From a virus, in the IMG/VR virus record IMGVR_UViG_3300030333_008604, positions 1 to 64,000 of that record: a DNA stretch of 64,000 nucleotides; one strand, written 5' to 3'. Positions within the stretch are counted from its first letter, which is position 1. Each line of letters opens with the position of its first letter. Positions 1 through 64,000 of the stretch are shown piece by piece. The position numbers were made by a program, and so were the translations under genes. The notes under the pieces are model-generated. The model saw only the letters and a program-made list of their open reading frames with translations. It was not told where the DNA came from and ran no database searches.

Positions 1-1121
1 AAGAGGCAAAAAAGCTTGGCTTATTGCCACACGAGTTACAAGCAATCGTGTGGGTCTCAATGCAAGTTAGACAAACCGGCGACCCGGGTCTCGGCGTTAC
101 AACCGAGTTTGCCATCAACCAGATTAAAGATTCTATAAGAAACATCAAGCAGATCAATCAAGACCTTGCTGACATCGAAAGAGAATTTGAGGAAAAAAGC
201 TGGCTTGGTACCTTGTTTGACGAAATTGATGGAAAAGGTTTTGAAGAGGCAGGCAAGTTTCTTCTTGGTGTCAAAAACGAAAAAGGAAAAGTCACGGTTC
301 CTGGTGTAAGATCGCTTACGTCTCGCGGAAAGAAGGGCTCAGCTTACAAATATTACCCAACACCTGAGGCGCCGGTTGCCAAACCCAAGGCTGTGCGCGC
401 AAAGAAGCCCGCAGGTGAACCAAGACCAAAACCTCCAAAAGCATATGCAGATTCAAAGTTTTCAGAACTTAATACCTGGTATGTCATGAACGAGATAATT
501 CAAATGCCTACTGGTAAGTTTAACAATCTGTATGATTCTATTATGCTGTATCTTAATCCAGATTTTTCAACACAAGCTGCAGTTGACTATATCACTGGCC
601 GGTTTGATCCAGAAGCTACAGCTACTAGCAAATATTTTACAGAAAACAAAAAAAGATTATCAGAAAATGATATCGGCGGCAATGAAATCAATGCTAAGCG
701 CGGCAATGACATGGCTACAATAATGCATAATTTTAAAAACTATACTTCAACTGGCGATGACGGTACAAAATCAGTCAAAGCAGTTCTTCATAGAAATGGC
801 GTTGCCCTTCTTTTAAAAAACGAAAAAGGCTGGGATTTGCCAGGAGGTCATATAAAAACTGACGAAGGGGCGCTGGAAGGCCTACAAAGAGAAATATATG
901 AAGAAACAGGCCTGATGATAGATCAAGTGGTTGATTTACATATAACGCACAAAAATAAAGAATTTTATGAGGGTGAGTTTCCAAGAGACGACATCATCTT
1001 AAGCGACGAGCATAGTGAGTATGGGTTCTTTAACTTAGAACAAGTAAAAAATCTACCTGATATTAGTCCACACTATCGAAAAATAGTAATTGCTTGCTTG
1101 ACAGGTGTATACGATGGATAA
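1..1121 (+). CDS. Nudix hydrolase domain protein, 5' end outside window
   Basis: The frame is open from the left edge (first codon at base 3), so the gene is cut at its 5' end; an in-frame TTG at base 24 is unlikely to be the true start. The C-terminal part has a complete Nudix box: G, five residues, E, seven residues, then REIYEETGL, at about residues 275-297 counted from base 24, preceded by WDLPGGH. Nudix enzymes hydrolyse nucleoside diphosphates linked to another group; the substrate cannot be read here. The middle is Lys/Pro-rich and linker-like (around residues 115-145), and the N-terminal 100 residues are unrecognised. The stop overlaps the next gene by 8 bases. It opens an array of multidomain proteins that look co-packaged. 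The Nudix call is firm; the rest is unknown. Confidence 0.85.
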   Translation, partial: EAKKLGLLPHELQAIVWVSMQVRQTGDPGLGVTTEFAINQIKDSIRNIKQINQDLADIEREFEEKSWLGTLFDEIDGKGFEEAGKFLLGVKNEKGKVTVPGVRSLTSRGKKGSAYKYYPTPEAPVAKPKAVRAKKPAGEPRPKPPKAYADSKFSELNTWYVMNEIIQMPTGKFNNLYDSIMLYLNPDFSTQAAVDYITGRFDPEATATSKYFTENKKRLSENDIGGNEINAKRGNDMATIMHNFKNYTSTGDDGTKSVKAVLHRNGVALLLKNEKGWDLPGGHIKTDEGALEGLQREIYEETGLMIDQVVDLHITHKNKEFYEGEFPRDDIILSDEHSEYGFFNLEQVKNLPDISPHYRKIVIACLTGVYDG

Positions 1122-2541
1122 TGTAAAATGGAAGAGTTTTCTCAAAGAAGAGAGAAGTAGCGATCAATGGAGCGAATATGTAACATGGGTCGAGGGCATT
1201 ATTAGCAAAACTAGAAAAAAACTTCTTAATTCTTATGTCAACGGCCCGGGCAAACAAAGGCTCTTGAACTGGATGAAGGGTCAGACTAACATCAGCAACG
1301 TTGATAAAATTTATAAAAGAAGAGTGTTGCCACAAATAAAGAAAGCTTTAAAAATAAAAGTCAACATAACCAAGCAAAGACTTGAAATAAGCCACGGACA
1401 CCCGACGGAGGCCTATTACAACAGGAAGGGAGGCAAAAAAGGCGCTTACATTTCACTGTCTGTTGTATATTTTAGTGATGCTTATGCCGCGTTCGCGGAC
1501 TTTGGGAGCGCACCGGATATTCAAGCTCGAATGAAAAAAGCGCTTGGACAGACGATAGCCTTAGACCTAAGGCATGAGTTTTTTCATTCTGTCGACGACC
1601 ACTTAGTTGATGTCTTCCCAAATATAAAAAACTTATTTTCAACAAATATAAAAACTCGTCAGTCTTTGCGCACCATCATGGGGGGCGAGAATCCGGCTGG
1701 CCATGCTGAATCTTATGCTGATTACAAAAAACTACAAAGCATGATAGACGACATGGGCAAACAAATAACGCCGGCTTATATTAAATTTTTATGCAAGAAT
1801 AAAGGTAACCAGGCAGCAGGGAGAACCCAGGCAGAAAAGCTCCTGCTCGACACTGAATATGTTAAAGCAATCGACTGTACAAATCCTGCGGGGGTTGCCA
1901 AAGCGTTACGTGATCTTGCACAAGTTGATAAAAAACCAACAATGACGGCCATGGCTGAAGGGCGTGATTGGAGAAAGTTTCTTAAAGAATCAAAGTTGAG
2001 AATTTTTGATTTTGATGACACTTTAGTTAAGACAGACGCAATGGTTAGGATGACCTCTGATACCGGCAAGCAAGTTGAGATGACACCTGCCGAATTTTCT
2101 CAACATCAAATGAACGATAAAAACGATTATGATTTTAGTGACTTCAATAAAGTGATCAACCCTAGGGAAATCAGACAGGTTACTGATATTTTAAGAAATG
2201 TAACAAAGGCTGCGGGTGATCGCGAAATAATTATTTTAACAGCCAGGGACCCCAAGGCTCAAGCTGCAATTGAAGAATGGCTAGAGTCAATCGGTATCGA
2301 TATATCAAAAATTAATGTAATTGGGCTAGCTAGTCCCGATCCAGCAGCTAAGGCAAACTGGATTGAAAATAAAATTGTTGACGGTGCGACAGACATCCTG
2401 TTTCTGGATGATTCTGGTAAAAACATCGACGCGGTAGCAGCACTCAAAAGGCGCTACCCAGATATTAAAATCGACGCGAGAATTAGCAAGTATGGGGAAA
2501 CAATAGAGGAGATTATAAAAAATGGGATGGAGACAAAATAA
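1114..2541 (+). CDS. Metallopeptidase-like domain fused to HAD-family phosphatase
   Basis: A 475-residue two-module protein. The first module has RHEFFHSVDDH near residue 154, an HExxH-type zinc site as in metallopeptidases. The second starts near residue 295 and carries HAD motifs: FDFDDTLVKTD at the N side and DILFLDDSGKN later, with ILTARD between, as in polynucleotide-phosphatase-like HADs. Each module is preceded by a similar short peptide: VKWKSFLKE at the N-terminus and RDWRKFLKE before the HAD, both ending L-K-E. This suggests fusion of two once separate tagged proteins. I chose ATG 1114 over GTG 1105 because it overlaps the upstream stop as neighbouring genes do. Substrates are unknown, and peptidase activity is inferred only from the motif. 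Confidence 0.75.
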   Translation: MDNVKWKSFLKEERSSDQWSEYVTWVEGIISKTRKKLLNSYVNGPGKQRLLNWMKGQTNISNVDKIYKRRVLPQIKKALKIKVNITKQRLEISHGHPTEAYYNRKGGKKGAYISLSVVYFSDAYAAFADFGSAPDIQARMKKALGQTIALDLRHEFFHSVDDHLVDVFPNIKNLFSTNIKTRQSLRTIMGGENPAGHAESYADYKKLQSMIDDMGKQITPAYIKFLCKNKGNQAAGRTQAEKLLLDTEYVKAIDCTNPAGVAKALRDLAQVDKKPTMTAMAEGRDWRKFLKESKLRIFDFDDTLVKTDAMVRMTSDTGKQVEMTPAEFSQHQMNDKNDYDFSDFNKVINPREIRQVTDILRNVTKAAGDREIIILTARDPKAQAAIEEWLESIGIDISKINVIGLASPDPAAKANWIENKIVDGATDILFLDDSGKNIDAVAALKRRYPDIKIDARISKYGETIEEIIKNGMETK

Positions 2542-3382
2542 TTATAATAAAAAATCTGCTAAGAAGCATGGATGGCACCCAAGCTGGTTTGCATCTCACT
2601 TGAATGCCTTTAATGACGAGCTAACACTATACGTCAAGGCATTTCAAGCCAAACATGATCTAAAGACTGACGGATATGTCGGCCCTGTAACGTTTAGGCG
2701 TTTGCTGACCCATAGAGAGTCTTTGGAAGACAGGGTTGGTAATTTTATCTTAATTAACGGAGATCAGATTCCAATTAGCTGGGATGTTAAAATAGATTTA
2801 ATTAAGCCAGGCGCCTTTAAAAAAGTTTCTAGTGTACGTAAACCAACAATGATGGTTACTCACTGGGATGCTTGCACTTCTGCAAAATCCTGCAAGAGGG
2901 TCTTAGAGGCGAGAAATATTTCAACTCATTTTTGTATTGATAATGACGGTGTTATTTTTCAATTACTAGACACAAACGATATTGGTTGGCACGCCGGGAT
3001 ACGTCGTGTTAATAATGCGTCAATCGGAATTGACTTCAGTAACGCTTATTATGAAAAATACAACAGAATTTATGAAAAGAGAGGCCTGCCGCCTAGGCCA
3101 GTATTAAAAGATAGTCGGGTTCATGGCGTGAAACTAAAACCACATTTAGGCTATTACAAGGTTCAACTAGAGGCATATGCTAGATTAGTTAAAGCTCTTG
3201 GAGACCATTATAACATTCCATTTAAAGTACCAGAAGACGAAAATGGAAAGCTTTTGACGCGAGTCGACTCATCAGCTAGAAGCGGCCGGTTCAAAGGCGT
3301 TGTATGTCACTATCATTTAACTAGAGGCAAGATTGATTGTGCTGGCTTGGAGTTGAAGAAAATCATTGATGAGCTTTGCTGA
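2522..3382 (+). CDS. Endolysin: peptidoglycan-binding plus N-acetylmuramoyl-L-alanine amidase
   Basis: 286 residues. The N-terminus has a PG_binding_1-like segment (FQAKHDLKTDGYVGPVTFRR, about residues 40-60). From about residue 110 an amidase_2/T7-lysozyme-type domain follows: MVTHWDAC gives the first zinc histidine (about residue 114), ISTHFCIDNDG and WHAG are typical of the fold, and CHYHLTRGKIDC near the end supplies the second histidine and the Lys/Asp/Cys group. It would cut the amide bond between muramic acid and the stem peptide. No signal peptide is visible, so release probably needs a holin. It overlaps the previous gene by 20 bases and is followed by small membrane proteins, as in a lysis cassette. 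Function is well supported. Confidence 0.88.
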   Translation: MGWRQNNYNKKSAKKHGWHPSWFASHLNAFNDELTLYVKAFQAKHDLKTDGYVGPVTFRRLLTHRESLEDRVGNFILINGDQIPISWDVKIDLIKPGAFKKVSSVRKPTMMVTHWDACTSAKSCKRVLEARNISTHFCIDNDGVIFQLLDTNDIGWHAGIRRVNNASIGIDFSNAYYEKYNRIYEKRGLPPRPVLKDSRVHGVKLKPHLGYYKVQLEAYARLVKALGDHYNIPFKVPEDENGKLLTRVDSSARSGRFKGVVCHYHLTRGKIDCAGLELKKIIDELC

Positions 3383-3566
3383 CGACTTCTAATTTTTTAG
3401 CGTCTAAGATCTTAACAAGAGCAAAACGATTAGCCATATCTTCGTTAAGCCAAAAAATTTCTAAATCTTTTGTTGCCCAAATTCTCTTAACCATTCCAAT
3501 AGGTTTCTCTTTTTGTTTCTTCATACCTCTTAAAGTAACGAGGTCTCCTATTTCAATTTTTGACAT
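3363..3566 (-). CDS. Small hypothetical protein, KIGDLV-type
   Basis: 67 residues starting MSKIEIGDLVTLRG, a start seen in many small phage proteins of unknown role that look like compact beta-barrels. It runs against the endolysin gene and overlaps its last 20 bases. A longer start (TTG at 3638) is possible but adds unlike sequence, so I chose the internal ATG. No clear Shine-Dalgarno site is seen, which lowers confidence. Confidence 0.5.
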   Translation of the reverse strand: MSKIEIGDLVTLRGMKKQKEKPIGMVKRIWATKDLEIFWLNEDMANRFALVKILDAKKLEVVSKAHQ

Positions 3567-3616
3567 GTCTTGCTTTTTGTTACTAGTTAAATGATAGACG
3601 ACGGGGAAATGTTTTA

Positions 3617-3865
3617 ATGAGTCTACCTTGTAAATCAAAATTATTTAAATTTTTATTAATCTCTATCTTTTTGCTCGTAAGTACAATATGTTGCGACTCT
3701 CTTATAAATTCAAAAGCTAGCCAAGTAAAAGTCAAAGAAGCTCGAAAGCCATGTTCTTTAGAAAATGTACAAGTTCAGCAAGAAAAAATAATGACCCGAC
3801 TTGAACGTATAGAGACAAAATTTAAACGTAGGAAACTACGTAGAGAAAAGAAAAACAGGATATAA
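3617..3865 (+). CDS. Small exported, possible lipoprotein; spanin candidate
   Basis: 82 residues. A basic start (KSKLFK) is followed by a hydrophobic stretch ending LLVSTICC, which resembles a signal peptide with a weak lipobox. The rest is Lys/Arg-rich and helical (QQEKIMTRLERIETKFKRRK). Its place next to the endolysin and just before another one-pass membrane protein fits a spanin pair, the envelope-spanning step of lysis in Gram-negative hosts. This is inferred from position and topology only; the lipobox is not canonical at -3/-1. Confidence 0.5.
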   Translation: MSLPCKSKLFKFLLISIFLLVSTICCDSLINSKASQVKVKEARKPCSLENVQVQQEKIMTRLERIETKFKRRKLRREKKNRI

Positions 3866-3869
3866 GGGC

Positions 3870-4127
3870 ATGGCCGGACAAAACGACAATAATTCCCAGC
3901 AAGGGATCAGTATAGAGTCTTTAAAAGATTGGTTTTCTTTTATTGCTGCTGTTATGGCAACTGTCGCTGCTGTTATCTTCTGGGTTCAGACCAGCAGCGA
4001 CTCTAAATTTGAAAAAGTCGAATCTCAGATCTCAAGGCTGCGGTCTGACATTGATAAAATTCAGACAAACAACAATGAGATTCTCAGAATTATTGGCCGA
4101 CTTGAAGGCAAGCTAGATAGCGACTAG
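3870..4127 (+). CDS. Single-pass membrane protein with coiled coil; holin or inner-membrane spanin candidate
   Basis: 85 residues. The hydrophilic N-terminus is followed by one membrane segment (FSFIAAVMATVAAVIFWV, about residues 18-36), then a heptad-like helix (FEKVESQISRLRSDIDKIQ). That layout is common for phage holins and i-spanins. It starts four bases after the preceding small exported protein and ends convergent, by four bases, with the minus-strand membrane gene. The lysis role is inferred from the neighbouring endolysin. Confidence 0.55.
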   Translation: MAGQNDNNSQQGISIESLKDWFSFIAAVMATVAAVIFWVQTSSDSKFEKVESQISRLRSDIDKIQTNNNEILRIIGRLEGKLDSD

Positions 4128-4321
4128 CTAGAGCGCCCAAAAGAACCGTCATATCTGTCATCGAACCATTCAGCCCTTGTTGCAATAATATCTGCCTCAA
4201 GGCGATCGTTCATAGATCCAAATGCTAGGCCCAACACCCACAAGCAAACAGCCAAGACTGCGCCAAGAATAAACAAAAGAACTGTGAACAAATTTTTAAA
4301 AATGTTGTATAAAGTAGTCAT
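4124..4321 (-). CDS. Small membrane protein on the minus strand
   Basis: 65 residues with one long hydrophobic segment (LFTVLLFILGAVLAVCLWVLGLAFG overall, about residues 11-36) and a charged C-terminus. A Shine-Dalgarno-like GAGG lies 9 bases before the ATG on the minus strand, supporting translation. It is convergent with the preceding membrane gene and divergent from the nucleotidyltransferase gene. It could be an antiholin or a superinfection-exclusion membrane protein; the sequence does not decide. Confidence 0.55.
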   Translation of the reverse strand: MTTLYNIFKNLFTVLLFILGAVLAVCLWVLGLAFGSMNDRLEADIIATRAEWFDDRYDGSFGRSS

Positions 4322-4388
4322 CGTCTTACCTCACTAATAATATAATAGCATAACTAGAATTAGTAAAGACAGGAACTATTTAATTATA

Positions 4389-5321
4389 ATGAACACTTCC
4401 ATGAAAGCAGATGAGTTGGTGCAGAATAAACAAACGCTGCATCAGAACTTGTGGTTTAGCGACAAGATCAATCCGCAGGCTCGTAGAAAATTAATGAAAA
4501 TTGCTATGTCATTTTTTGAAGGCCTGGATCTACCTGAAGAGTCTTTGGAAGACGTAACAGTTACAGGCTCATTAGCTAATTTTAACTGGACAAAATTTTC
4601 TGATATCGACCTGCATTTGATTGTGGACTTTAGCTTGGTTGATTCAAACACCGATCTAGTGGGAGAATATTTTCGTGCAAAAACTTCTAACTGGAACAGG
4701 ACTCATAAAATAAAATTGTTTGCTCACGAGGTGGAAATTTACATTCAAAACAAGGATGAGCCACATCATAGTTCCGGCGTCTACTCTTTGAAAAGCGATG
4801 ATTGGATTGTCGAGCCGCAAAGAAAAGAAGTAAATGTTGATGCTGAATCTCTAAGAAAGAAAGCTAACGTTTTTGTTGACATGATTGAGCGCGCTGATGA
4901 TCTTTACATTGGCAAGGAATATGAAAAAGCTTATGATTTTGCTAAACAATTATTTGATAAAATTAAAAACTTTCGCAAGGCAGGATTAGAAGCCGGCGGA
5001 GAATATTCGTTAGAAAATCTTACTTTTAAATACTTAAGAAGCAACGAGTATATTAAATTTTTAAACGATCTAAGAACAGCGGCATATGATAAAATGATGT
5101 CTTTAAACGGCGATTACGAAAAGAAATTTAAAATTTTTATTTCTCAAGATAAAGAAACTGCAAGAGGCGGTTTTGATAAACTCACTGAAATAGAAAACTT
5201 TCAACGACGGGTAGCTAATAAACACGACCGGCTTAAGCGATTGACTTTGGGGCTCACAGCGGATGATATCGCTGGTAAAAGATCACCGAGCGCGCCGGCG
5301 GGATTCGGAGGTTCTGTTTAA
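4389..5321 (+). CDS. Polymerase-beta-like nucleotidyltransferase
   Basis: 310 residues. The signature is VTGSLANFNWTKFSDIDLHL (about residues 58-77): a GS pair followed by D-x-D, the metal and nucleotide site of the minimal/pol-beta nucleotidyltransferase fold. The remaining 200 residues are helical and unrecognised, ending in a disordered Gly/Pro/Ser tail. Such enzymes transfer a nucleotide to protein, RNA or a small molecule; the target here is unknown. The gene follows a 67-base divergent intergenic space that contains TATAAT at 4341-4346, with no convincing -35. It ends one base before the next gene starts. Confidence 0.75.
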   Translation: MNTSMKADELVQNKQTLHQNLWFSDKINPQARRKLMKIAMSFFEGLDLPEESLEDVTVTGSLANFNWTKFSDIDLHLIVDFSLVDSNTDLVGEYFRAKTSNWNRTHKIKLFAHEVEIYIQNKDEPHHSSGVYSLKSDDWIVEPQRKEVNVDAESLRKKANVFVDMIERADDLYIGKEYEKAYDFAKQLFDKIKNFRKAGLEAGGEYSLENLTFKYLRSNEYIKFLNDLRTAAYDKMMSLNGDYEKKFKIFISQDKETARGGFDKLTEIENFQRRVANKHDRLKRLTLGLTADDIAGKRSPSAPAGFGGSV

Positions 5322-5322
5322 A

Positions 5323-6624
5323 ATGTACGAATTGAACAATCTAACAAAAGACGATCATTCTATTTTCAAGCAACTTGCAGATGATTTTATGCCCTATGCT
5401 CAAGATTATTTAGGATACGACAAACCTGTTGGTTTAGAGCTAGTCTCAGACCCTGAAAATGCTAAAGATCCGCTAGGTAAGACTGCCTACTACGATCCAC
5501 AAAATATGAAGATTACTCTTTTTGTAGATAGCCGGCACCCGAAAGATATTTTAAGATCTCTCGGGCATGAGTTAGTGCACCATGCTCAAAATTGTAGAGG
5601 CGATTTTGACAGAGAATTTAGTACCGAGCCGGGTTATGCTCAAAATGACCCTCACTTGCGCGCCTGCGAGGAAGAAGCATATAAGGTAGGCGGCGGATTT
5701 TTAGTTAGAGATTGGGAAGATCAATTTAAATTAACTGAAGGAATGATAAGTACCTATTTATTAAAGCGGACATCGTCCAAAAAGGAGAAGAAAACAATGA
5801 GTTCCATGAAGAGAATTAAGGTTGTGTTGACCGAAGGAAAAAAGGGCAAGAAAGGAAAAAAGGTAAAGCACAAGTGCGCGTCACATGTGAAAGAAAACAT
5901 CACAGGTCGTCGCGGACGATGCATTAATCACACACTTAGCGAGTCCGGACATGTTTCGCACTACACTGTTGAATTTAAAGATGTTATAATTGAAAACATT
6001 CCCGTTAATGCGCTTACAGTTTTAAAAGAAGGTCTTCACGAACACCAGCTTCAACGCGAAGATTATTCTCATGATGAAGAAATGATGAGAGAAGAATACG
6101 ATGATTATGATACAGATATGGCCGATGCGCAAGCTACAGCTGATGATGCATTAGCAAGCCCTATGGATGATGTACTACCAGCAGATCCGGACATGCCCAT
6201 GGACCCAGACATGCCCATGGACCCAGACCCAAGCGATCCACCTATGCCTCCTTTGCCAGGAGAACTACCTGGTGAGGAGCTGCCCATGGAGGATCCTTTA
6301 ATGGATGACGGTCTTGAGGAAGGTTTCCCGGCGAAAGCTGAAGATTTCGATTTAAGTCGACCGCAAGAAGACCCGGACCCACGCAAGATGAAAAAGATAA
6401 AGGGAATTCCTAAACGGCGCCCGGGCGAATCTGCACAAGATTTTAGAAAACGGCTGGAAGATGAAGCTGAACAAGTAGACGAAGCTTCCACACCAGATCA
6501 CAATGATCGACATGCTGGCCGTGCAGCCGGTGGTAGAAGAATTCGTGTTGCTGAGTCTCATTGGACGCGAGGCAACAAAGAAGAGCTGCTCTTTGAGCGC
6601 TTAAAAAACAAATGGTGTAAATAA
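5323..6624 (+). CDS. Metallopeptidase-like domain joined to an acidic, Pro-rich module
   Basis: 433 residues. The first 140 residues form a zinc-peptidase-like domain with SLGHELVHHAQN at about residues 81-92. A second module begins at Met-159 (base 5797), which has its own strong ribosome site and an LxE-ending peptide (KRIKVVLTE). It continues with a Cys-containing segment, a VLKEG peptide, an acidic region, an MPMDPD repeat and a basic C-terminus. The true start is taken as ATG 5323, two bases after the previous stop; a longer in-frame extension upstream only covers that gene's end. The second module could be made alone by internal initiation. Peptidase activity is inferred from HExxH. Confidence 0.7.
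   Translation: MYELNNLTKDDHSIFKQLADDFMPYAQDYLGYDKPVGLELVSDPENAKDPLGKTAYYDPQNMKITLFVDSRHPKDILRSLGHELVHHAQNCRGDFDREFSTEPGYAQNDPHLRACEEEAYKVGGGFLVRDWEDQFKLTEGMISTYLLKRTSSKKEKKTMSSMKRIKVVLTEGKKGKKGKKVKHKCASHVKENITGRRGRCINHTLSESGHVSHYTVEFKDVIIENIPVNALTVLKEGLHEHQLQREDYSHDEEMMREEYDDYDTDMADAQATADDALASPMDDVLPADPDMPMDPDMPMDPDPSDPPMPPLPGELPGEELPMEDPLMDDGLEEGFPAKAEDFDLSRPQEDPDPRKMKKIKGIPKRRPGESAQDFRKRLEDEAEQVDEASTPDHNDRHAGRAAGGRRIRVAESHWTRGNKEELLFERLKNKWCK
5782..5799 (+). promoter_or_regulatory. Internal ribosome binding site inside the metallopeptidase-like gene
   Basis: AAGGAG lies 9-10 bases before an in-frame ATG at 5797, as good a signal as those before real genes here. Initiation would give a 275-residue protein starting with the LxE-type peptide. 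It may mark a recent gene fusion or a second product. Confidence 0.55.
6190..6225 (+). repeat. 18-base tandem repeat, two perfect copies
   Basis: The unit gacatgcccatggaccca occurs twice in a row and encodes D-M-P-M-D-P repeats in the acidic Pro-rich region of the surrounding gene. It keeps the reading frame, so it only changes linker length. Confidence 0.9.
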
Positions 6625-6636
6625 AGGAGAAACACT

Positions 6637-6867
6637 ATGCCTAGCCCAAGAAGAAGAAGACTTAAGAGAAAGTTACGCCGCGAGCAAGCTGGTGGCGTTG
6701 TTAACACTGTTGTCGAAAAGGTTGTCGAAGCTGTTGAAGACGTCGTCGAAGCCGTAGAAGAAGTCGTTGAAAAAGTAGCACCCAAGCCCAAACCTAAGCC
6801 GGCGCGTAAGAAAGCTGCGCCTAAAAAGGCCGCTCCAAAAGCAAAAGCTGAAAAAAGCGAGGAGTAG
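6637..6867 (+). CDS. Small basic protein with coiled-coil centre, histone-H1-like tail
   Basis: 76 residues in three parts: an Arg/Lys-rich start (SPRRRRLKRKLRR), an amphipathic Val/Glu heptad run (VVEKVVEAVEDVVEAVEEVV, about residues 24-43), and a Lys/Ala/Pro tail (PKKAAPKAKA). The tail resembles histone H1-like or DNA-condensing tails. It has a strong AAAGGAG ribosome site and lies between two large genes of the proposed packaged-protein block. A DNA-binding or scaffold role is possible but unproven. Confidence 0.65.
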   Translation: MPSPRRRRLKRKLRREQAGGVVNTVVEKVVEAVEDVVEAVEEVVEKVAPKPKPKPARKKAAPKKAAPKAKAEKSEE

Positions 6868-6870
6868 ACC

Positions 6871-9249
6871 ATGGCAACACCTGTTTTATTAACAGAAGGT
6901 GCTCTTGGCGTTGCTGGTAAGTCTCATATGGATCATCTGTATGATAATTATGAGCTTACTTTTTCAAACTTAAAAAAGATTTTCGTTGCTGCAGCAGACG
7001 GCAGGCTCGAAGGAACAGAAAAGACAGATGGACAAAATCTGTATCTTTCTTACTCTGTTCAGCGCGGCATGGCCGTTGCTGCAAGAAATAAGGGAAATCT
7101 TAAGTCAGGCGGCATGTCCGCTTCTGAATTGGCTAAAAAGTTTTCCAACAGAGGATCAGTAGAAGCTGCATTTAACGACGCATTCTCTGCGTTTGAGAAA
7201 GCTGTGCGCGGATTGCCTCAAGAAACTCAGATAGATATCTTCGGCCAAGATGCTGATATTTATTACAATTCAGAAATTCAAGATCCAAGAAATGCGAATG
7301 TTATCAATTATGATACAAAAACCCTAAACATTCACAGGGTTGGGCATTCTAAATTTAGTAAAGAAACGGGTACTGCTGAAGATCATAGCGCAGCAGAGAA
7401 TTTTGAAGCGCTACAAAACGCGCTAGAAACAATTCAGCATAATATTGAGCAGCAAGATTTCAGAATTCAAGTTAACGCAGTGAGAAATCTGGCTGGGTTG
7501 ACGGATAAGAAAGCCCTCAAGGATGCTCTGCAGGGTGTTGAGTCATTAACGAGAGAAGTAGGTATTTCTGATAGTCAAACCATTGGAGAATATTTGATTG
7601 CGCGTCTTGTGCCAATGATACGAGAACAAGTAGATCTTCCTCAACAAGTTGAGAAGCTTGTTTTAAAAAGACTCCTTGGTGCGAAAGGGCCCGAGTTCCA
7701 CTTAAATGCTCTGAAGCGCAAGCTTGATCCACACCAATTTCAAAAAGTAAAAGAAATCCTGGACGATGGCAAGCGTTTAAAGCTCGAAGCCATTGAGCCA
7801 TTAGAAAACGTTGTTCACGATTTTGCTGTAGCGATGTTAGAAAATCTACAAAGTATTTTTGTTTTAGATCAGAAGAAAGAAATTCAAAGATTGAGAGATG
7901 AAGTAGGGCAAGCGATAACCGCCATTGAGAATTCAGGCAATGAAGATGCCATGGCCATTCTCAAGCAGCAAATGAAAAAGCTAAAGACTTTAAAAGGAAT
8001 TAATACTCCAGCTGAAGGTTTTGTTTTTGATTTTGACGGCCACACTTACAAGATGACTGGCAATTTTGCGCCTGTCAACCAAATCCTGGGCATGTTTAAA
8101 TATGGGCGGAAAGGCATTCCACCAATGAAACTCACAGAGTCTGTTGGTGACGATAAGCTTGTTATTTTAATTCCAGGCGGGTTTAAACCACCAACAGTTG
8201 GACATTATAATTTGATTAAGCATTATGAGCAGGATCCAGATGTTGTAAAAGTGTATGTCTTGTCTGGCCTGGGTGCTGAGGATCCCAAACAAAAAGGCGT
8301 ATTCTCAGGAAGAGATGGCGTGACGAAGGCGCACAGCGAAAAAATATTTAAATTATATGGCGGCTTTTCAGGCAAAGTAGAGTTTAAAGATTCCCCATCT
8401 GAAGATAAAACCCCGCTTACAACATGCTACAAGATCATAACAGGTGAGAGATATCCAGAAATTGTAAAACAATTTGGAAAAGCTATTTTTTCTATTGGAG
8501 CTAGTGATAAAGACAGAGACGAAGCAAGAATTTCTCAATTTGTAAAATATTTTCAACAAAGGCCAGAAGTAGCAAAAGTTGAAGTAACTGGACATGATGC
8601 GGCACCTGCTTATGAAATTGATGGCAAGCCTGCGAGTGCGTCGCGGATGCGCGCAGCTTTAGCTGCGGCTAGTAATCCAAACCCTCCGCCCGGACAAGAT
8701 CCTGAGGCGATGTGGAAAGAGTTTGACAAGTTTCTTCCGCATCCGTCTCTTAGAAATGATGTTGTAAACGTTTTGCAAGGAGGTGTCCTTGAGGAAAATT
8801 TTTTAACGATGCACTCCCTATTTTCTTTGGTTGACATTTTACTTGAAGAGAAAGAAAACAATCCATGGGCAATTTGCACCGCTTCTGTCGGCAGAGAAGA
8901 TAAAGCAAAGTATGAAAGATGTGTCAAAAGTGTCAAAAAGAAAGAGAATATTGCAGAAGAATTAGGTGATAGTGGCCTATTTACTTCTAATGAGGAGGAG
9001 AATCCCAATATTGAAAAGCAAGCAGCATTAGGGGCTCGTGCCGCCGTGGCTGCGGCGCCGTTGTCTGCGGACACGACCGAAGAGGCAATGAGCGAAATAG
9101 AAGAACTTATTTTAAATCTTCTACAACAAGATCAGGAAGACAAAAACGAAAAATTAAGCGATGATGGAGCTTTAGACGAAATCTCAATGGCTAGTGGTGC
9201 AGTGGAAGGCGGCGGATCGCCATGGCCAGAAAAAATGAGGAGATCATAA
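6871..9249 (+). CDS. Ligase-like nucleotidyltransferase fused to HIGH-type cytidylyl/adenylyltransferase
   Basis: 792 residues. After a nine-residue leader ending LLTE, the first half has K51-T-D-G, the lysine motif of covalent nucleotidyltransferases (DNA/RNA ligases), and a later EGFVFDFDGHTYKMTG, matching ligase motifs IV and V. The second half starts at about residue 425 with VILIPGGFKPPTVGHYN, the phosphate-binding loop of the NMNAT/cytidylyltransferase superfamily; the first His of HxGH is Thr here. A later SASRMRAAL corresponds to the ISSTxxR motif. A tail segment, NPWAIC then a Cys/Lys helix, follows another ILLE peptide. An NAD- or RNA-repair role is conceivable. Domain calls are good; substrates are unknown. 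Strong GAGGAG site upstream. Confidence 0.75.
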   Translation: MATPVLLTEGALGVAGKSHMDHLYDNYELTFSNLKKIFVAAADGRLEGTEKTDGQNLYLSYSVQRGMAVAARNKGNLKSGGMSASELAKKFSNRGSVEAAFNDAFSAFEKAVRGLPQETQIDIFGQDADIYYNSEIQDPRNANVINYDTKTLNIHRVGHSKFSKETGTAEDHSAAENFEALQNALETIQHNIEQQDFRIQVNAVRNLAGLTDKKALKDALQGVESLTREVGISDSQTIGEYLIARLVPMIREQVDLPQQVEKLVLKRLLGAKGPEFHLNALKRKLDPHQFQKVKEILDDGKRLKLEAIEPLENVVHDFAVAMLENLQSIFVLDQKKEIQRLRDEVGQAITAIENSGNEDAMAILKQQMKKLKTLKGINTPAEGFVFDFDGHTYKMTGNFAPVNQILGMFKYGRKGIPPMKLTESVGDDKLVILIPGGFKPPTVGHYNLIKHYEQDPDVVKVYVLSGLGAEDPKQKGVFSGRDGVTKAHSEKIFKLYGGFSGKVEFKDSPSEDKTPLTTCYKIITGERYPEIVKQFGKAIFSIGASDKDRDEARISQFVKYFQQRPEVAKVEVTGHDAAPAYEIDGKPASASRMRAALAAASNPNPPPGQDPEAMWKEFDKFLPHPSLRNDVVNVLQGGVLEENFLTMHSLFSLVDILLEEKENNPWAICTASVGREDKAKYERCVKSVKKKENIAEELGDSGLFTSNEEENPNIEKQAALGARAAVAAAPLSADTTEEAMSEIEELILNLLQQDQEDKNEKLSDDGALDEISMASGAVEGGGSPWPEKMRRS

Positions 9250-9250
9250 A

Positions 9251-10177
9251 ATGGCAACAAAAGAAGAAATCTTACAAGAAATGAAATTAAGAAGGCTAGT
9301 CCGCAAAGCTATCAAGCTTAGAGAATCCAAGCGGAGAAGCGAAAGCGTGCGCGCGCTACAAGAAGAAGAAAAGCTTCGAACTGTAATTCGTGCGCTCTTA
9401 AAAGAAGCAAAGGAAGATACTGAGCCGGCTCCTCACAGCTCTACCGCGGTTAACTTTTTGGATGATATTCTAGACGTATTAAAAGATGTCATGGAAAGGA
9501 ATTTAAGAAAGCTAACAAGCAAAGGCGAACAGCGTGAATCTTTTAGAGATAATATGCTCCGCGGCCTTCAGTCTATTTTCTCGGGCGTGCGTGCAGGCGG
9601 AATTGACATTGGTGACATAAGGCAGAAAGAAGCTGACGCATTGGCTGAAGCTGTTGATATTGATATCGTTGATGCGGCGATAGAAGATCCGGATGTTGTT
9701 GGTACAGACGAGCTTGGTGGAGATGAGGAAGAAACAGCCGAAGAGCCCAAGAAGACCAAGGCCGAAGAGGCCGAGGAAGAAGAGGAAGCTGCTTTCCAGG
9801 CTTTTAAAGTTGAAGGATCAAACCCTGTCGGAGCGCGCCATGCTTATAAATCTTTAGAAAATTCTGCAGTCGAAAGCGCCATTAAAGAAAAAATTAAAAT
9901 GTTTGGTGAAGATGACCCTGACAACGAGATTAATGATCTTGAAGAATACTTGCTCTACAATGCGAATGTTTGGTTTAATATATATGAAAAAGAACTCGCA
10001 GCTCAGATGGGGCAAGAGCCGGCTTGGGATGTCTCAAAAACCGTAATTCCAAGACCTGAGGGTGCCAAAGTTGCACCAGAGGCTGAAGAGGCCGCTGGCG
10101 GAACTGAAGGTGAGGATGAACCAGCCGCGGGTGGTGATGTCGACGCAGCACTAGCTGACGCGCTGGGCGGTGCATAA
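9251..10177 (+). CDS. Acidic hypothetical protein of the packaged-protein block
   Basis: 308 residues. The start has two similar basic helices, LRRLVRKAIKLRE and LRTVIRALLKE, both ending in an LxE-like unit. A helical centre follows (residues 65-130), then a Glu-rich stretch, and an Ala/Gly/Glu-rich tail. No catalytic motif is seen. The gene starts after a GAGGAG site two bases from the previous stop and its last base is shared with the next ATG. A scaffold or internal virion protein is possible but not shown. Confidence 0.6.
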   Translation: MATKEEILQEMKLRRLVRKAIKLRESKRRSESVRALQEEEKLRTVIRALLKEAKEDTEPAPHSSTAVNFLDDILDVLKDVMERNLRKLTSKGEQRESFRDNMLRGLQSIFSGVRAGGIDIGDIRQKEADALAEAVDIDIVDAAIEDPDVVGTDELGGDEEETAEEPKKTKAEEAEEEEEAAFQAFKVEGSNPVGARHAYKSLENSAVESAIKEKIKMFGEDDPDNEINDLEEYLLYNANVWFNIYEKELAAQMGQEPAWDVSKTVIPRPEGAKVAPEAEEAAGGTEGEDEPAAGGDVDAALADALGGA

Positions 10178-10536
10178 TGTGGGAGAAAAAGCGTAGTCGT
10201 TTTAAAAGACCAGAACAAGACTATTATAGCATCTCCAATAAACTAAAATCTGAAGGGTTGATCGATGAAAGGTTTGAAATTATGCTCTCAACTTTAACTT
10301 TAGAAGAAATTATTGGTCTGCGCTTGGAATTGGCTGCAAAGTCTGTTAACTATAAATTATATGGCTTGGATTTGTGGCACTCAATGCAAGATATAGTGCG
10401 TGATGGTGTGCTAAAATATGTTTACTCAAGTGCGCGTACGCAAGGCGAGATGGCTAGTTTTTTAGGTATAAACAAGTCTATGCTTAAAAGATTGCTAAAG
10501 AAATACAATATTACTAATTATTTTAGTAAACCCTAG
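10177..10536 (+). CDS. Fis-type helix-turn-helix DNA-binding protein
   Basis: 119 residues. The C-terminal 45 residues (RTQGEMASFLGINKSMLKRLLKKY) read as a Fis/NtrC-type helix-turn-helix, preceded by a dimer-like helix (DIVRDGVLKYVYSSA). The basic N-terminus contains KKRSRFKRPEQ. Such proteins act as transcription factors or nucleoid-shaping factors. It is the only clear regulator-like gene in this block, inserted between two large tagged proteins with tight spacing. The fold call is moderate; the target is unknown. Confidence 0.65.
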   Translation: MWEKKRSRFKRPEQDYYSISNKLKSEGLIDERFEIMLSTLTLEEIIGLRLELAAKSVNYKLYGLDLWHSMQDIVRDGVLKYVYSSARTQGEMASFLGINKSMLKRLLKKYNITNYFSKP

Positions 10537-10548
10537 GAACGTTTTCAC

Positions 10549-13500
10549 ATGTCTAACGATAAGAAAATTACAATCAAAATTGCTGAATCAAAGAACGTTT
10601 TACTAAACGAAGCAGATACAGCGCTTAATAACAGAATAAAGCTGATTGTTGAACATCAGCGCGCGTTTAGAGAGGCATGGGCTCAGCTTGAAGAATTAAA
10701 AAATAAGGGCGTGCCTATTATCAACGAAATAGTCGAATTAAGACGCAACGAGCTAGGTAATCTGGGCGATAACGTGCACGACTCGCTGGTAAGAAAACTT
10801 GAGGGGGCAAACAATGCCATAGTAGAAGTCGATACCTCGATGCGCAAGCAGTTCAGGCCCGGGCAATCTGGTGTTTCCGGTCCGGATGCCTGGCCAGGGA
10901 TTGATCAGCCTGGAACTAATTGGATTAAAGATGATGGCCTGAGAGGCTGGGTTAAGGGCCTGAGCGACGCCGAGTTCGAAGAATACCTAAGAAATGTGCG
11001 GGCAAGCACTCAAGGGCTTGGGGATGTGACGAACATGTCCGGTTCTTTGAGCAACGAAATGCAAGCTTTGCGAGATGATATGAGACATCTATTGTCAGGA
11101 CCAGATACGCCCGACAGCCCTAATCCCTATAAAAAAGCCGCGGCTAAACTGGAAAAAATTGCCGGCACGTACGTCGAAAAAATGGACAGGGTATTAAAAA
11201 GGCTTCAACTGTTAGCAGATACAACAAAAAGCATTGCGAAGCGTGCTGCAAGGACAGCTGGTCAAATTGGCGGCGATGTGGCGCGAAAGTTCACCGGATG
11301 GTGCGGCGAGAATCTCAAAGCCTTGGCGAAAATGTCCGCGATAGGCGGGGGCATCGCGTGGGCCGGCTACGAGGTAAGTGTGGTCATGAGCGGACAAGGA
11401 ACGTTCGGCCAGGCCACCAAAAACTTGTGGGACGGATTGACCGGCTGGATGTCTGAAGATCCAAATGATCCAGAATCAATCAACTGGGTACTTGACGATA
11501 AAAAATGGAATGAAGATGGAACCTGGAATGAAGAGTATGATTTTCCAAACTATGACAAAGTCTTAAAAGCTTCGACAGTAATAGCGGCTATGGGTGGGGG
11601 CTGTGATGCAAAACCTACGGAAGAAGCAATCATTAAAAGAATGAAAAAGGTGATGGAAGATGAAGGCGTTGATCTAGACAAGATTAGTCAAAAGGGCAAA
11701 AGCCTAAACACTTCACTTGTAAACATGTTCAAAACAGCATGTACGATCAAAGGCTTGCTCGAAGGAAAATTTGCCGGCGACGATAATGAAAAAATTCGAA
11801 CAGCAGAGCGTGACAGAAGAGCTTTTAAGGCAGGCGGATGTCTCGGAAAAGCCGGCTCGAAGTTTGAAGGCTCAGATTTTGTAATTAGAAAAACGCTAGC
11901 TGGAATGTTCAAAAAACTTCCGAAAAACAAAAGATTGTGGTTTTTGAAAAATATGAGCGTTAAAGATCTCGTTGGCGATGCAGGTGGTATTTTTAAGCGC
12001 GAAAATTATGGCTCTCCCAAAGACTGGCCGATAGCTGACCCCGACGATATGGAAAGCAATCAGGCCTTTTATGCTGCAAAATTTGATTTAAACGATGCGC
12101 TTGAAGGAAAACAACAAGTCTATTGGCCTTTTAAAACTCCAGAAGGAAATCCGGGTGACGCGTTTGATGAACGAGAAGATGCAGTTCGCGCGGCTCAATA
12201 CTGGATGCATCCGGTCGGTGGTGATCGAAACAACCAAGAAACTTGGAAAAAAGTGCCCCATGGCAGTGGTTTTAAATACAAAGGCGGGGCGAACGCGAAA
12301 GTGTTTAATGCTGAATGGCTTGAAAGAGAAATAGATGGATACATTAAGTTTGGCAAGGGTTCCGCGGATGCCGAAGAAAATTCAATTGCTGCAAAGCTAA
12401 TCGACCCTAAAGGGAAAAAATGTTATAGCAAAGAACCGGTGAAAGTCACGCCGAGGTCTCCCTATCCCATGAGAGAGGAAAAAGATGTCTTAGAGTACCC
12501 TCAATTTCTTTTGCTTGAAAAAGCAGGAAAAGGCTGTCGTCTTCCCTTCCCCAAAGAAGAATTAAAGCGCTACCGAGATCTACATAACAATAATATTAAA
12601 AAGGCCAAAGCCGCCCGGGTTAAGCCTACAGGGCAACCGGACGCTCCGACGCGCAAGCCCACTCCGGGTGGGGTAGATGCAGGGGATGCAGATGATGTAA
12701 GTAGAATCAAAAAAGGTGGTCAGAACCATCCGGGTGGCATGAAAGATGCGCCTGATAGGCCCAAATCACCCACGAGGCTAGCTAAAAGTTGGGACTACAC
12801 TACACCCGGCGGCGCAAAGATGAGAGTGCCGATCGAGATTTGGAGTGATTCTAGAGGCTTCGAGTCTTTTAAAAATAGATGCGATAAATTAAGCGCTGGT
12901 ATAAGAACTAGATTTAGTTTCGATGAGTTGTATAGATTGCCGCTCATGAAAGATACTCGTCTTAAGATGAGATTCCTTAACGCGTTAGTTCAAGGATATG
13001 GCAAAAAAATTGCTAACCTTTGGTTAACTAAGTTTGTGCGAGGAGTTGTCGGTACCGCTGTAAAAGGACTTCTTCGAACCACTGCTTGGGCCGGTGCCAG
13101 AATGGCAAGAGTTGCAACTTTAGCAGGAACAGGCCCCATTGGGTGGTTCGCTGCAATCACAGAAATTGCTGCAGCAATTATAGAGGTTAAAGCTGGTCCA
13201 AACTGTCATAGCGCGTTTTGGATTATGCACAACGTTGAAATTTTTGGGACAAAGCTAGGCCTGACAGAAGAAGAAGAGTGTGCGTTGCAAGACAACGAGG
13301 CAATGAATAGAATCAACGTTGCCAAGTTGAAAGATTTCAACGGTAAATTAGAAGGATATTTAAACTTATTTTGGGCAGGAGACGTTAAGAGTCCTGGTAC
13401 TTTACGGCCATGGAAGCCCGGTGATGCATTCTTCCCTCCGCAAGGGGCGGCCAAAAACCTGGATAAAACAACTGGCATATCGATTGAAAGGGCAAAAATG

Positions 13501-16053
13501 GCATTGAGCACACTTCCAGGTTTGGTTTGGAATCCGGAAAAGCCTGGGAGGTTGAAAAAGGAGTATCGGGGTCGCGACCAGGGCGTGGTGGCTGTCTGGA
13601 CATGGGAATGGATGAGAGAGCCCAAGCCTGGAGAGTTGGCGGAGTGGCTAAGTACTGCTAAATGGTGGCTGATGAAAAAGTCGGGACAAGAAAAAGTCCC
13701 CATGTTTGGCGATGGGCGAAAATACCAAGCTTGGGTCCAGGTACCCGGCTTTCGCGAATGGGCGGCCAAGCCTCTTTATGCAAAATATGTTGAAATATAC
13801 GAATCTGAATTTCCATGGGCTGATAAATTTGCTAGACACATTTTGTCTGGTGAGCGAGCAAAATGGTATTATGAAGCTATAGAAAAAATAGGACCAGTGC
13901 AAGGGGATACCGACATAGCGCGGAGAAAACACGCAGCTGAATTTCAAAAATACTTTCAAACGCACAAAGAAAGTGCTGCAGAAATGAAGAGACTTAAGTC
14001 TGTCGCGCGTGGTACCGGAAGCGGAGCTGCTCGGTATTTGGTTCCGCCTTTTTGGATGTATATGATGTCAAAATACGTTCATGTTTCGGATAATCTGAAT
14101 ACAGAGATGATTCGTCGCGTGAACCCTGCTATAGTTAGAGAAAAAGAAAGGCAAAGGAGTAAAGCACAAGTAGGTACACCACTTCGGCCTTATGGAAAAG
14201 ATGAACAGGCTCGCGTCGATGCCTGGGGTAGGCTTATTGAAAAAAATGGCAAATATCAACCACCGAGAAGTACTAGTCGGAGACCCGGGTCGTACAACCC
14301 TCAAACAAAGACAAAGTATAGGAAACCAGAAGGATATCACTTTGTCTTGAATCCGCAATTAGATAGAGACGCTTGGATCAAAACAGGCGTCTTTAAGGAC
14401 AACCGAACAGGTAAAAAGTTTGATTCACGCGTGCTCCCGTGGACAGATTGGAGAGAACAGATAAGAATCTTGGATAGTGAACAGTGGAGATTGTCGCCCT
14501 TGTTTTTAAAAATTGCGGAAAGCCAATTTGATCAGCCATTGTGGAACAGGGCTGGAGAGGCGCTCAACAAGCCTGGTGTTAAAAGAACCCCTGAATCTCT
14601 CAAAGCGGCTGTTGCCCAGGCTAAAAGATATTGGCGTGGATTAACTCCTAAAGAACATGTTGAACAGCGAAAATATCAACACATGCGGGATCCTAATGTT
14701 GGAATGTCTGCTGCAGATCTGCAAAAAATGTTCGCAGTCGACGACCTAGGAAATTTAGTAAACCCCAATGCGTTTTCAGACTATATGACTAAAAAAGGAC
14801 CTTACAACGAAAGCCAAAAGCCAACTGTTAATTGGCAAGTTCTAATGGAAGAAGTCGGCCCTGCTCCCAAAGGTAAAAGTGGCAGATTTTTTGCTCAAGC
14901 CAAGAAAAACAGAATAAACTGGAGCCGCATAGTTCCGATTGAAGCTAGAGTCCGCCCTAATGCCGAAGGTGAGTGGGATCCTAACTCAGAAATGTTTGGT
15001 CTTACCGCACAGGAAGTCGAGCTAGCAAAAGCAGGTAAGCTAAAATATAAAGGAAAAGACGCTACACCTGCGGTTGGGGGCGCTGCAGCAAAGGCTGAAA
15101 AAGAAGCTGAATTAGCTAAAAAGAAAGCTGCTGAGACTGGCAAACCAGAGGATAAAAAGAAAGCAGCAGAAGCAGAGAAAAAGGCCGCGGAGAAAAAAGC
15201 AGAGGCAGGCGGCGATGACATATTAAAAAAGATGCAAGCCGCGGGTATACTTTCTGCAAAGAGCGCTAAGCAGTATAGCAGAAAGCCTAATCCAAAGATT
15301 AGTGAGCCCCTCGTAAGCCCGAATTACATAAAAAAGCTCGTTCAGCAAGGGAAGATTACGGCCCAAGATGCTGCTGCGTTCGTTGCTGCTTTAGTCAAAA
15401 ACGATTGGTATACCAAAGACACTATTAGATTTAATGAAAAATACTTTTCAAAATTTGGACCCGGCTCGGGCTCAGATCGACGACTCAAGTATGTCAGAAA
15501 GATGTTAGACAAAAAAGATCTTTCTCCGGAAAAAAGAAAGGAACTCGAACAAGAACTTAGAGATGAAGGTGAGGGTGAGGAGCTTGATCGAGCGGCTGCG
15601 TCGAAGACTTACAAGCCAAAAGACGAAGAAGTGCTTAAACTGGCTAAAAAAACAGCCGGAAAGAAAATGGCCTGGATTTTTGACGATGGCGCTGACGCGC
15701 GGCTAGCCAAACTAGCGCGATCTGGCGGGGGCTCAAGTTTAGGAAAACAAGTCACAGATAAGGCTCGCGAGCTGGCTATTGATGAATTTGGCCGCGGCAC
15801 TAAATTAACCAAGAATATGATTGACCGGTTTATAGAACCAGCAGCCAAAGCAGTTGTAGAAGAAATGCGCACTGCTCGAAAAAACATGGCAACTAAGGCG
15901 CTGAAAGGTAGAAAGAAGCGAACAATTGATTATAAAGCTGTTGCAAAAAGCGCAGAAGGTGCGTTTAAATTATACGCCACTCCAGGAAGTGAGAAATATG
16001 ATCCTGTGCGCGCGCAGAAAATGTGGAGAAAAGCTGTAGGAGCTAGAAGATGA
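10549..16053 (+). CDS. Very large (1834 aa) hypothetical protein, probably an internal virion protein
   Basis: No enzyme motif is recognised. The N-terminus is KKITIKIAESKNVLLNE, ending in an LNE unit like its neighbours' leaders. Two hydrophobic stretches are visible: about residues 255-285 (LKALAKMSAIGGGIAWAGYE) and about 835-890 (AVKGLLRTTAWAGARMARVA and following). An Ala/Lys/Glu coiled-coil-like run lies near residue 1510-1550. Trp and Lys are frequent, and a Cys-containing region lies around 345-425. Size, membrane-like stretches and position fit internal virion proteins that are ejected with DNA, but this is inference. It overlaps the next ATG by four bases. Confidence 0.6.
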   Translation: MSNDKKITIKIAESKNVLLNEADTALNNRIKLIVEHQRAFREAWAQLEELKNKGVPIINEIVELRRNELGNLGDNVHDSLVRKLEGANNAIVEVDTSMRKQFRPGQSGVSGPDAWPGIDQPGTNWIKDDGLRGWVKGLSDAEFEEYLRNVRASTQGLGDVTNMSGSLSNEMQALRDDMRHLLSGPDTPDSPNPYKKAAAKLEKIAGTYVEKMDRVLKRLQLLADTTKSIAKRAARTAGQIGGDVARKFTGWCGENLKALAKMSAIGGGIAWAGYEVSVVMSGQGTFGQATKNLWDGLTGWMSEDPNDPESINWVLDDKKWNEDGTWNEEYDFPNYDKVLKASTVIAAMGGGCDAKPTEEAIIKRMKKVMEDEGVDLDKISQKGKSLNTSLVNMFKTACTIKGLLEGKFAGDDNEKIRTAERDRRAFKAGGCLGKAGSKFEGSDFVIRKTLAGMFKKLPKNKRLWFLKNMSVKDLVGDAGGIFKRENYGSPKDWPIADPDDMESNQAFYAAKFDLNDALEGKQQVYWPFKTPEGNPGDAFDEREDAVRAAQYWMHPVGGDRNNQETWKKVPHGSGFKYKGGANAKVFNAEWLEREIDGYIKFGKGSADAEENSIAAKLIDPKGKKCYSKEPVKVTPRSPYPMREEKDVLEYPQFLLLEKAGKGCRLPFPKEELKRYRDLHNNNIKKAKAARVKPTGQPDAPTRKPTPGGVDAGDADDVSRIKKGGQNHPGGMKDAPDRPKSPTRLAKSWDYTTPGGAKMRVPIEIWSDSRGFESFKNRCDKLSAGIRTRFSFDELYRLPLMKDTRLKMRFLNALVQGYGKKIANLWLTKFVRGVVGTAVKGLLRTTAWAGARMARVATLAGTGPIGWFAAITEIAAAIIEVKAGPNCHSAFWIMHNVEIFGTKLGLTEEEECALQDNEAMNRINVAKLKDFNGKLEGYLNLFWAGDVKSPGTLRPWKPGDAFFPPQGAAKNLDKTTGISIERAKMALSTLPGLVWNPEKPGRLKKEYRGRDQGVVAVWTWEWMREPKPGELAEWLSTAKWWLMKKSGQEKVPMFGDGRKYQAWVQVPGFREWAAKPLYAKYVEIYESEFPWADKFARHILSGERAKWYYEAIEKIGPVQGDTDIARRKHAAEFQKYFQTHKESAAEMKRLKSVARGTGSGAARYLVPPFWMYMMSKYVHVSDNLNTEMIRRVNPAIVREKERQRSKAQVGTPLRPYGKDEQARVDAWGRLIEKNGKYQPPRSTSRRPGSYNPQTKTKYRKPEGYHFVLNPQLDRDAWIKTGVFKDNRTGKKFDSRVLPWTDWREQIRILDSEQWRLSPLFLKIAESQFDQPLWNRAGEALNKPGVKRTPESLKAAVAQAKRYWRGLTPKEHVEQRKYQHMRDPNVGMSAADLQKMFAVDDLGNLVNPNAFSDYMTKKGPYNESQKPTVNWQVLMEEVGPAPKGKSGRFFAQAKKNRINWSRIVPIEARVRPNAEGEWDPNSEMFGLTAQEVELAKAGKLKYKGKDATPAVGGAAAKAEKEAELAKKKAAETGKPEDKKKAAEAEKKAAEKKAEAGGDDILKKMQAAGILSAKSAKQYSRKPNPKISEPLVSPNYIKKLVQQGKITAQDAAAFVAALVKNDWYTKDTIRFNEKYFSKFGPGSGSDRRLKYVRKMLDKKDLSPEKRKELEQELRDEGEGEELDRAAASKTYKPKDEEVLKLAKKTAGKKMAWIFDDGADARLAKLARSGGGSSLGKQVTDKARELAIDEFGRGTKLTKNMIDRFIEPAAKAVVEEMRTARKNMATKALKGRKKRTIDYKAVAKSAEGAFKLYATPGSEKYDPVRAQKMWRKAVGARR

Positions 16054-17663
16054 AAATCAAAATACGTGAAATAAAAGATCTAGCCGAAGCGCCAAAGGAC
16101 GATATCGAAAAAGATGTCAAAGCGGCAACATATTCTGATGCAGAACTAAAAAAACAAGCAGCTGCTAAAAAACTAGCCGCTAGAAAAGCAGCCGCAGAGA
16201 AGAAGTCCATAAAAGCAAAAACAGACCTTCTAGCAAGAAATAAAGTTAAAGCTGACAGGAAAGCCGCTGCAGATACTAAAGCTGCCAGGTTGCCAGCTTT
16301 TTTTACAATCTTTGACGAGGGCAATCAATTAAATGTTGAAGTTTCAGTACTTCATCCAGTAAAATCAGTACCTGTAAAAATACCAAAACTACAACAGAAG
16401 ATTACTAAAGTAGGTGATAAAAAGTCTCTTGGCAAATCTCTTAGTGGTTCGACACTCAAAGCGTTAGCAAATGATTTACAAGCGCTCGCAAAAATTATCA
16501 ACAAACCTGGAGAAGTTTTTAAATATGCTCCATTAAAAAATGATCAACAAATAATAAAGTGGGCCGCAAAAGCCGGCCAAAAGAATGCAAAAAAAGGTCT
16601 GAAAGAAATTCTTGGCGGCGATGTTGTAGCGGATGAGAGGGCTGCAGCCGAGGCCGCGGCTACATTGCTGGCGCTGCAACAAAAGAACCGTGAGGCTGAT
16701 GATAAGCGGTTTGATGCGATGGTAAACAAAGTACGAAAACGTATTCAGAATGTTGTGCCGAAAAAAGCAAAATTAAAACCTGACTTAAAAGCGCATATGA
16801 AATCTATGCATAAAAAGCTCAAAGCTATGAGTCTGCAGCAGCTATTAAAACAGGCTGACCAGCAAGCAGCAAGGCTGGAGCGCGCTGCCGCGGCTGTTGA
16901 TAAAACAGAAGTTGGTAATCTTGTTAAAAACGCCAACGCAGATGTTATTTTTCTTCGCTACGTTAATAAAAAAATGAACGTGGATATTAGAGAACGTCTA
17001 AAAGAAAAAGGAGTAGAGGTTCAGACAATGCAACAAGCATTGATTAAGATTTCTAATAAAGCAGACAAAGAAAGCGGGGCTGGTACGGGTGCCGATGAAG
17101 CCGGCGGTTTTGCTGGAAGTTCTCCTGATAAAATAAAATCTTTACTAAGAATGCCACAAATTAATTCTGGCAAGGCTGGAAGTGGAAGGTTTAAAGATCT
17201 TGATCCTAAAGATAAAATAAGATTTTCTAAATTTCTAGACTCTGTTTTTGACCCATGTGGAGAGCCAAGAAGTTTCTTTGATAGTCTCAAAGATGGAGGT
17301 TGCAAATTTGCTCATGCTATGGCAAGAGAGCTTATCAATGATCTCGATAAAGGGATTGGGTCTGGCCCAGACGGTTCTGACGCGCTTAGTCAGCTAGAAA
17401 AATCTCATTTCGCTAGGCTTGAAAAAAATCATAAAAATTACAAAAAAGAACCCGAGACTGCTCAAGCCGGCATGGATTCTGGCATGGTGGCAGAAGTTGT
17501 GCCGTCAGCCGATAAACACAGTTCGGTTACAAGAGGAAAAGAAGGCGCTGTGCGAACGTTTGACGAGACGATGCCTGCAGATCATTGGGCGGTAAGACAA
17601 GGTATCTGCGAACCAGGTGAATCAGTTAAAAGCTGCATGGCAAAAGCAGGAAAGGGGCGTTAG
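16050..17663 (+). CDS. Lys/Ala-rich hypothetical protein with LxE leader
   Basis: 537 residues. It starts KIKIREIKDLAE, another short leader ending in LxE, followed by a strongly Ala/Lys-rich helix (residues 20-75) of coiled-coil type. A compact segment around 90-180 and a Cys-containing region (DPCGEPRSFFDSLKDGGCKF, about 400-420) follow. The end contains ICEPGESVKSCMAKAGKG. No known domain is recognised. ATGA overlap with the 1834-residue gene indicates co-translation. Confidence 0.55.
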   Translation: MKIKIREIKDLAEAPKDDIEKDVKAATYSDAELKKQAAAKKLAARKAAAEKKSIKAKTDLLARNKVKADRKAAADTKAARLPAFFTIFDEGNQLNVEVSVLHPVKSVPVKIPKLQQKITKVGDKKSLGKSLSGSTLKALANDLQALAKIINKPGEVFKYAPLKNDQQIIKWAAKAGQKNAKKGLKEILGGDVVADERAAAEAAATLLALQQKNREADDKRFDAMVNKVRKRIQNVVPKKAKLKPDLKAHMKSMHKKLKAMSLQQLLKQADQQAARLERAAAAVDKTEVGNLVKNANADVIFLRYVNKKMNVDIRERLKEKGVEVQTMQQALIKISNKADKESGAGTGADEAGGFAGSSPDKIKSLLRMPQINSGKAGSGRFKDLDPKDKIRFSKFLDSVFDPCGEPRSFFDSLKDGGCKFAHAMARELINDLDKGIGSGPDGSDALSQLEKSHFARLEKNHKNYKKEPETAQAGMDSGMVAEVVPSADKHSSVTRGKEGAVRTFDETMPADHWAVRQGICEPGESVKSCMAKAGKGR

Positions 17664-17664
17664 C

Positions 17665-18366
17665 ATGAAAGTTACCAAATCAGAACTAGAGCAAATTATT
17701 GAAGAAGAAATGAATAACGTTCTTGATGAGCGGGTTGCGACATGGCCAAGCAAGGATGCGATAGGTGATGTTGTTCAAGCTTGGAGAAATTGGTTTCAAA
17801 TGGGAAATAGTGCAATAAGTGATTTGCAAAAAGCGATTCAAAAATTACCACAGGACGTTGATGCGAAAATTAAGTGCGATGAATGTCCTTCTGGATATAA
17901 AAATTTAAGTGCTAGTGGTATGGAGAGATCGATACCTATAAGATTTAGAAGTTTAGTAGAGAGCGTTGGAAACGATTTAAATGAACTTTTTGATCTAATT
18001 GAAAAACAAAAACCGCAAAAAAAGCCAATAGACGAGGGCGAGCTAGCTGACCGTAAATGGCAGGATAACCCGGCAAATCCTGACTCACCTTACCACGAAA
18101 AGCCTATAGCTGATCCGGATTCAAATGAAGATGATGCTGCTGAGCTTCGCTCGGGACTAGACTTAACTGGCTTTGAGCTAAGAAAAGAGCGCAACGGCTT
18201 CTATATTATTGATTCAGAAAGTGGTCAAAAAGTTCTAGGACCTTTTAAGTCTGAAGGTCAGGCAGAAGAAAGAAGAAATGATCCTGCCCTTAGAGATGAT
18301 TACGAAGCTGCAAAATCGATCTTAAGTAAGAGAATGGGAGATTTTAGCAGTGAGAAAAATATTTAA
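17665..18366 (+). CDS. Tagged hypothetical protein (KVTKSELEQIIEEE leader)
   Basis: 233 residues. The leader MKVTKSELEQIIEEEMNNVLDE is almost a paralogue of those of the genes at 18499 and 18827; the rest is unrelated. The body has a CDECPSG motif and a C-terminal part (about 160-215) where GLDLTGFELRKERNGFYIID resembles a small beta-rich domain. The start is ATG 17665, directly after the upstream stop; a longer reading frame only adds non-matching residues. Function unknown. Confidence 0.65.
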   Translation: MKVTKSELEQIIEEEMNNVLDERVATWPSKDAIGDVVQAWRNWFQMGNSAISDLQKAIQKLPQDVDAKIKCDECPSGYKNLSASGMERSIPIRFRSLVESVGNDLNELFDLIEKQKPQKKPIDEGELADRKWQDNPANPDSPYHEKPIADPDSNEDDAAELRSGLDLTGFELRKERNGFYIIDSESGQKVLGPFKSEGQAEERRNDPALRDDYEAAKSILSKRMGDFSSEKNI

Positions 18367-18381
18367 CAAGGAGATAAACCA

Positions 18382-18498
18382 ATGAAACAATTACTTAATA
18401 AACTAAAAAACTTATTCAGAAAGGCATGTTGTTGTGTTGAAAACTGCTGCAAGGCTTGTTGCGCGTGCTGTAGTTGTGTGAGCTGTGAAGGCTGTTAA
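18382..18498 (+). CDS. 38-residue protein with 12 cysteines
   Basis: A basic amphipathic start (MKQLLNKLKNLFRKA) is followed by a run with Cys at nearly every second residue, in CC and CxC patterns, ending EGC. It has a strong AAGGAG site and its TAA overlaps the next ATG (TAAATG). The cysteine density suggests metal binding (metallothionein-like) or, less likely, a disulphide-rich or lipidated peptide. It is too short for family assignment, but the ribosome site and spacing make it a real gene. Confidence 0.7.
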   Translation: MKQLLNKLKNLFRKACCCVENCCKACCACCSCVSCEGC

Positions 18499-18810
18499 AT
18501 GAAAGTCACAAAACTACAATTAAGACAAATCATTAAAGAAGAGTTAAAAGGTGTATTGGATGAACAAAAAAAAATTCATCCTATGCTTATTAAATTTTTG
18601 AAAATTCAACTAAATTCACACAAGATTAAAACAAGAGATGGCTCCGAAATGACTGTCGCACAAGCTATCAAGAAAGGACAGCCGCTTGAAGATTCATTTG
18701 ACGAATTTATTGCTGCCTGGCAACAAATGTATGACAAAGCACCAAACAATAAGATGAATCTGAGATTGGCTATTTCTGGCTGGCTGAAAAAAAGCAAGGC
18801 TTATAAATAA
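18499..18810 (+). CDS. Tagged hypothetical protein (KVTKLQLRQIIKEEL leader)
   Basis: 103 residues. The leader ending GVLDE closely matches the genes on both sides. The body is a small domain with DGSEMTVAQAIKKG and a helical C-terminus, not recognised. The start overlaps the Cys-rich gene's stop, implying translational coupling. It contains no membrane or catalytic motif. Confidence 0.6.
   Translation: MKVTKLQLRQIIKEELKGVLDEQKKIHPMLIKFLKIQLNSHKIKTRDGSEMTVAQAIKKGQPLEDSFDEFIAAWQQMYDKAPNNKMNLRLAISGWLKKSKAYK
18802..18809 (+). promoter_or_regulatory. Candidate T4-like late promoter element TATAAATA
   Basis: An exact match to the T4 late promoter core sits at the very end of the preceding gene, 18 bases before the ATG of the next. 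The window encodes a gp55-like late sigma factor, which in T4 reads this element. The element also encodes the Tyr-Lys end of a gene, so chance is possible. Confidence 0.3.
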
Positions 18811-18826
18811 TTACGGAAATGAATTA

Positions 18827-19384
18827 ATGAAAATCACAAAATCACAATTAAAGCAGATTATTCAAGAAGAGTTAGCAAGTGTTTTAAACGAATCTAATTT
18901 TTTTGATAATATGAGAGCTAAGCGTAAACGAGGCGAAAAACCTGCCAAGCCTGGAGATAAAGATTATCCAAGTGAAAAAGAATGGAAAAAGATTACAGCT
19001 GAAGACCTAGATGAAGATCTAATCCAAGAATTGTTAGATGACCCACGTACAAAAGTTTCTTGTAAAGAATTTTTGCAAAGAGGGGAAATGGATGAAGCAA
19101 AAACTCCCGCATGGCAGAGAAAGGCCGGTAAAAATAAAGAAGGTGGTTTAAATGCTGCTGGTCGTAAGTCATACGAAAAAGCAAATCCTGGATCTGATTT
19201 AAAAGCTCCTGTTTCTGCTAAACAAGCTAAGAAAAGTAAAGGCGGAAAAGCGGCCGGCCGTCGTAAATCATTTTGTGCTAGGATGTGCGGGATGAAGAAG
19301 AAAAATACCGGTGCTAAGGGTAAAAGAGATCCGGATAGCAGAATTAATAAATCCTTGAGAAAATGGGATTGCAATTGTCAATAA
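18827..19384 (+). CDS. Tagged protein with conserved basic Cys-containing phage C-terminal domain
   Basis: 185 residues. The leader MKITKSQLKQIIQEELASVLNE matches the two preceding tagged genes. The C-terminal part (about 100-185: GGLNAAGRKSYEKANPGSDL, then RRKSFCARMCGMKKK, then DPDSRINKSLRKWDCNC) resembles a domain I recall from many phage proteins (DUF6321-like, by memory) whose function is unknown. It is basic with spaced cysteines, suggesting zinc or nucleic acid binding. It ends four bases before the tmRNA. Confidence 0.7.
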   Translation: MKITKSQLKQIIQEELASVLNESNFFDNMRAKRKRGEKPAKPGDKDYPSEKEWKKITAEDLDEDLIQELLDDPRTKVSCKEFLQRGEMDEAKTPAWQRKAGKNKEGGLNAAGRKSYEKANPGSDLKAPVSAKQAKKSKGGKAAGRRKSFCARMCGMKKKNTGAKGKRDPDSRINKSLRKWDCNCQ

Positions 19385-19387
19385 CAT

Positions 19388-19739
19388 GGGGGTGAACTGG
19401 TATCGACTGAGTATTGAAAATATAGCGTGCAAGGCTGTGTGAGTGTGGCACAGTAAAAACACTCAACTTTTTAAACGCCAACGATAACGTTAGCTTTGAT
19501 TACGCCCTAGCGGCTTAATCATGGGGAGTGACAACGCCTTATTAACCAAAGATAGTCCCGCCGATGGTTCCCCTCCAGGGAGAGGCGGTCAAGTGGTTTT
19601 TCCAAGTTAGGCCCATAGGACAAACTTGGTGGTGCGCTCGGTGAGAAGTTTGTCAGAGTTCGTAAACTGACTAACCTTGTGAATGAACGCTATAGTAGAA
19701 ATATTTAGGACCCGGGTTCGACTCCCGGCACCTCCACCA
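19388..19739 (+). ncRNA. ssrA: Transfer-messenger RNA (tmRNA, one-piece)
   Basis: The 5' end GGGGGTGAACTGGTATCGAC is the conserved tmRNA start. The 3' end holds a T-arm (CCGGGTTCGACTCCCGG) and encoded CCA; GGGGGTG pairs with CACCTCC. The resume codon GCC at 19477 begins a tag reading frame, ANDNVSFDYALAA, ending TAA at 19516-19518. Its YALAA end is the usual proteolysis signal. The full length of 352 nt matches one-piece tmRNAs. A phage copy could rescue ribosomes on cleaved messages or redirect tagging. Identification is firm. Confidence 0.95.
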
Positions 19740-19752
19740 ACTATTTAATAAT

Positions 19753-22077
19753 ATGCAGAAATTATTTGAAAATTGGCGAAAATACAGTTTAGACGAAAAA
19801 AAGAAGCCTAAACAATCAAAAAAACGACCAAAAAAGAAGAAATCTAGCAGAAAACCGGGCGATCCTGTAATTTTAACTGATGAGAACTTCGCTAAAGAGG
19901 TTTTAGAGTCAAAAATTCCTGTTTTGGTTGATTTTTGGGCGCCTTGGTGTGGTCCATGCCGTCGTGTGAAACCCGAAATACAAGCTTTGGCGCAAGAATA
20001 TCGTGGTGTTGTAAAATTTGGCTTCCATGATGTTGGAGAATACCATAGTTTTACTGAAACTACTGGAAAATATGAAATTATGAGCCGAGGGATCCCAACA
20101 GTCCTATTATTTAAAAACGGTCAAGTCGTAGATAGGATAATTGGTGCAAGATCTAGAGAACAATACAAGCAAGCGCTTGATTTAGTCATGGGTAGCATAT
20201 CTCTTTCTGGTGGGCCTGAGGCTGAAAAACCTAAAACTTTGGAGCCACAGCAAAAAAACAAGCCGGAAGAGCCGGTTCAATCTACCGGAATGCTGGATCC
20301 AGAGCCTCAGGCTCCTATTGAGAAGCCGGTATCAATAAGAAAAGCCAGTAAAAGTGACCCTCTCCACGCACCAGGAACAGATTTCTTAAAATGGTCTGAT
20401 TTTCCGGAAGAATTAAAAAAATTAGCAATATTGAATAGAAAAAGATTCATTAAAGCCGGCAGTGAAATACCAGAAGACCCAACTGAGGCGGAGTGGTTTA
20501 ACGACAATGTGTCTTTCTGGGCGGACCGCGCAAGATATCAGTTCGGCTTAGCACACAATCACCAGGAACATTTGACATGGGGCTCAATAAAAACACCAGA
20601 GTCATTGGGATTTCAAACCAGATGGTACTCAGCAAAGCGAATACAGCGCGGCCATACAACTGATGGCACGCCAGTAGTTTGGGGCGTTAATGTAAACTCT
20701 AGGACGCGAGATAAAGAATTTTTAAAGTGGCCTGAAATTCAAAAAATGTTTCGGGAGCGCGGCGAGCCTGAATGTTGGGAACCTGGATGTGCTTGGCCTT
20801 TTGAAGGGGAGTGGCCAGGACAGCGTCCAATAACGAAGCAAGGTAAGACCAATGAAAACAAAATGCAAGAAATATTTGAAAACTGGCGCGCCGCTCAAGG
20901 GGCGTTAGATGAACATGGGAACAAAATGTCTCTCGGAGAGCCTTATGCTTGGAAAAGCGGTTTTGCTCCGGAAAAGTCACCCTTGTATCCGCTTATTATA
21001 AGTCATATAGAAGCTATTAAAGAAAAATATTTAAAGTCTTGGGAGTCCGGTCGCCGGCGAAAGAACGCGATTAGATTTATAATACACAACACAGACGCGT
21101 CTGGACTGGGGGAAGACCCCAACGCTTCTCTTCCGGAACTAGAAAAAGAATTAAAGCGACATGCAGGGGAACAAGAAGGTGCTAAAGAATACGCAAAGAT
21201 AATAAAACATTACGAAGATTTTTACGATAAAAGGATATATCCGCAATGTAAAAGTTTTTTTGAGAGTATAAAATTTAGCGTCACCGAAAAAGGCACGGCT
21301 TACGGTTTTTGGAAGCCAAGCAACCGATCAATAACGCTTAGCGTGAGATTTGTTGATCCAAAAGAGTTTGGAACACGTGCAGACCGACTTGGAAAGCTGC
21401 AATCGACTATGATACACGAACTTACACATGCTGCTGATTGGTGGTGGGGGCAAATCGTAGGCAATATTCCGGGCATGGATCCAGCCAGAAAACAAGGGGG
21501 ATTTTCAGATATTTCAAAATATGCATTATCAGACGCACAAACGGAATTAATCAAGAATTTGTACGAGATAGTTACGTATTACAGTCCGGAAGACGTCGCG
21601 CGCGCCGAACACGATGAATATGTTCGAGGCCAAGAGAGAAAAGATAGAGTTCCATATCATCGCGATATAACTGAAGTGTATGCGAACCTACAAGCAATTT
21701 TTTCAGCCGTTGGCGACGTCACTCTTAGGGACCTGAAGCGTGTTTGTCGTTTAAACAAGAATGATGCGAAATTAAAAAAGTTGAAACAAAAAAGAGTTTC
21801 TAGGAAAAATTTGAAAGCGATGGAAAAGGTTGAAGGAGAGATAAAGTGGGCCGAAAAAGTATTGAAAAAAACCGGCTGGGGGCCAGTCATCGTTAGACAA
21901 AAAGATGGAAGAATTGCGAACATGTTTATTAGAAACTTAGAATGCCGAGAAAGTTTTTTAAATTCAAAAAATGTTGATTTGTTGAATCAAGTTGCTTCAT
22001 TAAATGACGCTGGCGTTACTTTACCCAAACACACTAAAGATCCAGTTGGCAAAACCAAGCGCGCTTTAGCGGAATAA
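19753..22077 (+). CDS. Thioredoxin domain plus HExxH metallopeptidase-like domain, two internal tags
   Basis: 774 residues. Leader: MQKLFENWRKYSLDE. Residues 35-145 are thioredoxin: VLVDFWAPWCGPC (catalytic cysteines about 66 and 69) and RGIPTVLLF with the cis-proline. An unrecognised domain follows (residues 200-360). At Met-371 a second copy of the tag appears (KMQEIFENWRAAQGALDE), preceding a module with MIHELTHAADWW (about residue 555), a zinc-peptidase motif. The thioredoxin would act on disulphides. Repetition of the tag at both modules suggests gene fusion, possibly with an internal start at 20863. Peptidase activity is inferred from the motif. Confidence 0.8.
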   Translation: MQKLFENWRKYSLDEKKKPKQSKKRPKKKKSSRKPGDPVILTDENFAKEVLESKIPVLVDFWAPWCGPCRRVKPEIQALAQEYRGVVKFGFHDVGEYHSFTETTGKYEIMSRGIPTVLLFKNGQVVDRIIGARSREQYKQALDLVMGSISLSGGPEAEKPKTLEPQQKNKPEEPVQSTGMLDPEPQAPIEKPVSIRKASKSDPLHAPGTDFLKWSDFPEELKKLAILNRKRFIKAGSEIPEDPTEAEWFNDNVSFWADRARYQFGLAHNHQEHLTWGSIKTPESLGFQTRWYSAKRIQRGHTTDGTPVVWGVNVNSRTRDKEFLKWPEIQKMFRERGEPECWEPGCAWPFEGEWPGQRPITKQGKTNENKMQEIFENWRAAQGALDEHGNKMSLGEPYAWKSGFAPEKSPLYPLIISHIEAIKEKYLKSWESGRRRKNAIRFIIHNTDASGLGEDPNASLPELEKELKRHAGEQEGAKEYAKIIKHYEDFYDKRIYPQCKSFFESIKFSVTEKGTAYGFWKPSNRSITLSVRFVDPKEFGTRADRLGKLQSTMIHELTHAADWWWGQIVGNIPGMDPARKQGGFSDISKYALSDAQTELIKNLYEIVTYYSPEDVARAEHDEYVRGQERKDRVPYHRDITEVYANLQAIFSAVGDVTLRDLKRVCRLNKNDAKLKKLKQKRVSRKNLKAMEKVEGEIKWAEKVLKKTGWGPVIVRQKDGRIANMFIRNLECRESFLNSKNVDLLNQVASLNDAGVTLPKHTKDPVGKTKRALAE

Positions 22078-22117
22078 GTTAACTGTTTATTTAGCTGTTT
22101 ATGTACTATTTATTACT

Positions 22118-24097
22118 ATGGATGAAACTAAAATGAAAGATTTGTTCGAAAACTGGGATGAGTGGCTGGCTGAGGGCACCCTTGCTTCAAGAACTATGAA
22201 AAAATTTCAAGACAGGATCGACAGGCCTTGCCGAGAAAAAGCTGGATTACAAGCAAAATGGCCAGCGGCCAGGCCTGTCTCCAATGTAAAAAAGAAATAT
22301 AAGATACAGCTTGAGAACGCTGCGCGAGCTTGGAATGTTAAATCCAACACTTTCTTGTGTGATGTTTTCGGTGTGGGTAGCCGCGGAGCAGAGCAACACG
22401 AATACAATGTATTTAAAAGCGCAGTTCAAGCAAACATTTCTCCTTTAACAGGCATTCGCAGGAGCGCTGGGAAGGCCGGCCGAACGTGGCTTCGTGCCGA
22501 AATAGCTAAAGATAATATTGGGTGGCGATTGATCTGGAACTTTTGGACTGGCGGGAAGGAGGATTATGGCTCATTGCCTGATGAAACTATCAAACAATAT
22601 GCTGACCAAGTTTTTGCTGGGAGTATGTCAATTCAAGATGTGCTCGCAGACGTAATAGTTCTGTACAAGGACAACTTAAAAACCGGAAGATATCCAGCTA
22701 AAAAAACAGTCGGTGCAGAGAGTGGTGTTACTGACGAGGCTGCCTCTGGGTTATTACAACAACTAGCTGATTGGATGCTAAGAACTAAATACGGATTAAG
22801 TCTCGCTGATAAAACCGCCCCGGGGGGGCTTGTAGATTGTCCTAGCGGAAATTGTGAAGGACAGATGGTTGTTAACGGCGACAAGCCTATGTGGAATATG
22901 CGTGATATTAACAAATTAAAGAGGTATGCTAAATACAAACATGAGCGATTACTGCCATCATGGGCTAGAGTAAAAATGTCCGGTGGGGGCATGTTTGACA
23001 TCGAAACTTTAACACCTGAGCAGATGGATTCAATAAAACGCCTTGTAAATAAGAAAGGTGGTTCTGGCATACAAAGTTATCATCAAGGATACAAATCTCG
23101 CGCCGGAAGAATGAGCACCAAAGCAAGAAAAGGTGGCGGCAATGGAGATTTTGCAATTATTCACAGTTCGACAACTTCAAGCCCATGGAAAACAGCTGAC
23201 GTGCTTGGTGCAAAAAAATTATCGACTCATTATGAAATTTCTTTTGGTGGTGTAATATACAAATATTTTGATCGCAGTGTAATGTGTAAACACACTGGCG
23301 GTACCGTTGACGGCGCCGGTTTTAACACAGCGTCGGTAGGAATCGACTTAACAGGAAAGCCGGCTACTCACACTGGCGCGCAAGCATCGGCTCTTCGAAG
23401 CTTATTGAAGAGTTTGCAGTTGGATACTAAAACGGTGGCAGATGGCGGCAAAAAGAAACGCGGCTGGCTTTCTACTGCAAAAACAGTACAGAATCAAGGT
23501 TTTACAGCCGTTGGTCACATGAACGTACAAATGAATCGTGCCGATCCTGGGACGGGGATGCTGCAAAGCCTGCCAAATAAACAAACCGTTCAAAGAAGCG
23601 GGGGTGTTGGTAAGCACTCATCTGACAGTAATCGTCTACACTGGCTTGGACAACGACGTCGACAGAGAGCGCTAGAATATTGGATAAACGTGGGAAAGCT
23701 CCCATCCGGCACTACAAGAGAAGAAGCCTTTAAAGGAAGAAAGGGAAAAAGGCTTTATGATGAATATAGAAACAAGGAAAAGCTCAGAGATCTCGTTAGA
23801 CGGCATGCCAAGAGGGCAAAAAGAGCAATATCTAAAAAACTAAGAAAAAAAGATCCTCGATATAAAGTAGGCCTGAAGTCCTTTAAAGCTGGAGATAGAA
23901 GATTTCTAAAACAGAAAGACTTGGGCGTCAGGCACTTTCGTGTTGCTATTAATACCTGGAAACAAATCGGGTCCGGATATGCCTCTAGTAGAGCCGATCA
24001 GGAATATCGGCCGGGAACTTTAGTTATAAATGAACAAATCACAAAAATAATAGAAGAAGAGATTACACGAGTATTATTGGAGAAAAACAATGAGTGA
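22118..24097 (+). CDS. Tagged N-acetylmuramoyl-L-alanine amidase, second in the genome
   Basis: 659 residues. The N-terminal tag is MKDLFENWDEWLAE; the C-terminus carries the other tag type (ITKIIEEEITRVLLE), so it has one family at each end. An amidase_2-like domain lies about residues 340-480: FAIIHSSTT (zinc His about 349), STHYEISFGGVIYKYFD, FNTASVGIDL, then VGHMNVQMNRADPG giving the second His and the Asp. The N-terminal third and the basic C-terminal third are unrecognised. If carried in the virion it could open the cell wall at infection. Domain order and both motif ends fit AmpD-like enzymes; activity is untested. Confidence 0.72.
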   Translation: MDETKMKDLFENWDEWLAEGTLASRTMKKFQDRIDRPCREKAGLQAKWPAARPVSNVKKKYKIQLENAARAWNVKSNTFLCDVFGVGSRGAEQHEYNVFKSAVQANISPLTGIRRSAGKAGRTWLRAEIAKDNIGWRLIWNFWTGGKEDYGSLPDETIKQYADQVFAGSMSIQDVLADVIVLYKDNLKTGRYPAKKTVGAESGVTDEAASGLLQQLADWMLRTKYGLSLADKTAPGGLVDCPSGNCEGQMVVNGDKPMWNMRDINKLKRYAKYKHERLLPSWARVKMSGGGMFDIETLTPEQMDSIKRLVNKKGGSGIQSYHQGYKSRAGRMSTKARKGGGNGDFAIIHSSTTSSPWKTADVLGAKKLSTHYEISFGGVIYKYFDRSVMCKHTGGTVDGAGFNTASVGIDLTGKPATHTGAQASALRSLLKSLQLDTKTVADGGKKKRGWLSTAKTVQNQGFTAVGHMNVQMNRADPGTGMLQSLPNKQTVQRSGGVGKHSSDSNRLHWLGQRRRQRALEYWINVGKLPSGTTREEAFKGRKGKRLYDEYRNKEKLRDLVRRHAKRAKRAISKKLRKKDPRYKVGLKSFKAGDRRFLKQKDLGVRHFRVAINTWKQIGSGYASSRADQEYRPGTLVINEQITKIIEEEITRVLLEKNNE

Positions 24098-25127
24098 ATT
24101 TGATTTTGTAGATCACTACGGTGACGTAGAAGAGGCTGGACCATCTAACGAACTGCCCGCCAATGAAGTTGAATGCGCGCTAAACTGTGCATTTGTAGGC
24201 GTTGGAGGTGGAGGCGGAAAACTCGCAAAAGCTTTTCTTGATCTAGGCTTTAAAAAGACGCTTCTTATTAATACCACACCAAAAGATCAGCCCGATGGCG
24301 TTGATTCTGAACACTTGGTTTTGATTCCAGATGCTGATGGCGTTGCAAAAAACGTTCAGTTTGGCAAAGACGTTTTCAACAGAAACGGATCTGTTGTCGA
24401 GGATGCTTTACGAACCAAGCTAGGTAAAGTCGATTGGCTTTTCGTTCTTGCCGGAGGCGGTGGTGGAACAGGTTCTGCATGTCATGCGCTCGACGATGTC
24501 TTTAAGCGATACCTTAATTCAGTTAACGCAGAAGGTAAGGTATTTTATATCGCAACCTGGCCGACGTCACAAGAGCTTTTGAATAATACGATAACTAAAA
24601 ATGCTTTATCTTTAGCCAACGATGTTAAAGAGTCTCCACATATTATACTAGACAATGAAAAGCAAGTCAAGTTTTTGCGTGGAAAAGTTGGAATGATGAA
24701 TTTGTTCCCGACTGCAAATACAGCTTTTGCAAAGCTCTTGACACAGACTCTTAAGCTGGCGACTGAGAAATCATCCATTCAGTCTTTTGACTCAAAAGAT
24801 CTTGAAAGATGTCTTAAGGCAGACAAGAGAATGGTTATTGGCACCACCGTCATTAAAGACCCCAATGTGTCGAATCTTGGCTCTGTTATACTGCAAAATT
24901 GCTTAAAAAGGTCCCCTTGTCCTGATGTCAGGGAGAAGTCCAAGATTGGTGCCTTGTTGTTGGTTGTGACACCAGAAATGGCAAACAATCCTGAAGTTAG
25001 CCAGCACATGGACGCTGCAATTTCTTATGTTGGCGGCCGTTCAGAGACCTTATTCTCTGGGGTCTATGTAAGGGATAATCTCCCGGGACTTATTGCAATT
25101 ACCCTAATGGGAGGATTAGAACAATGA
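24090..25127 (+). CDS. Tubulin/FtsZ-superfamily GTPase (phage tubulin-like)
   Basis: 345 residues. An acidic N-terminus precedes AFVGVGGGGGKLAKAF (residues 34-49), like FtsZ's first glycine loop, and then LFVLAGGGGGTGSA (118-130), the tubulin signature GGGTG[ST] loop. VFYIATWPTS follows, as the next strand. Around residue 232, FDSKDLERCLKAD resembles the synergy (T7) loop, keeping two acidic residues but lacking the usual Asn. The C-terminal domain ends in LIAITLMGGL as in this family. Phage tubulins such as PhuZ form filaments that position phage DNA in the cell; this could do the same, or bind the host FtsZ. It overlaps genes on both sides (8 and 4 bases), with no partner of TubR type seen. 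Confidence 0.85.
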   Translation: MSEFDFVDHYGDVEEAGPSNELPANEVECALNCAFVGVGGGGGKLAKAFLDLGFKKTLLINTTPKDQPDGVDSEHLVLIPDADGVAKNVQFGKDVFNRNGSVVEDALRTKLGKVDWLFVLAGGGGGTGSACHALDDVFKRYLNSVNAEGKVFYIATWPTSQELLNNTITKNALSLANDVKESPHIILDNEKQVKFLRGKVGMMNLFPTANTAFAKLLTQTLKLATEKSSIQSFDSKDLERCLKADKRMVIGTTVIKDPNVSNLGSVILQNCLKRSPCPDVREKSKIGALLLVVTPEMANNPEVSQHMDAAISYVGGRSETLFSGVYVRDNLPGLIAITLMGGLEQ

Positions 25128-25612
25128 AAACCAAGCTACTATTTGAGGGCTGGAGAAAGTTCGTTAATGAGGATGACGACAAGGAAGGAGATCTACCACC
25201 GCCCACCTATCAAGAATGCTTCGATGGATGCATAAACAGTGCTTTAAAGTTAGGCTTGGATCTAGATCAAGCTGAGAAAGACTGTGCGGCTGAATGTGCT
25301 GAATATAAAAAGAAAAACGTCAACGAAGCCTACGATGAAGAAGAGTATGCTACTGCTGGCGGAATGGAACAAGACATTGAGATGCGTCGCTATCGCGGCG
25401 ACTTTGAGCAAGGTGATTATGGTAACGTAGGTCCTGGAGGAGGTGAGATGGTGGACCACGGCGAATATCCCTGGATTAAAGATGCCTTAGAAGATCTTCA
25501 AGACGAAGAGTTTGATGATAAAGTTAAAGCACTAGAGGCTTTAGCAGATGAACTAGGTATTGAAATTACGACTGAGGAAGCTGAAGAGGAAGAAGATCTT
25601 AATGAGCAATGA
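25124..25612 (+). CDS. Tagged acidic protein downstream of tubulin-like gene
   Basis: 162 residues. It starts MKTKLLFEGWRKFVNE, of the FENWRKF family, then an acidic stretch with two CxxxC pairs (CFDGC, CAAEC), a Gly/Tyr-rich linker, and a strongly acidic helical end. Four-base overlap (ATGA) with the tubulin-like gene implies coupled translation and a possible functional link. No known domain. Confidence 0.65.
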   Translation: MKTKLLFEGWRKFVNEDDDKEGDLPPPTYQECFDGCINSALKLGLDLDQAEKDCAAECAEYKKKNVNEAYDEEEYATAGGMEQDIEMRRYRGDFEQGDYGNVGPGGGEMVDHGEYPWIKDALEDLQDEEFDDKVKALEALADELGIEITTEEAEEEEDLNEQ

Positions 25613-25715
25613 CCAGACAGACGATAAGTCCAGGTTGGATTTAAATTTAAAAGAACGTAAGTGTAAAGGCTGTGATTCTTGCAAATGTGACAAGAATAAA
25701 AATAAAGCTAAATAA
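25602..25715 (+). CDS. 37-residue protein with CxxCxxCxC motif
   Basis: A hydrophilic peptide with KCKGCDSCKCDK near the end, and a start overlapping the previous stop by 11 bases. Cysteines could bind a metal. Small and lacking a strong ribosome site of its own; translation may be coupled. Confidence 0.45.
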   Translation: MSNDQTDDKSRLDLNLKERKCKGCDSCKCDKNKNKAK

Positions 25716-25718
25716 TAC

Positions 25719-25746
25719 TTAACAAATTTCTTATAGTTTATATAAT
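25719..25746 (+). promoter_or_regulatory. Candidate sigma-70-type promoter
   Basis: TTAACA at 25719-25724 and TATAAT at 25741-25746 are 16 bases apart, 46 bases upstream of an ATG with a good AAGGAG site. It follows a run of tight operons, so it is a plausible new transcription start. Confidence 0.55.
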
Positions 25747-25792
25747 AGCTTTAAGTAAATTATTTTCTAAGATTTACTATAAGGAGAAAATA

Positions 25793-25972
25793 ATGTCAGT
25801 AAATGAAAATAAAGAAAACCTGCTTAAGCTTCAAAATAGAGTAAGCAAGATTGTTGATGAAATGGCTGTGATGAGAAACAATCTAGACACTTTTCGAACT
25901 GCAGTCACTCAAGATGTTCAAAATATTGTTCGCACTATTCAAGAGCGACACAATACAGACACTAAAGAGTAA
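25793..25972 (+). CDS. 59-residue coiled-coil protein
   Basis: Mostly one amphipathic helix (NLLKLQNRVSKIVDEMAVMRN and following). It has a clear AAGGAG site 7 bases before the ATG and follows the candidate promoter at 25719. Function unknown. Confidence 0.65.
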   Translation: MSVNENKENLLKLQNRVSKIVDEMAVMRNNLDTFRTAVTQDVQNIVRTIQERHNTDTKE

Positions 25973-25975
25973 GGT

Positions 25976-26263
25976 ATGACTGGAAAACAATGGAACAATG
26001 ATTCATTTCATTCTTCTTTTCCAGAGGCTGATCAAGCTCGTCAAAGTTTGTTGAAGCTTTGGGGTGATAATCCTATCTACGAAGGTATGCAAGTTAAAGT
26101 TCGTAGACTAGCTGAGCGCTTCGTTGTCAAGACTAGATTACATCCAGACTTTGAACCTGTCAAAGTAGAAAAAAAGAAAGGAAAGAAGAAACGTGGGAAA
26201 AATAGCAGAAGAAATAGAGAAGCTGCAGAGACAGGAAAATCTGACACTTCCTCAGTTGTTTGA
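25976..26263 (+). CDS. 95-residue basic-tailed hypothetical protein
   Basis: A folded-looking N-terminal half (WGDNPIYEGMQVKVRRLAERFVV) and a Lys/Arg-rich tail (KKKGKKKRGKNSRRNR). It lies three bases after the previous stop. The tail overlaps the next gene in another frame. The basic tail suggests nucleic acid binding. Confidence 0.55.
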   Translation: MTGKQWNNDSFHSSFPEADQARQSLLKLWGDNPIYEGMQVKVRRLAERFVVKTRLHPDFEPVKVEKKKGKKKRGKNSRRNREAAETGKSDTSSVV

Positions 26264-26366
26264 AAAATATCCTCACTTAGCACGACTTCAGTATGAAGAA
26301 ATGCAAGAGGAAGTTAATTTAAATGAAAAATCTTCTTCTAAAAATAAGAAGCTCATTCTAGGATAG
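26193..26366 (+). CDS. 57-residue helical protein with GTG start
   Basis: The frame starting at GTG 26193 has a purine-rich GGAAAGAAG site just before it. It reads GKIAEEIEKLQRQENLTLPQ and then LFEKYPHLARLQYEEMQEEV. It overlaps the previous gene by 71 bases in another frame and its TAG lies at the first bases of the tRNA-like RNA. Moderate support. Confidence 0.45.
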   Translation: MGKIAEEIEKLQRQENLTLPQLFEKYPHLARLQYEEMQEEVNLNEKSSSKNKKLILG

Positions 26367-26484
26367 CTTTACGCACAGCGATGAGGTGCCTACCATTTAA
26401 TTATGGGATAGTATCTCCTCGTTCTTATAAAGCGTAGAAAGAGTAACTGGTTACATGTGGGTTCGAGTCCCACCTATCCCACCA
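26361..26484 (+). ncRNA. tRNA-like RNA with encoded CCA and atypical body
   Basis: The 3' end is a perfect T-arm (GTGGG-TTCGAGT-CCCAC, 26457-26473), then CTATCCC-A-CCA. Two 5' partners for the acceptor exist: GGGATAG (26405, 7 pairs) or GGATAG (26361). In the second form, GCTTTA (26366) pairs with TAAAGC (26428), GATGAGG with CCTCGTT, an inner CCAT/ATGG hairpin and a GTAA-CTGG-TTAC hairpin also form. No standard D-arm is found. If it is an 80-nt tRNA, the best anticodon loop is CTTATAA (anticodon UAU), with the D-arm missing. It may be a novel tRNA-like RNA, or a decayed tRNA. Confidence 0.6.
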
Positions 26485-26499
26485 ATTATAGGCTGTGTC

Positions 26500-26718
26500 A
26501 TGAGTAGCGAAGAACGTTATTTTGAAGAATTTAAAAAATATAAAGATGTGCCCTTACATCTTAATTCTGTTTATTGTAAAAAGTCTAAATTAACAGAAAA
26601 AGTAATGATTCTCAGGATTACGTGCGCTGGGATGGCAGTAGTTAAAAATCTTCGAACTGAGAATGTTCAGTACAAGACACTTCACTGGTGTCGAAAAAAT
26701 TTAGTATTAGCAGATTAG
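26500..26718 (+). CDS. 72-residue hypothetical protein
   Basis: Starts MSSEERYFEEFKKYKDV, 15 bases after the CCA of the tRNA-like RNA; a longer frame upstream only translates the RNA's T-arm. It contains VYCKKSKLTEKVMILRITCAG. The stop TAG abuts the next ATG. Unknown function. Confidence 0.55.
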   Translation: MSSEERYFEEFKKYKDVPLHLNSVYCKKSKLTEKVMILRITCAGMAVVKNLRTENVQYKTLHWCRKNLVLAD

Positions 26719-27039
26719 ATGTATATGTACAAAGCCCACATTGTTAAAGTATATGACGGTGACACAGTTACTGCAGACATTGATTTAGGGTTTGGAATAT
26801 TTCTCAAAAGGCGCCTCAGGCTCTTGGGAATCAATGCGCCAGAGATGAGAGGCGCTGACAAACCCCAGGGCGTGATTTCTCGCGACTTTTTAAGAAGCAT
26901 GGTACTAAATAAAGATGTCTTTGTAAAAACTCACAAAGACAAAAAAGGAAAATATGACCGCTTGTTGGCAGAAATTATTTTAGACGATAAAAATATCAAT
27001 CAAGTGATGCTCAGTGAAGGCTACGCAGTAAAATATTAA
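26719..27039 (+). CDS. Staphylococcal-nuclease-like (SNase) protein
   Basis: 106 residues covering one SNase OB-fold: VYDGDTVTADIDLGFGI with the calcium-binding Asp, LRLLGINAPEMRG with the Arg of the active site, GKYDRLLAEI, and VMLSEGYAVKY at the end. The family cuts DNA and RNA using calcium. No signal peptide is seen, so it would act inside the infected cell or be carried elsewhere. Family call is firm. Alternative start at 26725. Confidence 0.88.
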   Translation: MYMYKAHIVKVYDGDTVTADIDLGFGIFLKRRLRLLGINAPEMRGADKPQGVISRDFLRSMVLNKDVFVKTHKDKKGKYDRLLAEIILDDKNINQVMLSEGYAVKY

Positions 27040-27077
27040 AACAAACAAAATAGAGAATTTTCACTTCAATCAAACTA

Positions 27078-27083
27078 TATACT
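27078..27083 (+). promoter_or_regulatory. Candidate -10 element upstream of structural gene
   Basis: TATACT lies 40 bases before the ATG within an 84-base gap, which ends in a strong AAGGAGAAC site. No good -35 is seen. The gap also contains a small AGCTTTTAAGCT palindrome. Confidence 0.3.
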
Positions 27084-27123
27084 AGAGAGAAAGCTTTTAA
27101 GCTATTTTAAGGAGAACAAACAA

Positions 27124-27675
27124 ATGGCAGATCGCAAAGTAGAAAAGGCCCAAGCAGACTTCATGGCCGCCCGCTCAGTTAAGGCCAAGGATGGTACGGC
27201 TGGTTACGGTGTGTATGAAGTAGCATATGAGCTAAAGTTCGGCGCAACAACCGGTGGTAATACGACAATTACCACCACAGATAATGGTCTTATTAAGACT
27301 GTCGCAACATTACCAGCAAAATGTACCGTATTAGACGCGGCTATGGTAACAACAGAAGCGTTTGATTCGACCGATGAAAAAGGTATGGATTTGGTAATTA
27401 CAAGCACGACACCGTCCGCTGCTGACACTGCCATTACAGGCGATGTGGTGCAGCTTATTACAGCCTTTGAGGCTAAGAGTAACGCAAATGGTGCACTTGG
27501 TCAAGGCCAGGGCTTGGTTGGCAACCCTAACTTTGTCGACGGTGGAGACGGAACTCACTTATGCTTGATTAACACAGACGGCAGTAATACTGCTGATGCT
27601 ATTCAAACAGGCAAGATTGTTGTGTACATTAAGTACATTGGCAGCGCTGCCCCAGTAGCAAACACCGACGTTTAA
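27124..27675 (+). CDS. Probable virion structural protein in its own transcription unit
   Basis: 183 residues, rich in Thr/Ala/Gly and beta-type strands (TTGGNTTITTTDNGLIKTVA and similar), with no cysteine-rich or catalytic motif. An optimal ribosome site, a candidate promoter and an immediate intrinsic terminator imply high independent expression, as for decoration, tail or major structural proteins. C-terminal IVVYIKYIGSAAP reads as a final strand. It is not recognised by family, so the structural role is inferred from composition and context. Confidence 0.65.
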   Translation: MADRKVEKAQADFMAARSVKAKDGTAGYGVYEVAYELKFGATTGGNTTITTTDNGLIKTVATLPAKCTVLDAAMVTTEAFDSTDEKGMDLVITSTTPSAADTAITGDVVQLITAFEAKSNANGALGQGQGLVGNPNFVDGGDGTHLCLINTDGSNTADAIQTGKIVVYIKYIGSAAPVANTDV

Positions 27676-27702
27676 TCAACAAACCTTGATAGCTTATAAA
27701 CT

Positions 27703-27731
27703 AAGGCAGCCCATTGTGGCTGCCTTTTTTA
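27703..27731 (+). terminator. Rho-independent terminator
   Basis: AAGGCAGCC pairs with GGCTGCCTT around a six-base CATTGT loop and is followed by six T. It lies 28 bases after the structural gene's stop. Confidence 0.92.
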
Positions 27732-27751
27732 TTTGAGAATATATTTATAGT

Positions 27752-28495
27752 ATGTCGACAAGAAAGACAACAAATCATCACATACATCATGGGAACACTG
27801 AGTTTAAAAACAAAGTGCAGATGCATAATGATGTTGTTATAACAGGCTCTTTGCAAGTTAGTGGATCTATTTTTTTAAACGGTTCTGCGATATCTTCAGG
27901 CGGCGGTGGCGGTTCTGACGGCAGCGATCATGACCATGATAGTTCTTATTCAAGCACAAGCCACAATCACACTGGCGTATATGCGGCATCAGGACACAAT
28001 CATGACAGCTCTTATGTAGGTTCACACAATCATGATTCGGATTATCTAAACACCGCGTCAATAGCTCAGCGATTTGAAACTGTAACAATGCATGTTTTTA
28101 ATTATAGCGGAACTCACAAAAGATATATTCCATGGCAAGGCAACACAACCGACAGTCAAACTGCTTTGTTTTATCATTTTTGGCTGGCACCGCTTAATGG
28201 AAAGTTAAAAAAAGTGTTTGTTAATGCTGAGGGTGAGCCAAATTATGGCGGCATTGACCCTGGCTCGACAGTTGTTGCTTTTCACAGATCGCCAAATGCT
28301 CAAGATCAAGACCCACCACAAATTACAGCCGTTACAGCTAGTGTAGCTAGAAACACAACACAGACTTTTACTTTTGCTGACGACGGTAAAAATACTTTTT
28401 TACAAGGCCAATGTATTGCACTTAGTTTAGAGTCATATGCAAAAGTGGCTGATTGCACAATGTCGGCAATTTGGGAACTGTCTGGATCATCTTAA
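27752..28495 (+). CDS. Tail-fibre-like protein with His-rich repeats
   Basis: 247 residues. The first 55 include HHIHHGNTEFKNKVQMHNDVVITGSLQVSGSIFLNGSA, a pattern seen in phage fibre and baseplate-attached proteins. Residues 60-95 hold repeats of HNH/HDH-xxxY (SHNHTGVYAASGHNHDSSY, then SHNHDSDY) like the metal-binding HxH repeats of T4 gp37-type fibre tips. The C-terminal 140 residues form a beta-rich domain. It probably sits on the virion surface; receptor binding is inferred. It begins 21 bases after the terminator. Confidence 0.65.
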   Translation: MSTRKTTNHHIHHGNTEFKNKVQMHNDVVITGSLQVSGSIFLNGSAISSGGGGGSDGSDHDHDSSYSSTSHNHTGVYAASGHNHDSSYVGSHNHDSDYLNTASIAQRFETVTMHVFNYSGTHKRYIPWQGNTTDSQTALFYHFWLAPLNGKLKKVFVNAEGEPNYGGIDPGSTVVAFHRSPNAQDQDPPQITAVTASVARNTTQTFTFADDGKNTFLQGQCIALSLESYAKVADCTMSAIWELSGSS

Positions 28496-28540
28496 GATAG
28501 CTAATTTATAGTGCGTAATAGCCCACAGGCAAAACACTGC

Positions 28541-29407
28541 CTACCTTAAGCGATTCCGGTATAGGATTAGTTCAGGAAGCTTTAGATGTTCTTCATTGTA
28601 TGGTTCAGGTTTGTCAAACTGACTTTGTTCGCAACCTAAGCGTGGACACAACATTTGCATTATTGTCGTATGTGTGCGCGAACTTTCTAAAAAGTTCCAT
28701 AATTCCGAGTAGGAAACAGATACAGCGACATGATGAAAGCGCGCGTGCACAGAATGAATCATGCCTATTAATTCTCCTTTAGTGTTTAAAATTGGAGAAC
28801 CAGACGAACCCCCAATGGTTGGAATGCTATAGAAAGCACGGCCTCCATCTTTACTGTTCCCAAAAAAATTTCCCTTAAACAAAGGCACAACTTCTCCATC
28901 AGCCAAGCCCAGAGGAGAAGAGATATTATATGCTTCATCGCCATACTCTGGCTTCTTGACGCTCATTTTAAGCGGCGGGCCGGAAACTGTCGATGCACTT
29001 AGTAAACAAATGTCCAGCCTTACATCAAACTTTAAAATATTAATAACATGCTTGCTTCCATCGCGCTCTTCAGCCTCTAGCTGAAACTCAACTTCTGGCG
29101 AAACATATCCAAAAGCTGCCGGGTTACAAACATGAGCGGCAGTTAATATTGCTTTTGTTTTTTCATAATAAACAACTGAACCTGAGCCCGTAGCATATAA
29201 GATCCACGGCGCCGGCGGCTTCTCACAGTCTTTTTTATCATCCTCTGCGCAGATAGCTGGAATTTTTAGTCTTGCTGATGTTAAGATCTTAACAAAAGAT
29301 TTTTTAGCTGTTACAACTGTCTTAGTGTGGCTCATTTGTGTAGCGCAACTATTTAATATTGGAACAACTAATGTTAAAAGAATTACCAGTTTTAATTTCG
29401 TCATCAT
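28541..29407 (-). CDS. Lipoprotein-type trypsin-like serine protease
   Basis: 288 residues. The start is a signal peptide with lipobox (LVILLTLVVPILNSC, Cys about residue 21). The protease domain has all three parts of the trypsin triad: ILTAAHVC (His), DVRLDICLLS (Asp) and IGGSSGSP (Ser), in family order. It would be lipid-anchored in the envelope and cut proteins there. It lies on the minus strand between + strand genes, as morons often do, and might block superinfection or change the host surface. The C-terminal 55 residues are unrecognised. A GGAG lies upstream. Fold and motif calls are strong; the role is inferred. Confidence 0.85.
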   Translation of the reverse strand: MMTKLKLVILLTLVVPILNSCATQMSHTKTVVTAKKSFVKILTSARLKIPAICAEDDKKDCEKPPAPWILYATGSGSVVYYEKTKAILTAAHVCNPAAFGYVSPEVEFQLEAEERDGSKHVINILKFDVRLDICLLSASTVSGPPLKMSVKKPEYGDEAYNISSPLGLADGEVVPLFKGNFFGNSKDGGRAFYSIPTIGGSSGSPILNTKGELIGMIHSVHARFHHVAVSVSYSELWNFLESSRTHTTIMQMLCPRLGCEQSQFDKPEPYNEEHLKLPELILYRNRLR

Positions 29408-29440
29408 ACTTTAACTAGTCTCCACGAAGCCGAGAAATTT

Positions 29441-30751
29441 ATGAAAAAGACTTATGTGTTAGATACTAACGTATTTCTAACCAACGCAAAATCAATTTTT
29501 GAGTTTAAAAACAATGATTTAGTAATCCCTCTAAAAGTTTTGGACGAAATTGATAAACATAAAAAAAGACAAGATGGTGTCGGCTTAAATGCCAGAACAA
29601 CGATTAGAATACTCGACAGTTTAAGAAGCAAGGGCAACCTTCATAAAGGTGTGCGTCTGGGTCGAGGCAAGGGACTTCTATCTGTGCGTGGGTATGATAT
29701 CGAAGACATACCCCCAGGCTGTGATTTAGATTCTGCAGACAACGAAATAATTGGTACTGCTATAACAGAAAAGAAAAACTCACATCCTAGAAAAAAAGTA
29801 ATTGTCGTAACGCGTGATATTAATATGCGAGTAAAGTGCGACTCTTTAGGTATACCAACCGAAGACTACGTACCAAATAAAATAATTTCTAGCACAAATG
29901 AGTTGTATAAAGGGTTTGTTAAACACTTAGTAGATGATCAAACAATCGATCAATTTTATGCGGGTGAAGATGTTTTCTTAGACAGAGAAGATGTTCGCCT
30001 TTTTCCAAATCAGTTTGTCATGCTTGTGTCAAACGCTAATGAGAAAAAAAGCGCCCTTGGTCGTTTTGTTAGCTATGGTGATAAATTAAAAAAAGTTGAT
30101 GAATTTAAAACTGGCATTTGGAATCTTAAGCCGAGAAACAAAGAGCAGATGTTTGGCTTGGATCTTCTTTTAGACCCGTCAGTTCCCATAGTGACGCTCA
30201 TTGGAAAAGCCGGCTGTGGAAAAACCATCCTTGCTCTCGCCGCAGGTTTGGATCAAATCCTAGAATCTGGAACGTATAAAAAACTGGTTGTAACCAGGCC
30301 GGTGCAACCACTAGGCAAGGACATTGGATACTTGCCTGGCACTATGGAAGAAAAAATGAAACCATGGCTGATGCCCATTCAAGACAACCTGGATTTCTTG
30401 CTGAATGGAAAATCAAACAATATTGCTCATCTATATGATGACAACACAATTCAAGTCGAGGCCCTCACTTATATCCGGGGTCGCTCAATTTCAAACGCGT
30501 TTATTATTGTTGATGAGGCACAAAATTTAACAACGCATGAATTAAAGACTATAATTACCAGAGTTGGAGAAAACACTAAAATTGTTTTAACTGGAGATGT
30601 CGAGCAAATAGACAGCGTGTATTTGGATTCTACCTCAAATGGGCTGTCTTATGCGATTGAAAAACTTAAACCGCATGATATTTCTGGCCACATGACATTA
30701 ATAAAAGGAGAGCGTTCCAAAGTTGCGACTTTGGCCTCAAAGGTGCTTTAA
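29441..30751 (+). CDS. phoH: PhoH-like ATPase with N-terminal PIN domain
   Basis: 436 residues. PIN part: YVLDTNVFL (residues 5-12), LDEIDKHK, SADNEIIGTA and VTRDINMRVK give the acidic residues of PIN ribonucleases. From about residue 250: LIGKAGCGKT is the Walker A loop and FIIVDEAQN the Walker B, with LTGDVEQID as a later motif. This PIN-PhoH form (PhoH2) couples RNA cleavage to a helicase-like ATPase. PhoH is widespread in marine phages. It is close to but not overlapping the minus-strand protease gene, and is followed within two bases by the next gene. Confidence 0.9.
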   Translation: MKKTYVLDTNVFLTNAKSIFEFKNNDLVIPLKVLDEIDKHKKRQDGVGLNARTTIRILDSLRSKGNLHKGVRLGRGKGLLSVRGYDIEDIPPGCDLDSADNEIIGTAITEKKNSHPRKKVIVVTRDINMRVKCDSLGIPTEDYVPNKIISSTNELYKGFVKHLVDDQTIDQFYAGEDVFLDREDVRLFPNQFVMLVSNANEKKSALGRFVSYGDKLKKVDEFKTGIWNLKPRNKEQMFGLDLLLDPSVPIVTLIGKAGCGKTILALAAGLDQILESGTYKKLVVTRPVQPLGKDIGYLPGTMEEKMKPWLMPIQDNLDFLLNGKSNNIAHLYDDNTIQVEALTYIRGRSISNAFIIVDEAQNLTTHELKTIITRVGENTKIVLTGDVEQIDSVYLDSTSNGLSYAIEKLKPHDISGHMTLIKGERSKVATLASKVL

Positions 30752-30752
30752 A

Positions 30753-31052
30753 ATGGAAATAGTTAGTACTGAAGAATATAATACAAATCCGGTCGCGACC
30801 GAAACAGTTGATCCAGAAAACGATTTAAAAAATATGCTTGTTGAATATGTTGGAGAAAAGCTAAATCCGGATGATCAAAGTGTGACTGTTGAGATGATTG
30901 TTGGCGTTATGGCTGACGAATTTCCAGAGTTTTTAATGGTTGTTGCCGAAGAGAATTTTATTAGAGGATACCACCAGGCCCTATCGGATGTGGAACTCGG
31001 TGAAAAAATAGCGTCTGAACAAGAAAATGATAAACAAGAAGAAAATAATTAA
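30753..31052 (+). CDS. 99-residue acidic hypothetical protein
   Basis: Starts at ATG 30753, one base after the PhoH stop; a longer reading frame upstream adds a poor N-terminus. The protein is acidic and helical (MIVGVMADEFPEFLMVVAEE) and resembles small phage proteins of unknown function. It overlaps the next gene by 26 bases. Confidence 0.6.
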   Translation: MEIVSTEEYNTNPVATETVDPENDLKNMLVEYVGEKLNPDDQSVTVEMIVGVMADEFPEFLMVVAEENFIRGYHQALSDVELGEKIASEQENDKQEENN

Positions 31053-31722
31053 TTACATGCATCAGCGAAGAAAAAATTTTAGCCAGCAAAGATATGGCAA
31101 TATAGATGTTTTTGTAAAAGATCCTTTGACGAATCCAATTAATCAAGAGGCGGTTTTTTCTCGACTAAATTCTGTACTGCCTGATCATTTTCTTGATTTA
31201 GTAGATATCGTCTATGTTGGAAAATTTCCGTTTTTAGATGACAATTCCGTTAACGCTACTTATGCTGATGGTGCGATATATACATCAAATGATCAAGATA
31301 ACGAAGAGGACATGTTGGACGATATTGTTCACGAGTTTGCTCACGCACTAGAAGAAAAAGCAAATTATGACATATATTCTGATTCCAAGATAGAGAATGA
31401 ATTTCTAACTAAAAGAAGTAAGCTGGAAGTCTTGCTTAACTATGAAGATCATGGAACCACAGAGTTAAATTTTTTGAATACCAAGTTTGACAAAAATTTA
31501 GATTTTTATTTTTTTCACGAAGTCGGGTATGACAAATTAGCCAGTTTATCAATGGGTCTGTTTTTAAGTCCCTATTCGATTACTTCTTTGCGAGAGTATT
31601 TTAGTATAGGCTTTGAAGAATATTATTTAGGATCCCGCGACGAGTTGAGAAAAATCAGCCCTAGCGTGTATGAGAAAATTTCTTTATTGTCGGATCCAGA
31701 TTGGCAAAATAAAAATTTCTAG
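31027..31722 (+). CDS. HExxH metallopeptidase-like protein
   Basis: 231 residues. IVHEFAHALEEKANYD at about residues 98-113 gives HExxH and a downstream Glu. ADGAIYTSNDQDNEEDM precedes it, and the remaining helical domain holds KLEVLLNYEDHGTTELNFL. The fold resembles zincin-like phage proteins. Two starts are possible: ATG 31027, overlapping the previous gene, or ATG 31057; neither has a good ribosome site. No leader of the LxE type is evident. Peptidase activity is inferred. Confidence 0.65.
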   Translation: MINKKKIINYMHQRRKNFSQQRYGNIDVFVKDPLTNPINQEAVFSRLNSVLPDHFLDLVDIVYVGKFPFLDDNSVNATYADGAIYTSNDQDNEEDMLDDIVHEFAHALEEKANYDIYSDSKIENEFLTKRSKLEVLLNYEDHGTTELNFLNTKFDKNLDFYFFHEVGYDKLASLSMGLFLSPYSITSLREYFSIGFEEYYLGSRDELRKISPSVYEKISLLSDPDWQNKNF

Positions 31723-31761
31723 TCAAACTAAATTGTGTTGCTATTATTAAAGTAATATCTT

Positions 31762-32550
31762 ATGTCACAGCGATCACATATATCATTTTCTGAATTGAAG
31801 ATTTGGAATGAGTGCCCTCTTAAGCACAAGCTCACCTACATAGACGAACTAAAAGAATTTGTAGGCAATGAACACACTGCTTTCGGCAAGGCCGTTCATG
31901 ACGTCTGTGAGCAGCTCTTAACTAGCGAAGAAAAGTTCAATACTCAAGAGATGTTTGAAAAGAATTTTTTAAACGAGTTGACTGACTTAGAGAAGGCCGG
32001 CGTCGAGCTTCGAAAAAGCCTAGTGCAAGACATGCGCGCCCAGGGCCGCGACTTAGTAGGGCACATTTTACCAGCAGTTAAAGATCATTTTAAAACTTTT
32101 GAAGTTATCTCTGCAGAAGAGGAGCTTTACGAAGCCCTCGACGGCATAGATTTTAATTACAAAGGGTTTATCGATCTAGTATTGAAAACACCTGATGGCA
32201 AGTATCATGTAATCGATTGGAAGACCTGTTCTTGGGGTTGGGATTCGAAAAGAAAAAACGATAGGATGACAGGCTATCAGTTAACATTTTATAAACATTT
32301 TTTTGCACTCAAGCATGAGATCGACCCGGGTCAAATAGAAACTCACTTTGCCTTATTAAAAAGGACTGCAAAGAAGAACAAGGTTGAGATTTTTAAAATC
32401 ACCTCTGGTCAAAAGAAAACAGAAAATGCCCTTAACTTACTAAAAAGAGCGCTGTATAATATACAAAATAAGAGATTTTTTAAGAATCGCTTGGCTTGCC
32501 AAAGCCCATGGGGCATGTGCGAATTTTATAAGACTAAACATTGTAGGTAA
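31762..32550 (+). CDS. RecB/Cas4-like PD-(D/E)XK exonuclease
   Basis: 262 residues. SFSELKIWNECPLKHKLTY opens the fold as in RecB-family nucleases; AFGKAVHDVCEQ, GFIDLVLKTPDG (the D) and HVIDWKTCSWGW (D-x-K core) form the active site; TGYQLTFYKHFF follows. Cys at the end (ACQSPWGMCEFYKTKHC) together with the early Cys suggests an Fe-S cluster. Cas4-like enzymes trim DNA ends in recombination or repair. No Cas neighbours are present, so it belongs to phage DNA metabolism. It starts a new stretch after a 39-base gap. Confidence 0.82.
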   Translation: MSQRSHISFSELKIWNECPLKHKLTYIDELKEFVGNEHTAFGKAVHDVCEQLLTSEEKFNTQEMFEKNFLNELTDLEKAGVELRKSLVQDMRAQGRDLVGHILPAVKDHFKTFEVISAEEELYEALDGIDFNYKGFIDLVLKTPDGKYHVIDWKTCSWGWDSKRKNDRMTGYQLTFYKHFFALKHEIDPGQIETHFALLKRTAKKNKVEIFKITSGQKKTENALNLLKRALYNIQNKRFFKNRLACQSPWGMCEFYKTKHCR

Positions 32551-32552
32551 AG

Positions 32553-33821
32553 ATGAGCAAAAAAATTAAGGTTTTCGCAATTGCGGACCACCCCTTTTCT
32601 CCATCTGGCGTAGGAACACAGACTCGCTACATGATTGAAAGTTTACTTTCAACTGGAGATTACACGTTCAGGTGCTTCGGCGGCGCGATAAAGCATAAAA
32701 GCTATGAGCCAGTAAGAACGAAAGAACACGGAGAAGACTTAATTGTTTATCCTGTTGATGGGTACGGAACACCTGATGCTGTTCGCTCTGTTATAAGAAC
32801 AGAACGACCGGATATTTTGTGGTTTATGACTGACCCTAGATTTTTTCCTTGGCTATGGGAAATGGAGGATGAAGTTAGATCTCTGATGCCTATGGTTTAT
32901 TATCACGTTTGGGATAATTATCCATATCCAGACTTTAATGAAAAGTGGTATTCATCTACAGATGTTGTTGGGTGTATTTCTAAAGTTACTCACGACATAG
33001 TCAAGACAGTCGCTCCAAACGTAGAGAGTTTTTATTTACCACATGCTATTGACGATAAGGTTTTTAAGCCTCTCGCCGCTGACGAGATTAAAAACTTCAA
33101 GGCTCAGGCGTTTGATGATGGAGAAAAATTTACTGTCTTTTGGAATAACCGGAACGCAAGAAGAAAGCAGCCAGGTAGTTTAATTTTTTGGTTTAAAGAA
33201 TTCTTAGATATCGTTGGTCACGACAAAGCTAGATTGTTAATGCATACAGATCCAAACGACCCTAACGGACCAAATTTAGTTTCTGTTATCGAGAATCTTG
33301 AGCTTAACGATGGCCAAGTCAAGTTTTCAACTCACAAAGTTGATTTTGAGCAAATGTCGGTATTGTATAATATATCAGACGTCACCGTAAATATTTCAGA
33401 TGCTGAAGGATTTGGTCTCTCTACGCTTGAGTCGCTGTCGTGCGGCACCCCTATCATAGTTAATATGACCGGAGGCCTCCAAGAGCAAGTTACAGATGGT
33501 GAAGATTGGTTTGGCATCGGCATTGAGCCAGCATCAAAATGTGTGATTGGCTCGCAAGACATACCCTACATTTATGAAGATAGGATCTCTGGTAAAGATT
33601 TTGTTGATGCCTTGCTTAAGATTTATAATATGTCCGCGGACGAGCGCCACGAGCTTGGTTTAAAAGGTCGCAATCATGTTGAAAAGAATTATAATTTTGG
33701 CCGTTATTGCAAAAGCTGGGATGCTATTCTTAAGGACATTAACGAAAGGCATGGCTCATGGGAAACTAGAAAAAACTATGAGACGTGGCATATTAAGGAG
33801 ATAAAAAATGAACGAGACTGA
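32553..33821 (+). CDS. GT4-type glycosyltransferase
   Basis: 422 residues with a GT-B fold: N-terminal FAIADHPFSPSGVGTQTRYM and, at about residues 280-310, DAEGFGLSTLESLSCGTPII, the E-x7-E donor-binding motif of family 4. It begins two bases after the nuclease stop and heads the glycan operon. Acceptor and sugar cannot be read. The end overlaps the next gene by 14 bases. Confidence 0.88.
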   Translation: MSKKIKVFAIADHPFSPSGVGTQTRYMIESLLSTGDYTFRCFGGAIKHKSYEPVRTKEHGEDLIVYPVDGYGTPDAVRSVIRTERPDILWFMTDPRFFPWLWEMEDEVRSLMPMVYYHVWDNYPYPDFNEKWYSSTDVVGCISKVTHDIVKTVAPNVESFYLPHAIDDKVFKPLAADEIKNFKAQAFDDGEKFTVFWNNRNARRKQPGSLIFWFKEFLDIVGHDKARLLMHTDPNDPNGPNLVSVIENLELNDGQVKFSTHKVDFEQMSVLYNISDVTVNISDAEGFGLSTLESLSCGTPIIVNMTGGLQEQVTDGEDWFGIGIEPASKCVIGSQDIPYIYEDRISGKDFVDALLKIYNMSADERHELGLKGRNHVEKNYNFGRYCKSWDAILKDINERHGSWETRKNYETWHIKEIKNERD

Positions 33822-34110
33822 TACTCCCACTGAGGGTGTAAGAACTTTTGGCCATCTTGATTTTAGCCAAGTGCGAGTACATGATGCCATTGGACAATAT
33901 TTATCTGATCAACTCCGCAGGGATGAGGAGATGCAAGGAGACCTGAAAGACGCTATCGATTCTGATGATAGGGCAGTGTTTTTCACATTTGTATGGCACC
34001 CGGGAATAGAAGACACTTTTCTAAGGGTGTTCGTGCAGGATAAGCCTCTGACAGAGAATGACATTATACTTGAGGAAGAAAATGAAGCAAAGACAGAGAG
34101 TACTGGTTAA
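33808..34110 (+). CDS. 100-residue hypothetical protein in glycan operon
   Basis: Starts with a strong AAGGAG site while overlapping the previous stop. It is acidic, with AVFFTFVWHPGIEDTFLRVF in the middle. It overlaps the following glycosyltransferase by 29 bases. No family is recognised. Confidence 0.6.
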   Translation: MNETDTPTEGVRTFGHLDFSQVRVHDAIGQYLSDQLRRDEEMQGDLKDAIDSDDRAVFFTFVWHPGIEDTFLRVFVQDKPLTENDIILEEENEAKTESTG

Positions 34111-36100
34111 GGCTCCTATATTAACTCAATCTGGCTACGGAGAACATGGTCGATTGGTTCTTCGAGCACTAAGATCACAAGAAAATATATTTGATATTTA
34201 CCTTCATGCGCTAGAGTGGGGACACACGTCCTGGCATTGGGAAGATACAGAAGAGCGAGCATGGATTGATGGTCTTTTACAAAAGACTATTCATTATCTT
34301 CACAACGGCGGTCAGTTCGACATGTCGTTGCAGGTCACCATTCCAGGAGAATGGGAGAAGATTGCACCTATTAATATAGGTGTCACTGCTGGCATTGAGA
34401 CGGATCTATGCTCAGCAGAATGGCTGTCTAAAACTGGTGTTGTGGACAAAATTATAACCATTTCTGAACATGCAAGAGATGTTTTTCTAAACTCGCTGCA
34501 TACTGTTTCCGACCCAGAAACTGGCATGCCAGTAGAACTTAAGTGTGAAGCTCCGGTTGATATTGTTCACTACCCAGTTCGACAATTTGATCCGGGAGAG
34601 ATAGACCTAAACTTAACTACTGATTTTAATTTTCTTTCTATTGTTCAGTGGGGCCCAAGAAAGAATATAGAAAATATGGTTTCTTGGTTTGTCGATGCAT
34701 TTAAAAATAGAGAAAATGTTGGTTTGATATTGAAAACCAATCTTGCTAAAAATTGTCTCTTAGATCGTCGTACTGTCACCAATAAGTTGCAAAATCTATT
34801 AAACAAGTTTCCGGATAGAAAATGTAAAGTATACTTGCTGCACGGTTATCTTAAAGATGAAGAAATGAGCGCTCTATACCAACACGACAAAGTGAAAGCC
34901 CTTATAAGCTTGACTCACGGCGAAGGTTTTGGTCTTCCAATGTTTGAGGCTGCATATTATGGACTTCCAATTGTTGCTACAGATTGGAGCGGGCAAAAGG
35001 ATTTTCTTTACATGCCCGTTGCAGATAAGAAAGGCAAGATCAAGAACAAGGCAATGTTTTCTAGGGTGGATTTTACTTTAGAAAAAGTGCAACAACACGC
35101 TGTCTGGGCTGGCGTTGTAGAAGCAGAGTCTAAGTGGGCATTCCCTAAAGAAACATCGTTTAAAAAGAATATAAAGCAAATCTGCGATGACCATGGCCGC
35201 CATGTCAAGCGCGCTAAAGATCTTCAGAAACATTTATGCGAAAACTTTTCTGAGGCGAAGCAATATAGCAAGTTTGTAAATTACGTCCTGGGTCGTCGCG
35301 ACATTGCTCCTGAGCCTGTCACTGGCATATCTTTCTGTATCTCAACGAATGGCGCCAAACTTGAGAAAACACAGCGGACTGTTAATTCAATACACAAGAC
35401 GATGAGTGCAGCAACTGTACCTTATGAGATTATAGTCGCGGGACCCGCAGACATACTCAAGAAGGATAAAAAAGTTACATATGTCGAGGCAAAACAGCAA
35501 GCTGATTCAGGTCAGCTAGCCTTGCTTCGCAACATGGCTGCGGAAAAGTCAAACAAAAAGAATAATGTTATTGTCTTTGCTGATGATGACTTAATTTTTG
35601 ATAAAAACTGGGCCCCTCGCTTGCAAGACTATTCAAAAAGCACTGGCTGGGAAGTTTTAGGAAATAGAATCTTATTACCTGACGGTGGTCGTTATTGGGA
35701 CCGTGCAACTGCAAAACCCCATGTTATGATTGGCTACGATGACTATGCCTTCCCAGGTCAAGCCCAATATCAGACCGGATGCTTCTGGATTATAAGATCT
35801 GATGTGTTCGCGAAAGAACAGTGGGATTCTAAAATTGAATTTTATGCTGAAAAGAATGGAGGCATAAACGAAGATGTAGAGTACTCTTTGCGTTTGCAAA
35901 GGCAAGGCGTGGCGTTGTCCTTTGATAAGGAAAACTTAGTCTGGCATGATGACGACTCCTATGTTGAGTGCTTTAAAGATAATCCTTTTGTACCCGGCTC
36001 AGCATGTCTTAAAAAAGATTATCTCGCTGAAGAGTATGAGCTTGAGTTTTTTCCGTCTGAATGTGCGGACTTCCTAAAGGCAAAAGAGGCTGCAAGATGA
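34082..36100 (+). CDS. Bifunctional glycosyltransferase: GT4-like plus GT2-like domain
   Basis: 672 residues. Residues 1-400 form a GT-B domain: APILTQSGYGEHGRLVL at the start and THGEGFGLPMFEAAYYGLPI (about residues 280-300) with the E-x7-E motif. Residues 415-660 look like a GT-A family 2 domain: ISFCISTNG, VIVFADDDLIFD (D-D-D for metal and sugar nucleotide), and later GGINEDVEYSLRL. The start is taken at ATG 34082 with a GAGGAAG site, not the longer frame. It may add two sugars in succession. The next gene starts inside its stop. Confidence 0.85.
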   Translation: MKQRQRVLVKAPILTQSGYGEHGRLVLRALRSQENIFDIYLHALEWGHTSWHWEDTEERAWIDGLLQKTIHYLHNGGQFDMSLQVTIPGEWEKIAPINIGVTAGIETDLCSAEWLSKTGVVDKIITISEHARDVFLNSLHTVSDPETGMPVELKCEAPVDIVHYPVRQFDPGEIDLNLTTDFNFLSIVQWGPRKNIENMVSWFVDAFKNRENVGLILKTNLAKNCLLDRRTVTNKLQNLLNKFPDRKCKVYLLHGYLKDEEMSALYQHDKVKALISLTHGEGFGLPMFEAAYYGLPIVATDWSGQKDFLYMPVADKKGKIKNKAMFSRVDFTLEKVQQHAVWAGVVEAESKWAFPKETSFKKNIKQICDDHGRHVKRAKDLQKHLCENFSEAKQYSKFVNYVLGRRDIAPEPVTGISFCISTNGAKLEKTQRTVNSIHKTMSAATVPYEIIVAGPADILKKDKKVTYVEAKQQADSGQLALLRNMAAEKSNKKNNVIVFADDDLIFDKNWAPRLQDYSKSTGWEVLGNRILLPDGGRYWDRATAKPHVMIGYDDYAFPGQAQYQTGCFWIIRSDVFAKEQWDSKIEFYAEKNGGINEDVEYSLRLQRQGVALSFDKENLVWHDDDSYVECFKDNPFVPGSACLKKDYLAEEYELEFFPSECADFLKAKEAAR

Positions 36101-36849
36101 AAAATAATCATTTTAAAATTGTTACGCCAATGTACAACGTAGAAGATTGGATTGCGCTGACTATTAAAACAGTGCTGGCGCAAGATTACACCAATTATGA
36201 ATGGATTTTGGTTGACGACATGTCTACGGACAACACTGTTGAGATAGTCGAAGAACTAACAAAGGATATTTCTAATATTCGCTTGATTGTAAACAAAGAA
36301 AAGAAGTTTGCTCTTAGAAATATTTGCGATGCTACAGCTGCTTGCAATCCAAAACCTAACGATATAATCGTAAATTTAGATGGAGATGATTGGCTTCCAA
36401 ATTCCAGGGTACTGTCTTATTTAAATGAAGTTTATCAGGATGACGATGTTTGGTTGACTTATGGTAATCACGTAAACTGGCCAGATATTGAAAATCAACC
36501 TTTTCCAATTTTTCAATATCCAGAGTATGTTGTTAAAGAAAACAGCTATAGAAATTTTAGATTTTTAGCTAGCCACATGCGCGCATACAGACATGCTTTG
36601 TGGGCTAAAGTAAAACAAGAGGATCTTCTTGGAGAAGATGGTAAGCATTGGCAGACTGCATGGGATCTTGCTTACATGATACCGATGTGCGAAATGGCTG
36701 GCCCAAAAGCAAAATTTTTAAGTAAACATCTGTATGTCTACAACAACACCAACCCTCTAAACGATTATAAGATTTATACTGAATTGCAACAGAAACAAGA
36801 GATGGAAATACGAACAGGCAAGGCTTACGAGCGCATAGAGGAACTGTAA
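36097..36849 (+). CDS. GT2 family glycosyltransferase
   Basis: 250 residues. IVTPMYNVEDWI and WILVDDMSTDNTVEIV are the classic family 2 start, and DIIVNLDGDDWLP the D-x-D-type site. Start ATG 36097 overlaps the previous stop as ATGA; a longer in-frame extension was dropped. The last base is shared with the next ATG. Likely transfers a sugar from a nucleotide donor to the growing glycan. Confidence 0.88.
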   Translation: MKNNHFKIVTPMYNVEDWIALTIKTVLAQDYTNYEWILVDDMSTDNTVEIVEELTKDISNIRLIVNKEKKFALRNICDATAACNPKPNDIIVNLDGDDWLPNSRVLSYLNEVYQDDDVWLTYGNHVNWPDIENQPFPIFQYPEYVVKENSYRNFRFLASHMRAYRHALWAKVKQEDLLGEDGKHWQTAWDLAYMIPMCEMAGPKAKFLSKHLYVYNNTNPLNDYKIYTELQQKQEMEIRTGKAYERIEEL

Positions 36850-37715
36850 TGAGATTCATAACACAATTAAACCTAGGGCAGAACGGTCGCCTAGGAAATC
36901 AAATGTTTCAATACGCAGCAATGAAATGTCTTTCACTGCATAAGACTGTTCCTGTCCTTTTGCCGGCCGGCACACATAGGCTAAGAATTTTTAGAGTAAA
37001 TACTTACAACCTGCCGCCAAATGAGATAGTCAACATCTTTAATGAAAATCGTCCAATTGTTTACAATGAGCCACATTTTCATTATGATGAAAACTTTTTT
37101 AAGATTCCGGCGCACTTGCAGAATACAAATTTAAATGGTTTCTTCCAGTCGGAGAAATATTTTAAGGATATTGAGCACATTCTCAAGCGAGAGTTTCAAT
37201 TAGTTAACCACCGTATTGTTGATTCTGTCAAAGAAACAATAAAGAACTTAAAAGCTGATCATCCTGGAAAATCCGTTGTGGCCTACCACATTCGCCGCGG
37301 CGATAATGTTCCCGCAGAAGAAAACCAGGTCGGCGACGACGGCTCACAGTGGAGAACCAACAAACAAGATTACCACCCTCTCTTGAGTCAAGAATATATT
37401 GACCATTCATTGAATGAGTTTAAAGATGAAGTTAAGCTGGTGTTTTCTGATTCGCAAAAAGATATCGAGTGGTGCAAAGAAAACATGCAGGCAGAAAATA
37501 TTTATTTTGTTGGCGGCGCCGACGATGTTTATGATTTCGAGTTTATGAAGCAATGCGACCATAATGTTATTTCAAATAGTAGCTTTTCTTGGTGGGCAGC
37601 TTGGTTAAATGAAAACAGAGATAAGAGAGTTATCGCCCCTTCAAAATGGTTTGGAAAAGTTTATAAAGATCATGATACAAAAGACCTTCTCCCGGAGGCC
37701 TGGGAGACATTTTGA
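36849..37715 (+). CDS. GT11 alpha-1,2-fucosyltransferase-like enzyme (copy 1)
   Basis: 288 residues. NLGQNGRLGNQMFQYAA at the start, FFQSEKYFKD, VAYHIRRGDNVP with the His-x-Arg-Arg-Gly-Asp site for the GDP sugar, and VISNSSFSWWAAWLN near the end are the conserved GT11 motifs. The family moves fucose from GDP-fucose; GDP-galactose is a close relative and an epimerase that could form it is encoded in the same operon. The next gene is a paralogue, and the two overlap by four bases. Confidence 0.9.
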   Translation: MRFITQLNLGQNGRLGNQMFQYAAMKCLSLHKTVPVLLPAGTHRLRIFRVNTYNLPPNEIVNIFNENRPIVYNEPHFHYDENFFKIPAHLQNTNLNGFFQSEKYFKDIEHILKREFQLVNHRIVDSVKETIKNLKADHPGKSVVAYHIRRGDNVPAEENQVGDDGSQWRTNKQDYHPLLSQEYIDHSLNEFKDEVKLVFSDSQKDIEWCKENMQAENIYFVGGADDVYDFEFMKQCDHNVISNSSFSWWAAWLNENRDKRVIAPSKWFGKVYKDHDTKDLLPEAWETF

Positions 37716-38554
37716 TAACTTACTTTAGGATTGGACAAAATGGTCGCTTGGGAAATCAGATGTTTCAATATGCCACGCTGCTGTCTGTTGCCCTAAAAAA
37801 CGATTATCAGCACGTTGTTCCAGCATCTTCTGTCGATAGAACATATTCAGCGTATTATAACGCATTAACTCAAAAAAGAGAGTTGAGCGGCTTCGAATTG
37901 TTTGATTGCTTTGAGATTGAATGTGATTTGGTTAACGATATAGAGCTAGCTCGCAATATACGTTTTTCTTATCAGGAGATTGGTAACGAGTTTTCGAATC
38001 AAGTCTTTAAAATACCTGATTTTTCTAACATAGACGGTTATTTTCAGTCAGAGAAATATTTTGCTGATCATGAGCTTGAGATAAGAAAACAGTTTGTATT
38101 TAAAGAGGAGATTCTTGATCCGGCGCGCGAGTATGTAAAGGCCTTACGAGGACAACCTTTGGTCTCTTTGCATGTGCGACGTGGTGATTATTTAGCTCTT
38201 CAGGCCGCTCATCCTCTTTGTACGATGGATTATTATCAAGCCGCTATTTCGGAAATAGAAGAAATTTTAGGTAATGTTAAAGTTTTAGTTATTTCAGATG
38301 ATATTCAGTGGTGCAAGCAAAATTTTATTGGAGAAAAGTACATTTTTTCTGAAAATTGCAACGACAAGGAAGACCTAGCAAGGATGTCCTTGTGCAACCA
38401 TAATATAATTGCAAACAGTTCTTTTAGCTGGTGGGGTGCTTGGTTAAATAATCACAAAAACAAGCTTGTGTACGCTCCTAAAAACTGGTTTGGTCCTAAA
38501 TTTGCAAATCATTCTTTAAAAGATTTATTTCCAAAAACATGGAGAGTTTTATGA
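37712..38554 (+). CDS. GT11 alpha-1,2-fucosyltransferase-like enzyme (copy 2)
   Basis: 280 residues, the same motif order as the previous gene: IGQNGRLGNQMFQYAT, YFQSEKYFAD, VSLHVRRGDYLA and IIANSSFSWWGAWLN. It has diverged from copy 1 in most other positions, so it may attach to another acceptor. The two arose by tandem duplication or by joint acquisition. Its ATG overlaps the previous stop, and its stop overlaps the dehydrogenase gene. Confidence 0.9.
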   Translation: MITYFRIGQNGRLGNQMFQYATLLSVALKNDYQHVVPASSVDRTYSAYYNALTQKRELSGFELFDCFEIECDLVNDIELARNIRFSYQEIGNEFSNQVFKIPDFSNIDGYFQSEKYFADHELEIRKQFVFKEEILDPAREYVKALRGQPLVSLHVRRGDYLALQAAHPLCTMDYYQAAISEIEEILGNVKVLVISDDIQWCKQNFIGEKYIFSENCNDKEDLARMSLCNHNIIANSSFSWWGAWLNNHKNKLVYAPKNWFGPKFANHSLKDLFPKTWRVL

Positions 38555-39651
38555 AAAATCTATCAGTTGTGGGTATCGGACGCTTGGGTTTGTGTTTCGC
38601 ACTTACTTTGGAAAAAGCTGGATTTAACGTTGTCGGTGTCGATATTGATGAGCAATATGTAAACTTGATTAACGAAAAAATGCTAACTTCGCCTGAACCG
38701 GATGTTGAAAAATTCTTAAAAGAAAGTAGCAACTTTGTCGCGACGACAAGCTTGGTCTCAGCGCTTGATCATTCCGATTTTATATATGTTGTGGTCGCGA
38801 CGCCCTCTCTGCAAGATGGACATTATGACCATTCTCAGATAGATAATTTAGTTGAAAAAATACAGGTCCTCGGCCCTAGAAAAAATACAAAAAACCTTGT
38901 TATTTGCTGTACAACGATGCCAGAATACTGTGATCAAGTTGCAGATAAGTTGAAAAATTATGACTATACTGTTAGCTACAACCCAGAGTTTATAGCTCAA
39001 GGTACAATATTGCGAGATCAAGCGTCTCCTGATATGGTTTTGATTGGTGAGGCCAACGAAGAAGTAGGAAAAGAAATCGCAAGTCATTATATTCAGATGA
39101 CCAACAACGTACCAAAAATTTGTAGAATGAGTCGCACCGAGGCTGAAATAACCAAGATATCCTTAAACTCATTTTTGACAACAAAGATCACTTTTGCGAA
39201 CATGGTGGGTGACGTAGTGAAGCGTGCAGGCTATGAGCCTGATCGTGTCTTGGCTGCAATCGGTTCAGACAGTCGAGTTGGTAATAAATATTTGCGCCAT
39301 GGCTATGGTTATGGTGGCCCATGCTTCCCACGCGACAATCGCGCTTTTTCTGCGTATGCCAAGTCGCGATATATTTTTCCTTTGCTTCCATCGGCTGTTG
39401 ACGATTACAATAGTTTGCATCTTACGTACCAAGTTGAAGATTTTGCAGAAAAAAATTCTAAAGATGAGCCGGTAGTACTAACACAACTAGCCTATAAGCC
39501 TGGCACTACAATTCTTGAAGAGTCTCAACAATTAAGATTTGCTGTCCATTTGGCGCGCCGTGGCTATAATGTTATTATTAGAGAAGATCCGCGAGTAATA
39601 GAAAAGATCAAGAATGTGCACGGGATGCTTTTTGAATACGAGGAACGATAA
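38551..39651 (+). CDS. UDP-glucose/GDP-mannose 6-dehydrogenase family
   Basis: 366 residues. SVVGIGRLGLCFALTLE is the NAD-binding GxGxxG, GVDIDEQYV the next motif, YNPEFIAQGT follows, and GYGGPCFPRD (about residues 252-261) contains the catalytic cysteine. The family oxidises C6 of a nucleotide sugar to the acid with two NAD. The substrate (UDP-glucose or related) is not decided. Start chosen at ATG 38551, overlapping the previous stop. Confidence 0.85.
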   Translation: MKNLSVVGIGRLGLCFALTLEKAGFNVVGVDIDEQYVNLINEKMLTSPEPDVEKFLKESSNFVATTSLVSALDHSDFIYVVVATPSLQDGHYDHSQIDNLVEKIQVLGPRKNTKNLVICCTTMPEYCDQVADKLKNYDYTVSYNPEFIAQGTILRDQASPDMVLIGEANEEVGKEIASHYIQMTNNVPKICRMSRTEAEITKISLNSFLTTKITFANMVGDVVKRAGYEPDRVLAAIGSDSRVGNKYLRHGYGYGGPCFPRDNRAFSAYAKSRYIFPLLPSAVDDYNSLHLTYQVEDFAEKNSKDEPVVLTQLAYKPGTTILEESQQLRFAVHLARRGYNVIIREDPRVIEKIKNVHGMLFEYEER

Positions 39652-40427
39652 TGATTAGCGAGAAAATTATCTTTATTACAGAGTGGCTAAAACAGCAAGT
39701 CAAAGGGGCGGGATGTCAAGGATTTGTTGTTGGCGTCTCGGGCGGCGTAGACTCAGCAGTGGCCTCTACTTTGGCCTCATTAACAACTTTTCCTGTAGCG
39801 GTTGTTAGTTTGCCAATAAATCAAGACTCGGCACAACTGAAGAGAGCACAAGGGCACATAGAGCATTTAAAAGAAAAATTTGTTAATGTAAAATCTTTTG
39901 AAGTTGATCTAAGCAATGTGAGTTCTGCATTCGAGGCCTCGCTGCCGTCCGCTGCAGGCTCAGACCTTGCAAAGGCTAATCTCAAGTCCAGGCTCAGAAT
40001 GTGTGCTCTATATGCCTTTGCTAATTCTAATAATTTTTTGGTTGTCGGAACAGGTAACAAAGTAGAAGACTATGGAATAGGTTTTTTTACAAAATATGGC
40101 GACGGTGGTGTGGATCTTTGTCCGATTGCAGATTTATTAAAATCAGAAGTCTATGAGCTTGCTCGAACGCTTGAAGTGAGCGAAGAAATTTTAAGAGCAG
40201 CCCCCGTCGACGGCTTATGGGGGGACAATCGCACGGACGAAAGTCAAATTGGTGCTTCCTATGAGGAACTTGAGTGGGCTATGAACTTTGTTTCTAGTGC
40301 TCAAAACCGGCAAGGCTTGACTAAAAGACAACGCGACGTCCTGGAAATCTATAAATTTAGACATGTGCGAGCTGCGCACAAATTGAAGGCACCTCCCGTG
40401 TGTCACGTACCTTCGGAGTTTTCCTAG
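39651..40427 (+). CDS. nadE: NAD synthetase (NadE), ammonia-dependent type
   Basis: 258 residues. GVSGGVDSAVAS (residues 25-36) is the ATP-pyrophosphatase loop; FTKYGDGGVDLCPIADLLKS and LWGDNRTDESQIG are the deamido-NAD and ATP contacts of NadE. No glutaminase domain is present, so ammonia would be the nitrogen source. Placement in a sugar operon is unusual: it could support dehydrogenase activity, restore NAD depleted by host defence, or be a reassigned amidating enzyme. NadE-specific motifs favour true NAD synthesis. TAATG overlap on the 5' side. Confidence 0.85.
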   Translation: MISEKIIFITEWLKQQVKGAGCQGFVVGVSGGVDSAVASTLASLTTFPVAVVSLPINQDSAQLKRAQGHIEHLKEKFVNVKSFEVDLSNVSSAFEASLPSAAGSDLAKANLKSRLRMCALYAFANSNNFLVVGTGNKVEDYGIGFFTKYGDGGVDLCPIADLLKSEVYELARTLEVSEEILRAAPVDGLWGDNRTDESQIGASYEELEWAMNFVSSAQNRQGLTKRQRDVLEIYKFRHVRAAHKLKAPPVCHVPSEFS

Positions 40428-41113
40428 TGTCTGGCTTTCATTTTGTTACATTTGCCGATAAAAAATACAAACTTCAGCAATTTAATTTATGTCTTTACGC
40501 AAAGGAGTTGAATCAGTTTGAGACTGTTTCTGATTATTCAAAAGAGAGTGACTTGATAAAGACTAGTTTTTATAACGAAAACAAAGAAATATTTGATCAA
40601 GAGAGGGGTTGTGGATATTGGCTTTGGAAGCCATTCTATATTTTAAAAAAACTAGAAGAGATTGATGATGGCGATATAGTTTTTTATGCTGACTGTGCTG
40701 ATGTTTTTATGCCGCAGCTTATACCTTTTTTAAGGGGAGAATTCGATACTTGTGATGTAATCTTGCTTCAAGGCGCCTATAAAAATAAAGATTGGACTAA
40801 GAGGGATTGTTTTGTGATGATGGACTGCGATAGCGAAGAATACTGGGACCACAATCAACTCGAAGCTGGTATTGGTTTTTTTAAAAAGACAGCAAAAACA
40901 ATAGAAGTTGTCAATGAGTGGCTTGAGTATTGCAAAAATCCGCATATTTTAACTGATGCACCAAACCAATCCGGATATCATAATTTTCCAAGCTTTCAAG
41001 ATCATCGTCATGATCAAAGCATTTTGACAAATATCGCGATTAAGCATAATTTAAGAATAGAAAATGAACTGATAAGGCAGTTTATAAACTGTAACGTTAA
41101 CGAGGCATTATGA
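40427..41113 (+). CDS. Probable glycosyltransferase-like protein
   Basis: 228 residues. GCGYWLWKPFYILKKLEEID and DIVFYADCADVFMP recall GT-A folds with a D-x-D-like step, as in uncharacterised capsular or LPS transferases. GTG 40427 was chosen because it overlaps the previous stop (TAGTG) and has GGAG 10 bases ahead; a longer frame with GTG at 40400 would add nine residues. The four-base overlap with the next gene supports one operon. Family call is tentative. Confidence 0.65.
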   Translation: MSGFHFVTFADKKYKLQQFNLCLYAKELNQFETVSDYSKESDLIKTSFYNENKEIFDQERGCGYWLWKPFYILKKLEEIDDGDIVFYADCADVFMPQLIPFLRGEFDTCDVILLQGAYKNKDWTKRDCFVMMDCDSEEYWDHNQLEAGIGFFKKTAKTIEVVNEWLEYCKNPHILTDAPNQSGYHNFPSFQDHRHDQSILTNIAIKHNLRIENELIRQFINCNVNEAL

Positions 41114-41934
41114 AGAATGATATTAGTGTTGTGCTAACTGTCCACAACAAAGCTTGGCTTGTAGATAAAGTTATTGATAGTATTATTGTCAATACGGCAG
41201 CTAACTTAGAGTTAAATATTGTTATAGACGGTTGTACTGACAACTCTGAAGAAGTGATATCTGATACTTTAAAAAAATACCCTGGCACCCGAACGAATAT
41301 TTTTCACACACCCGATGTTTTTGAGACCAAGGCAAATAATGTGGGCTTAAAGGCTTCTAGTTCTGAATATGCGGTGATCATTCAAGATGACATGATCATC
41401 AATGAATTTGCATGGGACCAGAGATTAGTAAGGCCAGTTTTAGAATACTCAGATGTCTTCGCTGTGACGGCCCGCACCGCCCATAACTGGATTTACAATC
41501 CAAATTCTGTTCATGAGCATATGAAGGAAGACTTAGATGACTGTTGGTGCGATATACTAATTCACACAGAGCATGCTGAGAAGGGAAAGATCTCTAGAGA
41601 TACGTTCGCTATCAGAGACTCAGTTAATCGTGGCCCCTTGCTTATCAAGAAAGAAGTACTAGAAAAATTGAATTACTTAGACGAGATCTACGCTCCTCTT
41701 GAATTCGATGAACATGATCTTTGTCATCGCGCATATAGAGACCTCGGCCTTCTCGCCGGATGTTATTGGGTTGACATCGTGTCAGAGCCTCACTGGGGCT
41801 CATTACGCTGCAATAATGGCGGCTCACCTCCTTGGCACTTGAAGGCTCATCATAAAAATTCTAAAATTTTCTGGAATAGGCACAAAGATTTAATTATTGG
41901 GCCGAAACATAACGAAAATAGGACACTCAAATGA
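41110..41934 (+). CDS. GT2 family glycosyltransferase
   Basis: 274 residues. VVLTVHNKAWLVDKVI and NIVIDGCTDNSEEVI start the family 2 fold, and AVIIQDDMIINE gives the acidic D-D motif. FDEHDLCHRAYRDLG resembles the catalytic E-D region of the family. It overlaps neighbours by four bases on both sides. Sugar unknown. Confidence 0.85.
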   Translation: MKNDISVVLTVHNKAWLVDKVIDSIIVNTAANLELNIVIDGCTDNSEEVISDTLKKYPGTRTNIFHTPDVFETKANNVGLKASSSEYAVIIQDDMIINEFAWDQRLVRPVLEYSDVFAVTARTAHNWIYNPNSVHEHMKEDLDDCWCDILIHTEHAEKGKISRDTFAIRDSVNRGPLLIKKEVLEKLNYLDEIYAPLEFDEHDLCHRAYRDLGLLAGCYWVDIVSEPHWGSLRCNNGGSPPWHLKAHHKNSKIFWNRHKDLIIGPKHNENRTLK

Positions 41935-42572
41935 GTTTTGTAGAGTTGTTTAGAAAAGAATATTATAGAAAACTTTTGTCGCCTCATGGAAGCAATCCAA
42001 TAAGAAACAGAGCAGATCCTTTTTTGAAAGTGTTCGAGCTTCTAGAAGACAGAAAACTTTCCGGACAAGATTATTTTCATATTGTGGAAACTGGCACGTC
42101 TCGCCTCGATCATGGATATATGTGTTTTGGCGATGATGGCTGTGCAACACACATTTTTGATAAATTTGTTAACTTTTATGACGGAGAAGTGCTTTCCGTT
42201 GACATTAAGCAAGAGAACTGTGACTTTTCTAATTCTATAACTTCCCCAAAAACACGTGTCACTTGTAGCGATTCAGTAAAATTTCTCTGGTCTTTGCCTG
42301 AAAATTACAAAATTGACTTTCTTTACCTTGATTCTTATGACATTGAGAGAGAAAACCCGCATCCGTCACAGTTACATCACGTAAAAGAGTTGTGCGCCGC
42401 GATGAAAAATCTAAAAAAAGACACAATTATTGTTGTTGATGACCATGATGGGTTCTTTACTGGCGGAAAAATAGGCAAAGGCACATATGTCAAGCAATTT
42501 ATGAGCGACATTGATGCAGAATTGTTGTTCGAGGGCTACCAAATAGGGTGGATCCTCGGCGAAGGTAAGTAA
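41931..42572 (+). CDS. Class I methyltransferase-like protein
   Basis: 213 residues. HIVETGTSRLDHGYM and GEVLSVDIKQENCDF resemble the SAM-binding strand-loop, and FLYLDSYD with IIVVDDHDG the later acidic positions. It has the size of sugar O-methyltransferases. Methylation of a sugar in the glycan is a guess. ATGA overlap with the preceding gene. Confidence 0.6.
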   Translation: MSFVELFRKEYYRKLLSPHGSNPIRNRADPFLKVFELLEDRKLSGQDYFHIVETGTSRLDHGYMCFGDDGCATHIFDKFVNFYDGEVLSVDIKQENCDFSNSITSPKTRVTCSDSVKFLWSLPENYKIDFLYLDSYDIERENPHPSQLHHVKELCAAMKNLKKDTIIVVDDHDGFFTGGKIGKGTYVKQFMSDIDAELLFEGYQIGWILGEGK

Positions 42573-42573
42573 A

Positions 42574-43329
42574 ATGTCCGATGATGTCATTCTAGCAGCT
42601 TATCATGGCGGCTTAGGCGACAATTTACAGTTTTCGACTCTGCCAGAAATGTTTTCTAAGGCTGGAAAGAAGGTTTATATCTGGTCCCGGGCGTATTTTA
42701 GGAATAGAGAGATATATGACTTGGTTTGGGGAGCGAATCCTTACATTCTTGGGGTCAAAGATGGCGCCTGGACCGCAGGAGACACGCCAGAGATAGGGCA
42801 CAGGGCTGTTAACACTCAGTGTATCGCTAATTGGGAGGCCTTACATGGCCTTGAGCCGACAAATGTATATCCAAAAGTTTATTATGAGCCAAATTTAATC
42901 TCCGGGCTTGAGAACACAATCTTAATCGACGTTAGTTCAATAACCCGGGCTTATGATCAAACTAAAATCAACCTTGCCATGGCTAAAATCAGAGACTTAA
43001 ACCCAAAAAAAACATTTTCTTTTGTTAAATTTGCACAAAATATCAATCCTCCGGTTGGGTTTTCTATTGCGCACAACGGAGTCCATAGAAAATATGCCGC
43101 CGATACAGAAAAAGACATTAAAATAGACAACATATTTCAATATTGTGATCTTATACGATCGTGTTGCGGGATTGTTGCCCTTCACAGCGGCGCTAGCCAT
43201 CTCAGTTCTGCCCTAAAGGCTTACAACCCGGAACTAAAAAGCTATTGCATAATAGATAAAGACGTCTATACCTATCATAAGGACAAGGCATTGTTTATAT
43301 TTGACAATGTCGAATATGTTGTTATATAA
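42574..43329 (+). CDS. GT9/heptosyltransferase-like protein
   Basis: 251 residues. AAYHGGLGDNLQFSTLPEM at the start is the GT9-like acceptor loop, and CGIVALHSGASHLSSALKAY near the end matches the donor-binding GxxHxAA-type loop of heptosyltransferases. With a heptose pathway encoded directly downstream, ADP-heptose is a plausible donor. It is shorter than typical heptosyltransferases (about 350), so this could be a reduced form. TAATG overlap with the next gene. Confidence 0.65.
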   Translation: MSDDVILAAYHGGLGDNLQFSTLPEMFSKAGKKVYIWSRAYFRNREIYDLVWGANPYILGVKDGAWTAGDTPEIGHRAVNTQCIANWEALHGLEPTNVYPKVYYEPNLISGLENTILIDVSSITRAYDQTKINLAMAKIRDLNPKKTFSFVKFAQNINPPVGFSIAHNGVHRKYAADTEKDIKIDNIFQYCDLIRSCCGIVALHSGASHLSSALKAYNPELKSYCIIDKDVYTYHKDKALFIFDNVEYVVI

Positions 43330-43718
43330 TGAAGAGGATCTTTACTAATGGCTGTTTCGATATTCTTCACCGTGGACATGTCGAGCTTTTAAAATACTGC
43401 AAAAGCATGGGCTACGTGATTGTTGGACTCAATGATGACTCTAGCGTGAAGGAGAATAAAGGCCTATCACGTCCGTTCAACAATCAATATGATCGAAAAT
43501 TCTTACTTGAGAGTCTAGAATGCGTCGACGAGGTGCTGTTCTTTTCTGAAAAAACTCCCTATAACTTAATAAAGAGCCTGAAACCAGATATAATTGTTAA
43601 GGGTGGAGACTATACAGCTGATGAAGTTGTTGGTCGCGACCTCGCAGAAGTAAAAATATTTAAATTTATAGATGAATACTCGACAACAAAGACAATTAAA
43701 GATCTTGCTTCTAGGTGA
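43329..43718 (+). CDS. Heptose-1-phosphate adenylyltransferase (HldE C-domain/RfaE2 type)
   Basis: 129 residues, one cytidylyltransferase-like domain: TNGCFDILHRGHVELL contains HxGH, VGLNDDSSVKENKG, RPFNNQYDRKFLLESLECVDEVLFF and IIVKGGDYTADEVVG match RfaE2. It would join AMP to heptose 1-phosphate, making ADP-heptose. In most bacteria this is the C-terminal half of HldE. Here the gene is separate and precedes the kinase. Confidence 0.85.
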   Translation: MKRIFTNGCFDILHRGHVELLKYCKSMGYVIVGLNDDSSVKENKGLSRPFNNQYDRKFLLESLECVDEVLFFSEKTPYNLIKSLKPDIIVKGGDYTADEVVGRDLAEVKIFKFIDEYSTTKTIKDLASR

Positions 43719-44472
43719 CGCGTGCACTGACGTTTATCATTACGGCTCTTGTGAGAGAATTAGCCCCGAAGCACCGGTGCCAGTCTTTGAGCACGAATAT
43801 TCCATAGAAAAGCCTGGAATGGCGCTAAATGTAGAACAAAACTTTAAGGGTCTTGGCTGCAGCGTCGACTCTTTTTTTAATTCTCATGACCTTTTTAAAG
43901 AAAGGTTCATTGACAGCAAGAGCAAATACCAACTTTTTCGATTTGACAAGGGTGAAACCTTGATTACGTATCCGGATTTGAGCAAAATTAACAAGCTAAA
44001 TACGGAATATGACGCCATTGTTGTGTCGGATTACTGCAAGGGGTTCGTTACTGATGAGCTAGTTTCCCTTCTCAGGCAAAAATTTAAAAATTGTCTAAAG
44101 TTTGTTGATACTAAGAGGCGCGATATGTCTATTTACGATGATTTTTTTATTAAAATAAACAAACACGAGCGCGAACAAGCATATAAGTTTCCAAATTTGA
44201 ACAATTCACAATTAATAGTTACTCTTGGTGAAGAAGGTGCGTTATGGAATGAGCAAATTTTCCCCGCAGTAGAGAGAAAAGAAGTGTTTGACGTCACCGG
44301 CGCCGGCGATACATTTTTGGCAGCCGTTGTTTATGGCTATATTCTGTCAAAAGACATGGAAAAAGCTATAAAATTTGCTAATCACTGCGCATCTGTTACT
44401 GTTTCTAGGGTTGGAACACACGCTTTGGAGAAGAAAGATTATGAAAAAGTACAAAAAAGTCTATGTTTTTGA
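43672..44472 (+). CDS. Heptose-7-phosphate kinase (HldE N-domain/RfaE1 type, PfkB)
   Basis: 266 residues of PfkB fold: LLGDACTDVYHYGSCERISP start, APVPVFE, PGMALNVEQNFKGLG, and DVTGAGDTFLAAVVYGY with the catalytic Asp. RfaE1 phosphorylates heptose 7-phosphate at C1, the step before the preceding gene's product acts. It is shorter than the usual 310-330 residues. It overlaps the previous gene by 47 bases, and the ATG has a poor ribosome site, so coupling is likely. Confidence 0.82.
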   Translation: MNTRQQRQLKILLLGDACTDVYHYGSCERISPEAPVPVFEHEYSIEKPGMALNVEQNFKGLGCSVDSFFNSHDLFKERFIDSKSKYQLFRFDKGETLITYPDLSKINKLNTEYDAIVVSDYCKGFVTDELVSLLRQKFKNCLKFVDTKRRDMSIYDDFFIKINKHEREQAYKFPNLNNSQLIVTLGEEGALWNEQIFPAVERKEVFDVTGAGDTFLAAVVYGYILSKDMEKAIKFANHCASVTVSRVGTHALEKKDYEKVQKSLCF

Positions 44473-44776
44473 TATAGATGGGACAATTTGCACCTTGACT
44501 GACGGAGACTATGCCAAAAGTGAGCCAATACAGTCAAGAATCGATACAGTAAATCGACTTTACGCAGAAAATAACAAAATTGTATTTCAAACAGCAAGAG
44601 GAATGGGCAGAACTCAAAATAATTCTGAATTAGCTATTAAAATGTTTCATGATTTCACGTATAATCAACTTAAAAGTTGGGGTGTGAACTTTCATGAGCT
44701 TTTTTTAGGCAAGCCCGCAGGAGATATATATGTCGATGACAAATCCTTCAATGACAGAGACTTCTTTACCGATTAA
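44441..44776 (+). CDS. HAD-family phosphatase, capsule/LPS type
   Basis: 111 residues. VYVFDIDGTIC is HAD motif I, VFQTARGM motif II, LGKPAGDIYVDDKS motifs III-IV. No cap domain. Such small HADs in capsule operons dephosphorylate sugar phosphates and could do the GmhB step (bisphosphate to monophosphate) that the window otherwise lacks. Start ATG 44441 with a GGAGAAG site; overlaps previous and next genes. Confidence 0.7.
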   Translation: MKKYKKVYVFDIDGTICTLTDGDYAKSEPIQSRIDTVNRLYAENNKIVFQTARGMGRTQNNSELAIKMFHDFTYNQLKSWGVNFHELFLGKPAGDIYVDDKSFNDRDFFTD

Positions 44777-45113
44777 ATTTGTTTCTAAAGGGTGGGGATT
44801 CGAAAAATGGATTGTTAATTGTGAAGAATATTGTGGAAAGCTTTTGTATTTTGCAAAAGGCAAGAAGTGTTCTTGGCACTTTCATAAGCTCAAAGATGAG
44901 GTTTTTTATATTCAATCCGGCAAAGTAAAGGTATTATATTCAGACAATGACGATATTGAGCAGGCAAATGCAGTCATCCTGGGCCCCGGAGATAATTTTC
45001 ATGTCTATAGAGGGCTTCGACATCGGGTAATTGCATTAGAAGATACTGAATTGTTTGAGTTTTCAACTCAACATTTTGATTCTGACAGCTATAGGATCAA
45101 AAAAGGAGATTAA
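44730..45113 (+). CDS. Cupin-fold sugar isomerase-like protein
   Basis: 127 residues of cupin fold: GWGFEKWIVN, CSWHFHKLKDEVFYIQSGKVKV with the metal histidines, and LGPGDNFHVYRGLRHRV. This resembles the C-terminal half of mannose-6-phosphate isomerases and other sugar cupins. It starts with a good AGGAG site inside the previous gene. Precise reaction unknown. Confidence 0.75.
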   Translation: MSMTNPSMTETSLPIKFVSKGWGFEKWIVNCEEYCGKLLYFAKGKKCSWHFHKLKDEVFYIQSGKVKVLYSDNDDIEQANAVILGPGDNFHVYRGLRHRVIALEDTELFEFSTQHFDSDSYRIKKGD

Positions 45114-45117
45114 AAGG

Positions 45118-46086
45118 GTGAAAAAGAGAATATTAGTTTGTGGTGCTGGCGGTTTTATCGGTGGCGCGATGGTAAAGAGGTTAAAATCAGAAGGCCACTG
45201 GGTTCGTGGCGTAGATATTAAGTATCATGAGTTTTTTGATATCATCGCGGCATGTGACGAGTTCGCTAGGGGCGATTTAAGGAACCCTGGAGTGTGTAAT
45301 AGTGTCGTAACTGAAGATATAGACGAGATTTACCAGTTTGCTGCAGACATGGGCGGCGCCGGGTACATCTTTACGGGAGAAAATGACGCAAACGTTATGC
45401 ATAATTCAGCCTTGATCAACCTTAATATAGCTGAACAGTGTGTACAAAAGGGAGTTAAGAAGATTTTCTATTCTTCTTCGGCTTGTATGTACCCAGAACA
45501 CAATCAAATGGATCCAAATAACCCCAATTGCGAAGAAAGTTCGGCATATCCAGCCGATCCAGATTCAGAATACGGCTGGGAAAAGCTTTTCAGCGAAAGA
45601 TTATACCTTGCTTTTCATAGAAACTATGGTCTTGACGTGCGAATTGCTAGATATCACAATATTTTTGGACCTGAAGGTACGTGGGATGGCGGAAAAGAAA
45701 AGGCTCCTGCTGCTTTTTGTAGAAAAGTTGCTGCTGCAACCGGCTCAACAATTGAGGTTTGGGGCGATGGCACACAGACAAGATCTTTTCTTTATATCGA
45801 CGAGTGCATTGAAGCCACCCGCCGATTGATGGACTCGGATTTTACTGGGCCGGTAAATATTGGCTCTGAGGAGATGATTTCTATCAACAAGTTTGCTCAA
45901 ATGGCCATCGACATCTCAGGAAAAGACCTAAAAATTAAAAACATTCCTGGTCCTTTGGGCGTAAAAGGCAGAAACTCTGACAATAAGCTTTATTATGAAA
46001 AAATTGGCTGGAAAGTCTCCCAGCCGCTTAGAACTGGAATGGAAAAAACGTTCGAGTGGATTAATAAGCAGGTCAACAAGGAATGA
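45118..46086 (+). CDS. GDP-mannose 3,5-epimerase-like short-chain dehydrogenase
   Basis: 322 residues. ILVCGAGGFIGGAMVKRL is the NAD loop, SSSACMYPEHNQ and SEYGWEKLFSERLY carry the S and Y-x3-K catalytic set, and CEESSAYPADPDSEYGWEK closely resembles plant GME. GME converts GDP-mannose to GDP-galactose (and gulose). GTG 45118 was chosen because an AAGGAG lies 11-16 bases upstream; the longer frame is weaker. Two GT11-like enzymes in the operon could use the product. Confidence 0.85.
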   Translation: MKKRILVCGAGGFIGGAMVKRLKSEGHWVRGVDIKYHEFFDIIAACDEFARGDLRNPGVCNSVVTEDIDEIYQFAADMGGAGYIFTGENDANVMHNSALINLNIAEQCVQKGVKKIFYSSSACMYPEHNQMDPNNPNCEESSAYPADPDSEYGWEKLFSERLYLAFHRNYGLDVRIARYHNIFGPEGTWDGGKEKAPAAFCRKVAAATGSTIEVWGDGTQTRSFLYIDECIEATRRLMDSDFTGPVNIGSEEMISINKFAQMAIDISGKDLKIKNIPGPLGVKGRNSDNKLYYEKIGWKVSQPLRTGMEKTFEWINKQVNKE

Positions 46087-46961
46087 GATGTTTGGTTACA
46101 GGACATCAGGGCTACATTGGATCCCATTTATACGCTAAGTTGAAAGACCTAGGTCACGAAGTGCTTGGTATTGATCTTAAAGATGGCAAAGACATCAATT
46201 CCAACAGTTATGGCCTCGAAGAAGGCGGAAAATTTCATCCTTTCTGGTTTAATTTTAAGCCAGAATACATTTTTCATCTTGCATGCTGGCCACGCGTTGC
46301 CTATAGTGTTGAAAATCCTGTCGAAACAATGAAAAATAACGTTTTGTCTACCTCTAACGTGTTAAATTTTGCGCACAAGGTTGGCTGTAGGCGTGTTATT
46401 TATTCAAGCTCTTCATCTGTTACCGGAAATAATGATGGCTTAGGCCCAACGAGTCCGTACGGGTTGCAAAAATTAATTTCAGAGCTGGAATGTAGGCTTT
46501 ATTCACAACTTTATGGCCTGGATACAGTCTCACTTCGTTATTTTAACGTCTATTCCGAAGATCAGCCAGCAGATGGCCCATACACGACTGCGATTGCTAA
46601 CTTTATGGAGTTTATCAGACAAGATAAACAGCCATTCATTACTGGTGACGGTACGCAACGTCGTGATATGATACATGTTGACGATGTAGTTTCTGCGAAT
46701 ATATTTGTAATGGAACATCCTAATGATTTTGCAGGAGCTAACTATGATGTTGGCACTGGAGAGAACATTTCTTTGAATGAAATTACAGAAATTGTCAATT
46801 ATATTTTACCAAATGTAGAATTTCAGTATGTCGAAGGCCGCACTGGCGATGTCTTTGAGACAAAAGCTGACGTATCCGCTCTAAAACAAATTGGATGGGA
46901 AAGTAAAACCAAAATAAGCAAAGGAATTGCAGACTGCTTTAAACAACTAAGGAGAAAGTAA
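46083..46961 (+). CDS. NAD-dependent nucleotide-sugar epimerase/dehydratase
   Basis: 292 residues. LVTGHQGYIGSHLYAKL is the Rossmann loop, IYSSSSSVTG the Ser strand and SPYGLQKLISE the Y-x3-K; FITGDGTQRRDMIHVDDVV follows as in GalE-like enzymes. Substrate not decided (UDP-glucose, GlcNAc or GDP-sugar). ATGA overlap with the preceding epimerase. It ends the recognisable sugar genes. Confidence 0.85.
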   Translation: MRCLVTGHQGYIGSHLYAKLKDLGHEVLGIDLKDGKDINSNSYGLEEGGKFHPFWFNFKPEYIFHLACWPRVAYSVENPVETMKNNVLSTSNVLNFAHKVGCRRVIYSSSSSVTGNNDGLGPTSPYGLQKLISELECRLYSQLYGLDTVSLRYFNVYSEDQPADGPYTTAIANFMEFIRQDKQPFITGDGTQRRDMIHVDDVVSANIFVMEHPNDFAGANYDVGTGENISLNEITEIVNYILPNVEFQYVEGRTGDVFETKADVSALKQIGWESKTKISKGIADCFKQLRRK

Positions 46962-47159
46962 ATGCTAAAATTGTCTGATGAAGCACTTGGAGCCTTAATG
47001 ATGGCCCTACAAAAGTCCCTACTAGAACAAACTGACATTGTTCCGGTTTTGAAGGGATTTAACTTCAAAGTGAATGAAAATAAAGAATTATTTGTTATGA
47101 ATCCGCCTATTTTTAAAGTAGGTGAGCCTGATTTTCCTACACCGGAGGCTAGTGACTAG
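46962..47159 (+). CDS. 65-residue hypothetical protein
   Basis: Starts right after the epimerase stop with an AAGGAG site. LKLSDEALGALMMALQKSLL is a helix, and the rest reads like a small conserved phage protein (DIVPVLKGFNFKVNENKELF). No family is known. Confidence 0.55.
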   Translation: MLKLSDEALGALMMALQKSLLEQTDIVPVLKGFNFKVNENKELFVMNPPIFKVGEPDFPTPEASD

Positions 47160-47161
47160 TC

Positions 47162-47329
47162 ATGGATATTAATAAAGATGAATTTGAAGCTCTATATGTT
47201 CATTTAAAGAAGTATTTAAAGCATTTTGAGCAAGAGCCGATTGAACAAAAGTTTTGGAATGATACTTATAACTTAGACGTCCTCTTTGTGATTAGAGATA
47301 AGATAAAGAAAGGTCTTGAGTTTGCCTAA
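47162..47329 (+). CDS. 55-residue hypothetical protein
   Basis: Reads MDINKDEFEALYVHLKKYL and continues KHFEQEPIEQKFWND, a small helical acidic protein. It starts two bases after the previous stop and overlaps the next gene's TTG start by 14 bases. Function unknown. Confidence 0.5.
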   Translation: MDINKDEFEALYVHLKKYLKHFEQEPIEQKFWNDTYNLDVLFVIRDKIKKGLEFA

Positions 47330-47588
47330 GTATACCTACAGGTGTGAAGAGTGCGAAGTGGTGTTTTGTGAACGTCATTCTGCAACAAAAAGAGTAAAAA
47401 ACTGTAAAGAATGTGGATCCGAAGACGCTCTAGTAAGACTGCCGTCTAATTTCCGCGTGCTTAAGGAAACAACAGAAAGTCCTGCACGAGCAGGATCTCT
47501 TGTTAAACAGTCAATAGAGGATTTTAAACAAGATTTAGCCTCTGAAAAGCAGAAATTAAAAGAAAGTGTGTGGGAGCCTAACTCATGA
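47316..47588 (+). CDS. Zinc-ribbon protein with TTG start
   Basis: 90 residues. YRCEECEVVFC and CKECGSED form two C-x2-C pairs like FmdB-type zinc ribbons; the rest is helical (SIEDFKQDLASEKQKLK). TTG 47316 is used because an AAAGAAAGG site lies 6-10 bases ahead and no ATG precedes the ribbon. It overlaps the next gene by four bases. Confidence 0.65.
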   Translation: MSLPKYTYRCEECEVVFCERHSATKRVKNCKECGSEDALVRLPSNFRVLKETTESPARAGSLVKQSIEDFKQDLASEKQKLKESVWEPNS

Positions 47589-47971
47589 ACAGATATGTTA
47601 TTATAATTTCATTAATTTTAAATGCCATACTTCTTAGTTTTCTGTTTGGCTTGGTTCCATTTTTACTTTATGTGAGTATTGTGCTAAATGGGTTTTTAGT
47701 TTGGTATGCGCTTGGCGCAATTGCCTTAAATAACGAAGTTCAGGAAGATTTAAGTAAATTATCTGACGATGTGGACTATTTTTGCACCCACCTGGAAGAC
47801 ATCCACGCGTTAGAAATGTTCTATGGGGATGAAACTCTTCAAGCTTTAATAGACCATTCGCGCAACCTTGTTAATAAGACTATAGATTTTCAAGAAAAAT
47901 ATTTTGATATAGAGGTAATAGAAGCAGATGACAGTGAAGACCCCGAAGCGGCGCCGCCGACGGAAGAATGA
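47585..47971 (+). CDS. Membrane protein, two-helix hairpin
   Basis: 128 residues. Two hydrophobic segments (YVIIISLILNAILLSFLFGL and LLYVSIVLNGFLVWYALGAI) occupy residues 4-50 and an acidic helical cytoplasmic part follows. Unknown function. Its end overlaps the sigma gene by 44 bases. Confidence 0.6.
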   Translation: MNRYVIIISLILNAILLSFLFGLVPFLLYVSIVLNGFLVWYALGAIALNNEVQEDLSKLSDDVDYFCTHLEDIHALEMFYGDETLQALIDHSRNLVNKTIDFQEKYFDIEVIEADDSEDPEAAPPTEE

Positions 47972-48629
47972 TTATTTTACAAAAGTTCACGAGGACGCGA
48001 TTATTAAATACGCCTCGACGGAAGACAAAGCCGTAAGAACTGAGTTGTATATAAAATTTATCGGACCAGCTTTTAACGAAATGGTTGATAAAATAGTGTA
48101 CACTTATAAGTTTAATACTCTGCCTAACGTTGATTGCCTTAAAGATGATTGTAAAATATGGCTAATGACAATCTTAGACAAATACGACCCCAGCAAGAAG
48201 ACCAAAGCGTTTTCTTATTTTAGTGTTATTACAAAAAACTGGTTTATACACAAAGTTAAGCAGAATTCAAAACGACTAAAACGGGATGTTCAATATGAAG
48301 ACATTAATGAACACATACAGAAAGAACAGCTAGTTGTCTATAACCAATATATACCTCATCGCGAAAGACGTGAATTTTGGACCCTCCTTTTTAAGGAAAT
48401 GAAGGATTGGGAAAAAATGAAACTGAAAGACAATGAAAAGAAAGTCCTCGACGCCGTCAATATCTTGTTTTCTAGCATAGAAGAGATTGAAATTTTTAAT
48501 AAAAAAGCTATTTATCTTTACATGAGAGAAATAACAGGCTTAAACACAAAACAGATTGTTAATAATCTGAACAGGATTCGAAGCCGCTATAGGGAATTTA
48601 AAAAAGAATGGGAAAAGGGCAACATTTAA
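47928..48629 (+). CDS. gp55-like late-transcription sigma factor
   Basis: 233 residues. A basic start (KTPKRRRRRKND) precedes VDCLKDDCKIWLMTILDKYD and KTKAFSYFSVITKNWFIHKV, which correspond to sigma region 2, as in T4 gp55 and relatives in large phages. Region 4 of usual sigmas is absent; the C-terminal 80 residues are helical. It should direct host RNA polymerase to late promoters, of which one candidate (TATAAATA) is visible at 18802. Placed just before the tail genes. Confidence 0.78.
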   Translation: MTVKTPKRRRRRKNDYFTKVHEDAIIKYASTEDKAVRTELYIKFIGPAFNEMVDKIVYTYKFNTLPNVDCLKDDCKIWLMTILDKYDPSKKTKAFSYFSVITKNWFIHKVKQNSKRLKRDVQYEDINEHIQKEQLVVYNQYIPHRERREFWTLLFKEMKDWEKMKLKDNEKKVLDAVNILFSSIEEIEIFNKKAIYLYMREITGLNTKQIVNNLNRIRSRYREFKKEWEKGNI

Positions 48630-48907
48630 GCACAGAAAAGTTTGTAGAAGACGCTATTAGTAACATTAAGAAAGACCGAGCGCTCGCCGCCGATTTGTTG
48701 ATACACTTAACTACATATATGAAAGCCTCAGACGAGAGACATCAGTCGTGTGGTCTTGTTGCCGCCAAATATCTTGAAACGCTCCAAAGATCTAACGAAC
48801 AACTTGTTAAGTTGGCATCTTTGCTATCAAGAAAAGAGGCTAATTCTGGTTTGTCACCCATCGACAAGGAAGAAATATACAACATCATCAATGATGAAAA
48901 AAAGTGA
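48608..48907 (+). CDS. 99-residue helical hypothetical protein
   Basis: Starts in the sigma gene's end (overlap 22 bases) and reads FVEDAISNIKKDRALAADLL and similar, all helical. No family is recognised. Followed by 11 bases before the large tail gene. Confidence 0.55.
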   Translation: MGKGQHLSTEKFVEDAISNIKKDRALAADLLIHLTTYMKASDERHQSCGLVAAKYLETLQRSNEQLVKLASLLSRKEANSGLSPIDKEEIYNIINDEKK

Positions 48908-48918
48908 GGCGCTGATGT

Positions 48919-51900
48919 ATGGCCGATGCCAAACCGAAACCAAAATTAGCAAAATCGTGGTGGTGGGCTAAAGAAGCTGATGGTGAAGACTCTTCGCCAC
49001 CTGACGTATCGCTTTATTCAGAGCATGAAGATGAGAATGCAAGCTGGGTTGCTCGCTCAAAGAAGCTTGTACAAGAAAGCTACGAAACAGATATCTTCAA
49101 AGGGTCTAAAGGACCATACCCAGCAGTTGTTTTAAAAGTTCTAGCTGGTCAGAGCGCAGGCAACGAAGCCTCAACCGGAGGCCAGGCTACTAAAGGCGCC
49201 TCAACCTCTGCTAACAGAAATTGGTGGGAACAATTTTCAGCATTGGAAGGGAAATTAAGCCCCGTTAGGGTTATTGCCAGGCCTTTGTCGATGAAAGGTA
49301 CATCTAACGGTGTAGTTTTTAATGGTGGTATTCCCGCTCCTTGGGATTTAAAAAAAGATGCTACAGATGCCGAGATTGAGCAAAACATATCCCTGCATCC
49401 TGAGTTTGTGGCGCTCAAGGCATCCCAAGACAAGGATCAAGATTTAAGCTCAATAGTTCCGGGCACGCCTATTTTCGTAGATTTTCCCCAAGGCCAAAAT
49501 CCCGCAAGAGCTAACGGGGTGATAGTTGGTGTAATAAAAGATTATACGCCAAAAGCTGCTGAAGTGAAAACTTCGCCTAAAGAAGCCCACAATCCTCAGT
49601 GTGAGTTCATTCCCGGCTCAGAACCAGAAGAAGGTTTTTATGCTGGGCACACTGTTGGCACGTTACGCTCCGGCCGCAGAGTGTCAAAAATAAGAAACAA
49701 AATAAAAACTGGAGTTTACGGAAACGGAACAGCCCAAACAAAGGCTCATTTTTTAGAGTGTCTTTTCCAGGCGAAAAATCCCTCTCCAAAGCATAAAATA
49801 AAAGGCCCATCGCCAGGACAGAACAATTGTTTTCTTTGGGTGGGTCACCTCCGCTATAATGGCTACCTCGATTCAGTAGATCGTCCTTCTGACCTGGGCC
49901 GTGAAACTATTATATATGCGCCAAAAACCTTAGATATAAGTGCGCCCATTGAGATAAAATACTATTTTCATGACGCAGGTGGGTTTGGCTATGCTTGGTT
50001 GAATGGCCCATTAACAACGACAAAGCAGGCTATAGAAAGTGCCGCTTTGCCCGGCTGCGACTTTAAAGAAAAGATAGCGCCCATGATAAAAGACTTGAAC
50101 CGTGATGGTCGAAACTACGTCTTGGTAATACCAGAAATGATGCACTCCCGGGGATATGGTACGGGTCTTTCAGATGACAATCGTTTAACAAATATAATGA
50201 ACTTAACAGCAGCGGGTCAAGGCTTGCATGGGGCCAAAGACACTATTCGAACGTATCTTGACTCATCGCCAACAAAGTCACAAGATAGAATTCGAAGTCA
50301 TCTTGGGGGGATGACAATTGCTTCTGATAAAGCAGAAAATTTGTTATCTGTGCAGCGATTGAAAAACAGATACATGAAGACATTTGATAGATCCTTTACC
50401 GGTGGCAATTTTGCAGTTTTTCACACGCAGATAAAAGGTGTGTTGTCTGAACATCTGTCGCAGGCACTCTTGACTGGCTTCGACAGCGAGGATTCTCAAA
50501 TTTCTATAGTGGCTGATAACGCCGGCGCGCTTACATTGGCTCACATCCCCACTGAAGATTTATTGTCACTAGGCTCAAAGTTGACAAGAATAGACTGGAT
50601 CAATGCTGCTGGTCTGGATTTTCATGCTAAACCATGGTCTTTATATTTTGAAAATAGTTCGGCCACGCAATACTTCGATGATAAATATTTAAAATCTTTA
50701 ACATGGCCAATTGAATTCAATTATATCGCACCAATGCCAGCACAATCAGACGTCAAGCTCTTTTTTAAAAATCAAGGCCAGGAAGCCAAACTTACAAAAT
50801 TCAAAAATCAAAAAGGTCAATGTTTTACATATCACGTTGGCAATGATTCCTCAATTGATAGAACTATAACTTATCACCAGCACACTGGTGAGAACAAGGG
50901 CGCCGAATACGCTTTTACAATGAAAAATAGCTCTACTGGTTTGCGCGCTCTTAGAAAGAGGCGAACAATTGGAGGCCCAATTAATCAAGGAATTCCAGAT
51001 CATGCTGCCTCTATTTCTCACAAAAAGAACGATTCTGCAATATTAGTATATGAAAAGCAAAGGACAGACTTAGTTTCGAAACAAATTGAGCCTTTCGAAA
51101 CGGCTCTTGGTTTGCTGGGGCAAGAAGGTACCACCGGTCTTTGTCAAAATAGTCCTCATTTTTGCAAGCCCGATGGTCTAGGCGGTTTTGATTTGTATGC
51201 AAATGCAGATTCTGCATTTGCATCTTCATATACTGCTTGGAAATCTGCGACTCAGAAATATTATGAACTAAACGAGTTAATTAATTTAGAAATTGTCATG
51301 AAAGAAGTTGTTGAGCAGAAGCGCGAACTTAAAGATGTTAAAAGCTATTACAGCAGTCTTAAAGAGGTTAATGCGAGCGCTATGCCAAACGCAAAGTCGG
51401 CTTTAAAAAACTATGAATTTTTTAGTTTGACAAACTTTCCTCCGAACAACGTAGCTTCTGTTAATAGTGCTAGAGATTTCGTTATTGCCATCATGCAGAC
51501 TCTAGGCACCAACGACGCAATCTTGAAAGCAGAAAATAGAATTCAAGAATATGAAAGATTATTGAAGGCAGGTCCGCCAACTCGTGAGCCATCACCTTGT
51601 GACGTGGGTGTTACAGCTCTGGCTAGACTTTCCGCATCACCATCACGGCGCCCAAAAGACAATTATTTAAATTTTGATTGTGATTCTGTAAAGCCAGTTC
51701 ACCTGCCTCGCAAGTTTGCAGATCTTGTAAGAATGATACCATTCTACCCAAAGAAAAGCGACTATATCGACGCAAAGCTTAATAAAATTTTAACCCCTGG
51801 AGAGGTTCCAGGTTTTGAATTAGCAGGATTTAAATATCCCGCTCGAACTTCAAATGACGTTGTAAAAATTCACGATAGTGCAAAAGATAGTGTCAGGATT

Positions 51901-52833
51901 TGGAAGTGCTTAGTGCCCCTGGTAGAGGAAGGAATGAAGGCCGCCACCGATGCATCCAAGTTCGCTCCATACAAGGTCACGCATGGCTTCCGCGCGGGCC
52001 CGCCTCCTGGCATGACAGACTCAGTCTCTCTACACAGTTATGGTTTGGCGTTAGATATCGATCCATGCTTAAACGGTTGGGACAATAAAGGCGAGTTGAC
52101 TGCAGTACAATTTACTAATGGCTATCGAGCACATAAGACGTCCGGAAAAGCCGGCTGGGGCGATAACTGGAGCTTTGCAAGCGACCACCCGGAAGATTAT
52201 AGTTTTTCTCGTGGAGAACGCGACGCGATAAGCTCTCTACTTTCTTTACGGCATGCCGGCGTTTACGCAGAATCATTAGATCAACTAATGAAAAATATTG
52301 CCTCTAACAGCACCAGCCTCGATTCACCAGAAAAGATAAAGGCATGGCTAAACTCCAGTAGCTCAACCGGCCTTGCGTTACGACAGGCACATGAATACGA
52401 TTCATCTGGCACAGTTTGGCAGCCTGGCAACGAATATGGCGGCTATTTAAAAGACATTAAGAATTCCTTAATTAACCCTTTAGGCTCAAATCCACTTTTA
52501 TGGGTTATAACATTTTGTGAATTTACCGGAATGAAGTGGGGTAACGGAACATTTCTCAAGAAAAGATATCGCGGCGGTGATGTTTTTAAATATCAAGATC
52601 TAGGCGACGCCGCGGCGGGAAGTTTTTATCATTATCTAGATGAGCTTTTTGGAATTAAAGACGTCATGCGTCGAGTTCAAGCCATCTCTTGGGATAGCGA
52701 TGTCAATGATTTTATGCACTTTCAGTGGTACGACGCACCACACACAACCATTCCCTTCACCGCCGGTGAACATGCTGGCGCCCGCCAAAAAGGAATTGCA
52801 GAAGTTGCTGCAGCAAATAATATACAATATTAA
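48919..52833 (+). CDS. Large tail/baseplate protein with C-terminal M15 (VanY-type) peptidase
   Basis: 1304 residues. Most of the protein is unrecognised, but residues about 1000-1280 carry an M15 domain: VSLHSYGLALDIDPC (near residue 1038, S-x-H-x6-D) with GWGDNWSF and the final DFMHFQWYD (near 1265). These match D-Ala-D-Ala carboxypeptidase/L-Ala-D-Glu peptidase zinc sites. The enzyme would cut peptidoglycan stems. Placed on a very long structural protein next to baseplate-like genes, it is likely a tail-associated lysin used at infection, distinct from the endolysin at 2522. Good motif support; structural part is inferred. Confidence 0.75.
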   Translation: MADAKPKPKLAKSWWWAKEADGEDSSPPDVSLYSEHEDENASWVARSKKLVQESYETDIFKGSKGPYPAVVLKVLAGQSAGNEASTGGQATKGASTSANRNWWEQFSALEGKLSPVRVIARPLSMKGTSNGVVFNGGIPAPWDLKKDATDAEIEQNISLHPEFVALKASQDKDQDLSSIVPGTPIFVDFPQGQNPARANGVIVGVIKDYTPKAAEVKTSPKEAHNPQCEFIPGSEPEEGFYAGHTVGTLRSGRRVSKIRNKIKTGVYGNGTAQTKAHFLECLFQAKNPSPKHKIKGPSPGQNNCFLWVGHLRYNGYLDSVDRPSDLGRETIIYAPKTLDISAPIEIKYYFHDAGGFGYAWLNGPLTTTKQAIESAALPGCDFKEKIAPMIKDLNRDGRNYVLVIPEMMHSRGYGTGLSDDNRLTNIMNLTAAGQGLHGAKDTIRTYLDSSPTKSQDRIRSHLGGMTIASDKAENLLSVQRLKNRYMKTFDRSFTGGNFAVFHTQIKGVLSEHLSQALLTGFDSEDSQISIVADNAGALTLAHIPTEDLLSLGSKLTRIDWINAAGLDFHAKPWSLYFENSSATQYFDDKYLKSLTWPIEFNYIAPMPAQSDVKLFFKNQGQEAKLTKFKNQKGQCFTYHVGNDSSIDRTITYHQHTGENKGAEYAFTMKNSSTGLRALRKRRTIGGPINQGIPDHAASISHKKNDSAILVYEKQRTDLVSKQIEPFETALGLLGQEGTTGLCQNSPHFCKPDGLGGFDLYANADSAFASSYTAWKSATQKYYELNELINLEIVMKEVVEQKRELKDVKSYYSSLKEVNASAMPNAKSALKNYEFFSLTNFPPNNVASVNSARDFVIAIMQTLGTNDAILKAENRIQEYERLLKAGPPTREPSPCDVGVTALARLSASPSRRPKDNYLNFDCDSVKPVHLPRKFADLVRMIPFYPKKSDYIDAKLNKILTPGEVPGFELAGFKYPARTSNDVVKIHDSAKDSVRIWKCLVPLVEEGMKAATDASKFAPYKVTHGFRAGPPPGMTDSVSLHSYGLALDIDPCLNGWDNKGELTAVQFTNGYRAHKTSGKAGWGDNWSFASDHPEDYSFSRGERDAISSLLSLRHAGVYAESLDQLMKNIASNSTSLDSPEKIKAWLNSSSSTGLALRQAHEYDSSGTVWQPGNEYGGYLKDIKNSLINPLGSNPLLWVITFCEFTGMKWGNGTFLKKRYRGGDVFKYQDLGDAAAGSFYHYLDELFGIKDVMRRVQAISWDSDVNDFMHFQWYDAPHTTIPFTAGEHAGARQKGIAEVAAANNIQY

Positions 52834-52866
52834 TAAAGTGATATATAATAAAGGGAAGGAGCGAAA

Positions 52867-54168
52867 ATGTCAGAAAAAACTATATTTGTAAACAGATATA
52901 CAAAAGCTACGCCTGAAGGACAAATACCCATGTGGGAGGTCTCTATATACGAAGGCGGCAGTCAAATTTCTAGCAAGCACACGAACAAGCAAGCTGAAGC
53001 AGAACAATTTTATCGCGATGCAGAGGAGCAATATCCTAATGCAGGGATAAAGTTACGCTCAGATCCTACTGAGTCACGCGAAGAAGCTCTCGCAGATCCT
53101 CCGCTCCCGCCGCAAAATCAATTAACAGATGAACTAGCCGACGCACAACAAGAAGAAGTACACCCTTCTTTTACTTCTCCGGCTGACGGTGTCAAGCCAC
53201 CAGGCCTGTCAAACACCCCTAATTTAAAATCACCATCGCTTGAAAAACCGGCAGTCAATAGGCAGTTTTCTCCTGGGGGGAAAGCTGTCGACGAAAGCCC
53301 AATTGAAGAACAAATTGCCCATGGAGTCAGCGGCATCGGCGGCCAGAAGCGCAAACAAGCAGTTATAAATTATAATGCTGCAGAGTGCGAGACTGTGTTT
53401 TCAAATAGTGGCAACGCAAAACTTATCCTCGGCGCTGATCGCAACGGAGACAAGCTTTCTGGCTATGGTATGGAGGGCCACACTCAGTCTGATGCGATAT
53501 ATCTTTGTGCTGGGATGGGTGGCCACCGCCCAAAACAGGTAGATGCGAAGGGTAATCGCTTCTGGACTAATCCAAATTTTTTCGTTGATGCTGCTTTTAT
53601 TTATATTTCTCAAAAAACAGACTGTGACGTGAATTTTGCAATTGGTACTGAAGAAAATCGAGAAGTAGCAAACGCAAAATCTGCAGTTGTTCTAAAGGGT
53701 GATAATATTAGAGTAGTCGGCCGAGAAACCCTCAAGCTAGTAACTAAGACAGATGTTTCAAACTCGCAAGGTGGAAAAGATATGTCCACCGGTGGCGTAG
53801 AAATAATAGCAAACAATCACGAAGACTCTTTACAGCCAATGGTCTTAGGTGATAACCTTGTAAATGCCTTGAAGAAGATTAATAATTTTATGAATAACAT
53901 GCTGAGGCTCCAAAAAATGCAGATGGACCATCAGCAAGCAATGAACAGGGCTTTGACAACGCACACGCATCGCTCCCCTCTTTTTGCTAAACCCACTCTT
54001 CCGTCAGAAGTAGTCGTCCAATCTGGCGTCGTGGAACAAATAAAAACAGTGGTAAACACTGAGCGCGCAATATTAACAGAAATGACAAATCTCGCAGGCC
54101 TAGAGAACAACTATAGCGACCCGCAAGGTCCAGAATACATATTGTCTGCATATAACAAAGTAAACTAA
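52867..54168 (+). CDS. Baseplate/spike-like structural protein
   Basis: 433 residues, with an AAGGAG site. The region about 170-310 reads ILGADRNGDKLSGYGMEGH, IYLCAGMGGHRPK, TNPNFFVDAAFIYISQK and later KSAVVLKGDNIRVVGRETLK, a beta-helix or OB-like repeat pattern of phage spike and baseplate proteins. A Pro/Asp-rich linker precedes it. The C-terminal coil (ALKKINNFMNNMLRLQKMQM) suggests trimerisation. No exact family. Confidence 0.55.
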   Translation: MSEKTIFVNRYTKATPEGQIPMWEVSIYEGGSQISSKHTNKQAEAEQFYRDAEEQYPNAGIKLRSDPTESREEALADPPLPPQNQLTDELADAQQEEVHPSFTSPADGVKPPGLSNTPNLKSPSLEKPAVNRQFSPGGKAVDESPIEEQIAHGVSGIGGQKRKQAVINYNAAECETVFSNSGNAKLILGADRNGDKLSGYGMEGHTQSDAIYLCAGMGGHRPKQVDAKGNRFWTNPNFFVDAAFIYISQKTDCDVNFAIGTEENREVANAKSAVVLKGDNIRVVGRETLKLVTKTDVSNSQGGKDMSTGGVEIIANNHEDSLQPMVLGDNLVNALKKINNFMNNMLRLQKMQMDHQQAMNRALTTHTHRSPLFAKPTLPSEVVVQSGVVEQIKTVVNTERAILTEMTNLAGLENNYSDPQGPEYILSAYNKVN

Positions 54169-54183
54169 TTATAGAAAAGAAAA

Positions 54184-57100
54184 ATGGTTGACACAACAAA
54201 GTTTATAGATCCCCCGCCTCCCGAACAAACGCCGTATGCTAGCATTATGCCGACTGATGCATCGCTAGAGTCGGTATTCGCGCTTCCAGTACATGCAACG
54301 CATTATGTTGGCCAATTGGCTGGTCCCGCTCAATCTCAAGGTGCTCGCAAGCATCCTTATCTTCCTGTTCGTCTTGCGCCTCATAGTTATAGTCCAGCGC
54401 TTAAGCTTGGGTGGGATGACCGAGGCTATCATCTGCTGAATAATGAAGGGCAGTTGGTTACAGATCAGCACGGCAATGACGCTTCTAACGGAATTGAAGT
54501 TAACGTAGGAACCGGTGTTTTTGTTACTGAAATTGTTCAAAGCGATACAGGGCTTTGGGTGGGTTTTGTGATCGAAGATACGGACATATCGACCGAACTT
54601 ATAACAAAATGGACTAGTAATTGGACTCAAATATTGTATACGAGGCCTGAGTATCTGCGCGCGCGCACCGGCGGCCTAGTAGGAACAAACCTTATTCCTT
54701 TTTCTAACACATTTTATGGTGTGGCTCGTGGTGCTGATGCAAAAATTGCAGATGCGGCCAAAGCCATCGCACCAGGCAAAAATGACAATTGGGAAAAAAT
54801 TGAAAATAACGATGTTATAATGTCGTATTTTAATTTTACTGAATACAACAAAGAGCGACTTGGCGATAAATTAAAGATTTCCACAGGTTTAATCAAACAA
54901 GACCCTAGATTGCGCTACTCAGAAGGCTATTATTATTTTGTTGTAACCGAGGGGGTGAGAAAAAATGCTGCGCAGCTCTATACTCAAGAAATGATTGATA
55001 GTGGAGTTGTCTTATCTAGCGAGGCCCAGGCTCAATTATTGTCTGCTAAGGAAAGCGAACGATTATTGACTGAAGATAACATTAAAAAAGTTGCAGTTGA
55101 CGTGCTGTTGGAGTATCACAACAAAGATGTCAATAGGATTGAAACTCGCGCAGCACTCCAAGGGTCGGGCCTGGATCCTGGGCTTTTAGTTTCGGTTGCT
55201 AAAAAGTTAAAAGTTCAAGGCCCCAATCCAAACAACCAAAAGATTCTTTTTGCGGCCCCGGCATCTGTTATCGACGGTGCAATGGATACGAATAACCCCT
55301 ATAATGACAATTTTTCTAAATCTGAAGAAACGTCTGCATTGAATTTGCTTGATCCGTACGAAGAATTTAGAACATCGGGATCAAAAGACTATGTTTTTAC
55401 TATTAGTTTAAAAGAATTGCGCAATACTTGCAAAGAAATTGCTGCTTTGTTCGATAAATTTAAGAAACAAGTTGAAAGTTTTGAATCTTCGGGCGGAATT
55501 ATCAAAAATCCAAACCACGTTAGTTATGATGTTGATTCTCAAATAAAATCGATAGAGACATTTCCAGATGTAATCGATCGCTTTTTAAGAAAACAACCTT
55601 TTCCGTCAACTTCCGACCAAGAAAATCTTGCGATGGCTCATTTTCCTCCCGCCACTGATACTGAGCACGATCATATTCTTCAAATTGGCTTGAGAGATAA
55701 CGGAAAAGTAGGAGGCGATGTCCGTAACACTATCTCTTTCATAGTTTTCTCACCAGATCCTGAAGATTTAAAAACGTGGGAAAGTGATGAACTGTATCAA
55801 ATCGATCCGAACATCTCACAAGACGAAATTCAAGGCGAATTACCGGTTCGACGTAGCGGCTATGTCTTAAAAAAGGGGATGAATTGGCTTCGAAATCAGT
55901 TTGTTGGAATTGAGGCCTCTCGAACGCTTCATTATATAATGAGTTATAAAAATCTCTTAACTTATGGATCTGAGGCTAAAAAAGAAGGTAAAACTGACAA
56001 GTGGATAAAGTTTTTACAAGCGTATTCCGTACCTCCATTTTTAATTTGGACAACGAAAGACCCGACTCACCAGCCAGGTGAAGATGTCGACTGTGAAGAG
56101 TTAGTCAAAAAGCTCAAAGAAATGCCGGCCGTAATGAATGAAGAGCAAAAAAGATTTGAAGAAGAAGTGTTGTCCAAGTGTAGGAAATATATTGCTAGCC
56201 AGAGAAAAAACACAAGCGCCGCTGATCAAAGAGTGCAGAAGAAAAATCTACAAGATGGCTATCTCGCAGCTGAATCAGCAGCAGGAAGCGAAACAATTGA
56301 TGCTTTAAAATATCTTTACAAGATCTTCTTACATGAGCTAGATGTTCCAACCTTGATGGAATTATTGATGGCATGCATCCAGAGCAAGATAGGTATGGAC
56401 CTCACTGCTGAGGCTTTGTGTGAAGCAGCAATGATAAAAATGGTAGAACAGGTTGGCGTAGAAAAGTTTAAGGGCACTTTATTAAAATTTATGCCAGAGT
56501 TAGCTCCATATTTTTCTGGAGGAGACTCTTATGTTGATAGCGTAATCGGAGAAGATGCAGCAAAGATATTAAAAGACCTAGAAGAGAACAACGCGACTCC
56601 GTCAAATAAGGGCACGAATACTGCAGACGCTCCTTGGATGTTTACAGTCGACTCTCTTGACGAGGGCTGGAGACTCGATAGCCGTTTTGATGGCGCCCCC
56701 GTTGCGACTGGTCTTGTGCTAGGCGGTTCTGCACCACCACATGTTGTGCATGCTGTTATGTCACTAGAGAAGGGTGGAACTGGTGTTGAACTGGTGCCGG
56801 GCCCTAGGAAGCCTCATGAAGTCTTGCCTTCTGGCAACACACAGGCGTCTGAAGTTTGGGATGCGCTGCTCAAAGCCGGTTCTGAGTTTTCTCAATTAGT
56901 TGAAGGAGGGGATTTTTACAGTTGGGCTGAGATTAATGAATTACGAAAAAGCTATATATCTCAAGGACATACTCGAAAATCAGCTGACGCTCTTTTGGTA
57001 GAGCAAGGGTATCTTGTACCCAGGACAGTAGAATATGGCTCTGCAATCGACACGTTTAGTGACGCAATGGAGAAGTTCAGTGATTCAATGAATTATCACG

Positions 57101-60100
57101 GAGCAGGCGCCACGGCAGACGCGTTCAGAACAGCTGGTTCGGCTTTGGCCCAAGCGAAATACTTTGTAAAATATTTAGGAAGTATTACCGACATTCGTCA
57201 AGCTTGCGAAAACATTGTTGGACCACTCTTAGAATTACCTCAGATGCTTTTAGCGGAAAGCGATCCCTCGCAATTTGACGAGCTTTTTAGTGAGTGGGGA
57301 TCCGATTTTGTAAATCGCTTTTCAAAGCAATTTACTCCCAAGATACCAAAATTAAAATTACCGGACAGTCTTCCTGTGGGATACCCAATGGATCAATATA
57401 CAAAGATGGTCTTGAAAGCTGTAATTGCGATTCTTGCTGCTGTTTTGGGTAAACTTTTGCATCTTTTCTTGCTCGATCTCATTAATACTTGCTTTGAGGA
57501 GGATCCTTCCGAAGGCGAAGGTCCTACATTCGGCGCTCCAACTGTGCCCCCAGATGTAATTCCGTTGGCCGACTTAAGACAGCGAGCAAGGCTGGGGCCC
57601 ACCACTGCACCTTTAGAGATTGCAAGGTATTTACAAGACTTAATTTCTTCTTGCAGTCCTGCACAGCTGTGTGCGTTAATGAAAGGCACAGCATCAACAC
57701 AACTTTCTCAAAGTTTAGTTGAGCGCACAAGACAACATTGGCCAAATATATATGCTGCTGGCATTGGAGATAGTGTGCCGGATATCAATAAAATTTTTAA
57801 AGATATCGGAGAAGATTTTAATTTAGATATTTGCAACTTCCTCAATGCAAAACCAAATGTCGACGTCGATGCATGCCAAAATGCTATCTTTGATTATGAC
57901 GAAAGGTGCAATGAACTGCAACAAGCTGGCCTAACACCTGAAGAATGTCAAGAACACATCTCTCAAGAACTTGAATCGCTTAAAAACAAGATTCTTGGGC
58001 TAGCCGACTGGACCCTCCCCGGCCAACCAACAACTTTCCAACAGGCAGTACCAGAGCCCTGCGGCCCGGATGGATATTTCCAATTACCGTCAGCCACTAA
58101 AGATAGTATGGCGCGCGTTACAGACACAATTTTAGATTATACTAAAATTAATCTTTTGTCTGACTTGGACAATATGCAGTTTTTCTTAATGCCACCAAGA
58201 GCGATTCAAGCGATACAGTCTCCGGATCAACTAGACGAAGCTCATCAAATCATGGTGGATGCACTACACACAAACAAGCCCCTATCTCCTCTTGTGTTGG
58301 TGCCCGGCAATAAATATTTTGGAGGATCAACATTTTCCGGCCGCAACGAAGATCAATCAGGCTATGCTTTTGACGGAAGCGAACACCAAGGCAGGGGCTA
58401 TAATTTGTTTTATGGAAATCATAGAATGTCTGCCGGCGACTACGCCGCCGGCGGCGGACATAGTTATAATTCTTATAGGTCTCCTGAGCGATCAGGTACA
58501 GAATATTGGCAAAAAGATCCAACGTTTGGTGACACAAACAATCCGTCATTTTTAAAAATTGATTATTTGTTTGCCGGCGCTCATCTCGGCGGTTTAACAA
58601 ATTCTACTGCAGGCCAAAACCGGATAAGAGATGATATTAGAAGAATGTGGGAAAATAAAGACGAAGTTATTTATCCCACTGCGGAGGGTGCGCCTGAAAG
58701 GACGCTTGGGCAATTTCTCACTACATGGGGAATCGAAACCACTTGGGGCACCGCTATAAACGGCGGAACATGGAAAAATCCTACAAGTCCGGACCAAACG
58801 TTTTATAAAAATGATTTAACTGCAGCAAAATATCAACAAGTAGTTATTAAAAATATAAGTTTTGGTGACGGCCCGGCAGATGCTAATGGCATGCCCGTTC
58901 CGCCATCGCCCAACGCAGTTGATTTTGTTTATACGTTTGATTTGTGGAGGTTTTTTGTCAAAATGAAAGGTGAACTTTCGACGTTCACTAAAAGTGGCAA
59001 GCAAAATGGTCCTTTTGGGCTACCGGAGGCGGTCAACACCTACGGGCAGGATATTTTTACAAAAGTCTGGCCTTTGGACACAAAATTGAAAGATATATAT
59101 CCCGGGATACATCCAACCAAGATAACTCATCGTCCAAATAATGGCGTCGCGACATCTCGCTGGGCTTTGGGTTGGCATGGCATGTTCTCTCGATTTATAG
59201 GCATTGGAGGCATGAAGGGCGATACTGTTGCGGATAAGTGGGATGACGAAGACCTGACTGGCAACATTGACCTTGAACGGTTCAAGCAGGGCGCCAACGG
59301 AGCTTTCGGAATTAACCCTATTGCATACATTACAATGGAACACGATGAAGCCTCCCTCGGCGTCAGCGGCACTAATTTCGGAGACCGCAAATCTTATGAT
59401 CTGCTTGGGGTGCCTTGGAGCGAAGATCTTTTTGACGAAGGGTATGACACTCTAGACAACCGGCCGGTTGTCCACTCTAAATCAGGCGATCGTTTTTGGT
59501 CCGACGGTTTAATTTTCTTACTTGAAAAACTTAAAAGTTACCCAGTAGGCACACACCTAATGGAAGTCTTCATGGATCTAACAGTCGCAGAGGCCACAGG
59601 CTTAACACATGAAAGAATATCTAGACTTTATCCAAACTGGCCCTCAATTAATACTCTCGTCGGCGGCACCGGCGGAGTAGTTTTTGCTAATCACCACTCT
59701 TATCCAGCAGATAAGGATCATGAAAGCTGGAGACAGCTCTCCTCGGACGATGAAGCTCGCGGCGGGTTCGGCCCGTGGCATCAAGGAATTAAGCCAATGT
59801 TTATTGCGTTTGAGGTGCCATTTAGAAATTTAGATAGCCCTCTTGAAGACGCTCAAGGCGTCCTAGACACAATGACGATGGACAACCAGCCTATTAACAA
59901 GCAGTTGTATGAGTATTTAAATGTTATAAACGACGGCGATGATTTGTTTCAAAAATCTTTAGGCTTTAAGAAAAGCCCAGGTCGAACCGATATTCAGCAG
60001 GACGCCGCGCGTATTGAAAGAAATCATAACTTTAATCCAAATATATTAAGCTATCCCATGAACTATACCTCTTTCTTGGGATCTAGCACACAAAGTAAAG

Positions 60101-63100
60101 AACTCCTTGCGTCAAATGCAATTACAGAGATTTTTTCTTCTCCATCAATTTCGGGACAGCCCTCTTTTGACGCTATTGCCTCTTTGGCTGACGAGCTTTC
60201 TGCCACTCAGCTAGATAGGATGCTTATTTATCAAAATCGCCTGGTACCAAAAGAAAAGACCTACAATCAACTCTTAGGCAGTTTGCGTGACGATTCGATG
60301 CTAGTAAAAGGAAAAATTGCGCCAGACGATAGCGCCTACGGGAAAAACGAAGGTAATTCGTCTTATTCTTCATACCCAATAAGATTTTCTGAAAAAATTA
60401 GAGATTCAATTTATAATTTTGATTTACTTGGAAGCAAGCTAGATGCAGATGTTCTTGAATTGCTTGATTCGATGTCGCTCTCTAACTCAGAAATGGTGCA
60501 CGATTCTAACAAAGAGTTATATAATTCTTACTTGTACGGGGATAGCAGTTGGGCTCAACAGGGAAAACATTACGACGACATCATACCAGCCGGCATGCCG
60601 CATCACACCGCCGTCGGCCAAGGTTCAAAAATACACAAAAGTCTGTGGTGGCCCACAACTGATCCTGCTGATATAGGACTCTTCGATAGCCCCCTCTCCT
60701 ATGCCAAGGAAAATTACAATTTTAAAGCTCATATTTTTGGAAAATTTTTAACAGAAAAACTTTTTCAATTTATTGATAATCATCCTCCTATAGATGGGGA
60801 TGATCAAGACAACCCAAAATACATACGTAATCCGACTGAGATGACAGTCGGCAAAAACACTTTCAAGAACAGGATAATGTATCTTCTGTCTACCCACGGC
60901 TATTCAGCCTTACAGTACGCATATTCATCACGCGCTTTTTCAAAAGTCGCCAACTCAAGGTTACATAAAAGAAAGCACATGAAGATGTTGTGGAAAGCAA
61001 TTCTTAAAACGCCACTAAACACTAGTATTGATCCTCGTTGCACGACAAAGTTTAAGCAACTAGGAATTACCCCCGCCCCCGGCGAAGGCGAAATTGAAAC
61101 TGATTTTTGGAATATAGAGGCAGTAAAAACTTCGATTCTGGAATATTATGAAAAATCTGTATGTAGAGACATATACGATGGTCAAGCTAATGCGATTAAT
61201 GCAACGCAACGCTCGCTTCTAGAAGGCGCTCTTCAAATGCTGGTGCGAATATATGTTTTGGAAGTTTGTTTGGCCGGCGTTGTGACTTGGGAAGCGTTTG
61301 ATATTGGCGACCTGTTTAAAGAAAAAATAATGAAGCAAGTTGTTGTCGCGCACATGCAAGAAGAAATTGGCGCAGACCAGTTTGATTTCTTTGTACAGTT
61401 TTTCGACAGTGCGCTCAAGAAAAAAGAAAATATTGATGTTTTGGTAAAATATTTGAGCGATAACAATATTAGTTCTTTAGAGTATGTTATAGAAAAAGAA
61501 GCCGAGTCAATTGGTTCAATAATTTCCACTTTGTTTACAAACCCTTCGGTAAAGCCACTGTCGACAGGCATGTCGTTAAAGACTGTCAATGCTAGATCTC
61601 CAGATCTTTCTGAAACCTTGGCAGACATGTACGATCAGCCGCTCTTTCAATCATCAAATTTTAACTTTTATAACAGCAATAAAGAAAACATATTTAATAC
61701 TCTCCATGGTTCTGGCGGTGATTATGATGATGCACCATACACTCAGAGAAACGACTTTGATGAAAACTTCCTCAAGCCTGTTGAGGATGCTAACAATCGA
61801 GGCGAGTATTGGGGCGCCAAGCGCAGAGCTACTGCTTTGAAAATAGGACAAAATGCTGCAGCAGCTTCCTCAAACCCATGGAACAGCGATTACGTTGTTG
61901 ATGTTAATTTAACTAACAACATATACACTCTCTGCAACAATAATAATAATTTTTATGCGCCATACTATGATGCTTCGGATGCCGTCGCACTAGACGGAAA
62001 TATTTTTGGAAACGGCACACTTGATTTAAATCAAACAAATTATTTTCAATCCATACCGTACGGCTATTATGGAAAAGAAAGTAACGACAAATCAGGTTTG
62101 CCTTTCGGAGATTTTCGATCTTTAGGCCCATGGGACCATCAAAAGGGCAAGTATAATTTTAACCACCCAGATTTTAATCATCCCGGCGAACTCTATGCAA
62201 AAACTCTTCAACATGTTGATAAATTCCGGCTAGCCGGAAGTGAGAGTGACATAGACGGCCTAGGCGTCTCACAAGACAGACCGATTATGGAACCATATAA
62301 TCTTACGTTTGACGGCGAGGGGACATCCGGAGGTTTTTCGTGGGACGATTATTCAGATGGAGGTGATTGGCACAAAGTTAAGTCGATTCAAAAAGCGCAT
62401 CGTGCAATTAGCAGTGATCCTTTCGCTTTTGAACAGTGTCCCCACCTAACATTCCGCAATAACTTGAATGCAAAAGTAGGAAATATTCTTTTTCAAACAT
62501 ATGTTTTTATTGAAGATGCTGATGCAAGCGATAGAGAAAATATATACATTACAGTTGATGAAGAAACTGTCTCCTGTTCACCAACACCAGGCGGTACTCC
62601 TTTAACTGATATTTTAGGCTCTGATCCGTTTTTAGATTTCGCTCGCCGCGGCCGCACAAACTTACCTGGCCGCGACGGCACTGCGGAAGATCGCCAAGGC
62701 GACCGCGGCAATGCATCCCCCAAGCCAAGGACAGGTCCTCACATATTTGGATATGTTCCAATCCCGGTCTGGAGTCATTTTTATAATCATATTGTTATGC
62801 CTGTTATAAATTCTAATAGTGTCTACAAGGCTGTTTTTCAAAAATATGGCCTCAGTCCATTCTTCAGAAAAATAAAATATGGAATTAGAATGACGTATAC
62901 GTGTCACTACCCTGTGATCCCGCGCGGCAAAGGCTATTCGACTGATACTGATTATTCTTATGATCCAATTCAAGAGGTTGATTTTAAACTTGATGAAGAT
63001 GGCGAAGAGACAGCTCAATGGAATCCCGCCGTAGACCATGGCGATGTAAATTATGTTCATAATATGGCTAAACTTTGCGGCCAGGACGTATTGGAGAGAA

Positions 63101-64000
63101 CAAAGAGCATTTTACAGACAGCGCCATATGTTTTACACGCAGATGAAGATTCTGATCAACTAGATGGCACTTCGGTTATTCCGATGATGCACGAAATGCA
63201 CATTCCAATCCATCAAGTGGAGAAAGAGATTATTTTAACCCCCAATGGCGTGCACCTTGAAGACGGGCTACGCGTTCCTTATCTGAGTGTTGATGGTAAG
63301 GCTACTGCATATGGGCACATGCCGGGTGTTAAGATGTTTGGCAGCGCTCCTTTCCAATTTGTAAGCCCAATTAGCGAATTTCAAAGCTCTGCCACCAAAG
63401 GCCACCAGCAGACGCTCATAAAAACACCCGCACAGTTTTTCTATCGTTTCGTTGCGCAAGATTTACTGCAGGAAATGCAGAATTCTGCAGAATTTAAGCT
63501 GATGTTTGATTATTTATTCCCTCAACGTAGGTATATGGCGCTAGCCTTCTTATTCTCTAGTGATCTTCTAATCAAGTGGATACCGGACCAGAAAAATCTC
63601 TTGAAAAAGACAAAAAGAGGACTAATGCAATCGATTGAAGGAATTATAGCGGCCCAAGATGGCACATATCAGCCTCCTTTTAACCCAATTGCAGCAGATA
63701 TGATAGCAAATCAAACAGGTACCCGAGGCCTAGACGTTCCAGAAGAAGAAATCGACATATTAAAGATAATACTCCGCACCCCTCTTTTGATTTTAAAGGG
63801 TTTTGTAGAAATTACAGATCCTGCAATTATGATTGCTAAGCTTATAATTGATATTGCGAATGCCATCCAGCAAGCGGTAGTCATGGCTATCGAATCTGGA
63901 GTGAACATGGCCATTCAAGGCCTTGATGGTTCAATTATGGCTGCTGAGCAGGCGAAAGTAACAATGACCACTCAAATGGCCATCGGCGGATCCGCAATGC
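54184..64000 (+). CDS. Giant structural protein, at least 3272 codons, 3' end outside window
   Basis: A single open frame from ATG 54184 runs to the right edge; I read long parts of it in frame and found no stop. No catalytic motif is recognised. One strong membrane-type segment occurs near residue 1080 (VLKAVIAILAAVLGKLLHLF), another hydrophobic tract near the window end (PLLILKGFVEITDPAIMIAK and following). Cys occur mainly around 1100-1290. Position after baseplate genes suggests a tail or baseplate giant. The ATG has a weak ribosome site. Certain as a gene; function unknown. Confidence 0.8.
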   Translation, partial: MVDTTKFIDPPPPEQTPYASIMPTDASLESVFALPVHATHYVGQLAGPAQSQGARKHPYLPVRLAPHSYSPALKLGWDDRGYHLLNNEGQLVTDQHGNDASNGIEVNVGTGVFVTEIVQSDTGLWVGFVIEDTDISTELITKWTSNWTQILYTRPEYLRARTGGLVGTNLIPFSNTFYGVARGADAKIADAAKAIAPGKNDNWEKIENNDVIMSYFNFTEYNKERLGDKLKISTGLIKQDPRLRYSEGYYYFVVTEGVRKNAAQLYTQEMIDSGVVLSSEAQAQLLSAKESERLLTEDNIKKVAVDVLLEYHNKDVNRIETRAALQGSGLDPGLLVSVAKKLKVQGPNPNNQKILFAAPASVIDGAMDTNNPYNDNFSKSEETSALNLLDPYEEFRTSGSKDYVFTISLKELRNTCKEIAALFDKFKKQVESFESSGGIIKNPNHVSYDVDSQIKSIETFPDVIDRFLRKQPFPSTSDQENLAMAHFPPATDTEHDHILQIGLRDNGKVGGDVRNTISFIVFSPDPEDLKTWESDELYQIDPNISQDEIQGELPVRRSGYVLKKGMNWLRNQFVGIEASRTLHYIMSYKNLLTYGSEAKKEGKTDKWIKFLQAYSVPPFLIWTTKDPTHQPGEDVDCEELVKKLKEMPAVMNEEQKRFEEEVLSKCRKYIASQRKNTSAADQRVQKKNLQDGYLAAESAAGSETIDALKYLYKIFLHELDVPTLMELLMACIQSKIGMDLTAEALCEAAMIKMVEQVGVEKFKGTLLKFMPELAPYFSGGDSYVDSVIGEDAAKILKDLEENNATPSNKGTNTADAPWMFTVDSLDEGWRLDSRFDGAPVATGLVLGGSAPPHVVHAVMSLEKGGTGVELVPGPRKPHEVLPSGNTQASEVWDALLKAGSEFSQLVEGGDFYSWAEINELRKSYISQGHTRKSADALLVEQGYLVPRTVEYGSAIDTFSDAMEKFSDSMNYHGAGATADAFRTAGSALAQAKYFVKYLGSITDIRQACENIVGPLLELPQMLLAESDPSQFDELFSEWGSDFVNRFSKQFTPKIPKLKLPDSLPVGYPMDQYTKMVLKAVIAILAAVLGKLLHLFLLDLINTCFEEDPSEGEGPTFGAPTVPPDVIPLADLRQRARLGPTTAPLEIARYLQDLISSCSPAQLCALMKGTASTQLSQSLVERTRQHWPNIYAAGIGDSVPDINKIFKDIGEDFNLDICNFLNAKPNVDVDACQNAIFDYDERCNELQQAGLTPEECQEHISQELESLKNKILGLADWTLPGQPTTFQQAVPEPCGPDGYFQLPSATKDSMARVTDTILDYTKINLLSDLDNMQFFLMPPRAIQAIQSPDQLDEAHQIMVDALHTNKPLSPLVLVPGNKYFGGSTFSGRNEDQSGYAFDGSEHQGRGYNLFYGNHRMSAGDYAAGGGHSYNSYRSPERSGTEYWQKDPTFGDTNNPSFLKIDYLFAGAHLGGLTNSTAGQNRIRDDIRRMWENKDEVIYPTAEGAPERTLGQFLTTWGIETTWGTAINGGTWKNPTSPDQTFYKNDLTAAKYQQVVIKNISFGDGPADANGMPVPPSPNAVDFVYTFDLWRFFVKMKGELSTFTKSGKQNGPFGLPEAVNTYGQDIFTKVWPLDTKLKDIYPGIHPTKITHRPNNGVATSRWALGWHGMFSRFIGIGGMKGDTVADKWDDEDLTGNIDLERFKQGANGAFGINPIAYITMEHDEASLGVSGTNFGDRKSYDLLGVPWSEDLFDEGYDTLDNRPVVHSKSGDRFWSDGLIFLLEKLKSYPVGTHLMEVFMDLTVAEATGLTHERISRLYPNWPSINTLVGGTGGVVFANHHSYPADKDHESWRQLSSDDEARGGFGPWHQGIKPMFIAFEVPFRNLDSPLEDAQGVLDTMTMDNQPINKQLYEYLNVINDGDDLFQKSLGFKKSPGRTDIQQDAARIERNHNFNPNILSYPMNYTSFLGSSTQSKELLASNAITEIFSSPSISGQPSFDAIASLADELSATQLDRMLIYQNRLVPKEKTYNQLLGSLRDDSMLVKGKIAPDDSAYGKNEGNSSYSSYPIRFSEKIRDSIYNFDLLGSKLDADVLELLDSMSLSNSEMVHDSNKELYNSYLYGDSSWAQQGKHYDDIIPAGMPHHTAVGQGSKIHKSLWWPTTDPADIGLFDSPLSYAKENYNFKAHIFGKFLTEKLFQFIDNHPPIDGDDQDNPKYIRNPTEMTVGKNTFKNRIMYLLSTHGYSALQYAYSSRAFSKVANSRLHKRKHMKMLWKAILKTPLNTSIDPRCTTKFKQLGITPAPGEGEIETDFWNIEAVKTSILEYYEKSVCRDIYDGQANAINATQRSLLEGALQMLVRIYVLEVCLAGVVTWEAFDIGDLFKEKIMKQVVVAHMQEEIGADQFDFFVQFFDSALKKKENIDVLVKYLSDNNISSLEYVIEKEAESIGSIISTLFTNPSVKPLSTGMSLKTVNARSPDLSETLADMYDQPLFQSSNFNFYNSNKENIFNTLHGSGGDYDDAPYTQRNDFDENFLKPVEDANNRGEYWGAKRRATALKIGQNAAAASSNPWNSDYVVDVNLTNNIYTLCNNNNNFYAPYYDASDAVALDGNIFGNGTLDLNQTNYFQSIPYGYYGKESNDKSGLPFGDFRSLGPWDHQKGKYNFNHPDFNHPGELYAKTLQHVDKFRLAGSESDIDGLGVSQDRPIMEPYNLTFDGEGTSGGFSWDDYSDGGDWHKVKSIQKAHRAISSDPFAFEQCPHLTFRNNLNAKVGNILFQTYVFIEDADASDRENIYITVDEETVSCSPTPGGTPLTDILGSDPFLDFARRGRTNLPGRDGTAEDRQGDRGNASPKPRTGPHIFGYVPIPVWSHFYNHIVMPVINSNSVYKAVFQKYGLSPFFRKIKYGIRMTYTCHYPVIPRGKGYSTDTDYSYDPIQEVDFKLDEDGEETAQWNPAVDHGDVNYVHNMAKLCGQDVLERTKSILQTAPYVLHADEDSDQLDGTSVIPMMHEMHIPIHQVEKEIILTPNGVHLEDGLRVPYLSVDGKATAYGHMPGVKMFGSAPFQFVSPISEFQSSATKGHQQTLIKTPAQFFYRFVAQDLLQEMQNSAEFKLMFDYLFPQRRYMALAFLFSSDLLIKWIPDQKNLLKKTKRGLMQSIEGIIAAQDGTYQPPFNPIAADMIANQTGTRGLDVPEEEIDILKIILRTPLLILKGFVEITDPAIMIAKLIIDIANAIQQAVVMAIESGVNMAIQGLDGSIMAAEQAKVTMTTQMAIGGSAM

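Follow-up and report, generated by a model that had tools for sequence, protein, structure and literature searches.

A gene of the tubulin/FtsZ superfamily was identified in the window (the whole 64,000-nucleotide stretch of viral DNA analysed here), and its product represents a protein family that is previously undescribed but widespread in T4-like phages. FtsZ is the filament-forming protein used by bacteria to divide, and we are fairly confident that the phage protein is an FtsZ-type GTPase built to polymerise. The gene, its motifs and its neighbours are collected in Table 1.

Table 1. The FtsZ-like gene, its motifs and the neighbouring genes (window positions).
Feature	Position	Strand	Details
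Type-A tagged protein	17617..18366	+	MKVTKSELEQIIEEEM...VLDE
Type-A tagged protein	18499..18810	+	
Type-A tagged protein	18827..19384	+	
tmRNA	19388..19739	+	Rfam E 5.5e-48; tag ANDNVSFDYALAA
Type-B tagged protein with thioredoxin domain	19753..22077	+	Pfam 3e-24
Tagged protein with weak Amidase_2 domain (upstream overlapping gene)	22118..24097	+	Amidase_2 E=6.6e-5, under cut-off; tag-like N- and C-termini
FtsZ/tubulin-superfamily GTPase	24090..25127	+	345 aa, ATG start
Docking-like motif E-F-D-F-V-D-H-Y	24096..24119	+	Residues 3-10, disordered acidic N-terminal tail
T1 glycine loop GVGGGGGK	24198..24221	+	Residues 37-44; G37, G39, G40, G42 and K44 invariant
T4 phosphate loop GGGGGTGS	24453..24476	+	Residues 122-129; 8/9 positions of 121-129 invariant
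T7 synergy loop QSFDSKDL	24780..24803	+	Residues 231-238; Ser for FtsZ Asn, both Asp retained
H10-S9 loop YVGGRSETLF	25026..25055	+	Residues 313-322; 8/10 positions invariant; bottom-face protofilament contact in FtsZ/TubZ
Tagged acidic protein (downstream overlapping gene)	25124..25612	+	Start MKTKLLFEGWRKFVNE

The open reading frame encodes a real and strongly conserved GTPase of the tubulin/FtsZ superfamily. Membership had been proposed in the sequence-only reading from the glycine loops, and it was confirmed by Pfam matches in all aligned relatives, by the invariance or near-invariance of these loops and by the predicted fold. Relatives were collected by scanning IMG/VR with the window protein (10 contigs) and then with the alignment of these contigs, which gave 225 related stretches, the 80 best being retained; groups at 90% identity were treated as lineages (n=35). 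The Pfam Tubulin family PF00091 matched residues 34-190 of the window protein with E=2e-4, under the curated cut-off, and it was matched by 50 of 50 aligned relatives (best 3e-9). Judging from the sequences, these matches and the profile matches given below are not due to chance. Among 73 distinct sequences the T1, T2 (NTxxKD, residues 61-66), T4 and T7 motifs were invariant or almost so. The T7 consensus was QxFDSKDL, with D234 and D237 invariant and with Ser (51%), Thr (42%) or Ala (7%) at the position of the FtsZ Asn. The earlier description of a partly kept synergy loop was correct regarding the missing Asn, but it understated the conservation, since both acidic residues are invariant family-wide. 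The variant loop may change GTP hydrolysis, as first suggested. Of the defining features of the superfamily, a tubulin fold with GTPase domain, long H7 and activation domain, the T4 signature GGGTGS/T and the acidic T7 residues were observed, and GTP-dependent polymerisation would be expected from the conservation. Purifying selection acts on the gene (dN/dS 0.02-0.14 in pairs with measurable dS), and purine-rich sequences resembling ribosome-binding sites precede its start and those of the overlapping neighbours. One FtsZ-like copy (L432, G038:226860-227894) contains one internal TAA and may be decayed, recoded or affected by a sequencing error.

The window comes from a 122,942-base linear IMG/VR record encoding a capsid protein of gp23 type along with an S77 prohead protease, and on its gene content the carrier, a large marine virus of bacteria, is a T4-type myovirus. 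The gp23-type protein was found in 11 of 15 records and the protease in 13 of 15, record G000 having both; gp46/47, primase, terminase, portal and tail sheath genes were also present among carriers of the family, and genes for PhoH and for a gp55-like sigma factor lie in the window itself. Among named cultured phages, Flavobacterium phage immuto has the closest capsid protein (~45% over the part that aligned). No credible match to the family was obtained in cultured phages (phage G at E 0.2 only), and literature searches returned no description of it. In cellular genomes four family matches only were found, all in contigs binned into MAGs that are probably phage, and a plasmid search with one divergent relative gave no match; a cellular or plasmid origin was rejected on these grounds. 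A tie to very large genomes was rejected too, because records of 257 and 273 kb were devoid of the gene. Only 5 of 44 records chosen by capsid protein alone (some of which may be fragments) carried the FtsZ-like gene, indicating that it is accessory. FtsZ-like and major capsid protein (MCP) identities were correlated (rho 0.68, 66 non-independent pairs), with a few pairs in which the FtsZ-like proteins were much more alike; this suggests an old residence of the gene, with some exchange.

Structure prediction against FtsZ, TubZ and PhuZ had been named beforehand as the test able to refute the assignment, and the fold remained of the tubulin type. The AlphaFold model of the window protein, obtained with a 50-sequence alignment, was confident (pLDDT 92, pTM 0.89) except for the first ~20 residues (pLDDT about 50), and its chain stops at the last strand. 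Foldseek searches of the PDB retrieved CetZ (E 4e-20), FtsZ and TubZ with TMq values of 0.68-0.77. Among viral models the best match was A0A6J5RW92 (TMq 0.79), and PhuZ of phage Noxifer reached 0.53. The family profile matched CetZ and FtsZ among PDB sequences with E values down to 1.5e-9, and hhalign aligned it with E. coli FtsZ (probability 95.9%, E 5.7e-9) but not with phiKZ PhuZ (probability 0.2%).

Compared with bacterial FtsZ, the family has a similar fold (TM 0.68-0.70), the GTP loops and the two T7 aspartates, but it lacks the T7 Asn (Ser, Thr or Ala instead) and the C-terminal linker with the FtsA/ZipA peptide. In 34 of 35 lineages the protein ends at most 12-17 residues past the start of the last PGL motif, with neither a linker nor a conserved FtsZ-type peptide. 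Conversely, the acidic N-terminal motif and the location on phages are features of the family and not of FtsZ. Archaeal CetZ was the top PDB match by sequence and fold (3zid; TM 0.73 for CetZ2, 4b45), although identity was only ~18-20% and the family is carried by a T4-type virus rather than an archaeon. The TubZ of Bacillus plasmids is similar in fold (TM 0.75-0.77) and the T2 loop N-T-x-x-K-D is as in a TubZ, whereas the family has no C-terminal extension and no TubR-like partner gene was seen. A0A6J5RW92, annotated as 'FtsZ Cell division GTPase' of an uncultured Caudovirales phage, has the closest viral fold, but with 17% identity and 452 aa it belongs to a different family.

The PhuZ of Chimalliviridae is also a phage-borne, accessory member of the tubulin superfamily, missing from a third of Chimalliviridae (PMC10299810). 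However, the TM values are far better to CetZ, FtsZ and TubZ than to PhuZ, and the profile matches FtsZ and not PhuZ; therefore, the protein is not PhuZ. The rejection of this identity also took into account the C-terminus and the carriers. A C-terminal H11 and an acidic-knuckle tail are features of PhuZ, and polymerisation of PhuZ and of phiKZ TubZ is aided by a C-terminal tail (PMC3678025); neither H11 nor the tail is present in the model. The carriers are T4-type phages, and a phiKZ chimallin query that matched phiKZ itself found nothing in the nine records with the FtsZ-like gene, in a single-sequence search that distant homologues could escape. The same evidence bears on a segregation or centring motor of the TubZ or PhuZ type, moving phage DNA through an adaptor. 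Such a motor would agree with the TubZ fold matches and with the accessory nature of PhuZ, but it is improbable given the missing C-terminal helix and tail, the lack of a PhuZ match or of a detected chimallin, and the absence, among the loci and records compared, of a conserved neighbour or co-occurring family fit to act as a TubR-like adaptor.

One important question is whether the conservation is that expected of a polymer. Invariant sites made up 45 of 77 positions in T1-T7 plus the H10-S9 loop versus 49 of 245 elsewhere (odds ratio 5.6, p=5e-10). A role of the H10-S9 loop has been described in phiKZ TubZ (PMC3678025). These interface regions were picked from knowledge of FtsZ, and conservation of the GTP site alone would give part of the signal; therefore, the enrichment supports polymerisation without proving it. 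The invariant residues are concentrated on both faces of a canonical protofilament. GTP would be held on the T1-T6 face of one subunit and the active site, and with it hydrolysis, would be completed by Asp234 and Asp237 in the T7 loop of the next one.

This pattern also weighs on the idea that the protein serves in host takeover. As a mimic of FtsZ, it would cap or titrate the host protein or co-polymerise with it, so that division stops and the infected cell enlarges. Both halves of the active site are conserved, whereas a capper or poison needs one, identity to E. coli FtsZ is only ~22% across the aligned core, and the gene lies mostly among presumed late genes. Phage takeover genes are usually early. 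The family sequence is nearer to FtsZ than to PhuZ, and its accessory, patchy spread suits a host-interaction gene; a phage protein, T7 Gp0.4, is also reported to form a complex with host FtsZ (PMC13423816). On balance, we consider mimicry unlikely.

The N-terminal tail carries an acidic F-x-F-x3-Y motif, with F4, F6 and Y10 each at least 90% conserved. Of 87 relatives 80 have the motif, whereas the 1885 other proteins encoded at these loci all lack it. It looks like a docking peptide replacing the C-terminal peptide of FtsZ.

Across the 35 lineages the FtsZ-like gene was found in genomic locations of at least five kinds: the gap between MCP and neck genes (9 lineages), the gap between portal and prohead protease, a tmRNA/PhoH island, beside gp46/47 and after gp55. 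In 16 of 35 lineages there is a head or neck gene no more than 6 kb away, in orders that include MCP-[Z]-neck and portal-...-[Z]-prohead protease. When G000 and G018, which carry the gene, were compared with G017, which does not, it was located in two different variable islands and was the sole gene common to G000 and G018 in them. Since the gene is found at several sites, its neighbourhood is weak evidence on function. No constant operon partner was detected among 87 loci. In a comparison of 8 nearly complete records with the gene and 7 without it, the FtsZ-like family alone was present in 8/8 and absent in 7/7, and no other co-occurring family was found, although genes cut at piece ends could escape. 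As no other family follows the gene, its partner is likely either a host protein or one of the core proteins of the phage. Related genes for predicted secreted proteins or lipoproteins, one with CDGxDNDCNG motifs, were observed in G001, G004, G005 and G006 (e.g. L454:3552-4958), that is, in 4/8 records with the FtsZ-like gene and 0/7 without it.

The FtsZ-like gene is coupled by overlaps on both sides, as initially noted, by 8 nt with the upstream gene and by a 4-nt ATGA with the downstream one. The tagged neighbours reported at the same time are real in the window, but this context is only partly general across lineages. A tagged gene lies within 3 kb in 15 of 35 lineages and within 6 kb in 17 of 35, and the excess of tags over random positions was modest by permutation (p=0.017 for tag counts, 0.27 for presence), which weakens the tagged context as a general rule. 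In the region 17617-25612 terminal tags are found on otherwise unrelated proteins, some of them tagged at both ends. The tags are of two types, K-[IV]-T-K-x-x-L-x-x-I-I-x-E-E-L and M-K-x-L-[FM]-E-N-W-R-K-[YF]-[LIV]-x-E, and 26 of the 31 distinct type-B tags have the final E, with variable sequence immediately beyond. The second type ends in [LIV]-x-E, as T4 capsid-targeting sequences do, and the T4 prohead protease cleaves after (L/I)-x-E. Internal proteins of T4 enter the head core by means of a capsid-targeting sequence that is removed by the protease (PMC3012670, PMC5694885, PMC9958956). By analogy with these parallels, the tags of the neighbours are probably capsid-targeting sequences. That the FtsZ-like protein itself is cargo, carried inside the head and injected along with the tagged proteins, is very unlikely, because despite the overlapping tagged genes in the window and those nearby in 17/35 lineages, no tag was found on it in 87 relatives and its conserved N-terminus is a different motif.

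Other observations were made in this context. The protein with the thioredoxin domain also has a HELTH region with a weak metallopeptidase match. A tmRNA was found as well in relatives L002, L027, L047, L063, L072 and L083, all with the FtsZ-like gene, and in G017, without it; in four lineages, L002 (with a tRNA-Ala in between), L063, L072 and L083, it lies ~300 nt or less upstream of the FtsZ-like gene. Positions 26405-26481 of the window contain a tRNA-like sequence that was barely over the Rfam threshold and absent from the ARAGORN results, and positions 32553-46961 hold a run of glycosyltransferase-, sugar-nucleotide- and epimerase-like genes, recognised by eye from the translations.

We propose that the FtsZ-type GTPase may polymerise in the infected cell into canonical protofilaments which, lacking a C-terminal tail, would be tethered through the acidic N-terminal peptide, probably to a host protein or to a core protein of the phage. 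The filaments would most likely organise or position phage genomes, proheads or their cargo late in infection, a role suggested by where the gene is mostly found, amid genes for head assembly, for capsid cargo and for other functions presumed to be late. Such a task would resemble that of PhuZ, but it would be carried out in a phage that forms no nucleus. The patchy presence of the gene argues against an essential role in head assembly. Taken as a whole, the proposal of an accessory, N-terminally tethered protofilament with this organising role is tentative, with a chance that we place somewhat short of even; it is the leading reading, and interference with host division and the centring of DNA are serious rivals. 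A specific role of the tethered filament as a phage cytoskeleton that organises how heads are assembled or cargo is loaded in T4-type phages, with no nucleus and independently of the PhuZ lineage, is conceivable but doubtful.

Nearly all discussion of phage tubulins has concerned jumbo phages that form a nucleus, apart from a few TubZ elements, and few assembly pathways are understood as well as that of T4-type phages. With a separate and widespread family of FtsZ type in marine T4-type phages one could ask if phages without a nucleus build a cytoskeleton and what for, and the patchy distribution of the family, its several genomic sites and its single N-terminal motif provide concrete handles toward the partner.
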